From: a virus
Virus record (IMG/VR): IMGVR_UViG_3300024520_000416
Coordinates: 1 to 27,072 of that record
Length of the DNA: 27,072 nt
Reading direction: 5' to 3' (one strand)
In this document: positions 1-27,072 of the stretch, piece after piece
Layout: each line of letters starts with the position of its first letter
How positions within the stretch are numbered: the first letter of the stretch is position 1
Program-made: the position numbers and the translations under genes
The notes under the pieces: model-generated
Told to the model about the DNA's origin: nothing
Databases searched by the model: none
Seen by the model: only the letters and a program-made list of their open reading frames with translations

Positions 1-118
1 GGTACGGGTCCGGGTCCGGGTCCGGGTACGGGGCCGGGTACGGGTACGGGTACGGGTACGGGGACGGGTACGGGTACGGGTCCGGGGACGGGGACGGGTG
101 CGGGGACGGGGACGGGGG
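1..118 (+). repeat. Degenerate hexanucleotide tandem repeat, GGNNCG
   Basis: Nineteen consecutive hexamers (1-114) fit GGNNCG, mostly GGTACG, GGTCCG and GGGACG, followed by a decayed unit. The first, second and sixth bases of each unit are constant (GG...G) and so is the fifth (C), while the third and fourth vary. In the coding frame ending at 128 this keeps every second codon as GGG (Gly) and varies the other, so the repeat is best read as a coding microsatellite for a Gly-X tail rather than a telomere or packaging end. The repeat may also be why an assembly would stop here. Confidence 0.85.
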
Positions 119-128
119 TTCCCAATGA
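3..128 (+). CDS. C-terminal tail of an upstream early protein (partial, Gly-rich dipeptide repeat)
   Basis: The third reading frame is open from the left window edge to a TGA at 126-128. It reads as about 20 dipeptides of Gly alternating with Tyr, Ser, Asp, Ala or Cys, ending in GGSQ. The stop overlaps the nuclease start codon (ATG 125-127) in a classic ATGA junction, which is the best argument that this frame, rather than the Gly-Thr/Pro or Val-Arg frames, is coding. Low-complexity Gly-rich tails occur on single-stranded DNA-binding and other flexible proteins, and the neighbours are recombination genes, so an SSB-like protein is possible. The body of the protein lies outside the window, so this cannot be tested here. 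Confidence 0.55.
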   Translation, partial: YGSGSGSGYGAGYGYGYGYGDGYGYGSGDGDGCGDGDGGSQ

Positions 129-937
129 CCGAGACACCGCGACTATCAGCGAGCATCGCGCAGAAGCTGCTCACAGAATGCCCCCTAAGCGCTTGGTCGG
201 CACATCGGCTGCTTGGCAACAATCGCCCGAAAACAACCGATTCTCAGCGAGCTGGGAGGCTCTGGCACGCCGCTCTGCTCGAAGGCGGGGCGGGAATCGA
301 GGTCATCGACTGCGATAGCTTCAGATCCAAGGCTGCTCGAGAGGCTCGAGACAAAGCCGAGCACGATGGGAAGATCCCCGTCACTAGTGCCAAGTGGGAT
401 TCGATGCAGCACGCGGTATTCCACATCCACGATGAGCTAGCCGCGCACGGTATCTGCCTCAACGGCGATGTGGAAGAGCGGATGGAGTGGAACGCACGCA
501 CCACGGGAGGTGAGGAGGTCGCCTGCTCGGGGTTCATCGACCACAGGCAAGGCTCGTTCATCGACGACCTGAAGACGGGAGACACCTGCGTAACTCCCCA
601 CATGGCGGCGGGGCTCATCGCGAAGTCGCACTCTTTGCTGCAGGATGCCGCCTACAAGAGCGCGGTTAGGGCGAAGCACGGTTACGAGGAGTGCCAGATG
701 CGCTTCATCTTCGTGCAAACCTGCGAGCCATACAGCGTGACTCCGGTCATCATGTCGGGAGAGTTTCGGGAGATCTCGCATATCCGCTGGCAACGAGCAA
801 TAGACGACTGGGCGAAGTATCTCGCCCTCGGCACCGACCGCAAGTTCTGGCCGGGTCCGGTGCCCGAAGGCTGCGCTACGGTACACCCGCCGGGGTGGAT
901 GATGTCAGTCGAACTGGAAGAGGAGGCTATGAGATGA
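125..937 (+). CDS. RecB/RecE-type PD-(D/E)XK exonuclease
   Basis: A 270-residue nuclease with the motif set of the phage RecE/DUF3799/Cas4-like PD-(D/E)XK families. G44..H48 in GRLWHAA, G136-F-I-D139, D148-L-K150 in DDLKTG, and Q173..Y177 in QDAAY appear in the right order and spacing. Such enzymes degrade one strand from double-strand ends to give ssDNA for recombination. ATG 125 is chosen over an upstream GTG at 98 because it forms an ATGA overlap with the preceding stop and because the GTG would add only repeat-encoded Arg-Gly residues. The gene ends in a second ATGA overlap with the P-loop ATPase, giving a coupled recombination pair. The exact nuclease subfamily is uncertain. Confidence 0.85.
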   Translation: MTETPRLSASIAQKLLTECPLSAWSAHRLLGNNRPKTTDSQRAGRLWHAALLEGGAGIEVIDCDSFRSKAAREARDKAEHDGKIPVTSAKWDSMQHAVFHIHDELAAHGICLNGDVEERMEWNARTTGGEEVACSGFIDHRQGSFIDDLKTGDTCVTPHMAAGLIAKSHSLLQDAAYKSAVRAKHGYEECQMRFIFVQTCEPYSVTPVIMSGEFREISHIRWQRAIDDWAKYLALGTDRKFWPGPVPEGCATVHPPGWMMSVELEEEAMR

Positions 938-1875
938 CCCGCACATTTGAAGCGACAACCGCCAAACGAGATAGGGTGCCGATGCTGGTGGGGCTAGTCG
1001 GTCCCTCCGGCAGCGGCAAAACGAAGTCAGCACTCAGACTCGCAGACGGGATGGTGAGGCAGACGGGGGGCAAGGTGTTCGTCATCGACACCGAAGCTAG
1101 ACGCGCGCTCCACTACGCCGATGAGCATGAGTTTCAGCATGTACCGATGGAGGCTCCGTTCTCGCCACTCGACTACCTCGCCGCTCTGGAGTTCTGCGTG
1201 GCACAGGGCGCTAGCGTGGTCGTCGTCGATTCAATGACGCATGAGCATACCGGACCGGGCGGCGTGCTTGAGATGCATGAGAAGTTCCTAGACGATAAGG
1301 CGGGTGACAATTGGCAGAAGCGCCAGAAGCTCGGCATGAGTGCTTGGATAAAGCCAAAGGCACAACGCCAGAAGCTCATCGACGCGATACTTCGCCTCGG
1401 GATCAATGGGGTATTCTGCTTCAGGGCAAAGGAAAAGCTCAAGCTGCGCCCCGGCAAGGATCCAATCCACCTCGGGCTGCAACCTGTCGGCGGTGACGAG
1501 TTCGTGTATGAGATGCTGGTGAATTGCTTGCTCTATCCCAAAGCCGAGGGAGTCCCCAATTGGGCACCGGATGAGAGCGCCGAGAAGGTCATGCTCAAGC
1601 TACCCGAGCACCTGCGCCACGTCTTCCCCGCCAACGAGCCACTCTCCGAGGCAACCGGCGAAGCTCTGGCGAAGTGGGCAGCGGGGGACAGTGAGCCGCA
1701 GCCGGAAGGGACGCTTGAAGACGCCATCCGCGATATCGTCGATGCAGGTGACGAGCAGGAACTCAACGCCGCCCGAGAGAAGTGGGGCCGCCACAAGTGG
1801 AGCACGGACGAGAAGATAGCTTTACGCGATGCCGTTACGGATGCTCGTAGCGAATTCGCGGATGGGGAGGGGTGA
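934..1875 (+). CDS. Sak4/AAA_24-like P-loop ATPase, recombination partner
   Basis: A 313-residue RecA-fold ATPase. Walker A is GPSGSGKT (residues 23-30) and Walker B is VVVVDS (95-100) after a long hydrophobic strand. The C-terminal 70 residues are acidic and charged. This matches the phage nucleotide-binding AAA_24/Sak4 family, which promotes ssDNA annealing or strand exchange and is often next to an exonuclease and an SSB. The start is ATG 934, overlapping the nuclease stop (ATGA), with AGGAGG at 921-926. A longer upstream reading of the same frame runs inside the nuclease gene and is rejected. It follows the nuclease directly, so the two probably act together in end processing and annealing of replicating phage DNA. 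Confidence 0.8.
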   Translation: MTRTFEATTAKRDRVPMLVGLVGPSGSGKTKSALRLADGMVRQTGGKVFVIDTEARRALHYADEHEFQHVPMEAPFSPLDYLAALEFCVAQGASVVVVDSMTHEHTGPGGVLEMHEKFLDDKAGDNWQKRQKLGMSAWIKPKAQRQKLIDAILRLGINGVFCFRAKEKLKLRPGKDPIHLGLQPVGGDEFVYEMLVNCLLYPKAEGVPNWAPDESAEKVMLKLPEHLRHVFPANEPLSEATGEALAKWAAGDSEPQPEGTLEDAIRDIVDAGDEQELNAAREKWGRHKWSTDEKIALRDAVTDARSEFADGEG

Positions 1876-1879
1876 GGAG

Positions 1880-2155
1880 ATGGACTACACAGAGCCGGGA
1901 GTGCGCTGGGATAACGACGCTGGGGTATGGCGCGAGACCCGCGGCGGTGGGCAGGGGCCGAACGGTCAGGGTATCACATCGGCAATTGTTGAGGATTACA
2001 TTGGTGACCTGCTTGCCCGCCTCGCCACCCTGGAGGCCGACCTCGCCGCCTATAGGTGGTGGGTGAGGCAGGGCCGATTCACTTTCCTTAAAGACCTGAT
2101 CCTCGCAGAGATTCGGAAGGCGCGGGAGATCGAGGGGGAGGGGGTAGATGGCTGA
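1880..2155 (+). CDS. Small hypothetical early protein
   Basis: A 91-residue acidic protein that I do not recognise. The N-terminal third is polar and Gly-rich (RETRGGGQGPNG). Residues 33-87 form one or two helices with heptad-like Leu/Ile spacing (IGDLLARLATLEADLAAY, then FLKDLILAEIRKAREIE), suggesting a coiled coil or helical hairpin. The start ATG 1880 lies 4 nt after the ATPase stop and is preceded by GGGGTGAGGAG, a strong ribosome binding site overlapping that stop. Its 3' end overlaps the next gene by 8 nt, so it is translated as part of the early operon. Confidence 0.65.
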   Translation: MDYTEPGVRWDNDAGVWRETRGGGQGPNGQGITSAIVEDYIGDLLARLATLEADLAAYRWWVRQGRFTFLKDLILAEIRKAREIEGEGVDG

Positions 2156-2483
2156 CCGCGAGCTAACGATCCCATCGCTACGCTTCCGAATCGAGAACGG
2201 CACCACGCTAGAGGAGGTCCGCATCGCTCGGGGAGAGGATGGGTACACCGCCACAGTCCGGGCCACGGACGGGCACACCGTGTCACCCTCAAGCCCCGCT
2301 AGTGAGCCTATGCCGATCTGCGTACCTGAGCCGCAGGTTGCGGGACTACTCGCGGGAGCGGCACTCGTTGCGCTAATCGCAGAGGTGCGCGGCCTGACAC
2401 GCCGAGTCAAAGCGAGCCGCGAACGACTAGAACGACTGCCGGCTCAGTCAGCAGCGGGAATCGTCGAGCCTTCGGGCAGGTGA
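2148..2483 (+). CDS. Hypothetical protein with one membrane helix and a VPEP-like motif
   Basis: A 111-residue protein. Residues 1-55 are polar and probably beta-rich. VPEP at 59-62 is followed directly by a hydrophobic helix (about 65-80) and then a basic RGLTRR (81-86) and an Arg-rich amphipathic tail. The order Pro-Glu-Pro, membrane helix, Arg cluster resembles a PEP-CTERM sorting signal. A true signal would be C-terminal and would need an N-terminal signal peptide, both missing here, so a simple membrane-anchored phage protein is more likely. The start overlaps the previous gene by 8 nt. The 3' end overlaps the last gene of the convergent late operon by 40 nt. Confidence 0.6.
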   Translation: MADRELTIPSLRFRIENGTTLEEVRIARGEDGYTATVRATDGHTVSPSSPASEPMPICVPEPQVAGLLAGAALVALIAEVRGLTRRVKASRERLERLPAQSAAGIVEPSGR

Positions 2484-2734
2484 TAGTTGTTCGTAACGGT
2501 GCCGCCGCCCGACATGTAGTCGCTAACGGCTTGGATGAGTGCTTGCCCGAGGTTGATCCCGAGCAGTGCGCCACCCTCCGAGATCTCCGCGCCTTCCATG
2601 CCTCCAGGCCCGGTGACATCACCAACGCCGGCATACAGCCCCCAATGATTCCCGTCCGCAGTAGCCTTGCCGATGTGGGTTTGGCAACCCGAGACCAGCG
2701 CAACGAGCGCCAGCAGTACGATTACTCTCCGCAT
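2444..2734 (-). CDS. Small lipoprotein, possible outer-membrane spanin
   Basis: A 96-residue protein with a textbook lipoprotein signal: MRR, a hydrophobic core, then lipobox LVSG followed by Cys17. The mature part is short, Gly-rich, with no recognised fold. It is the last gene of the leftward late operon, just after an HExxH protein and near a protein shaped like an inner-membrane spanin (3292-3681). By position and topology it could be the outer-membrane half of a two-component lysis complex, but it lacks the Pro-rich mature region usual for Rz1. A superinfection-exclusion lipoprotein is an alternative. Its 3' end overlaps the convergent early gene. Confidence 0.65.
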   Translation of the reverse strand: MRRVIVLLALVALVSGCQTHIGKATADGNHWGLYAGVGDVTGPGGMEGAEISEGGALLGINLGQALIQAVSDYMSGGGTVTNNYHLPEGSTIPAAD

Positions 2735-2743
2735 TCCGTCCCC

Positions 2744-3337
2744 CTAGAAGTTGTAGGCGATGCCCACGGACCTCTTTGAAATTGTTGGGTACACCCGAGC
2801 CGGCGCAGTGTGCCCACGATACAGCCGATACGCAGACCATAGCGCGTGGGAGGCTAACAGAGGAATGGCGATCTCACCTCGTCCACCGAGACGCTTGAAG
2901 TTGTACATATCCCCGTCCCTCCTGAATCCCCCGATGCCCGCCTCAGTCCCCACCACGTAAACCGCAGTGCATAAAACGTGCCAAGCAATGATACCAGTCC
3001 CCACAGCCGTACGTTCCTGGCCGAGCGCGAACACCAGCTCGCTAGCAACCGCCTGATTAGCGAACCCCGCCATGTAATAGGACGGAGTGCCGAGCCCTTC
3101 GGTGTGGACGTAGAGGAATCCATCTCTAGCCTGAAACCTCGAACTCTTCCCCCTACTCCACCCCTCGAAGAAGTGCCCCGACTCATGCGCTGCAAAGCCC
3201 ATGCCAACGCCTAGCAGGAATCCGCCACCCTTCTTAGCCCATCCGTCTGCCTGCGCTGTAGACGCGCAGAGGAGCGCTACAGCAACGGCGGCTAGTTCGT
3301 GTCCTTTACGTGCTTGGCGATATCGCTCAGTTCGCAT
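2744..3337 (-). CDS. Exported/membrane protein with an HExxH metalloprotease-like motif
   Basis: A 197-residue protein. Residues about 14-30 form a signal-peptide-like stretch ending in STAQADG. A hydrophobic Gly-rich helix (39-50) runs straight into H51-E-S-G-H55, the HExxH zinc motif, followed by FFEGW. Further hydrophobic segments lie at about 113-131 and 153-170. A conserved-looking AGFANQAVASE block (90-100) supplies polar and acidic residues that could complete a metal site, and the protein ends in aromatic Phe. HExxH inside or next to a membrane helix recalls site-2/M50-type peptidases, but no third ligand can be fixed by eye. The 5' end overlaps the 3' end of the coiled-coil membrane gene by 46 nt, a long overlap typical of compact lysis cassettes. 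The function is inferred only. Confidence 0.6.
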   Translation of the reverse strand: MRTERYRQARKGHELAAVAVALLCASTAQADGWAKKGGGFLLGVGMGFAAHESGHFFEGWSRGKSSRFQARDGFLYVHTEGLGTPSYYMAGFANQAVASELVFALGQERTAVGTGIIAWHVLCTAVYVVGTEAGIGGFRRDGDMYNFKRLGGRGEIAIPLLASHALWSAYRLYRGHTAPARVYPTISKRSVGIAYNF

Positions 3338-3681
3338 TCTACTAGGTTCTCTTTGCGGTAGCTCGGCCCCTTGCAGACGCGGGCGATCACCGCTGCCCTC
3401 GACTCCGCTTTGGCATTCTTGACCGCTTCTTTCTGCTTCGCGTCTGCTCTGTCCTGCTTCATCTCGCCGACCAGATCCTTAACGGACTGCTCGACTCCAT
3501 CCACCTTCTTCTCAATCTTGACGAATCTACCGTCGATGTACGCAAGGTGCTCGTCTTGACGCCCGTCCGTGGCTTCCACGCTGAGAACCCAACCTCCTGC
3601 GGATGCGGTAGCAGCAACAATTGCCAGCACGATTGACCACCAGTTGATAAACCGGCTTGGGTCCAGCTTCTTCCGAGCCAC
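3292..3681 (-). CDS. Single-pass membrane protein with coiled coil, i-spanin-like
   Basis: A 129-residue protein. A short basic N-terminus (MARKKLDPSR) precedes one membrane helix (about 14-34), then a long charged helical segment (about 45-97) with heptad-like spacing and a C-terminal region with two Cys. This N-in, C-out architecture with a periplasmic coiled coil is that of Rz-type inner-membrane spanins. Some phage membrane proteins of unknown role look the same, so the call is by topology and location in the putative lysis cluster rather than by sequence recognition. It starts 9 nt after the preceding small membrane gene. No Rz1-like lipoprotein is embedded in its alternate frames. Confidence 0.55.
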   Translation of the reverse strand: MARKKLDPSRFINWWSIVLAIVAATASAGGWVLSVEATDGRQDEHLAYIDGRFVKIEKKVDGVEQSVKDLVGEMKQDRADAKQKEAVKNAKAESRAAVIARVCKGPSYRKENLVECELSDIAKHVKDTN

Positions 3682-3690
3682 GTCGCCCCC

Positions 3691-3972
3691 CTATCCCAAC
3701 AAAGCCGCAGCGGGATAGATGAACCCTGCTGCAATGCAATGTGCTGCGTTCCATTCTTCTACCTGCTCGAGCGCGTGTTTCGCATTCCGAGCTGCCGTGC
3801 CTGCTGCTAGATTCGTCGCATTGATTACCGCCACGAGTTCGATTACCTCGTCAGGTTGCAGCCTGATCTGAGTCCACTCCAGCAAATACTTGAGCACGAT
3901 GTTGAGCACGAGCGTACTAGCCGCCGTGCCTCCTATCGCCCTCGGGTCTCGCGTCTCTGTATTCTCAGCCAC
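3691..3972 (-). CDS. Small membrane protein, holin candidate
   Basis: A 93-residue protein starting at GTG 3972, placed 8 nt after the sulfatase stop with GAGG overlapping that stop. A longer reading of the frame starts inside the sulfatase gene and has no supporting signal. It carries a hydrophobic helix at about 19-34 (STLVLNIVLKYLLEW), a mildly hydrophobic amphipathic helix around 43-58, and a short hydrophobic C-terminus (AAGFIYPAAALLG). Size, hydrophobicity and position beside a spanin-like gene fit a holin, but no family-specific motif is seen. Confidence 0.5.
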   Translation of the reverse strand: MAENTETRDPRAIGGTAASTLVLNIVLKYLLEWTQIRLQPDEVIELVAVINATNLAAGTAARNAKHALEQVEEWNAAHCIAAGFIYPAAALLG

Positions 3973-3980
3973 TCTGAACC

Positions 3981-5726
3981 TCAGTAGTTGGTTGGGGGTG
4001 GTGGCCCCTGCTTGTCGATCAATGCCATGCCGAACTGTATCGCGCTCAGTTGGTCGGCCGTTGGGGGGTCGGTCCAATCGGCTCCATCGGTCGTAGTTAT
4101 CACGCAGTCTGCTAGCTCAACGCCCGCCGCCAGAACTGTCCCGTATCGATTCGCCGCCGTTCCGTCGTCGTCCGAGTAGGCGAGGGTCAACACGCACTTG
4201 TAGGGGCTGACGGTCGTATCGGTGTAGTCGCGTTGCACGTAGTAGCGAATCCCATCTGTATGGTAGAACCACTCGCCGAACGTCACGATATCCCACTCAT
4301 TCGCGTCATCGTTCTCGGGGTCGGGTCTCTCGGCAATCGTGCCTGTTGCATTTCCACCCGTTGGAAACCAGCGCTGATAGCTGATATGCGAGCGCGATAC
4401 CGAGCAGTTGGCAGCCGTCTCCCCGTTCAGCGAAGTCATGCAGTTCCACATCGACTTAGAGGTCTTCGGTCTCGGGTCGGCGATACCGTGCGCGGCAAGA
4501 ATCGTCGGCATCAGGTCGCTAGCGTGGAACATCTGATCCGGCAGCATCACCCCATTCTCAACGCCACGCCCCGCACAAACCAGCGCAGATCGGATGCCGC
4601 ATGGGTAGGCGCTCTTCTTGACGAAGCCTGTACTGCACTCTGCGGAATGGATGTTGGGGGCCATCGCCTGCGCGGTCCCGTTGTCGGTCATCGAGCAGAC
4701 CACCGAATCAGACGATGAGCTAATCACCTGGCCATCATGAGTCTCAATGGCATCAATCAGCAAACCCTTCTGCACATCGAGGTATTCGAGCGAGGCTAGC
4801 CATACATCGCCCTCGTCATCTCCAGCAGTGAACGAATAGCCGGGGGGCCAATCGTGCTGGTCTTCCGTCGCCCCGTGGTCGGAGTAGTTACACGAGCCTA
4901 TAGCCCCCGCCCCCGGTCTGTTCGGTGCGTGCGTGATATTGTCCCAAACCAGCAGCACGTGAAAGCCGGTAGTCTGCGCTTCGATGTATTCGATCGCGTC
5001 GTCGTATATCTGCTTGCCGGTGTTCTCTGTGCTGAATGTAATAGCCCCGTCAAGCGTTGAGACGGGGCCGTAGTTGTGCCCCTTGCAATCGTCCCAAACA
5101 TTGACGGAGCCCGGCAGAACTCCCTGCGTGTAGTCGATGTTCCACGGGTTGTCGTCGTTGCCGAGCATCACGATGTTGGCCGTAGTGAAGCCAAGCTGTT
5201 TGATGAATGCGACTCCACTAGCAGGGTTGCTTATTTGGTCCTGCGACATATGGACCTTGCCGGCAAAGTACGTGCTCTTGCCGTTTGCCTCTAGCGTCCT
5301 CGGCAGTGTCGAGATGGCGGGGTTAGCAGACCAGTATGAGTAGTCATGGTCTGCGCGCCGCCCCGCCCCATACATATGATTGTAGTTGCCGACATCGAGC
5401 CCTGAGATGATCGACCACCGAGTAGGAGTACAAACCTGCGAGACCGTCATCCCGCTAACGACCATCCCCGCGTCTACAATGCGCGTCAGGTTTGGGGTAT
5501 CGACTCCGGTGTTCGGCGCAACGGGAGTAGCGGGGTCGGACGCATTGGCGAATAGTTCCTCCCCGACATCGTGCAACCCCTGAAAGTTCAAGGAGCTAAC
5601 GTCATCGTGCATCATGAGCACAAAGAAGCACGGCTTAGCCACGCAGCTAGGGGTAACGTCGGAAGCGTGCGCAGGCGCAGCCCATGCGGCTAGGAGCATC
5701 ACAGCTAGAGCAGTCGCACGATTCAC
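3981..5726 (-). CDS. Secreted sulfatase (alkaline-phosphatase superfamily)
   Basis: A 581-residue, full-length type I sulfatase that hydrolyses sulfate esters. Visible motifs: Sec signal peptide (1-22, cleaving near AHASD); metal-site D41-D42; signature C99-T-P-T-R103 followed by SIISG, where the Cys is converted to formylglycine; G-K157-V-H159, matching the family's GKWH block; H266 in THAP; D348-N349-G metal ligands; and HASDLMPTILAAHGI (401-415), the family's conserved C-terminal helix. It has many Cys, as expected for an extracytoplasmic protein. Start GTG 5726 has AGGAG overlapping the preceding stop. It sits in the late operon between a secreted beta-rich protein and the lysis candidates. 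Activity requires a host formylglycine-generating enzyme or anSME, none being encoded here. The substrate is unknown; sulfated polysaccharide is the natural guess. Confidence 0.9.
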   Translation of the reverse strand: MNRATALAVMLLAAWAAPAHASDVTPSCVAKPCFFVLMMHDDVSSLNFQGLHDVGEELFANASDPATPVAPNTGVDTPNLTRIVDAGMVVSGMTVSQVCTPTRWSIISGLDVGNYNHMYGAGRRADHDYSYWSANPAISTLPRTLEANGKSTYFAGKVHMSQDQISNPASGVAFIKQLGFTTANIVMLGNDDNPWNIDYTQGVLPGSVNVWDDCKGHNYGPVSTLDGAITFSTENTGKQIYDDAIEYIEAQTTGFHVLLVWDNITHAPNRPGAGAIGSCNYSDHGATEDQHDWPPGYSFTAGDDEGDVWLASLEYLDVQKGLLIDAIETHDGQVISSSSDSVVCSMTDNGTAQAMAPNIHSAECSTGFVKKSAYPCGIRSALVCAGRGVENGVMLPDQMFHASDLMPTILAAHGIADPRPKTSKSMWNCMTSLNGETAANCSVSRSHISYQRWFPTGGNATGTIAERPDPENDDANEWDIVTFGEWFYHTDGIRYYVQRDYTDTTVSPYKCVLTLAYSDDDGTAANRYGTVLAAGVELADCVITTTDGADWTDPPTADQLSAIQFGMALIDKQGPPPPTNY

Positions 5727-5737
5727 AGGTCCGGCTC

Positions 5738-7366
5738 CTATCGCGTGTAGCAGAGAGTTACGATTGCATTGTCAGTGCCGCCCGCCCCTACCGCAGTGAC
5801 GTTAAGCCAGACCATTTGATCGACTGCAATCGACGTGTTGGCTAGTGATAGATCCTCATCGAGTGTGCTGTCTGCATCGCAGGCGCTAATTGTAGCGATG
5901 GTCTCTGTACACCTGGCTTTCTCAAGCCGAGCTGCTGCGATAGTCGTTGAGCCGTCATCGTCGCAAAAGTTGTCAGGGTTGCCAGATGTTTGCGGAGGGC
6001 CGCCCGTGTCGTACAAGTTGACGCAATCGCACTGAGAGATGTCGAACGTCGCATCGCCTGACCCCACATCCTCGCAGAATGCATGAACGCGGGTCAGGGT
6101 CAGCGCATGGCCGGGGATCATCACCGGCGAAGTCTCAGAGCCCGAGAACCCGCCGAAGTGAACGGTTTCACATTGAGTCGTTCCGGTGGTTACGTAGGTG
6201 CCATTCTCGTTCGGCTCCGAGCGAGTGCGGCTGGCGTCAAGCAAGTCCATGTCCGTCGTTAGGGTGTACGTGCCGTTGTTCATCACGAGCACGTCCGTAT
6301 CTCCCTCGCCAGGAAACAGAGTCACAGGCCCATCATGCGCCGCAGAGATGCGAGTGTTCCATGTCGCCTTATCCGCCATGATGCCTCTGATTTTGAAGTC
6401 ACTAGCCCACGTTCCGCACGAGCCAGTACCGTCGCACTGGATCTGACCTTGCAACTTCATCGTATCGTGCCGATCTCCGTCGCCGCCGACCACATCGACA
6501 CCATTAATGACAAACGCCTGACCAGACAGCTCATCTTCATTAGCTGCCCAATTCTCACCGGCTAGCCGCCCGTTGTTGATTCCTGCCGAGGTGACGCCCA
6601 TTTTCAGATATGAGGTATCGCCGATGTAGGTACCACCTAGCGATGGGTCCGTCACAGCAAGAATTGCAGCGGTGTCGTCTGTCGCCCCCGTCGTGATGAG
6701 ATACCGACTCACTCCGTCATGGGTAACTGTCGCACTTGCGAAGCCAGCGCTAGCAGACGTAGCGCGTAGGGCCACTTGGATCTTCGCTGCGATGTCGTCC
6801 TCGTCTGAAATGCCTGCGGTAAAGTCCAGCCCAGACACGTCTTGAGATTCCGCATTGATCGTCACCTCAAATTCGCCGTCACTCACGCCTTGGAATGTAG
6901 CCACGCTACCAGAGACCTTGCCGAGCAACGTCGCCGAAGTGACAACGGCATTGGCAGCACCACCCGAAGTCAGCAGGGAGCTATCTGCGGCTAGCGTCGG
7001 GATCTCCCAACTACCGTCCGTATTGCACAGATATGCAACCTTGGGGGTGAGGTCGAATGAGGATGTGAAGATTGCAACGTCGTCGCCCGATACGCTGCAA
7101 CTATACCCAATCGTGTCATTATCAGTGAACACCCGACCGTTGCTGCCGTCGATGTCGTCCTGAAGAATCCGCGTCACGCCGAGTGTGGTGCCGTCGTAAG
7201 TCAATGACGAGTCACTACCAATAGAGCCGCTACTATTCAGCAGAACTTCAGTATCACTAGTGCCGCTGATATCAGCCGAGCCGCCAAGTTCCTGCCCTGC
7301 GCTACCCGCTACCGCAGCTCCCGCGTAAAACACGCAGAGCAGCGCTGTAAGAAATGATCTCATCAT
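5738..7366 (-). CDS. Secreted beta-rich protein with tail-fibre-like segments
   Basis: A 542-residue protein from ATG 7366 (a second ATG follows at 7363). GGGAG lies just upstream; an in-frame upstream ATG at 7399 would start inside the preceding gene. Residues 1-21 are a clear signal peptide (MMRSFLTALLCVFYAGAAVAG). The next part (LLNSSGSIGSDSSLTYDGTT) is typical of phage and bacterial tail-fibre-like proteins. A later block (EFEVTINAESQDVSGLDF, continuing to AAKIQVALRA) resembles the repeat found in phage DUF3383-type tail proteins. The C-terminal third is Cys-rich, suggesting disulfides outside the cytoplasm. A tail fibre with a Sec signal would be unusual. It could be a surface-displayed or secreted binding protein working with the sulfatase that follows 11 nt later. 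Confidence 0.7.
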   Translation of the reverse strand: MMRSFLTALLCVFYAGAAVAGSAGQELGGSADISGTSDTEVLLNSSGSIGSDSSLTYDGTTLGVTRILQDDIDGSNGRVFTDNDTIGYSCSVSGDDVAIFTSSFDLTPKVAYLCNTDGSWEIPTLAADSSLLTSGGAANAVVTSATLLGKVSGSVATFQGVSDGEFEVTINAESQDVSGLDFTAGISDEDDIAAKIQVALRATSASAGFASATVTHDGVSRYLITTGATDDTAAILAVTDPSLGGTYIGDTSYLKMGVTSAGINNGRLAGENWAANEDELSGQAFVINGVDVVGGDGDRHDTMKLQGQIQCDGTGSCGTWASDFKIRGIMADKATWNTRISAAHDGPVTLFPGEGDTDVLVMNNGTYTLTTDMDLLDASRTRSEPNENGTYVTTGTTQCETVHFGGFSGSETSPVMIPGHALTLTRVHAFCEDVGSGDATFDISQCDCVNLYDTGGPPQTSGNPDNFCDDDGSTTIAAARLEKARCTETIATISACDADSTLDEDLSLANTSIAVDQMVWLNVTAVGAGGTDNAIVTLCYTR

Positions 7367-7389
7367 AGACTCCCTTCTATTCGTCGCTA

Positions 7390-7794
7390 CTAGCCGCACG
7401 TGATCGAGACGGTTGGGTCAGCACCGCCGCCCTCAGTCCAGTCGATTCGTATGATCTTGTGCGGGTACTGTGATACGAGAAACGCATTCGGACTCGTGCC
7501 GGTCAGTGACGCAGACAGCAAGTCTTCAACCTCTCCGCATGAAGTATCCGTACAGGTCTGCGGCATGATGTCGCCACTGGCCCCGTATACTTGGATCACG
7601 TATGTGCGGCACTCCTGCAGCACAATCGCGGACGAATCCGCCGTGATGTCAGTGAGCCAGCAGGTTCCACCTTTGCGGATAGCTCCGCATGAGACGGTGC
7701 CTCCGTCCTCTGTCATCCAATCCGCCGCACTCGCCGCACCCGCAACGAACAGCAGCAGAAACGCCGTGGCTGTAATCGTGATTAGTCTCTTCAT
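7390..7794 (-). CDS. Small secreted Cys-rich hypothetical protein
   Basis: A 134-residue protein from ATG 7794, preceded by GGGAG. An in-frame start 42 nt upstream would put a polar stretch before the signal peptide and is rejected. Residues 1-24 are a signal peptide (MKRLITITATAFLLLFVAGA, then ASAAD). The mature domain of about 110 residues has seven Cys, probably disulfide-paired, and is predicted to be beta-rich by eye. Its end (DWTEGGGADPTVSITCG) resembles the end of the next secreted protein in spacing of Trp, Gly-rich loop, Asp and final Cys. It is the first of three consecutive signal-peptide genes. I do not recognise the family. Confidence 0.65.
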   Translation of the reverse strand: MKRLITITATAFLLLFVAGAASAADWMTEDGGTVSCGAIRKGGTCWLTDITADSSAIVLQECRTYVIQVYGASGDIMPQTCTDTSCGEVEDLLSASLTGTSPNAFLVSQYPHKIIRIDWTEGGGADPTVSITCG

Positions 7795-7819
7795 TCTGTA
7801 CTCCCGTGTAAAAGTCTGG

Positions 7820-8320
7820 TTATGTAACCGACACATCGCCCGACGAATCGAACGTGCAAGAGGTTGAGATCCGATCTACTGAACTCGGTAGGTCCGTGTC
7901 CGTCGCCAGCGCATCGGAGATAGGCACCTTGAGGCAGCGGTTCACCTTCGCTTCGAGATCCTGAACCAGCATGGTTAGCCGGTCGAGTGAAGCTTCTAGA
8001 CTCGCCGCTGGTAGAATGTCGTTGTCTACTAGGTCGGTTGATTGAGTGAGTGGGATAGAGCGCTGAATCGTCCAAGTCATCGTTGAGGCGAAATCAGTAG
8101 CGCCATCGATTGGAGTAACCGTGCCAGTAGCACCCGTCGATGAGCCGCCCGTGATGTTGTAGTGCGTAGCGTCAACCATCGTGGTCTCTGCACCCGTCGC
8201 CGTTACGCGCTGAGTTACGATCACGTCGCTATCAGCGAAGTATTTGAACACCGTGCCAATCCCATTATTTGTACCGTCGCCGGTTACTATGGTGGGGGTG
8301 TAGGTGGATGAGATGGTCAC
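7820..8320 (-). CDS. Tail fibre N-terminal adaptor domain protein (T7 gp17-N-like)
   Basis: A 166-residue protein that follows the pattern of the conserved N-terminal domain of T7-type tail fibres: an opening STYTPTIVTGDGTNNGIGTVFKY-like beta strand set, a middle VDATHYNITGG strand, then TMTWTIQRSIPLTQ and a LPAASLEASLDRLTMLVQDLE helix that ends the particle-binding domain. Only a short tail (FDSSGDVSVT) follows, so no receptor-binding shaft or tip is present. The fibre is therefore short or completed by another protein. Start GTG 8320 shares one base with the stop of the upstream ejection-protein gene (TAGTG), with GGAGG about 9 nt upstream. Confidence 0.75.
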   Translation of the reverse strand: MTISSTYTPTIVTGDGTNNGIGTVFKYFADSDVIVTQRVTATGAETTMVDATHYNITGGSSTGATGTVTPIDGATDFASTMTWTIQRSIPLTQSTDLVDNDILPAASLEASLDRLTMLVQDLEAKVNRCLKVPISDALATDTDLPSSVDRISTSCTFDSSGDVSVT

Positions 8321-11300
8321 TAGTTCGACCTCCGTTTGCGCTTGCGCTTCTTGGGTAGGCTGAGTGCTTCGGACACGCCGTCTTCTAGTTGGTCAAACAC
8401 GGCTTGCAAATAGGGGACTTGGTTGTACGGGGTCAGGCGTCTGACTGTTCGCATGTCGGCGTCGGAGAACCCTTGCGCGCCGCCTACGACGATCTTCGCA
8501 GCGCTTTCGATAGTGCCTAGCGTTGGACCTGTAAACGTTGAGGTCAGATTCCGAGCGGCGTAGCGGCTAGACATCCCCTCCCTTCCGGCGATGATCTTGC
8601 CCATGTTGAACATCGTGCCGTAAACGCCGAGCGCTCCGGTGCGGTCGATCCCCGCCTCTACCCATCCGCCGAGCGTTTCGGGGTTCTGCCTGTCGTTCTG
8701 CTGGTTCTTTATCCACTCAACCGACATCCCGAGCGCGGTCATTATCGCCAGAGCGTTGAGCGTTGCCATGTCTGCCGTTTGCAAGCCAGCGAGGAGAATC
8801 GTATTCGTAGCGCCAAACCCGAACCGCTGGAACTGGAAGACGGTCCTCCCGAGTTCGGTCGAGAGCCACAGCGGAGCAGCTCCTGCCCCTGGCGTCAAGA
8901 TCGTATTGTCCACAGTGAACCGCACAGCTCGGCCCCACTCCTGACGCGCTTCGAGGTCTGTCCAGTCGAGCGTGTTCGACCACTTGAGCCCGTCCGCTTC
9001 CGTCATCCCTCCGCCATGCAGCAGTTCAGCGCGGATCTTGGCGCGGATGTCTGGACCGAGGCGAGCAAACTCAAGCTTCGCTATGTCCTTCGCTGTCGCG
9101 GTCCCCGTCCCCTCTGCGATGATCGTATCTATCATCCGCGTCATCGAGACGTTTCCCGCGATTCCCTTGATTATCGAGTTCCACGGGGCAAGCATATTCA
9201 CGATTGAGAAGTTGCGCGAGACGTTCTGCGCGACCTCTTCTACGCGGTTCTGGGCGAACTCCGTACCGATGTCTGCAACGAGCTTGGCCCGTGTGTCAAC
9301 TGCGAGATCAACCGCAGAGCCGAACAGGTTCAACTCCTCGCGAGCCAGTTTTGTTGAATCCAAATTCCGAATGAACGGGATATACCCGGACTTGAAAGAC
9401 CTCACCAGCCCATTGCGCATAGGAATCATGCCGAGATCGGGGATGGAGTTAATACCGAAGCCACCGCCCATGCTGGAGAAGTTGATAGCGCGCACCACTC
9501 TGCCAGCCGTCACGAGGTTATTCATCGGAGGCACTCCGTAAGTACCCCGCAACAATCCCACCATGCCCTTGAGCTGCTCTATGTCGTCGGCTTGCTGGGC
9601 TTGGATCTTTGCCCGCTCCTTTGGAGTCTTAGCCGCCGCGCGTGCATCGGCGTATTCCCGACCTACTTGCTCTAGTTGCTCGTGAAGATCCAACGAGCCG
9701 AACTTGCGCATGATGGCAATATCGGGAGCCATCGTGCGAATGTACTGATCCGTGAGCACTTCGATATCCTGCTCTAGGTATTCCTCAATGAACGAGTCTT
9801 CCCACGTCAACGCACGCTCTTTGAACGGGCTACCCTTGCCGGACGGCATTTGCTCGTATTGAATCCGCCCGCGCGTGCTCGTAGTGATGTTCTCGAATAT
9901 GCTATGGACATGGTTATCCACAGCCCTGTCGATGGCGGCAGACTGCTCCGTTGTGAACGTTCTCTTTTCGAGGCCGCCGGTTCCACTCGTCTTCCCTTGC
10001 AAGTCTGCTTGCTTCAGGATGGCGTTGATCTCTTCGTCAGAGATTATGCTGCGCACCCACGGTCGTATCTTTTGCGACTTGAACGTGTCTTCTTCGGCTA
10101 TGATCTTGGTGACGTTGTACACGCGCCGCAGGTAGTTCCGTGCGCCCTTCGGCCCCATTGCGAGAACTTCCTCGGGCATCATGCCGAGGTCGGTCATGTC
10201 CTTAACCATCGGCTTGTATACGGTCTCGTCGAGCATCTTCCCGAATTCGTTAGCTTCGGGGATACCGCTATCCCGCGAACGGAACGAAGCGCCCGCCTCT
10301 CGGTTGAACTCGGAGGGGGAGAGGATCACAGTACCCTTGCGTCGTTGCGTAACGATATCGGTAGCGTTGATTACATTGCGACGCAGCCGCCCACCTTCGG
10401 CAACCAGAGCACCACCCTTCCCGCTCTCCTTCGCTATCCGCGCGCGGTACGTCGTATAGAGGCGGTCGCGCTCCTTCACCATACGGAACACCAGAGCGTC
10501 GGTTGAAAGGATCTCGGCTTCAACAGAAGAGCCCGACACCGCGCCCGTGGTCCTGACTGGAGAATCAACCAGTTCCATTACCGACTTCTTCATGGTATTG
10601 GAGTGGCTGCCGCCAATAATCCGCACAAACGGGCTAATCGCTACCCGCGCGCCCTTCATCGCCGACCATCGCTCGAATCCAAAAGCTTTCTGTAGCTTGA
10701 TCTCAGCACCCGAGGAACTGCCGTCTGTAGGCTGAACTAGGTCCGCTTCGGTTAGCTTCACCTCGTGCGATGTGCCCGAACCGCCTCGGAGATGAGCGGA
10801 GCCTAGATCGTCGTTGATCTGCTTCAGTACCGCGCGCCGGCTACTGCGGCTCATCTGGCCAACGCCAGCACCCAACATGCCGCCGAGGAACATCGAAGCG
10901 GTAACGTTGAGCACGCTCTCGTCGAGTGACCGCGTATCCTGCGCAGCCTGCAATACCGCTTCCGATGCCGATGCGCCTATCATCGCAGCCCGAGCAGTGG
11001 AGATGCCCGAGGTCAGCGGCCCCGCTATCTCTGCTGGAGCCGTTCCCGTGAATGCTACCTTGGCAATCTCCGCAGCCTTCGCGCCTCGTGTGAGCTTCGC
11101 CGCTGCAATCGTTGCATTAGCCGCCTTGATCTGTCCGCCTATAGGCATCATTATCAATGGGTCAATCATCCCAGCAGCGAAGGTAGCCACATATCCGAGC
11201 GCGCCGGCAGACTCAAGCCGCTCGTGGCGTGCTAGCCATTCCTCGCGGTCGATGCGCTTAGCTTCCTTCTCGTCTTGCGTCCTGACTCCGATGAGGTCTT

Positions 11301-11547
11301 CTGGGAAATCCTCGAATATCGTTCCCTCGATATCCTCGAATGCGTCGAAACCGTCAGGAGGCGCAGCGTCATCCAATGGCGGTACATCGGCCAAGAAATC
11401 AAACGCCGCTACGACGGTGTTCTCTTGCTTGAATGCATCCTTCACCACTTGACCATAGCTAGGCCGCTGCGTTACCGAGGCAGGCGGATCGCTGCCGGGG
11501 AAGTCACTCCTTGTCGGAGATAGCGAGACTTGTTTATTGAGAGTCAT
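8320..11547 (-). CDS. Large internal virion/ejection protein (gp16-like position)
   Basis: A 1075-residue protein, the largest in the window. The acidic N-terminal 100 residues (repeated Asp/Glu/Phe such as FEDIEGTIFEDFPEDL) are followed by hydrophobic, Ala/Gly-rich segments around 115-230 that could be membrane-active, then long charged helical stretches, and a very basic C-terminus (KKRKRKRRSN). Size, alternating hydrophobic and helical composition, and location just before the tail fibre match the terminal ejection protein of podoviruses, which is delivered into the cell with the DNA. I see no convincing lytic transglycosylase or RNA polymerase motif. The start overlaps the previous gene by 4 nt. 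Confidence 0.65.
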   Translation of the reverse strand: MTLNKQVSLSPTRSDFPGSDPPASVTQRPSYGQVVKDAFKQENTVVAAFDFLADVPPLDDAAPPDGFDAFEDIEGTIFEDFPEDLIGVRTQDEKEAKRIDREEWLARHERLESAGALGYVATFAAGMIDPLIMMPIGGQIKAANATIAAAKLTRGAKAAEIAKVAFTGTAPAEIAGPLTSGISTARAAMIGASASEAVLQAAQDTRSLDESVLNVTASMFLGGMLGAGVGQMSRSSRRAVLKQINDDLGSAHLRGGSGTSHEVKLTEADLVQPTDGSSSGAEIKLQKAFGFERWSAMKGARVAISPFVRIIGGSHSNTMKKSVMELVDSPVRTTGAVSGSSVEAEILSTDALVFRMVKERDRLYTTYRARIAKESGKGGALVAEGGRLRRNVINATDIVTQRRKGTVILSPSEFNREAGASFRSRDSGIPEANEFGKMLDETVYKPMVKDMTDLGMMPEEVLAMGPKGARNYLRRVYNVTKIIAEEDTFKSQKIRPWVRSIISDEEINAILKQADLQGKTSGTGGLEKRTFTTEQSAAIDRAVDNHVHSIFENITTSTRGRIQYEQMPSGKGSPFKERALTWEDSFIEEYLEQDIEVLTDQYIRTMAPDIAIMRKFGSLDLHEQLEQVGREYADARAAAKTPKERAKIQAQQADDIEQLKGMVGLLRGTYGVPPMNNLVTAGRVVRAINFSSMGGGFGINSIPDLGMIPMRNGLVRSFKSGYIPFIRNLDSTKLAREELNLFGSAVDLAVDTRAKLVADIGTEFAQNRVEEVAQNVSRNFSIVNMLAPWNSIIKGIAGNVSMTRMIDTIIAEGTGTATAKDIAKLEFARLGPDIRAKIRAELLHGGGMTEADGLKWSNTLDWTDLEARQEWGRAVRFTVDNTILTPGAGAAPLWLSTELGRTVFQFQRFGFGATNTILLAGLQTADMATLNALAIMTALGMSVEWIKNQQNDRQNPETLGGWVEAGIDRTGALGVYGTMFNMGKIIAGREGMSSRYAARNLTSTFTGPTLGTIESAAKIVVGGAQGFSDADMRTVRRLTPYNQVPYLQAVFDQLEDGVSEALSLPKKRKRKRRSN

Positions 11548-13709
11548 GGTTCCACGATCCTGCGTGGCTTCTTGGCAGTCGGGACAGTGAGACCCGTTAG
11601 AGCTTCCGCAAATCCGGCGTTCTCTTCGGACCGTCTCAGCAAGCTAATGGCAGCGCGTGACGATTCCTTGATCTTCTGCCCTTCCTTCGCCTCCTTGAGA
11701 CTATCCGCTCTCCGCTCTTCAATCAGGCGTTGGTCATCGGGGAAGAACCGCATAGGAATGTTGTTCTCATCGAGCAGTTGCAACGTGTCGCCGCCATCAT
11801 CGCCGAGTAGGAACACGTTGTAACCAGGAGTCAGAGCGCCCGTGTCGGGATCGTGCTCGCGCATACTGTCTTCGTCAGCGCTTAGCATGATCCGGCTCGC
11901 AATCTCATCGGCGCCCAAGTCGGCTACTTCTGGAGTTCCGGCGAGGGTGAGATCCGCTACTATCTGCCGCGAGATCTCCTCGGAGTCGTTATTGAGCTGC
12001 TTGTACATCAACTCGGGAGCCATGTACATAATACGAGGCTCACCGCTGGTATTCGTTACGCCCCAAGAAAGCTTCATCTTGCTCAACGCTCGTTCGAGAG
12101 ACTTCTCGATATTCGGATCCAACGTGTGCTGCCGCTGCACCTCAGCAGAAAACGCCTTCTGCAATCCGGGCCCTATGTCATCGGTGCTGGGGTCGAAGGC
12201 ATACGGCAGCACAATACGGAACGCATCACTGTTCTTAACTAGCCAGTCACCGTCCCTCTGATCGCCCTGCAGAAACGCATGATGTTGCCTGCGCCCCTTT
12301 GCAATGTCGGGGCTAAGCTTCGCTATCTCTCTGGCATCGGATACCGCTTGCTTGACGGGGACTCCGAGCACTACCGACGCATCAACGTTTTCGAGGAATG
12401 TCGCCGTCTCGTCACCCATGCGCGCCGTGGCTTGTGGCGAGACGTTGCGCATCGCTACGAACAGTTCCGCAGCCTCAGCTACCTGCGTTGGTGTGCCGTT
12501 GCTGGTCTTGGCGCGTAGTTCCTTCTCGATGATTGAAGGCAACACGTCGATATCGTCTACTAGATCAATCTTCGCATCTCGCAGTTCTTCTGGCGTCGCG
12601 TCTACCAAATCCGGCAGAAAGATCTCTTCCATATACGCGTCAATGTCTTTCATGTCCTTCGGGTCGATGAGCAACCCAAAAGCAATCGAGTCGGCAACCT
12701 TCTGCGCCCCACTATCAGCGGAGCTTAGGCGGTCGATCCTTGCGCGGAATTGGTTATCAGCGTGGATTGCCTCTGATTCGGTAATCACATTGGACTCTGC
12801 CAGAGTGTCGATACTCGCCTTTGCCGCGAAGATCTCCGTAGGTGTGGACATCTCTGCAATCTGCGAAGTCATCTTACGGCGGCGTCCTGCGTTGAAGCCA
12901 TTAACCGCCTCCGACTGCTCGGCTGCCACATCTCGGCGCAGATTCGTACGCTGCGTGGATGTCAGGCTCGGAGTATCCTCGGGGTCCTTGAGCATTCCCT
13001 CCGCTGCAACCAGTAGCGCAATAGCCTCCTCTTCGTTGTCGGTCGCGTCTGCGAGGTCGATAAGACGCCGCACTGACTTGATATCGACGCCTGCAAGGAA
13101 CGCTTCTACCGCCGCAGGCTTATCCTCAGCGCGGATGATCTCCGAATCGTTTATCATCCCAACGCCGGACACAACGAGCCGCTCCTTGGCTCCTGGGGGC
13201 GCTATCACAACTGAATCGGACAGTTCCGAAAGGTTACTTTCGAGTGCAGCCTCACCAGCGGCCAGCTCACGCTTGAACTGAATATTTCCCATTGACGCAA
13301 GATGCGCGGTCATGAGCTTCTGAGATCCCTCCGCGTATGCAGCCCTCGCGCCATCGTCGCTAATGTTACGGCCTATGTTCCCCCTGAGTTCTTCTCCGCG
13401 AGCTTCAAACGTGCTGGAGATTGCGCCGATATCGTCCTGCTCTGCAACGTCACGTCCGAGGTTATCCAACTCCCGGCTAAACGATGTGAATGCGTTGTTG
13501 CGCTCTTCCCGTGCCCGCTGTGCTTGGCGAGCGGCCTCCAACTCCCGCCGGGCTTGGATTGTGCCGGCAACGTGCCTCTCCAACGGACGCACAGCACTCC
13601 CAAGTGAATCGCCAATCGACTGCCCAAGCGCAAGGGTACGCTCAGGGCTCACCGATGAGGTGAACTCAATCTTGCCCTGAACAGGTCGCGATGTAGGTAC
13701 TCTAGGCAT
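11544..13709 (-). CDS. Internal virion protein (gp15-like position)
   Basis: A 721-residue, predominantly helical, charged protein with long Ala/Glu/Arg-rich stretches (for example RRELEAARQAQRAREERN near residue 55) indicating coiled coils, and no signal peptide or obvious enzyme motif. In T7-like phages the gene between the gp14-like and gp16-like ones encodes the middle ejection protein that forms a periplasmic tube, and position and composition support that role here. The start ATG shares one base with the upstream stop (TAATG) and its end overlaps the next start (ATGA). Confidence 0.65.
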   Translation of the reverse strand: MPRVPTSRPVQGKIEFTSSVSPERTLALGQSIGDSLGSAVRPLERHVAGTIQARRELEAARQAQRAREERNNAFTSFSRELDNLGRDVAEQDDIGAISSTFEARGEELRGNIGRNISDDGARAAYAEGSQKLMTAHLASMGNIQFKRELAAGEAALESNLSELSDSVVIAPPGAKERLVVSGVGMINDSEIIRAEDKPAAVEAFLAGVDIKSVRRLIDLADATDNEEEAIALLVAAEGMLKDPEDTPSLTSTQRTNLRRDVAAEQSEAVNGFNAGRRRKMTSQIAEMSTPTEIFAAKASIDTLAESNVITESEAIHADNQFRARIDRLSSADSGAQKVADSIAFGLLIDPKDMKDIDAYMEEIFLPDLVDATPEELRDAKIDLVDDIDVLPSIIEKELRAKTSNGTPTQVAEAAELFVAMRNVSPQATARMGDETATFLENVDASVVLGVPVKQAVSDAREIAKLSPDIAKGRRQHHAFLQGDQRDGDWLVKNSDAFRIVLPYAFDPSTDDIGPGLQKAFSAEVQRQHTLDPNIEKSLERALSKMKLSWGVTNTSGEPRIMYMAPELMYKQLNNDSEEISRQIVADLTLAGTPEVADLGADEIASRIMLSADEDSMREHDPDTGALTPGYNVFLLGDDGGDTLQLLDENNIPMRFFPDDQRLIEERRADSLKEAKEGQKIKESSRAAISLLRRSEENAGFAEALTGLTVPTAKKPRRIVEP

Positions 13710-14188
13710 TATAGGAGTACACCCATTCCAGGCGCAGTACGCCGCCCACTAGACCCGCTTGAGGTGCTACCCAATCCGCTGAACTGCGCGCCGCTTGGTT
13801 GTGGAGTCCCTCCACCCTGCAGGCCAAAGCTCGTCACTGAGGAGACGATGGAGCTGATTCCGCTGATAATGCCCTGCGTCTGAGCCTCCTCACCTCTCCG
13901 CTCCATGCTCATAGCTTCCGCCTCGCGTGCAAACTTGGCACGCAGTATTGCCAGTTCCGCCTCTGCTACCGTATCGCCGAGAACTGCCAGAGGGGTGCCG
14001 GTGCCGGGGTCTGCTCCGGTCGTCGCAAACGCCACCTCTTGAGAAGCCAGCAAGCGCCGCACATTGCGCCGCGAGTCTCGAGCTTCTACCGTCGCGAGTC
14101 TGCGCTTGAACGCTGCCGCTAGCTTCGCGTCACGCTTCGCTGCAATGCCGCCGATGATTGCGCCTGTTCCGCTTACAACTCCACCCAT
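13709..14188 (-). CDS. Internal virion protein, T7 gp14-like
   Basis: A 159-residue protein starting at ATG 14188, which shares one base with the upstream stop (TAATG). The much longer open frame upstream of this ATG lies inside the neighbouring gene and is rejected. It has an N-terminal Gly-rich hydrophobic stretch (GGVVSGTGAIIGGIAA), then a helical Arg-rich region, the TTGADPGTGTPLAVLGDTVAEAE block, and a Gly/Ser-rich C-terminus. That middle block strongly recalls the gp14 virion core family, whose members assemble into the outer-membrane part of the DNA ejection channel. T7 gp14 itself is somewhat longer. Confidence 0.7.
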   Translation of the reverse strand: MGGVVSGTGAIIGGIAAKRDAKLAAAFKRRLATVEARDSRRNVRRLLASQEVAFATTGADPGTGTPLAVLGDTVAEAELAILRAKFAREAEAMSMERRGEEAQTQGIISGISSIVSSVTSFGLQGGGTPQPSGAQFSGLGSTSSGSSGRRTAPGMGVLL

Positions 14189-14631
14189 TAGAGTTCCACC
14201 CGTGCATATAGGTCGTGTGTCTTCTGGTCCGGTGCGTAAGCCGTCATCGTGCCTTCGTGGCTGAACCCGAGACGGAATATCCAGACGTGCGCTTCGTCGT
14301 CGCCCTCTTCCACCGTAGCCTGCAATCGCCAGTAGCCGCGCTCGTTGTAGAGTTCGTTCAGAAATCGGACTACGCCACGAGTCAGCACTACGCCGCGTGC
14401 CTTCGCTGCATCGGTTATCAGCGTCCAGACCACTCCAACTCCTTTCCACTGAAACGCCACGCCAACGATAGCTAGAAGCTCCCCGTCATCTTCCCACGTG
14501 CGCGCATCCGCGTAGAGCATCTCTCGACTCTGCTCGGTATCGGGGAGGATTGAACGCACGTCGGCCTCGGCGTCAGCATCGGGTAGATTGATGCGATGCA
14601 AATCCTCGAACTCTGTCGGCCTCCAAGTCAT
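14188..14631 (-). CDS. GNAT-fold-like protein, T7 gp13-like (DUF2833-type)
   Basis: A 147-residue protein with the look of a degenerate acetyltransferase: MLYADARTWEDDGELLAIVGV for the first strands, LNELYNERGYWRLQATVEEGDDEAHVWI for the helix and central strand, and RLGFSHEG, a close match to the GNAT motif near the C-terminus. The acetyl-CoA loop (Q/RxxGxG/A) is not evident. Phage proteins of this kind (DUF2833, T7 gp13) sit next to the tail tube and internal virion genes and are needed for virion assembly. It overlaps the nozzle gene by 4 nt (ATGA) and the gp14-like gene by 1 nt. Confidence 0.6.
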   Translation of the reverse strand: MTWRPTEFEDLHRINLPDADAEADVRSILPDTEQSREMLYADARTWEDDGELLAIVGVAFQWKGVGVVWTLITDAAKARGVVLTRGVVRFLNELYNERGYWRLQATVEEGDDEAHVWIFRLGFSHEGTMTAYAPDQKTHDLYARVEL

Positions 14632-17513
14632 CGTTGCCCCGTGCTGCTGAGAATGTTCATCGCCAGAAGGTTGAACGGGAGCGGCTGCCGTTGCCGCACG
14701 TAGACCCGCTTATCGCGTTGGAACCCTTCTGGAAACGCTTGCTTCCGGTCTCCTGTGAACGCGGGGACGCTGGTATCCATCGCGTCGGCACCGTCACGCA
14801 TGATGATCGGGTCCATGCGGGTCGGGAGTAGTTCCGGTCCGAACTCACCTCCAATCGTGTTGTAGAGTCTAAAGACTACGTGGTCAGTCCGGGCGACTTT
14901 GCCCATCGAACTGCCTTCCGGGTCGGGGGGGTCGAGCGGTATAGTCTGCAGAACGGAGTCGTAACCGAGCCCCGCTACAATGTCGGTATAGGTATCGTCG
15001 AGAGTGATCGCGCCGGATGAGACCACGCGCTCGGGATGCACTGCGCCGTTAGCCAACACCTGCACCGTCTCACCCTCGAGATGGTCCAGCCCGCTGTAGG
15101 TATTCGTGGCAGTGCTTGAGTAGGTAGCCCCCGCCGAGTCCATGAACATCATGTCGGTATCGGTACCGGAGAGCCACTCGTCCTCGAAGAACTCGATATG
15201 CCGCGCTGTGGAGCCGTTCACGGTTCGCTTGACGGTCATCCATACTTGGTCATGAGTCCCCGCCATAGCCGGAATCACCGCTACTGATTCGACTACAGCG
15301 TCACCTGATTCGGTAATCGTGTGAGTGCCGGAACCCTGATCCGTAATCGTCACTGCAGTAGAGTCGGGAGTGAGCATTAGCTGGAACGTGTCTGCGTCAA
15401 TTACTGAAACGTAGTAGTTCGTACCCGTGGCGAGTCCTGCAGGCAGATCCGCCGCAGAGGTAGTGAGCAGGAACGGCCCTTGGTCCTCAACGTAACCGTG
15501 TCCCGTGATCGTTATCGAGTCGTCTGCTATGGTCACAGCCGCTGCAAGGAAGTCCTCAGCATCACCTGAGCCGAAGTTCCCGCCGATGATATGCCGATGC
15601 CACGCGAATACCTGCTGTTCAGGGACATAGGTAACGGCTGCTAGCTGCCCATCGCTGCGCACGCACCATAGAACTTGATGCCGGTCCTCTTGATACGCCA
15701 TGTCTGTGATAGTGAGAGTGCGGCCGAAGATGTGCTTAGCAATCAGCGTCACGTCGATAGAGTCGATGTGATCTGAATCGGAGTCAATCGTTACTGCTCG
15801 CAGCCCTTGGTGGTTCGCAGTCACGTATGCGATCTGATCGCTAATCACTGCAGGAACAATAGCCGCAGCGCCCACCGTAGAGACTCGCTGCATGTTGAGG
15901 TTGGTCGGCGTGATACCATCGCCATCGAATGAGCCACGCACTACGAATAGCGCGTTAACCGTGCCGAGCAGCATCCGGTTACTAAGCACCGCCCATCTGA
16001 AAGCGTTGATCTCGCCCGTGCCTACCGTGAACGCTAGCGCCGATGTGTCCAACACCGCTGGAGCCGCTGCGAGGTCATCCGGCCTGAATGAGTTGTAGGC
16101 GTTAGTCACACTCGCGCGGAACGTCTGCGGGTCGTCGTCATCACCGCACATCACCAGCCGCTGCTCTACGAATGAGATAACTGAGGGCCAACTGCCCGGA
16201 TACCATCGGCCCATGCTAAAATCAGCCGTCGTAGTAGTGCTAAACAGGTCGGACTTCACCCTGCACCACGCCACCGTGGAGCTGAATATCTCGAAGATCT
16301 CGACATAGCCGGGGGCGTTGCCGGCGACGTGGTAACGCATAATCCGCCCGATGTCCGTGCTTGCATCGAACGTATACCCAACGGCCGTCATCGTGATATA
16401 TCCGGTGGTGGCGCTAGCCGTCATCGTAATCGTGCTATCAGCGTTCTCGTCTAGGTACGGTCCGTCGATGATTGCCACGGAATCAAGCGCCCAGTGAACG
16501 TGCCAAAAACTGTCAGCGCCCCTCGTCAATTGCGCTGGCCGATGGTCTGGATGCACTATGTAGAGGAAATCCGCAGACTGGGCAAACTGCAAGTCGAATA
16601 GCTCCGACTCAGTGTACGACGTGGCGACTTCTTTCTGTAGCCCGACCGGATCTCCTGCGGGATTCGCCTGGATGCGATGCGTCCCAGACCCTACGCTTGA
16701 AATTGTAATCGGAGAGCCCGTTGGAGTGGTCGCGAGCCTGAATTTCTGGCGCAGGTAATCGCCGGTAGGTGTCAGCGTGCATGTCCCGCTGCCTACTGCT
16801 GATACATTGACACCACCGCCACCGGCCGAGGTGCTCAACTCGTAATGAGTGGCATCTATCCAGTTGATGTAGTAATCCGTGTCACTATCCATTCCGACAG
16901 GATTGTAGCCAGTAGTGGTAAGCCGGAACGGTCCTTGCTGGTCCGTGTACCCGTGCGCATCGGTGGTATCGATAACACCGGGGCTCGCTATCGGGCAATC
17001 GGTCGCCGCGTCGAACGTGCTCGACTGCGGCAGGCGGATGTAGTAGTCGGTGTCGAGGGCAACTTGTGGCGAGGTCGTAGGCAGCGCCCCCGATGTATGT
17101 GTGAAATGGACCGGACCCTGACCGTCTACATAACCATGCGTCTGGTCGGCTAAAAGGTTCCACATCTCTTCTGTATTCAAATCAGTAGTCACATTGGCAG
17201 AGACTATGATGTCTTCTTTTAAATCCGCAGCTTCATCGGCAAAGATGCGGATTGTCGAGTCGCTGAATTCCAGCATGTACGTCTGCGAGTTTGAAAACGT
17301 GAACGGTACAAGACGGCTCTTGACGGACTCATCCTCAACCGTCTTAACGAACCGAGTAGCAGGCCGACGATGCACGCCACCCTCTGGATGCACGATGAAG
17401 TTCTCAATCGTCGCAGCACCCTTGCCGTACTTATCCGTATCCGGCCGACCCATGAACTCGGGAGACACCTCTCCCGCGTTAAATGCGAACATCGGCTGTG
17501 ACACCTTAGGCAC
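14628..17513 (-). CDS. Tail tubular protein B / nozzle (T7 gp12-like) with inserted repeat modules
   Basis: A 961-residue nozzle protein. The opening (FNAGEVSPEFMGRPDTDKYG, then IENFIVHPEGGVHRRPATRF) is a hallmark of podovirus gp12-type tail nozzles. Strands such as FSNSQTYMLEFSDSTIRIF and ADFLYIVHPDHRPAQLTR also fit. Three copies of an HGYxxxQGPF...YY...GSGT module are visible starting near residues 126, 187 and 672. They are presumably surface-exposed insertions that lengthen this protein beyond T7's (about 800 residues). It assembles below the tail tube A ring and forms the distal channel. It follows the gp11-like gene by 3 nt and overlaps the gp13-like gene. Confidence 0.85.
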   Translation of the reverse strand: MPKVSQPMFAFNAGEVSPEFMGRPDTDKYGKGAATIENFIVHPEGGVHRRPATRFVKTVEDESVKSRLVPFTFSNSQTYMLEFSDSTIRIFADEAADLKEDIIVSANVTTDLNTEEMWNLLADQTHGYVDGQGPVHFTHTSGALPTTSPQVALDTDYYIRLPQSSTFDAATDCPIASPGVIDTTDAHGYTDQQGPFRLTTTGYNPVGMDSDTDYYINWIDATHYELSTSAGGGGVNVSAVGSGTCTLTPTGDYLRQKFRLATTPTGSPITISSVGSGTHRIQANPAGDPVGLQKEVATSYTESELFDLQFAQSADFLYIVHPDHRPAQLTRGADSFWHVHWALDSVAIIDGPYLDENADSTITMTASATTGYITMTAVGYTFDASTDIGRIMRYHVAGNAPGYVEIFEIFSSTVAWCRVKSDLFSTTTTADFSMGRWYPGSWPSVISFVEQRLVMCGDDDDPQTFRASVTNAYNSFRPDDLAAAPAVLDTSALAFTVGTGEINAFRWAVLSNRMLLGTVNALFVVRGSFDGDGITPTNLNMQRVSTVGAAAIVPAVISDQIAYVTANHQGLRAVTIDSDSDHIDSIDVTLIAKHIFGRTLTITDMAYQEDRHQVLWCVRSDGQLAAVTYVPEQQVFAWHRHIIGGNFGSGDAEDFLAAAVTIADDSITITGHGYVEDQGPFLLTTSAADLPAGLATGTNYYVSVIDADTFQLMLTPDSTAVTITDQGSGTHTITESGDAVVESVAVIPAMAGTHDQVWMTVKRTVNGSTARHIEFFEDEWLSGTDTDMMFMDSAGATYSSTATNTYSGLDHLEGETVQVLANGAVHPERVVSSGAITLDDTYTDIVAGLGYDSVLQTIPLDPPDPEGSSMGKVARTDHVVFRLYNTIGGEFGPELLPTRMDPIIMRDGADAMDTSVPAFTGDRKQAFPEGFQRDKRVYVRQRQPLPFNLLAMNILSSTGQR

Positions 17514-17516
17514 TAA

Positions 17517-18077
17517 CTACCACCTCGCATCTGTGAAGGCATTCGCATCGACGGCGCGGACCTTCTCAGTCTGGCTATCCGCAGAGCGAGCTACGTTCAG
17601 CTTGTTCCGATACAGCCCCGCCATCTGGTCTACTACCGATGTAGTCTGAGTGAGCGGTTCTGCCCATTCCATCGCAAGCCGTGCTGCAAGAGCCTCTCGG
17701 AACGTCGAGTCCATCTCGCCCACTTCTACCGACCCGATGTAGAGCAGATTCAGCGGGGCACCGATGTCCGTAACGATCATCCGCCCTTCGTTGCGCCACT
17801 CCTCACCGCCGGCATTCTCCACCTCCACCACGCGCAGGCATCCGGTTGGGAGGTTGTACGCGTACGCATAGCCCCACGTCGGAGTTGCAGCATTTGCCGC
17901 AATCGCAGCACGCTTCAAAGCAAAGTTCCACGGAAACTCACGAAGCAACGCATCGCGGATATCCGCATAGGTACGCGTAGCAAGCCGACCCGCTGGACTC
18001 ACATCCGTCGTATTGACTAGATTCTGTTCCCCGAGCTTCGACAGCGCGGAGTTGATGACATCTATATCAGCAGCCAT
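17517..18077 (-). CDS. Tail tubular protein A / adaptor (T7 gp11-like)
   Basis: A 186-residue protein with the standard gp11-type pattern: a start rich in INSALSKLGEQ, a helix with RDALLREFPWNFALKRA, then YAYNLPTGCLRV followed by polar loops and a FREALAARLAMEWAEPLTQ helix near the end. These adaptors form a 12-fold ring joining portal to nozzle. The start ATG 18077 follows an 80-nt gap after the previous stop, with AAGGG upstream. The nozzle gene follows immediately, as in T7. Confidence 0.85.
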   Translation of the reverse strand: MAADIDVINSALSKLGEQNLVNTTDVSPAGRLATRTYADIRDALLREFPWNFALKRAAIAANAATPTWGYAYAYNLPTGCLRVVEVENAGGEEWRNEGRMIVTDIGAPLNLLYIGSVEVGEMDSTFREALAARLAMEWAEPLTQTTSVVDQMAGLYRNKLNVARSADSQTEKVRAVDANAFTDARW

Positions 18078-18157
18078 GGAACCCTTTCAGGCTACCAACG
18101 GGCGACAGCGGCAAGGAGGTGAGGAATCCGCCGCCGCCCGAGGGCAGTCACTAGCTG

Positions 18158-18730
18158 TCAGTCGCCCGCGACGTAGAACGCCTCGAGCTGGACGAGGCTG
18201 ATCGCCACTGTCGGCTCAACCGTCATCGTGAAGACGAGGTCAAACGACACCTTTGGATCTACCGTGTACGTCGATGCGGCAGTGATGTTGACGAGTTCCC
18301 AGAGTTGGAGGCCGATGTTCTCCGTGTCGTAGTCTCCGTTCTCGAAGTGCTCAACGCGATCGTGCGCGGTGTCGATGTCTACCGCCGTGGTAGAAAAAGC
18401 ATCTACGCAAGCCGCAGCCGGCAAGGCCCCGTCATGGTTGGCGCCGCTGAGGTAGATCCCAAGGTCCGCATCTCCCGCAGTCGATCCGCCGTCCGAACTC
18501 AGGAGCAACGAGTAGAGCACGTCACTCGACTTGAGAGTGAGCATACGGACCTCTTCTCCGACACCCGCCACAGTACCCATGCCAACCCGCGCATGTGAAC
18601 GCCGCTGGCGGGAGTGGGCCTTCTTGACCGATACTTTCTTGGCCGAGTCGATCGCGAGTTCCTCGGCAAGAGCGCCAACGCCGTCCTCAACGGTGCCGCT
18701 CGAATTGTAGTGACTACTAAAAATGGACAT
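18158..18730 (-). CDS. Hypothetical structural protein between capsid and tail tube A
   Basis: A 190-residue protein that I do not recognise. The N-terminal part (to about residue 50) is basic and helical (SAKKVSVKKAHSRQRRSHAR). The remainder is beta-rich and acidic with a clear strand pattern through to the end (TVEPTVAISLVQLEAFYV). Location directly after the major capsid gene suggests a head decoration or head-completion role, with the basic N-terminus contacting capsid or DNA. AGAAGGA upstream of ATG 18730 is a good ribosome binding site. Confidence 0.6.
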   Translation of the reverse strand: MSIFSSHYNSSGTVEDGVGALAEELAIDSAKKVSVKKAHSRQRRSHARVGMGTVAGVGEEVRMLTLKSSDVLYSLLLSSDGGSTAGDADLGIYLSGANHDGALPAAACVDAFSTTAVDIDTAHDRVEHFENGDYDTENIGLQLWELVNITAASTYTVDPKVSFDLVFTMTVEPTVAISLVQLEAFYVAGD

Positions 18731-18777
18731 ATTGATTCCTTCTCATTGCGACACGACACCGCATCGCACAATGAACA

Positions 18778-18809
18778 GGCAGGGGGCCACGACTCCGCGA
18801 CCCCCAGCC
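18778..18809 (-). terminator. Stem-loop after the capsid gene
   Basis: On the minus strand GGC-T-GGGGG pairs with CCCCC-T-GCC across a 14-nt loop: eight G-C pairs with one T-T mismatch, starting 11 nt after the capsid stop. No U-run follows, so it is more likely an attenuator or RNA-stabilising hairpin that raises capsid mRNA over downstream tail mRNA than a full intrinsic terminator. Confidence 0.55.
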
Positions 18810-18820
18810 GATTCAAATCC

Positions 18821-19699
18821 CTACAGATCCTCGTCGCAGAGAATCTCTACAACGCCAACCTGATCCATCCGCACAGCACCGATATCCATCTTGTAGGAAA
18901 TCTGCGTACTGTGATTCTTCCCCGGAAGGATGTCGATGTTCGATGTGACATCCGCACCAATGGCGAGCTTCATCGACTGCTTACGCCAGCAGAAGACCGA
19001 CCGGATGTTGCCGGTAGCCTCCGGCAGACGTTCCGACTTGAGGAACTTGAACCCAAGCCAGGAATCCACGGAACCATCAACAAGCGCGCGTACGCTGTTG
19101 AAGTCGCTCGATGTAAAGTCCGTGCTACCGAGCAGGCCCTCACGCTGTTCCGCCGAGCAGACGCAGTACCACTGATTGTCCCCGTCATCCTCGGGATTCT
19201 CAGCAGCTTCCAGAATCCTGCGCGCCGTGCGCAGCTTCGCGGTAGTGAGGTTCGACGTGCCCACAGCGACCTGATAGTTCGTGGTGTCGAACGCGTCGGT
19301 CCCCGTTCCCGTCTTCCCCGTAGCCACCGTGGCATCGAAGGCAGAAATGATCGTGTCATCAATCTGCCGATTCGCTGCCGACGCCATGTTGCGTGCGTAT
19401 GCGCTGGTCGGGCTGGTGATCGTGCGAAGAACATCCGCGCGGTCCACCAGATCATTCACCGCGTAGGTCGTCATGCTGACGCGCCTGCGGCTGTGGGGAG
19501 TGTCGGTGTACTCGGTATCACCGTGACGGGTCGATACCTCGGACATGGCAGTAGCAGAGATCTGATCGAAGTAGGTAAACTCGCCGTTCACCGTTTCGAC
19601 ATCCACAGCACCGCGCAGGTTGCTACCCATCTGCTGCTGCAGCATCTGGATGTTGTCTTTGTACTGCTGCTTCATTGCAGTAGTAATTTGCGTGCTCAT
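18821..19699 (-). CDS. Major capsid protein
   Basis: A 292-residue protein between scaffold and tail genes. The opening helix (MSTQITTAMKQQYKDNIQMLQQQMGS, positions 1-26) followed by LRGAVDVE and TYFDQISA is the usual start of podovirus coat proteins of the HK97-fold group found in N4-like and marine short-tailed phages. A VEILCDEDL end follows a beta-rich C-terminal domain. Size and order support the call; the exact capsid family is not certain. A strong GGAGG lies 8 nt before ATG 19699, and the gene has an unusually long structured leader of about 170 nt, the longest non-coding gap inside the late operon. Confidence 0.8.
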   Translation of the reverse strand: MSTQITTAMKQQYKDNIQMLQQQMGSNLRGAVDVETVNGEFTYFDQISATAMSEVSTRHGDTEYTDTPHSRRRVSMTTYAVNDLVDRADVLRTITSPTSAYARNMASAANRQIDDTIISAFDATVATGKTGTGTDAFDTTNYQVAVGTSNLTTAKLRTARRILEAAENPEDDGDNQWYCVCSAEQREGLLGSTDFTSSDFNSVRALVDGSVDSWLGFKFLKSERLPEATGNIRSVFCWRKQSMKLAIGADVTSNIDILPGKNHSTQISYKMDIGAVRMDQVGVVEILCDEDL

Positions 19700-19736
19700 T
19701 GTGAGAGCCTCCGTAGTTGAATTGATTTCAATCCAA

Positions 19737-19862
19737 ACCGGCTACCCTCAGAGCTACGCCGGACCCTTGCGGGCTACCCGTCTGCAACTGTGGACCGCTT
19801 CTACCCCTTACCGTTGGGGCGAACGTCAACCTGTACTTGCTCGGACCCTCGCGGGCTATCCG
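19737..19862 (-). promoter_or_regulatory. Structured 5' leader of the capsid mRNA with two GNRA-capped hairpins
   Basis: The 169-nt gap between scaffold and capsid holds an imperfect direct repeat of about 23 bp (19758-19780 and 19840-19862). On the minus strand each copy forms a hairpin of the form GCCC-GNRA-GGGT, with loop GCGA at 19845-19856 and GCAA at 19763-19774. Between them CCCC-AACGGTAA-GGGG (19804-19819) makes a third stem, and CCGGC/GCCGG near 19738-19762 can pair as well. The loops differ by a substitution that keeps the GNRA rule, suggesting selection for RNA structure. Likely roles are mRNA processing, stability or translational control of the most abundant virion protein. Confidence 0.55.
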
Positions 19863-19868
19863 ACTTGC

Positions 19869-20732
19869 TTACTCCTCGTTCGCGAATTCCATCGCGTAGA
19901 GATCATGTAGCCGCTTATTCGCCCATTCGTGGCGCGGATTATCCTTATCCGTGTACTGCGCGATGAAGTCCGAATCGGCCATGAGTTCCTGTCGAGTCTG
20001 TCTCGCTTCTTGCCGCGACATCGTGGTGCGTGGTGCTGAATCTCCAACGAGACCATGCTCACTCATGCGCCCGCCGAGACTCGCCAACAGCTTGATTACA
20101 GCCGGGTTATTTCCGAACGTAGTCCCGTCAGCCATCGCGAGATCCAGAATCGACTCATCACCAGCACCCGCGACCAACGCGCTGCGAGCGATTGCCACCT
20201 GAGCGTCATAGCTTGCACCCCACTCGGTCTTCAGATCCTTGAGCGCGGTCTCCTGAGCCTGCTGAACGTTCTGCTGTGAGTCCGTATGCTGCCCGCCGAC
20301 TAGCTCGTAGTAGTCCTTGAGCACGCCCATTAGCTGCGTCTGTGACAGCCCGTGCCCGTGCATCCGAGATACGATCTCCTCCTGAAAGCCATCGACCATC
20401 GGCAGGCCTTCGGGAATCTTCAAATCAGTGAGGTCATAGTCTTCAGCCTTCGCGGGTCGCCCGAGCTTCAGATAGTGCGCGTTTCGCTCTTCATCCGTTG
20501 AGTTCTCATTCAACAGCGCAACCTTGTCAGCGCCTACCATCTTCTCCGCGTTGATGTAGTTCTTCGCCAATGTCTTCACATCAGGCACCTGCGACACGGA
20601 CGGATTACTCGCGAGGTCGGGCACATCGGACAGATACTGTTGCTGCCAGCTCTGTACCGGCTCGCTGATTGTTACTGCGGGTTCCGGCGCTACTTCTCCA
20701 CCGCCCGTTGGTGCGTCTAGTGCTTCACTCAT
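19869..20732 (-). CDS. Capsid scaffolding protein
   Basis: A 287-residue acidic, helical protein immediately upstream of the capsid gene. It has a Pro/Glu-rich disordered N-terminus, a LGRPAKAEDYDL motif (about residues 90-101) very common in podovirus scaffolds, a Gln-rich helix around 150-170, and a charged helical C-terminus (WANKRLHDLYAMEFANEE) of the type that binds capsid. It would direct prohead assembly and leave before packaging. The start overlaps the previous gene by 8 nt. Confidence 0.8.
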   Translation of the reverse strand: MSEALDAPTGGGEVAPEPAVTISEPVQSWQQQYLSDVPDLASNPSVSQVPDVKTLAKNYINAEKMVGADKVALLNENSTDEERNAHYLKLGRPAKAEDYDLTDLKIPEGLPMVDGFQEEIVSRMHGHGLSQTQLMGVLKDYYELVGGQHTDSQQNVQQAQETALKDLKTEWGASYDAQVAIARSALVAGAGDESILDLAMADGTTFGNNPAVIKLLASLGGRMSEHGLVGDSAPRTTMSRQEARQTRQELMADSDFIAQYTDKDNPRHEWANKRLHDLYAMEFANEE

Positions 20733-21027
20733 TCATCTGCTCCATTCGTTTCTCTGTCACGTATTCCTCGAACATCCGGCGAATTGCCAGATCTTCCTCC
20801 CTCAGACGCTCCAGCACTTGGAGCCACGCTAAGCGCGTACCTTCGTTTCTTGCTAGCTCTGTCGCATCGCCTGACGAGGGCCAGGTCGATTGCTTCCCGT
20901 ACCAATGCTCATACATCCACATGAGTACAAACTTGCCTGCCTCAGTATCGAAGCACCGCTGAAACTCTTCCCGCTCGCGATCAAGCCGGTTCCTCGCCCG
21001 AGTCTTTTTCGTTTGCAGAAACTCCAT
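20725..21027 (-). CDS. Small phage protein, Bbp19-like
   Basis: A 100-residue, highly charged helical protein. The pattern FQRCFDTEAGKFVLMWMYEH, then ARNEGTRLAWLQVLERL, fits the small Bbp19-type family (F..t..G..vL..L, then eG.R...l.i...l) found between portal and scaffold genes in many short-tailed phages; the function of that family is unknown. It abuts the previous stop (TAG then ATG) and overlaps the scaffold start. Confidence 0.6.
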   Translation of the reverse strand: MEFLQTKKTRARNRLDREREEFQRCFDTEAGKFVLMWMYEHWYGKQSTWPSSGDATELARNEGTRLAWLQVLERLREEDLAIRRMFEEYVTEKRMEQMNE

Positions 21028-21225
21028 CTATCCCTTCGGCATCTTGTTGATCCGCCTCTGGATCTTGTTCGCGTCACCCTTCGTCATCGCGCCATCACGC
21101 GCCGATTCGAGCTTCAGCAGCAACTCAGACTTGCGAGTGATTAGCGGGGGAGACTCAACGGGGGTTAGCCGCTTCGGCTTCGATGCCGCCTGCTTCCGTG
21201 CGCCCTTCTTCCTGAGTGCCATCAT
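21028..21225 (-). CDS. Small basic protein
   Basis: A 65-residue, strongly basic protein: a Lys/Arg/Pro-rich, probably disordered N-terminus (MMALRKKGARKQAASKPKR) and a C-terminal helix pair ending NKIQRRINKMPKG. The charge suggests nucleic-acid or capsid binding. It is coupled on both sides: it overlaps the previous gene by ATGA and abuts the next. I do not recognise the family. Confidence 0.55.
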   Translation of the reverse strand: MMALRKKGARKQAASKPKRLTPVESPPLITRKSELLLKLESARDGAMTKGDANKIQRRINKMPKG

Positions 21226-21407
21226 TGTTCCTTGTGCCCGAGTTCCTTCAGGCGTTCGTTGAGTCGAGCAACGCGCGCGGGAGGTTGCCCCTCGCGGTCA
21301 CGCGAACGCAGACACGCCTCAATCATCTCGGCTTTGCTTGGCGTCACATTGTTCCTGTTGCGCACCTGATTGTCTATCGCGCTATCGCCCTTCTTCTTGC
21401 GTCCCAT
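21222..21407 (-). CDS. Small basic protein downstream of portal
   Basis: A 61-residue basic protein (MGRKKKGDSAIDNQVRNRNN start) with a single predicted helix at the C-terminus (RVARLNERLKELGHK). Its ATG shares one base with the portal stop (TAATG) and its stop overlaps the next start (ATGA), so translation is tightly coupled. Family unknown. Confidence 0.55.
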   Translation of the reverse strand: MGRKKKGDSAIDNQVRNRNNVTPSKAEMIEACLRSRDREGQPPARVARLNERLKELGHKEQ

Positions 21408-23029
21408 TAAGCTGCCCCACCCCCTGCGTTCGGTACCGCTTTAAGTAGTTTCGCCGCCTGGTCGGTTTCGACTATGGCGTCTTGCTGTTCTTTCTCTTCT
21501 TCCGCCATGCGCGCCCGCGCCTCGCGACGTACCGCAACCTGCCGCGCATCGCGCATCATTACGCTAGGCACTCCGAGTGCATCGGCGAGCTCCCGAGCTC
21601 CACGGTCGAAATCCACAATGTCGAGCACTTCAGGCTCTACTTGAGCCAAGTTGGAAACGTGCGTTGCGAAATCAATTATTGCCCGCGCATCGCTCGTTTG
21701 CTGAGCACGTGCTACGGGGCTTACATAGTTGATTCGCAACGGCTGGCCGGCAATCTCTGGAGGTTCCTCGGGTAGTCGGCCTGCACGAGATTCAATCGCA
21801 TACACTCGCTCGACGATGGGCTCCAGAAGCTCCGTCTGCATCCGGCCTAGGATCGGGCCCTGGTGGCGCATCATCTGCGCGGATAGCTCGAGCACCTGCG
21901 TAGCGGTCATGCGTGGGTCGCGAATCATCTCGACTAGTTGGTGCAGGAATGCCTCTTGCACCGACTTGCGAGTAGACGCAATCATTGCCTCAGTGATTGA
22001 GAGATTCCCGTGGAATGGCAATGACTGAATCGCGGGCTTCATCGAAGACATGTTGGAGTCTACGGAAATCACCGACTTCGGGATGAAGCTCAAGTCACCG
22101 GGTAGCACTGCCTGCGAGTCAACAATGTAGGGCGGGAAGACAGCCATTTGCGCAGCGCTGAGAGTGACCTTGACCATCTCGTTGAGCATCTTCGCATCGC
22201 AGATGCCATCGCCGCCGGGGCCACGTCCGTACACCTCGCCCGGTTCCACCTTCCAACGCGGAGTAGGCATCGGCAGTTCGTTGTAGCCGCCCTCATCTAC
22301 AATCGCGCGGTCCGCTTCTGACAGGAAGAAACTCGCCCACTTCTTGCCGGAGTTGTCGAGGTTGCCGATCACATGGTCATCGTTCGGAAGAATGATGTGT
22401 ATGTATTCGGCTTTATCCTCGGTATTCTTTCCTTCGAGCGTGCGCTTAGCGCTGCGTACCTTATCGCCCCAAAGCGACACAGCCTGCCGAGCGGTAAGCT
22501 TGAAGATGCGCACGATGGTATCAATGCGTCCGGTCGGGTCCTGCGCTAGATACAGCTCCTGCAATGGACGGGCAGAGAACTGAACACCCTTACTCGGAAC
22601 ATCGTCGATAAAGATCGAGCCAGTACCAAAATTGACGATATCGGTAAACGTCTCCGCCATCTGTGCATGAAAATTTGCCTCCGGTGCGCCGAGTGCCGCG
22701 TACATCCGCTTTTCGGCGGCATCGAGCCACTCTACTGCGGGCTTGATATCGTTCAGCGCGGGGTTCTCGAATTGCAGCTCGAACCAACGCGCGCCGAGCG
22801 GAATCAGAAGGCTGTGCATTGCACCGGAGAGCAGGCCGGATGAAACGCGGAACGTGCCATCATAGATAGGCTGCAGCCGCTGCCGACCCGGCGTAGCATC
22901 TACCGTGAAGTCGCGACGCCCAAGACCGCAATCGGCAATGTCCTGCCATACGGCCTCAGTTGTGCCGCGATAGCTTACTAGCTCATCTGCACGACGCTTA
23001 AGCGTCTCGTATGTAGCGCCCGTTGCCAC
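21407..23029 (-). CDS. Portal / head-to-tail connecting protein
   Basis: A 540-residue protein of the podovirus head-tail connector family (PF12236-type). Visible features are the initial helix with TLKRRADELVSYRG, then the family's RRDFTVDATPGRQRLQPIYD and FRVSSGLLSGAMHSLLIP block (about 38-76), GTGSIFIDD (135-143), the WKVEPGEVYGRGPGGDG region that forms the clip and stem, and the RMTATQVLELSAQMMR helix towards the end. The C-terminal tail is Glu/Gln-rich and helical. The ring is the DNA entry and exit channel and contacts TerL. It lies 2 nt from the preceding small gene. Confidence 0.9.
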   Translation of the reverse strand: MATGATYETLKRRADELVSYRGTTEAVWQDIADCGLGRRDFTVDATPGRQRLQPIYDGTFRVSSGLLSGAMHSLLIPLGARWFELQFENPALNDIKPAVEWLDAAEKRMYAALGAPEANFHAQMAETFTDIVNFGTGSIFIDDVPSKGVQFSARPLQELYLAQDPTGRIDTIVRIFKLTARQAVSLWGDKVRSAKRTLEGKNTEDKAEYIHIILPNDDHVIGNLDNSGKKWASFFLSEADRAIVDEGGYNELPMPTPRWKVEPGEVYGRGPGGDGICDAKMLNEMVKVTLSAAQMAVFPPYIVDSQAVLPGDLSFIPKSVISVDSNMSSMKPAIQSLPFHGNLSITEAMIASTRKSVQEAFLHQLVEMIRDPRMTATQVLELSAQMMRHQGPILGRMQTELLEPIVERVYAIESRAGRLPEEPPEIAGQPLRINYVSPVARAQQTSDARAIIDFATHVSNLAQVEPEVLDIVDFDRGARELADALGVPSVMMRDARQVAVRREARARMAEEEKEQQDAIVETDQAAKLLKAVPNAGGGAA

Positions 23030-23031
23030 TG

Positions 23032-23247
23032 TTACCCCAGCACCGATTCAGCGCGTCCCTTCTTGAACGCTTGCTGTTGCTTCTTGCGGGTGAGAATCTG
23101 GAATGCTTCCGTTTCTTCATCCTTGCGGCGTTCATCTGCCGCCCGAATCCGCGCCTTGCGCTTAGCGGTTTTGCCGGTGAGGTCGTCGAGCTTGCTCGAA
23201 CTGCCGCCCGATGCGCCCTTACTGATGAAGCTGAAAACCTTACCCAT
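23032..23247 (-). CDS. Small hypothetical protein upstream of portal
   Basis: A 71-residue protein with a hydrophobic/Gly/Ser-rich start (MGKVFSFISKGASGGSSSK) and a highly charged helix (KARIRAADERRKDEETEAFQILTRKKQQQ). Small proteins of this type are frequent between TerL and portal in short-tailed phages. A gap of 15 nt separates it from the previous gene and 2 nt from the portal. Function unknown. Confidence 0.55.
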   Translation of the reverse strand: MGKVFSFISKGASGGSSSKLDDLTGKTAKRKARIRAADERRKDEETEAFQILTRKKQQQAFKKGRAESVLG

Positions 23248-23262
23248 TGATTCCCCCGTTAC

Positions 23263-23451
23263 TCATACGATGCCACCACCCGCTAGCTGCGGCTGTGGAC
23301 TAGACAGCACAGAGCGCGTTGGAGTGTTCAGAATCGAATCCTGCCTACTCGTGCCGCGTAGCTTCCGCTGCCGCCGCTGCTCTTCCCTCACTTCCTCATC
23401 GCTGCGTTCAGGAATCTCGGGGAACTTAGGAGCAGAAAACAAAGAAGCCAT
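23263..23451 (-). CDS. Small hypothetical protein following TerL
   Basis: A 62-residue protein, Pro- and Arg/Glu-rich. MASLFSAPKFPEIP is followed by a charged helix (EEVREEQRRQRKLRG) and a TRSVLSSPQPQLAGGGIV end. This short FSAPKxP-type start with a charged helix recurs in phage proteins located after TerL. It abuts the TerL stop (TAA then ATG), and its function is unknown. Confidence 0.55.
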   Translation of the reverse strand: MASLFSAPKFPEIPERSDEEVREEQRRQRKLRGTSRQDSILNTPTRSVLSSPQPQLAGGGIV

Positions 23452-25716
23452 TTAGACAACTCCTTGCGAGAGCGGGTCATAGTCGAGACCAGTCATGCGC
23501 GGAAACTTGTTCATAGGCTCCGCAGTGCGAGCCATGCGCTTAGCCATCACGCACATGCGGGTAGCTGACATGAGGTCGTCGTCCTCTTTCACAACTCGCC
23601 CGTCTTTACGGTGATATGCGTCGAACTCGTTGAACCATGCCTCTAGATGGTGGAACACTTTGAGCCGACCCGAGTTCATGCGCTCGAGCATCTCCATGAG
23701 TCCAGCCTCGAAGCCATGCCCGCCATCGTCAAACGTCGCATGTTCCCGCAGCATCCGAACACCCTGCCGCCGATACAACTCCGCTTCGGTCTGCTGGCTA
23801 TCACGGTCGCCGATACGGTTCCCGTCGTGCGGCCACGCCCAAGGCATCCCCTTGTTCCACTCGCGGATTTCAACGGACATCTGTGAGGGTGTCTGCTCGC
23901 GTGCTCGGTACGCGTGAGTCACATAGATGCAATCGCTATCCCTATCCCACGCTGTAGCCACGCAGCCCGTAGGGTGGTCCCATCCGAAGTCGATACCGCC
24001 GAGCAAAGGCCAATGGTCGGGGATCTCGAACGGCTTCACCGATACAGACTCGATCGTAACGGGGAAGACGCGACCACTACCGCGCATCGGGATGCCGCGC
24101 ATCCGCGCCTCGCGTTCATGCGGAGGATAGGACGCGAGGATTGTTTCCTTCTCGTTCTCGGTGTAGTGCCCGACATCATCGAGCGTCATCATCGTGAGGG
24201 AACGGTCCATCGTCGTCGGATGCGGATAGAACATCTTGACCGTCTTGGTCATGCCGAGGAGCGGCGTCAGGGTCATGAGCATGATCCCGTTACGCGCATT
24301 CAGCCGAGTGAGCCCCTCGGTGTAGTGCTTCGCCGGTGGTTCCTCATCGCACCATATACCGTTGAGAGACTCACCTGCCCATCGGTCGAGCTGCTGCTCG
24401 TACGACTTGAAGCCGATATAGGACTCCCCGCCGGACTTGTGCTTGATGAACACCTGCGCGACGGCATTCGCAATCGTGCGAGCCATCTTGATCTCACTTA
24501 TCGCGTTCTTCGGGATTGCTCCGGTTCCGTAGTTGGTCCCCTCACCAAGTAGAAGCCTCTGCACGGTATCGCGAGTTCCCTCAGCGGATGTGCCGGCAAC
24601 CCAGAAGCGGACGGGTCCGTCAAACCGCCGACCTTCCCACCAGTCTGGGTAGCGGCCGGTACAATGGAAGGCGACTTCCATTGCGGCGGAGTACGTGTTG
24701 TGATGCACGAGCCCGGCAAGCACGTAGTTATGCGGACCGGGAACTGTGAAGTCGTATACATCATGGACGCCGATTGGCTTTATGTGTACAATCTTATTTC
24801 CGCTAACCGAGAGAGGGGAGAGACATGCCTGCGAAGATTCACTTGAACGAGACTGACCTGCGTCATGCGATCGAAGTTGAGAAGCTGACGCAATCGGCGG
24901 CCGCCAAGCTGTTCGGCTGCTCTGAGGATACGGTGCGCCATCGGTGCAAGGAGTTGGGGGTGCAAACGCAAAGGACCGGGCCGCGCTCTGGATCTGGTCA
25001 CCCAAATTGGAAAGGAGGTCGGAACACTGACCCCAAAGGCTATGTTTGGATCTACGCGCCTGACCATCCGAATTGCACGATTCACGGAGGGCGCGTCGCT
25101 GAGCACCGGCTTGTGATGGAAGGGGTTCTCGGTCGCCTGCTGGACCGGAGGGAAGTAGTTCACCACAAAGACGGCGACCCAGGGAATAACGATCCCGAGA
25201 ATCTGCAAGTGTTCCGAACGAACGGTGAACACTTGAAGCATGAGCTGACTGGAAATCACGCTCATCGGTACACTCCTGAAGTTCGGGCGAAAATTTCAAA
25301 AGCTCTTCAAAGAGCACATAGCCTTCGGAAGTCAAAATCCGGTGACGGTCAGCACACTCGAACCACCGCCCGTCACTCATCGTGACCCGGTAGCACTCAG
25401 CCGGATCGTCCTTCTTGAACACGGGGCCGGCCATCGCCTTGATGACTTCGCCATCCTTGTACGCGTAGACCTCGAACTGCTCGCCAGACTCGAATAGCTC
25501 CCCTATCGTCTTCCTGCTACCATCGGGCAAATCGATAAAAGTGTTTAAAGTCGCGCACTTACCGGATTGATTGCCAGCGAGTAGAAGCCTCTCACGCTTC
25601 GTTGCCCCGAGGTTGTGGAATTCCTTCTGTTTCGCATACGGCTCATAGGACAGCATCTTGTTCTGCGTGAGTGCTTTCAGGATGCGTGCTGTCTTTTTGA
25701 TCTGGTTTGTACTCAT
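23452..25716 (-). CDS. TerL, terminase large subunit, interrupted by an in-frame intein
   Basis: A 754-codon gene whose product is a 467-residue packaging ATPase/nuclease once the intein (residues 54-340) is removed. The Walker A is split: AGNQSGK ends at residue 53 and the following T is residue 341. Walker B is IWCDEEP (D457-E458-E459), the coupling motif is MTLTP (481-485), and nuclease acidic residues are D576 in GIDFGWDHP and D712-D714 in DDDLMSATR. TerL pumps DNA through the portal and cuts it. It overlaps TerS by 4 nt (ATGA) and abuts the next small gene. Because the P-loop is broken, packaging should depend on protein splicing. The antisense HNH gene lies wholly inside the intein. Confidence 0.9.
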   Translation of the reverse strand: MSTNQIKKTARILKALTQNKMLSYEPYAKQKEFHNLGATKRERLLLAGNQSGKCATLNTFIDLPDGSRKTIGELFESGEQFEVYAYKDGEVIKAMAGPVFKKDDPAECYRVTMSDGRWFECADRHRILTSEGYVLFEELLKFSPELQECTDERDFQSAHASSVHRSFGTLADSRDRYSLGRRLCGELLPSGPAGDREPLPSQAGAQRRALRESCNSDGQARRSKHSLWGQCSDLLSNLGDQIQSAARSFAFAPPTPCTDGAPYPQSSRTAWRPPIASASQLRSHDAGQSRSSESSQACLSPLSVSGNKIVHIKPIGVHDVYDFTVPGPHNYVLAGLVHHNTYSAAMEVAFHCTGRYPDWWEGRRFDGPVRFWVAGTSAEGTRDTVQRLLLGEGTNYGTGAIPKNAISEIKMARTIANAVAQVFIKHKSGGESYIGFKSYEQQLDRWAGESLNGIWCDEEPPAKHYTEGLTRLNARNGIMLMTLTPLLGMTKTVKMFYPHPTTMDRSLTMMTLDDVGHYTENEKETILASYPPHEREARMRGIPMRGSGRVFPVTIESVSVKPFEIPDHWPLLGGIDFGWDHPTGCVATAWDRDSDCIYVTHAYRAREQTPSQMSVEIREWNKGMPWAWPHDGNRIGDRDSQQTEAELYRRQGVRMLREHATFDDGGHGFEAGLMEMLERMNSGRLKVFHHLEAWFNEFDAYHRKDGRVVKEDDDLMSATRMCVMAKRMARTAEPMNKFPRMTGLDYDPLSQGVV
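24764..24822 (+). promoter_or_regulatory. Candidate promoter and ribosome binding site for the antisense HNH gene
   Basis: TGGACG (24764-24769, 4 of 6 to TTGACA) and TACAAT (24787-24792, 5 of 6 to TATAAT) are separated by exactly 17 bp and point toward the HNH gene. GAGAGGGGAGAG at 24811-24822 is a strong Shine-Dalgarno. On the other strand the same bases encode the intein's block F region. Without mapped transcripts this is a sequence-based guess. Confidence 0.45.
24825..25385 (+). CDS. HNH homing endonuclease encoded antisense inside the TerL intein
   Basis: A 186-residue protein opposite to the terminase. An N-terminal helix-turn-helix-like segment (about 19-46, TQSAAAKLFGCSEDTVRHRC) is followed by NWKGGRNTDPKGYVWIY and an HNH core: AEHRLVME (92-99), H113-H114-K-D-G-D, N121-N122-D-P-E-N126-L, and E135-H136. 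A C-terminal YTPEVRAKISKALQRAH (149-165) matches the NUMOD3 DNA-binding motif common in homing nucleases. GAGAGGGGAGAG sits 2 nt before ATG 24825. Its end lies opposite the intein's block B region. It presumably cuts the intein-free TerL P-loop allele to drive homing. First codon positions of the two genes face each other, and the wobble base of each faces the second base of the other. Confidence 0.9.
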   Translation: MPAKIHLNETDLRHAIEVEKLTQSAAAKLFGCSEDTVRHRCKELGVQTQRTGPRSGSGHPNWKGGRNTDPKGYVWIYAPDHPNCTIHGGRVAEHRLVMEGVLGRLLDRREVVHHKDGDPGNNDPENLQVFRTNGEHLKHELTGNHAHRYTPEVRAKISKALQRAHSLRKSKSGDGQHTRTTARHSS

Positions 25717-26336
25717 TGCAGAATCGGCCCCGCGTCCGGCGTCTCGTCCTCATCCGGTTCCTCATCCGATTCGGTCACTAGGGACTCGGTGAACTTCTTG
25801 CGCATGTTCGGGTCGAGGCTGTCGAGCAGTCCGCGCAAGAAGACTTGGATGTCATCGGGGCTCATGCCGTCAATATCCGCGTCGAAGTTCTCATCGTTGC
25901 CGGCTTCAAGGAACGTGCCGCTAGCGCGTCCGAGCAGCTCCAAAGACTTGTTGCAGGCGGCGAAGTCACGCTTGGTCACATCGACTTCGACTTCTACGCC
26001 GTCCTCGCCCTTCTCGTAGGTACGGGCGGGGCGATTGTCTCGGCCGATCACCGCGTTGCCCTTCTTGGCGGCGCGCAGGTTCTCGCGGATGCCCTCGACT
26101 ACTTCGTCTCGAGACACAGCGCCGGCTGTAACAGCCTGATCCTCAATCCGCTTGCGTAGGAAGTCGATGCGCTCGTTCACGCCGGGGCGGTTCTTTACTT
26201 GATACGGCCCTCGACGGTGACAACCGTCATAGCCTGCGGCGACATGCGCGTCTTTCAGGGATTGCCCCTGAGCGACAGCCAACGCAAAGCGCTCGTGCTT
26301 CAGCACCTTCAGCGGGTCTTCACCTGGAATCGGCAT
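25713..26336 (-). CDS. Terminase small subunit
   Basis: A 207-residue protein ending 4 nt into the TerL start (ATGA). The N-terminus has a helix-turn-helix-like DNA-binding motif typical of TerS (KHERFALAVAQGQSLKDAHVAAGYDG). The central region is charged and helical, and the C-terminus is very acidic (TESDEEPDEDETPDAG), as in TerS proteins that engage TerL. It recognises the packaging site and regulates TerL. The HTH is a typical, not diagnostic, match, but the position is decisive. Confidence 0.8.
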   Translation of the reverse strand: MPIPGEDPLKVLKHERFALAVAQGQSLKDAHVAAGYDGCHRRGPYQVKNRPGVNERIDFLRKRIEDQAVTAGAVSRDEVVEGIRENLRAAKKGNAVIGRDNRPARTYEKGEDGVEVEVDVTKRDFAACNKSLELLGRASGTFLEAGNDENFDADIDGMSPDDIQVFLRGLLDSLDPNMRKKFTESLVTESDEEPDEDETPDAGPILQ

Positions 26337-26353
26337 CGCTACCCCCAGACGAT

Positions 26354-26914
26354 TTAGCTAACAGCAGCACTCAGCGGTGATGCGACAGTGCCGGATGCGT
26401 TCGTGTGTCCAGAGATGACCCACGCGCCGGCTGCGCCATCCACGAATCGAATCGTATCGCCGACAATCCCGCCCTTCGTGGTGCCGTTGAGCGTCACCGT
26501 GTCGAAGTTGTCCGCCGCGAGGCAGGGCATAGAAATCAGAGTGTCGGAGGTATCAACGTCGGTCTGGAACAGGGTGCCTGCGAATTCGTCGGTAGCGTTC
26601 ACCACCTGAATGACAGTCCCGTTCGTGTTCACTTCGCCGATAATGAACTCGTATACATCGCCAGTGCCGCCCGCTGCGGGCAGTGTGTAGGTAGCGGCGG
26701 CGGTGCCGGTCACGTAGAGCAGCCGGCCGGCGTGCTCAGCGGCGGTGATTGCATCGGTAGCGGTGAGCGAGATGACGCCCGTAGCGTTCTCTTTACTCCA
26801 GCTCCCCGTAGAGGTGTCGAAGAAAACCGACCAATCCCCGGTTGCTGCCGTGGTTGTCGCCGTTGGAATCTCGGTGATGTCCATGTACGCCAGCGCTCGT
26901 CCGTCGTTTGCCAT
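26354..26914 (-). CDS. Beta-rich structural protein, head decoration candidate
   Basis: A 186-residue protein from ATG 26914 with GGGGG upstream. A longer open frame starts at 26971 inside the operator region and is rejected. It is Thr/Gly/Ala-rich and beta-stranded (TGDWSVFFDTSTGSWSKENA at the start; AAATYTLPAAGGTGDVYEFI in the middle). The C-terminal block with GGIVGDTIRFVDGAAGAWVI and ASGTVASPLSAA resembles a module seen in marine phage head decoration or spike-like proteins. It is the first gene of the late operon, before TerS. A role on the head surface is inferred. Confidence 0.65.
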   Translation of the reverse strand: MANDGRALAYMDITEIPTATTTAATGDWSVFFDTSTGSWSKENATGVISLTATDAITAAEHAGRLLYVTGTAAATYTLPAAGGTGDVYEFIIGEVNTNGTVIQVVNATDEFAGTLFQTDVDTSDTLISMPCLAADNFDTVTLNGTTKGGIVGDTIRFVDGAAGAWVISGHTNASGTVASPLSAAVS

Positions 26915-26955
26915 TGAAGCCCCCGTAGAGAGAAAAGTACACCGCCGGTATACTC

Positions 26956-26989
26956 TTAGACCGTGGTCCATTCTTAGACCGCCGTCTAA
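26956..26989. repeat. Tandem pair of operator-like inverted repeats
   Basis: A perfect palindrome TTAGAC-CGCC-GTCTAA lies at 26974-26989. A second, degenerate copy (TTAGAC-CGTG-GTCCAT) lies at 26956-26971, 18 bp away centre to centre, about two DNA turns. It lies at and just downstream of the candidate late promoter's -10, where binding of a dimeric regulator on one face of the helix would block transcription. Confidence 0.6.
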
Positions 26990-26992
26990 TCA

Positions 26993-27006
26993 TGGAGTAC
27001 ACTCCA
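26993..27006. repeat. Inverted repeat in the late promoter spacer
   Basis: TGGAGT-AC-ACTCCA is a perfect 6+2+6 inverted repeat. It sits within the -35/-10 spacer of the candidate minus-strand promoter, so a protein bound here would directly affect polymerase. It is a different sequence from the neighbouring tandem dyads, suggesting a second regulator. Confidence 0.5.
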
Positions 27007-27065
27007 CCGAAACGTCAAGCGGAATTGTGCATTTTGTGTAAAAACGCTGGCTGACAGGTGGGAAA

Positions 27066-27072
27066 ATGAGCG
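27066..27072 (+). CDS. Start of a divergent gene (partial, runs off the window)
   Basis: ATG AGC begins at 27066, with AGGTGG about 5 nt upstream. Only two codons are visible, so nothing can be said about the product. Its divergent orientation to the late operon makes an early regulator a natural guess. Confidence 0.35.

Follow-up and report, generated by a model that had tools for sequence, protein, structure and literature searches.

A predicted exported formylglycine-type sulfatase encoded among the late genes of a T7-like podovirus

Described sulfatases and phage depolymerases

Sulfate esters shield marine and mucosal polysaccharides from attack. Among the described S1 sulfatases, the mucin sulfatase 7ALL, the Zobellia carrageenan sulfatase ZgCgsA (S1_19) and the Pseudomonas arylsulfatase 1HDH share the PF00884 fold, the CxPxR motif and ten active-site residues with a protein encoded in the window, by which is meant the whole stretch of viral DNA analysed here (27,072 nucleotides, a 27-kb IMG/VR virus record, IMGVR_UViG_3300024520_000416). 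As in many secreted S1 sulfatases, a signal peptide is predicted on the window protein. In contrast, it is only 14-19% identical to these enzymes over the structural alignment, the insert that separates its first Asp pair from the TPN motif is longer, a trait common to a sulfatase domain on another phage contig (L089), and its gene is located among the late genes of a phage.

The phage depolymerases known so far either cleave polysaccharide chains or deacetylate them. The window enzyme resembles tailspike depolymerases and deacetylases, such as pectate-lyase-like spikes and GDSL/SGNH esterases, in its position in the tail-fibre slot and its presumed action on surface polysaccharide; unlike them, it is a separate Sec-signal protein without a virion-binding domain and is predicted to take off sulfate rather than cut the chain. 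Virus-linked sulfatase chemistry has also been reported, with sulfatases annotated as auxiliary on putative prophage regions from fish-gut metagenomes (PMC11077953) and formylglycine-generating enzyme (FGE) genes in Pseudoalteromonas phages (PMC10232697). Those cases were reported as auxiliary genes or as the maturase, whereas the window gene encodes a predicted exported enzyme inside a T7-like late virion operon. Giant viruses (Yasminevirus, Satyrvirus) likewise encode a sulfatase fold, but these are eukaryotic viruses, and the sulfatase-fold matches in BFVD at E<=0.001 comprised giant viruses only, with no phage protein among them. Within open PMC text, a scope outside which most subscription journals lie, the prophage sulfatases and the FGE genes were the nearest reports, and targeted searches turned up no description of a sulfatase from the tail module of a phage. 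Sulfatases as such are familiar enzymes, and a predicted exported one encoded in the late module of a phage adds a new form of them.

Identity and origin of the sulfatase gene

By motif, profile and fold, the open reading frame at 3981-5726 encodes a genuine formylglycine-type (S1) sulfatase (Table 1). These coordinates agree with the preliminary description, which had left out the strand (minus) and had proposed a full-length type I sulfatase with all catalytic and metal-site motifs and a Sec signal; residue alignment confirms the motifs, and a heuristic rule recovers the signal. The protein matches PF00884 (Pfam Sulfatase) at 33.2 bits (E 4.5e-8; gathering cutoff 25), and its Pfam and NCBIfam matches are to sulfatase models only. 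Its single PHROG match, a weak one, is to a family of unknown function to which the sulfatase domain of L089 is also matched. The canonical active-site residues are complete, all ten being present (D41, D42, C99, R103, K157, H159, H266, D348, N349 and K370), and an alignment of 36 sulfatases shows these positions to be invariant, K370 nearly so.

A phmmer search of the PDB retrieved an arylsulfatase at 1.2e-4, independently of the fold search. The predicted fold matches solved sulfatases with Z 30-35 over 320-370 residues, although the model is of limited confidence (mean pLDDT 62, pTM 0.67) and was computed from an input alignment of sulfatases, so that the fold match is not fully independent. 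Carrageenan and mucin sulfatases are among the closest folds, with Z 34.9 to the carrageenan sulfatase 9hh2; the last 130 C-terminal residues are poorly modelled. The intact active site could in principle serve another natural ester, such as a phosphonate or a phosphate diester, as in the phosphonate monoester hydrolases of the superfamily. Family-level motifs leave the substrate unfixed and the window protein is very divergent, but its best fold and sequence matches are sulfatases, and we consider such a substrate quite improbable.

Table 1. Features of the window discussed in the text.
Feature	Position	Strand	Basis or remarks
Type I (S1, formylglycine-type) sulfatase	3981..5726	minus	581 aa; GTG start, AGGAG upstream
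Predicted Sec-type signal peptide (sulfatase residues 1-21), cleavage expected between AHA and SDV	5664..5726	minus	heuristic
D41-D42, metal site	5601..5606	minus	residue alignment
C99-T-P-T-R103, formylglycine motif CxPxR	5418..5432	minus	residue alignment
K157-V-H159 of GKVH	5250..5258	minus	residue alignment
H266, substrate/sulfate-binding His	4929..4931	minus	residue alignment
D348-N349 of DNG, metal site	4680..4685	minus	residue alignment
K370, conserved active-site Lys	4617..4619	minus	residue alignment
Predicted exported or membrane protein, HESGH (HExxH-like) motif, C-terminal Phe	2744..3337	minus	heuristic
TM and coiled-coil protein, holin/XhlA-like candidate	3292..3681	minus	sub-threshold XhlA match
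Sec-signal protein, DUF3383-like segment, start MMRSF, SD AGAAGGGAG	5738..7366	minus	profile match and heuristic
Small Sec-signal protein, ~134 aa, start MKRLI	7390..7794	minus	heuristic
T7-type tail-fibre N-terminal adaptor as a gene of its own, 166 aa	7820..8320	minus	PHROGs and comparison with sister phages
Virion block: internal virion proteins, tail B/A, major head, scaffold-like, portal, terminase	8320..25716	minus	PHROGs

A phylogeny had been suggested as a means of finding the donor lineage, and no donor could be named from it. Placed in a tree alongside 61 sulfatases from bacteria and proviruses, the window protein lies on a saturated branch whose end is at the length limit; neither a donor nor a date is therefore assignable, and a bacterial donor based on the tree was rejected. 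No close cellular sister gene was recognised, and peptide patterns yielded no close relative in IMG/VR or in the GTDB species genomes. As far as the sequences compared can tell, none of the genomes sampled has recently donated the gene.

Assembly contamination, raised in the preliminary description, has left no sign. The sulfatase gene correlates at 0.94 with the other phage genes in codon usage, and 11 bases separate it from the upstream gene; its phage-like codon usage and its place in the late operon make contamination unlikely. A bacterial gene set beside phage genes by host contamination or by a chimeric contig would be in keeping with the bacterial appearance of most database 'phage' sulfatases checked, and with a second contig (L171) that is 100% identical to part of the virus and stops short of the sulfatase. 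Against this stand the 11-base gap, the Shine-Dalgarno sequence and the codon correlation, together with the lack of any close bacterial relative of the window sulfatase and the repetition of the layout in an independent contig (G071/L223), all of which leave contamination a very slim prospect. The second contig, IMGVR_UViG_3300024518_001588, is 10.8 kb long, and its proteins are 100% identical from the terminase small subunit to the middle of tail B.

The exported run in the tail-fibre slot

The window derives from a T7-like podovirus of the HTVC010P type, the closest isolates by head protein being HTVC010P-type Pelagibacter phages (~45%). Its minus-strand late genes follow the order terminase, portal, scaffold-like, major head, tail A, tail B, internal virion proteins and T7-type fibre adaptor, with PHROGs matches for the terminase, portal, major head, tail A/B and internal virion proteins. 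The sulfatase gene lies in the 3' part of this block, tightly packed and co-directional with the virion genes. The PHROGs matches and the shared direction agree with the earlier claim that the sulfatase is encoded alongside virion genes in a late operon; that account of its setting was incomplete, having missed both the exported run in the tail-fibre slot and its recurrence in a distant podovirus. A scan of the late operon for promoters and terminators gave no excess over shuffles.

Signal peptides were called throughout by a home-made rule on n/h/c layout. Its sensitivity is about half, since it flags only 31 of a set of 63 bacterial sulfatases, the majority of which ought to be secreted. By this heuristic, the sulfatase N-terminus, MNRATALAVMLLAAWAAPAHA followed after the predicted cleavage by SDVT, is a textbook Sec signal. 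The rule flags five consecutive ORFs (2744-7836), namely those starting at 7390, 5738, 3981, 3292 and 2744, the ORF at 3292 possibly having a plain TM helix instead, and none of the 17 other window genes. In the run, start codons with good Shine-Dalgarno sequences coincide exactly with the starts of the signal peptides. Only 1 of 710 ORFs is flagged in HTVC010P-type relatives, which indicates that Sec signals are no general trait of the group. The sulfatase is the third and last of three successive signal-peptide genes directly behind the stand-alone fibre adaptor. Its 553-aa neighbour, for which no close relatives were found, has a short Cys-containing motif in common with a tail-fibre-like Sec-signal protein of a sister phage (G062), a weak resemblance. 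The protein encoded by the last late-strand gene (2744-3337) gave no family match.

In sister phages, the adaptor domain is fused to a long fibre or to a pectate-lyase-like tailspike; in the window, the adaptor is a gene of its own and the sulfatase has no virion-binding domain. Two sister phages with major head proteins 46-47% identical to that of the window (G060 and G062) carry a Sec-signal fibre-like protein directly behind the fibre gene, and these two proteins are 38% identical to each other. In G052, a pectate-lyase-like tailspike occupies the slot; in the Manatee Spring phage, a gene with a GDSL-esterase annotation lies a few genes beyond it. The slot, common to the sulfatase and to the fibres and tailspikes of relatives, is one of the observations behind the mechanism proposed below.

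The adjoining fibre adaptor also bears on the main rival explanation, a virion-mounted enzyme which, as a component of the tail, would strip sulfate from the capsule at adsorption, either with its N-terminus unused for export or with exported proteins joining virions at lysis. Besides the position of the slot, sulfatase domains within large proteins of other phages speak for it, one of 1759 aa between baseplate hub and wedge genes (L229) and one of 1150 aa near a tail-fibre gene (L089). The heuristically called, textbook Sec signal on the sulfatase and those on two neighbouring proteins argue against it, as do the missing virion-binding domain and the cytosolic assembly of virions. A place on the virion is an unlikely role for the window enzyme, if one to be taken seriously.

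Recurrence in other phages and proposed function

A scan of IMG/VR with a mixed sulfatase alignment found 19 contigs. The layout of the window is repeated in a very distant podovirus (G071/L223), the portal of which is 26% identical: an internal virion protein, two signal-peptide proteins, a signal-peptide sulfatase and a coiled-coil TM protein come in this order. In the distant podovirus, the last internal virion protein is 2171 aa long, the two Sec-signal proteins have Shine-Dalgarno sequences, the Sec-signal sulfatase reads CTPYR at its formylglycine motif, and coiled-coil/TM proteins follow. A siphovirus tail module (L222) comprises tape measure, tail assembly and tail protein genes and then a sulfatase that has CSAHR and whose N-terminus is hydrophobic, and a packaging module (L219) has a signal-bearing, lipoprotein-like sulfatase behind terminase, portal and a virion protein. 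In the 37% GC phage L229, the domain-bearing protein (2519-7798) is a good candidate for a virion-mounted sulfatase; in L089, on a contig with terminase and portal, the sulfatase domain is found two genes from a tail-fibre-type gene. These two large proteins are signal-less and adjoin tail or baseplate genes. Both traits speak for a role on the virion in the two phages concerned, where the fused proteins make a virion-mounted enzyme plausible.

It had been asked whether catalytic residues are lost in related phages, and the opposite was found: the window protein, L089, L223 and L229 keep all ten active-site residues, and L222 keeps most of them, with two metal-site changes and CxAxR. The L219 sulfatase is missing the Pro of CxPxR. 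Since the window sulfatase is about equally distant from L089 and from bacterial genes, one old viral family and several acquisitions are indistinguishable. No PF00884 match was present in 68 further related podovirus records (43 and 25), many of which are fragments without the slot. Sulfatases resembling prophage cargo were left out of the count, namely the host-like L090/L211 and the one with CTAGR in L216-L218. The sole match to the window sulfatase in a phage collection, MT837205.1 (L002), labelled 'Bacteriophage sp.' in INPHARED, was rejected as bacterial, having genes for SMC, FtsY and threonine dehydratase. Most other INPHARED sulfatase matches are bacterial-looking, judged by names and record type, and comprise bacterial genome records, Acinetobacter 'MD-2021a' contigs and unverified faecal scaffolds.

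Formylglycine is made by a host FGE or anSME prior to Sec export. FGE (PF03781) was found neither in the window record nor in six other phage records, in line with the earlier proposal that the enzyme would depend on the formylglycine machinery of the host. In the proposed mechanism, the sulfatase would be made late in infection by the tailed T7-like phage, C99 would be turned into formylglycine in the cytosol by host FGE (or anSME), and Sec would then export the protein. Its site of action may be the periplasm, the cell surface or the lysate, where it would remove sulfate esters from capsule, exopolysaccharide or surrounding algal or particle polysaccharide. This desulfation could make the matrix looser or expose it to other depolymerases, whereby progeny would escape and reach new cells. 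The intact active site, the Sec-type signal, the packed co-directional operon and the recurrence support reading the protein as an exported sulfatase, and release at or before lysis is the best reading of its fate. The fuller proposal, in which a host-matured, Sec-exported glycan sulfatase forms the last enzyme of an exported run in the fibre/tailspike slot and desulfates surface or matrix polysaccharide in aid of progeny escape, has in our estimate about an even chance of being correct.

As an auxiliary metabolic gene, the sulfatase would nourish the infected cell by freeing sulfate or sulfated sugars, a role in which sulfatases have been annotated on the fish-gut prophage regions (PMC11077953). 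The window gene, however, sits among late virion and presumed lysis genes rather than replication or metabolism genes, with no transporter or sulfur gene nearby, which makes a metabolic role improbable.

The presence of sulfatases among the tail or head genes of unrelated phages suggests their repeated use by phages against the sulfated slime around hosts. More tentatively, and with somewhat less than an even chance, there may be a recurrent, unreported strategy in which podoviruses export fibre-like proteins and a glycan sulfatase from the tail-fibre slot, the exported module remodelling a sulfated surface or matrix from outside, while other tailed phages achieve as much with a sulfatase that is part of a tail or baseplate protein. 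Desulfation by an enzyme of the phage would, if this is true, represent a different way through the polysaccharide barrier, tie phage infection to organic sulfur turnover and provide divergent sulfatases for biotechnology. The run of Sec signals beside the fibre adaptor also raises the question of whether some phages export presumed tail parts.

Elsewhere in the window, positions 1-116 at the contig end hold about 19 tandem copies of GGTACG. Translated in the frame of the exonuclease gene, they give an (RV/RG) repeat; the array may mark an end of the assembly or be a genuine repeat of the phage. The terminase large subunit (23452-25716, minus) has an intein-like insert at residues ~63-340 (PF14890, 36.8 bits) adjoining the Walker A region; alignments with the terminases of relatives begin only near residue 330, consistent with their having no such insert.

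Follow-up and report, generated by a model that had tools for sequence, protein, structure and literature searches.

We analysed a 27,072-nucleotide stretch of viral DNA (the window; positions 1 to 27,072 of IMG/VR record IMGVR_UViG_3300024520_000416), in which three consecutive minus-strand genes encode proteins with predicted Sec-type signal peptides. These genes and their neighbours are listed from the tail-fibre anchor gene onwards.

7820..8320, minus strand: stand-alone T7/HTVC010P-type tail-fibre anchor, 166 aa, assigned by PHROG match and alignment
7390..7794, minus strand: P0001, 134 aa, Sec-type signal peptide, 6 mature cysteines
5738..7366, minus strand: P0002, 542 aa, Sec-type signal peptide, fibre-like start, DUF3383 stretch, 12 mature cysteines
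3981..5726, minus strand: P0003, 581-aa sulfatase, Sec-type signal peptide, PF00884 match, CTPTR at residues 99-103
3691..3972, minus strand: 93-aa protein encoded immediately downstream of the sulfatase gene, start inferred, no family
3292..3681, minus strand: 129-aa XhlA-like protein with one hydrophobic N-terminal segment, weak Pfam XhlA match (E = 0.088)
2744..3337, minus strand: 197 aa, signal-like start, HESGH motif, no family above cut-off
2444..2734, minus strand: 96-aa lipoprotein with an LVSGC lipobox, PF08139 match just below cut-off (E = 0.0012)

The frames of the three genes are open at these coordinates, and a Shine-Dalgarno-like sequence precedes each start. Their N-termini, MKRLITITATAFLLLFVAGAASA/ (7794-7390), MMRSFLTALLCVFYAGAAVA/ (7366-5738) and VNRATALAVMLLAAWAAPAHA/ (5726-3981), all combine a positively charged start with a hydrophobic core and small residues at -3/-1. 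On a home-made heuristic based on these properties, which is not SignalP, they scored 5.7, 4.75 and 4.96 in gene order; 5 of 20,000 random internal 45-mers from proteins of the same phage scored at least 4.5. Among 29 candidate genes of the window, scored with slightly different weights, the only other products that looked exported or membrane-anchored were those of 2444-2734, 2744-3337 and 3292-3681. The mature parts of the three proteins are rich in cysteine, with 31 in 1193 residues versus 34 in 5872 for 14 other late genes (Fisher P = 7e-9); the counts are 6, 12 and 13, the last made up of the catalytic Cys99 and 12 others. An earlier sequence-only reading had described three consecutive signal-bearing, cysteine-rich genes, and both observations are confirmed. 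It had also placed them between tail-fibre and lysis genes, which holds in part: the preceding gene encodes the 166-residue anchor rather than a full fibre, and the other side offers the weakly XhlA-like membrane protein and the lipoprotein but, within the window, no separate endolysin gene. The XhlA-like gene is probably of lysis or holin type. The lipoprotein, which also matched NF053612 (E = 1.7e-4, far below that model's cut-off), is possibly an outer spanin or an anchor lipoprotein. P0001 matched no Pfam or PHROG family, and we found no tRNA, Rfam match or excess of promoters or terminators.

P0003 matches Pfam family PF00884 (E = 4.5e-8, 33.2 bits, above the gathering score of 25), and solved arylsulfatases match it at E = 1e-4. 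In S1 sulfatases, the first residue of the C/S-x-P-x-R motif is converted to formylglycine. P0003 carries this motif as CTPTR, in which C99, P101, T102 and R103 are invariant in the alignment. All ten catalytic positions (D41, D42, C99, R103, K157, H159, H266, D348, N349 and K370), which we take to have the roles of their counterparts in human arylsulfatase A, are identical in two annotated bacterial arylsulfatases. P0003 thus resembles S1 sulfatases such as the arylsulfatase of Ruegeria sp. SCSIO 43209 (WP_152460732.1) in its length, CxPxR motif and ten catalytic positions, but differs in its sequence (~25% identity), its cysteine-richness and its tail-to-lysis position in a phage. No close relatives were found in 50,697 phage records, IMG/VR or GTDB genomes, a single-sequence AlphaFold2 model reached a pLDDT of 31, and no gene for a maturase (formylglycine-generating enzyme or anSME) was recognised in the window. 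Judged from its sequence, P0003 is a complete-looking formylglycine-type S1 sulfatase whose predicted active site is intact, and it is a plausible surface-modifying enzyme. The surface-modifying role proposed by the sequence-only reading, which had not recognised the sulfatase, gains support from this assignment. Alternatively, the sulfatase might be an auxiliary metabolic gene, exported to free sulfate or to open sulfated polysaccharide for the infected host. Sulfatases have already been listed among virus-borne metabolic genes: the accessible text of one study counts 13 on potential prophage regions (PMC11077953), and that of another mentions a sulfatase among such genes (PMC10029852). We consider this role quite improbable here, because a late position in the tail-to-lysis stretch, beside a fibre-like gene, would leave little time to feed the host, and because we recognised no further metabolic genes in the vicinity.

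The start of P0002 was judged fibre-like by eye, and its residues 143-250 match DUF3383 (PF11863, E = 1.9e-10, above the gathering score). No PHROG family matched P0002 with an E-value of 1 or lower, which leaves it without a fibre-family assignment. A search of the phage records returned no relatives up to E = 1, none was confirmed in IMG/VR, and a phmmer search of 13,929 open frames from fetched loci, including those of BcepC6B, PBR31 and MW202898, returned nothing at E = 0.05. Single-sequence AlphaFold2 modelling of its 542 residues gave a pLDDT of 32.5. The fibre-like features of P0002 would also fit a part of the virion, which speaks against a reading by secretion only.

The anchor encoded upstream matches the PHROG tail families phrog_13893 (E = 7.9e-16) and phrog_1640, and aligns with the N-terminal domain of the pelagiphage HTVC035P fibre at 36% over 166 of 166 residues. 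In the alignment, it ends at the point at which the fibre body of its relatives begins. The anchor ORFs of 80 IMG/VR relatives are all longer than 166 residues; the shortest (L022, 185 residues) is frameshift-like. No fibre body was recognised elsewhere in the window. Because the anchor lacks a fibre body of its own there, receptor binding may fall to one of the supposedly secreted proteins. It also counts against secretion alone that a receptor-binding protein is missing unless it is among these three.

The nearest relative that we found is L012/L194 (IMGVR_UViG_3300037245_000428), which matches over the internal virion protein with 615 bits; that protein alone, as an IMG/VR query, confirmed no close relatives. 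Straight after the L012 fibre lie two complete and one cut-off ORF that are signal-like and contain cysteines (scores 4.26, 4.88 and 3.16), just as such genes directly follow the anchor in the window. L012 differs in that its anchor is fused to a 493-aa fibre, its third ORF ends at the contig end and no sulfatase was seen. Its ORF at 11494-11973 is the positional counterpart of P0001, with a BLASTP match (E = 0.013) that lies mostly in the signal and leaves homology unproven. We surveyed 58 anchor loci followed by 600 nt or more of sequence, with a ribosome-site requirement and a signal threshold of 4.5. In two of them a signal-bearing ORF lies no more than 4 kb downstream: L012, and L024, in which the ORF is small and 1.1 kb away. 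The arrangement is therefore rare among HTVC010P-like relatives. In a further relative, L195, the fibre is 475 aa long, and a single 102-aa gene scores as weakly signal-like (3.85) in place of a run of three. The like-placed run in L012 supports the sequence-only reading. The three genes might be unrelated morons that came to lie side by side by chance, as our searches for P0001, P0002 and P0003 turned up no relatives with a common order or locus. Three consecutive signals, the cysteine enrichment and the L012 run argue against such an assortment, which we regard as very improbable.

Beyond these relatives, signal-bearing fibre-like proteins form a recurrent class near tail and lysis genes, exemplified by BcepC6B gp19, PBR31 orf035, Bcep781 gp49 and Burkholderiaceae prophages; P0002 appears to resemble the gp19 class only in kind, without sequence homology. 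The counts from one search query (A3) were biased, as the query extended over a signal peptide and had the signal among its patterns, and we therefore used a signal-free query (A7); 17 of the 18 loci that this found carry a signal-bearing fibre-like protein. The genes for BcepC6B gp19 (Burkholderia) and PBR31 orf035 (Xanthomonas) directly follow a T7-anchored tail fibre or tail spike and precede holin and endolysin genes; both phages differ from the window in that a full spike or fibre is also present and no sulfatase adjoins. Bcep781 gp49, from another Burkholderia phage, is a signal-bearing fibre/spike protein that is cysteine-rich (14 mature cysteines) like P0001, P0002 and P0003, but Bcep781 has a baseplate and tape measure, another fibre family and, as far as seen, no stand-alone T7 anchor. 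The premise of the sequence-only reading that virion proteins normally lack Sec signals finds no support in this recurrence beside tail spikes and lysis genes, and is no safe rule for virion-type proteins. Searches of the literature on tail-fibre signal peptides and phage sulfatases, with most subscription journals outside their coverage, returned no paper describing the class.

The N-terminal hydrophobic segments could, in principle, be assembly tags of ordinary virion proteins instead of export signals. That P0002 and the wider class contain fibre-like sequence would suit such tags, as would the annotation of gp19 and orf035 as phage structural proteins. However, the N-termini of the class follow Sec grammar: 36 of 36 have K/R near the start and 0 of 36 have acidic residues before the cleavage site, the latter result being partly built in, as the score itself penalises acidic residues. 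Their mature parts are also cysteine-rich with mostly even counts, unlike signal-less fibres that share a C-terminal domain, although P values for this parity overstate independence because related sequences inherit shared cysteine pairs. The sulfatase gene, too, has the same kind of start. We think that assembly tags are improbable.

We tentatively favour, with somewhat less than even confidence, a late Sec-exported cassette in which the sulfatase desulfates a glycan on the surface of the host or on debris and the fibre-like P0002 binds the same surface. The host Sec system would export P0001, P0002 and P0003 late in infection, a timing that we infer because the genes sit in the structural block. 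Signal removal and disulfide formation would follow in the periplasm, and Cys99 of P0003 would presumably be activated by a host formylglycine-generating enzyme. P0003 could then strip sulfate groups from a glycan carried by the host surface or lysis debris, while exported P0002, and perhaps P0001, would bind the surface that carries this substrate. Progeny might thereby escape trapping on debris or infected cells, and superinfection would likely be reduced. The export cassette modifying the host surface that the sequence-only reading had envisaged draws support from the three signals in a row, the cysteine-richness, the sulfatase and the L012 run, but not from its premise about virion proteins. 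If the proteins are exported, phages would use host secretion late to place disulfide-bonded enzymes and fibre-like proteins on and around the cell, an exported layer of phage–host interaction that is usually annotated as 'tail fiber'. The sulfatase offers a predicted activity that can be measured.

The exported proteins might also return to the particle. Here the anchor, mounted on the particle within the cytoplasm, would be one half of a split receptor-binding apparatus, which exported P0002, its disulfides formed in the periplasm, would join, with P0001 and a spike-like sulfatase, only when the compartments mix at lysis. This, the chief alternative to the reading that we favour, is possible though unlikely in our judgement. 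It fits the end of the anchor at the point from which relatives continue into a fibre body, and it fits the annotation of signal-bearing gp49 as the tail fibre of Bcep781. Similar arrangements occur elsewhere. MW202898.1 (Podoviridae sp. ct8d5349, Manatee Spring) encodes a 305-aa T7-type anchor and, after it, a fibre-like protein of 906 aa with a signal, but differs from the window in having one signal-bearing protein only, with 5 mature cysteines, and no enzyme. L175/L093 encode a 249-aa protein, then a signal-bearing spike-like protein and then a signal-bearing fibre-like protein, and in L101, L102, L132, L158 and L160 a gene of 111-145 aa, anchor-like by eye only, precedes a signal-bearing fibre. 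Signal thresholds varied among these surveys (3.9 for L175/L093, 3.8 and 4.2 for the short-anchor loci, 4.2 also for a survey of the wider class, 4.5 for the random background). On the other side, no tailed phage is known to us to attach Sec-exported fibres once the cell has lysed. The L012 anchor has a normal fused fibre and yet signal-bearing genes follow it, BcepC6B and PBR31 retain full spikes or fibres besides their signal-bearing protein, and the window's contig may be a fragment, so that a fibre may be encoded elsewhere. A broader proposal, which we find rather unlikely, is that some tailed phages assemble the anchor in the cytoplasm and fit a Sec-exported fibre or enzymatic spike, disulfide-bonded in the periplasm, at or after lysis. 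Under this proposal the window would stand at the extreme, its entire receptor-binding end having shifted to export. If the proteins do end on the particle, tail assembly would not be confined to the cytoplasm.

A late exported cassette, the reading that we favour, would have parallels in other phage proteins. Receptor-blocking lipoproteins are exported phage proteins that act at the host surface. They and lambda Lom would share this site of action with P0001, P0002 and P0003, but are lipoproteins or membrane proteins rather than enzymes or fibre-like proteins. The accessible text of PMC12309495 describes Lom as a phage-encoded outer-membrane protein. In MW202485, a GDSL esterase without a signal occupies a place comparable to that of the window's sulfatase, and an SGNH esterase in a comparable place in PBR31 is given an N-terminal signal peptide by the authors in the accessible text of their report (PMC10975493). 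The record of Bcep781 gp49 itself notes a 'possible signal peptide domain', so that the signal of this protein had been noticed before.

We found that the window has three signal-bearing genes where the body of a tail fibre would be. The gene preceding them encodes a stand-alone N-terminal attachment domain of T7-type fibres (the anchor):

8320-7820, minus strand: anchor, 166 aa
7794-7390, minus strand: P0001, 134 aa
7366-5738, minus strand: P0002, 542 aa
5726-3981, minus strand: P0003, 581 aa

The anchor matches phrog_13893 (E 7.9e-16) and is 36% identical to HTVC035P across all 166 residues. Alignment showed that it ends where the fibre body starts in relatives, whereas the anchor ORF runs on to 185-1374 residues in 80 IMG/VR loci found with the anchor as query, several of them cut by contig ends; the window's anchor therefore lacks a fibre body. 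The shortest of these 80 ORFs (185 residues) looks like a frameshift.

P0001, P0002 and P0003 are arranged head to tail with gaps of 23 and 11 bases. Their signal-including starts are supported by the Shine-Dalgarno-like sequence that precedes each (GGGAG, AAGGGAG and AGGAG, respectively). On a home-made Sec score they reached 5.7, 4.75 and 4.96; of 20,000 45-mers drawn at random from inside the proteins of this proteome, 5 scored at least 4.5. Their mature parts contain 31 Cys in 1193 residues, compared with 34 in 5872 for 14 other late genes (P 7e-9); Cys is absent from all 1796 residues of the two large internal virion proteins.

By its sequence, P0003 is a sulfatase. Pfam PF00884 covers residues 76-410 (E 4.5e-8, exceeding the curated cut-off), solved arylsulfatases match at E 1e-4, and alignment with two annotated bacterial arylsulfatases gave 24-25% identity. 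Ten positions are invariant among these three proteins (D41, D42, C99, R103, K157, H159, H266, D348, N349 and K370), and these are the ten catalytic positions of human arylsulfatase A. The motif CTPTR conforms to the formylglycine rule CxPxR, so a host maturase would be required; no maturase gene was recognised within the window. P0002 contains a DUF3383 stretch at residues 143-250 (E 1.9e-10), and what follows its signal looks by eye like the start of a fibre, with a run such as VLLNSSGSIGSDSSLTYDGTTLGV. P0002 matched no PHROG family and, among solved structures, nothing at E below 0.8; family searches with P0001 gave no match of note. We consider it likely that all three proteins are exported, the most probable job being that of a sulfatase that would act on glycans of the surface or debris; this reading as a whole we place a little short of an even chance.

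Sulfatases are mentioned among virus-borne metabolic genes in passages of two papers (PMC11077953, PMC10029852), and a passage of a third (PMC10232697) mentions Pseudoalteromonas phages with a formylglycine-generating enzyme. Our literature search on sulfatases in phages found no paper describing one in a tail-to-lysis block. With a bacterial arylsulfatase as query, 30 of 50,697 phage records gave a match, many unannotated or, in our judgement, of doubtful phage origin; P0003 as query matched none. Campylobacter phages A11a and A18a (MG065691.1, MG065686.1; 174-kb records) have a near full-length sulfatase-like match (E 1e-14).

The closest relative found, a 14-kb contig (L012/L194; 615 bits, 39% identity over an internal virion protein), has its anchor fused to a 493-residue fibre. 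Directly after this fibre lie three signal-like ORFs of 159, 136 and at least 92 aa, the last truncated where the contig stops; their Sec scores are 4.26, 4.88 and 3.16, and the first two have 6 and 4 mature Cys, respectively. When P0001 was compared with the 159-aa protein alone, the match (E 0.013) lay mainly in the signal and does not suffice to establish homology. In L195, a third relative, the fibre has 475 aa and just one gene is weakly signal-like. Few HTVC010P-like loci carry signal-bearing genes close to the fibre (2 of 58, counting L012).

Signal-bearing fibre-like proteins also occur in other phages. In MW202898 (906 aa) and BcepC6B (gp19; 357 aa, named tail fiber protein in the deposited record), one lies directly downstream of a related anchor. 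A gp19 query retrieved Xanthomonas PBR31 orf035 (58% identity, signal present, between tail spike and holin), and fibres of Pectobacterium and Klebsiella phages share the gp19 C-terminal domain. An IMG/VR search kept 80 loci, with one dropped for a missing 5' end. Signal-like starts (score at least 3.8) were found in 34 of 36 loci whose match includes the N-terminal part, starting no later than query residue 54, and in 4 of 43 matching only further in. Because this query itself contained a signal, we repeated the search in GTDB genomes with mature N-termini only. This yielded 18 loci, all Burkholderiaceae; in 17 the motif is immediately preceded by a signal-like start in the same frame, and the 18th has only four residues of upstream frame. 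P0002 has no detectable sequence relationship to this class and resembles it in kind only.

Ten upstream neighbours were picked by length from 54; nine have matches in families of tail proteins, fibres or spikes, and four of these (L180, L186, L187 and L094) begin with the window's T7-type anchor families. Three of ten downstream neighbours are endolysin-like; in other prophages of the class, judged by eye, the gene follows an endolysin-like gene. In prophage loci L175 (5744-8846) and L093 (3804-6906), an anchor-like 249-aa protein is followed by a signal-bearing spike-like protein, a signal-bearing fibre-like protein and a 591-aa protein whose start is hydrophobic. In L101, L102, L132, L158 and L160, short anchor-like genes (111-145 aa) directly precede fibre-like proteins that start GTYPSPT/QSYPSPT after the signal. 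In L105, L107, L128, L135, L140, L153 and L193, small adaptor-like genes, which have in common a C-terminus of the type LDxxFxLDxSTL, overlap a signal-bearing fibre gene of the QFTPGQ type by 4 bases.

Cys content and parity would be an independent sign of export of this class. Cys made up 97 of 11,654 mature residues in 36 non-redundant signal-bearing proteins and 39 of 14,852 in the 36 signal-less proteins, likewise non-redundant, that this search also gave (P 1.6e-10). Among proteins with any Cys, the number was even in 27 of the 32 with a signal and in 6 of the 21 without (P 9.5e-5); both P values are weakened by shared descent. The GTDB set gave even numbers in 14 of 16 such signal-bearing proteins. 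Two proteins depart from this pattern: that of MW202898, with 5 mature Cys, and the spike-like one of L175, with 3.

In the strongest rival to export with a glycan-directed sulfatase, a rival that we consider rather unlikely, the exported fibre-like protein would supply the receptor-binding end that is missing and would attach to the stand-alone anchor once lysis has occurred. Such anchors in the window and MW202898, and by eye only in several other loci, favour this, but L012, BcepC6B and PBR31 also have complete fibres or spikes, which argues against post-lysis joining as a general rule.

Annotators have seen single cases of the class, since the Bcep781 record carries the remark 'possible tail fiber; possible signal peptide domain' for gp49, whose signal is clear and whose mature part contains 14 Cys. 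A literature search on signal peptides or sequences on tail fibres found no paper treating the class. The PBR31 authors assign a signal to gp40, an SGNH esterase, in passages that do not mention that of orf035 (PMC10975493).

The window is the entire virus record (27,072 bases), and PHROG and family matches identified a podovirus structural block on its minus strand. Further features are:

left end, plus strand: recombination-type exonuclease and AAA protein
structural block, minus strand: terminase small and large subunits, head-tail adaptor, scaffold or protease-like protein, major head protein, tail tubular proteins, internal virion proteins
2744-3337, minus strand: 197-aa protein near the lysis genes with a signal-like start, HESGH (HExxH) motif and more hydrophobic segments
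2444-2734, minus strand: lipoprotein, lipobox LVSGC

The 197-aa protein, with no family match above cut-off, is possibly a small membrane metalloprotease, and the lipoprotein may be an outer spanin or an anchor lipoprotein. Within the window, no gene for a separate endolysin was recognised. By internal virion protein, the nearest named phages are podoviruses, namely MW202485 from Manatee Spring (27% identity) and phages of Vibrio, enterobacteria and pelagibacter. The best segment of a second IMG/VR contig (L005), over the tail tubular protein, is 100% identical to the window's, so this virus has probably been assembled more than once.

What the first reader, a model, noticed from the sequence alone, without database searches (positions are those of the whole stretch)
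24697..25557. Intein whose homing endonuclease is encoded antisense to the host gene
The TerL intein has intact N- and C-terminal splicing blocks, but its middle encodes no in-frame nuclease. Instead the opposite strand carries a full HNH/NUMOD3 endonuclease (24825-25385) with its own ribosome binding site. Classical large inteins carry an in-frame endonuclease domain; here the nuclease is separately expressible, runs antisense, and the host frame stays open for about 187 codons across it. I know of no described element with this arrangement, though that is from memory and not a search.
Basis: partly seen in the sequence, partly recalled or inferred. Interest (0 to 1): 0.93.

Follow-up and report, generated by a model that had tools for sequence, protein, structure and literature searches.

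The report
Intein carrying an antisense homing endonuclease
A self-splicing protein insert in a phage's DNA-packaging gene carries, on the opposite DNA strand of the same stretch, a separate gene for the DNA-cutting enzyme that probably spreads it, and at least 74 distinct relatives have this same two-strand layout, which I did not find described before.

Summary
Window 24697-25557(-) is a 287-aa intein in the Walker A motif of TerL. Its middle is antisense to an intact 186-aa HNH gene, 24825-25385(+). Scans of IMG/VR, GTDB contigs and phage records gave 74 distinct inteins (90% clusters) with an antisense HNH. All are in the same relative frame, all host frames are open, and none carries the HNH in sense.

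Synonymous resampling of the HNH genes predicts 305 stops in the host frame; 0 are seen. The HNH frame is under purifying selection (dN/dS about 0.2), while the host-strand linker drifts (dN/dS >1) and is predicted disordered. Shine-Dalgarno and sigma-70 promoter sequences, two of them perfect TTGACA-18-TATAAT, are enriched just upstream of the HNH start, inside the C-terminal splicing block.

In a sample chosen on the intein N-domain alone, inteins either carry the antisense HNH (59) or are 130-148-aa mini-inteins (12). In one TerL family, empty, HNH-bearing and mini alleles interleave; empty and filled alleles reach 96.5% DNA identity.

Best reading: a mobile intein class with an independently expressed antisense homing endonuclease. 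Splicing, expression and cleavage are inferred. Antisense HEGs are known in group I introns; I found none reported in inteins.

The parts
23452..25716 (-). terL (terminase large subunit) precursor ORF with intein, 754 aa
   Evidence: Pfam Terminase_6N, Terminase_6C, Intein_splicing
25558..25716 (-). N-extein, ends in Walker A ...LLLAGNQSGK
   Evidence: aligned without a gap to the intein-free TerL L082 across the junction
24697..25557 (-). intein, 287 aa, C1 ... H286 N287, +1 Thr
   Evidence: C1, H72 and N287 invariant in 54-55 family members
25273..25557 (-). N-terminal splicing domain (intein residues 1-95, includes block B His72)
   Evidence: AF2 pLDDT 93-98 for residues 1-90; fold match Ssp/Npu DnaB mini-inteins
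24823..25272 (-). host-strand linker (intein residues 96-245): open but unstructured and not conserved
   Evidence: pLDDT about 50; linker-frame dN/dS >1; absent from mini-inteins
24697..24822 (-). C-terminal splicing domain (intein residues 246-287, blocks F and G)
   Evidence: pLDDT 92-98 for residues 250-287; TIGR01443
24825..25385 (+). antisense HNH homing endonuclease gene, 186 aa; its last 37 codons (25273-25385) overlap the N-terminal splicing domain
   Evidence: AF2 pLDDT 89; top fold match I-HmuI, weak
24815..24820 (+). Shine-Dalgarno-like GGGGAG, 4 nt before ATG
   Evidence: SD enrichment across the family
24764..24792 (+). sigma-70-like promoter TGGACG-17-TACAAT (9 of 12) for the HNH gene, inside the DNA of the C-terminal splicing domain
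   Evidence: alone near chance: 1 vs 0.6; family-wide enrichment at this place
23452..24696 (-). C-extein, begins TYSAAM

Best explanation
This is a mobile, cis-splicing intein whose homing endonuclease gene lies on the opposite strand of the intein's own DNA. On the TerL strand, the N- and C-terminal HINT halves plus a disordered linker of about 150 residues are translated as one chain and splice out to restore the Walker A motif. On the other strand, the same DNA carries an HNH endonuclease gene with its own start at the C-domain/linker boundary and, in many members, its own ribosome binding site and sigma-70-type promoter. The HNH protein is made separately, cuts intein-free P-loop alleles, and repair copies the element in. 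Loss of the HNH gene leaves a mini-intein. Shown by sequence: architecture, fixed relative frame, selection to keep the host frame open, purifying selection on the HNH frame, promoter/SD enrichment, empty/HEG+/mini polymorphism, repeated gain or loss. Inferred: splicing, HNH expression, target cleavage and homing, and the advantage (expression uncoupled from the late terL gene).
For: 74 distinct inteins (90% aa clusters) with an antisense HNH, all in one relative frame, none in sense or in frame. 0 host-frame stops vs 305 expected (55 elements) and 0 vs 103 in 19 further elements found via the intein N-domain. Phe followed by I/M/T/N/K, which forces a host-frame stop, is 0/167 in these HNHs vs 29/127 in free-standing relatives. 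HNH frame dN 0.27/dS 1.57 vs linker frame 0.47/0.32 vs splicing blocks 0.30/1.40 for window copy L001 vs L002. SD enriched: 24 vs 9.9 expected, null maximum 17. Promoters >=10/12 in 13 of 44 elements within 100 nt upstream of the HNH start vs about 2.3 in the synonymous null, and about 2 elsewhere in these genes. Intein-selected sample: 59 antisense HNH, 12 mini, nothing else among 71 complete. Mini and HEG+ inteins differ chiefly by the insert. TerL family with 39 empty, 29-31 HEG+ and 5 mini alleles; >=12 state changes; empty and HEG+ TerL 96.5% DNA-identical. Intein AF2: HINT ordered, linker disordered.
Against: No wet-lab data. The window's own promoter match is weak (9/12). Many members lack a recognisable SD or promoter. 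The HNH fold match to I-HmuI is weak (E=0.14). No recent transfer between different host genes was seen: inteins in host genes without detectable similarity share under 40% identity. The state counts do not separate gain from loss.
Confidence: 0.88

Rival explanations
1. The antisense HNH ORF is a chance by-product of a functional sense-strand domain in the intein.
For: Antisense open frames are common in GC-rich DNA; the window is 58% GC.
Against: HNH catalytic residues invariant; HNH dN/dS about 0.2 but linker dN/dS >1; linker predicted disordered; relatives exist as free-standing HNH genes; the insert is present only when the HNH is.
Confidence: 0.01
2. A free-standing HNH gene parasitises mini-inteins secondarily: it inserted into the intein and homes on its own (cutting mini-inteins), the intein being only a safe shelter.
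For: Related HNHs are free-standing; mini-inteins exist at the same site.
Against: One fixed relative frame in all 74 and a mostly constant boundary; empty alleles (39) far outnumber mini alleles (5) in the TerL family studied, so intein and HNH mostly come and go together.
Confidence: 0.1
3. The HNH is a decaying remnant: the arrangement is old and inherited vertically, and the enzyme no longer drives mobility.
For: No recent transfer between different host genes seen; some members lack SD or promoter matches.
Against: No HNH disruption inside an intact long intein; low dN/dS; >=12 empty/intein state changes among close TerL alleles.
Confidence: 0.05
4. The host gene is really split and the intein acts in trans, with the HNH in the spacer as in fractured split-intein loci.
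For: Free-standing endonuclease genes are known between split-intein halves (own knowledge of Dassa et al. 2009; paper not held).
Against: Every complete member is one uninterrupted ORF (119+59 loci), with strong selection against stops.
Confidence: 0.01

Closest known systems
Classical large inteins with in-frame homing endonuclease domain (e.g. TerL inteins of mycobacteriophages, PMC5050341; Mic1 TerL, PMC7156551)
   Same: HINT splicing domain, insertion in the TerL ATPase or another P-loop, endonuclease between N- and C-splicing blocks, empty and mini alleles
   Different: There the endonuclease is part of the intein polypeptide on the host strand; here it is a separate protein from the opposite strand and the host-strand linker is filler
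Antisense homing endonuclease genes in nuclear group I introns (Didymium L2066, I-DsqI; PMC9548176)
   Same: Homing endonuclease encoded antisense to the host gene within a self-removing mobile element; that enzyme was shown to be expressed and active
   Different: RNA-level intron in rDNA with a His-Cys enzyme, so no host reading frame must stay open; here protein splicing in phage coding genes, an HNH enzyme and true two-strand coding
ShiLan domain: hidden out-of-frame HNH in phage methylases (PMC11855218)
   Same: HNH homing-type gene inside an insertion that keeps the host frame open
   Different: Same strand in another frame, no splicing domains, no detectable RBS; here opposite strand, inside an intein, with RBS/promoter signals
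Split inteins with free-standing endonuclease genes ('fractured genes', Dassa et al. 2009; from memory, paper not held)
   Same: Endonuclease not part of the intein chain
   Different: Host gene split in two and trans-splicing; here one continuous host ORF

Membership tests
Intein (class 1, HINT) | Cys1, block B His, penultimate His and terminal Asn, +1 Ser/Thr/Cys | tested here: met
   C1, H72, N287 invariant, H286 >=90%; +1 Thr in the window, S/T/C in the family
Intein (class 1, HINT) | HINT fold | tested here: met
   AF2 pLDDT 93-98 in the splicing halves, Foldseek top hits Ssp/Npu DnaB inteins
Intein (class 1, HINT) | Splices itself out of the precursor | not testable with these tools
   needs expression
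Classical homing-endonuclease-containing intein | Endonuclease domain translated in frame with the intein | tested here: not met
   Middle of the sense frame has no Pfam/NCBIfam endonuclease domain and is predicted disordered; HNH is antisense
HNH homing endonuclease | HNH catalytic motif | tested here: met
   HNH_3 E=2e-9; H113, H114, N122 and H136 invariant
HNH homing endonuclease | NUMOD3 or other DNA-binding module | tested here: inconclusive
   No NUMOD3 in Pfam; HTH_23/HTH_28 weak, E 0.003-0.007; helical N-terminus modelled with confidence
HNH homing endonuclease | Cuts the element-free allele at or near the insertion site | not testable with these tools
   needs protein; empty alleles exist
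Split intein with spacer endonuclease | Host gene interrupted into two ORFs | tested here: not met
   One ORF in all complete members
Group I intron with antisense HEG | Self-splicing intron RNA | tested here: not met
   No Rfam match at E<=1 in 24400-25900
ShiLan-type hidden HNH insertion | Same-strand out-of-frame HNH, no splicing domain | tested here: not met
   HNH antisense, splicing domains present; definition

The most novel reading that the evidence does not exclude
A widespread class of phage mobile inteins is a true two-strand overlapping gene system: one strand encodes the splicing protein, the other an autonomous homing endonuclease with its own promoter built into the codons of the conserved C-terminal splicing block. 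Host RNA polymerase could therefore make the nuclease early, before and independently of the late host gene, with antisense transcription also able to dampen that gene.
Probability: 0.5. Interest if true: 0.92.

Novelty: new variant of a known kind. Interest (0 to 1): 0.88.

Why it matters
It shows that an intein can be tied to a nuclease that is not part of its own polypeptide, which changes how mobile inteins should be searched for: the host-strand middle of these inteins matches no known endonuclease domain, so they look like large inteins with an unknown insert. It offers a natural, tractable case of sense/antisense overlapping genes with a clear selection signature, and an unexpected place for a promoter, inside the DNA of a catalytic protein motif. 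Isolated phages carry it (Pectobacterium phage Ymer and relatives), so it can be tested.

Tried and rejected
Chance antisense ORF: rejected by codon resampling, by the Phe-dipeptide test and by the presence of relatives. Group I intron: no Rfam hit. Split intein: every complete member is one ORF. In-frame endonuclease: no domain, disordered model. Free-standing HNH relatives (L021, L224, L235 and others) were checked as possible broken inteins; no intein blocks were found near them and they look intergenic. Mantel comparison of HNH, splicing-domain and extein distances (HNH-splicing r 0.24, HNH-extein 0.43, splicing-extein 0.19) is too noisy to show co-inheritance. A search for high-identity inteins in divergent host genes found none. 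The HNH tree has weak support; a single origin is allowed, not shown. The first state assignment was superseded. An intein-alignment scan with the whole intein failed for lack of conserved stretches. The window intein alone as query found only its own copy.

Full report
WHAT IS THERE. The TerL gene of this virus record (27,072 bases) runs 25716..23452 on the minus strand. Its Walker A motif is interrupted after GNQSGK by a 287-residue intein, window 24697-25557, ending HHN with a +1 Thr. Pfam and NCBIfam recognise the intein N- and C-terminal regions and the terminase. The sense middle has no recognised endonuclease domain. On the plus strand, 24825-25385 encodes a 186-residue protein with an HNH_3 domain and PHROG HNH matches down to E=1e-24. 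It covers intein residues 58-245, so its last 37 codons also overlap the N-terminal splicing domain. No Rfam family matches the region.

A FAMILY, NOT A SINGLETON. A tblastn-confirmed scan of IMG/VR with the HNH protein returned hits of which nearly all of the best about 25 lie antisense inside an intein. A profile scan of IMG/VR and GTDB contigs, classified with intein N- and C-domain HMMs built here, gave 119 HNH hits antisense inside a one-ORF intein, 67 with no intein nearby, 8 partial (several at contig ends), and none in sense or in frame. With a later scan the total is 74 distinct inteins at 90% identity. All are in the same relative frame: HNH codon position 1 faces host position 1, HNH position 3 faces host position 2. 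The 55 first-set members sit at Walker A or Walker-A-like motifs, at two main positions. Hosts tested include TerL proteins (Terminase_6 and Terminase_3), strawberry-notch-type helicases over 2,100 aa and an SNF2-type helicase. An isolated phage, Pectobacterium phage Ymer, carries it in TerL, annotated only as a hypothetical protein; seven sibling records share the region.

BOTH STRANDS ARE USED. If the HNH codons of 55 elements are resampled synonymously with local codon usage, 305 stops are expected in the host frame; 0 are seen, against 364-548 in each of the other non-coding frames. In 19 further elements found through the intein N-domain, 103 are expected and 0 seen. Because of the frame, Phe followed by Ile, Met, Thr, Asn or Lys always makes a host-frame stop: this occurs 0 times in 167 Phe in antisense HNHs, but 29 in 127 in free-standing relatives. 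Caveat: the first set was required to be one ORF, but no broken long intein was found in any scan. Codon comparison of related pairs shows purifying selection on the HNH frame (window copy L001 vs L002 dN 0.27, dS 1.57; L182 vs L193 0.07, 0.40), a linker frame with dN above dS, and purifying selection on the splicing domains in the host frame (0.30, 1.40). So the strand under constraint switches inside the intein. AlphaFold2 models the splicing halves at pLDDT 92-98 and the linker at about 50; the closest folds are Ssp and Npu DnaB inteins. The HNH models well (pLDDT 89), its best but weak fold match being I-HmuI.

EXPRESSION SIGNALS. The HNH start lies about 116-143 nt (mode 128) from the intein's C-terminal end in most members, i.e. 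at the C-domain/linker boundary. SD matches of 5 nt or more occur in 24 members vs 9.9 in shuffles that choose the best start in the same way (maximum 17). Sigma-70 promoters with at least 10 of 12 matches occur in 13 of 44 elements in the 100 nt upstream, vs about 2.3 in shuffles that keep the intein protein and codon usage, and almost nowhere else on either strand of these genes; L010 and L023 have perfect TTGACA-18-TATAAT. The 19-element set gives 3 vs 0.27. Only one of nine mini-inteins reaches even 9 of 12. The window's own site is only 9 of 12. Members are related by descent, so the counts are not fully independent.

MOBILITY. Scans with intein N-domains, blind to the HNH, gave 71 complete inteins: 59 with an antisense HNH (287-396 aa) and 12 mini-inteins of 130-148 aa, with nothing between and no in-frame endonuclease. 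Mini and HEG+ inteins of one TerL are closely similar in their splicing domains and differ chiefly by the insert. Among close relatives of one TerL (L198 group), 39 are empty, 29-31 HEG+ and 5 mini; empty and HEG+ TerL genes can be 96.5% identical in DNA; the TerL tree needs at least 12 changes between empty and intein, 11 forced by well-supported branches. The window's intein has an intein-free relative, L082, aligning without a gap across the junction. Intein-free Klebsiella phage TerLs match Ymer. This is what a homing element looks like, but gains and losses are not separated and no cutting was shown.

HOW IT MOST LIKELY WORKS. The TerL precursor splices out HINT halves plus linker (inferred). 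The HNH is transcribed and translated from the opposite strand (signals shown, expression inferred), cuts the empty P-loop allele (inferred), and repair copies intein plus HNH (inferred from polymorphism). Separate expression would let the nuclease be made before the late terL gene is on (inferred).

WHAT IS KNOWN. Ten literature searches of open-licence papers found no antisense endonuclease gene in an intein. The library lacks most subscription papers, and Dassa et al. 2009 was not held. The nearest relatives are antisense HEGs in group I introns, with I-DsqI shown active (PMC9548176), and the same-strand out-of-frame HNH of the ShiLan domain, which has no splicing domain (PMC11855218). Verdict: a new variant of the mobile intein.

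Noticed in passing
L398:2525-5185(+): A TerL 99% identical to the L198 host lacks the P-loop intein but carries what looks like a conventional intein with an in-frame endonuclease-like region near its C-terminus: the same gene hosts both designs.
   Followed up: partly
L214, L246: The antisense-HNH intein also sits in the Walker A of strawberry-notch-type (AAA_34/Helicase_C_4) ORFs over 2,100 aa, one on a Polaromonas chromosome contig.
   Followed up: partly
window 3981-5726(-): Virus-encoded Sulfatase-family protein (PF00884, E=4.5e-8), 581 aa, near the virion genes.
   Followed up: no
window 1-116: Tandem hexanucleotide repeat (GGTACG, 19 copies) at the contig edge, at the start of an ORF with PD-(D/E)XK similarity.
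   Followed up: no
L021:3884-4429(+), L224, L235: Free-standing HNH genes that group with the antisense-intein HNHs but have no intein around them: possible escapees or ancestors.
   Followed up: partly
L010, L018, L023, L244: Near-perfect or perfect sigma-70 promoters lie on the antisense strand of the DNA that encodes the conserved C-terminal splicing region of the intein.
   Followed up: yes
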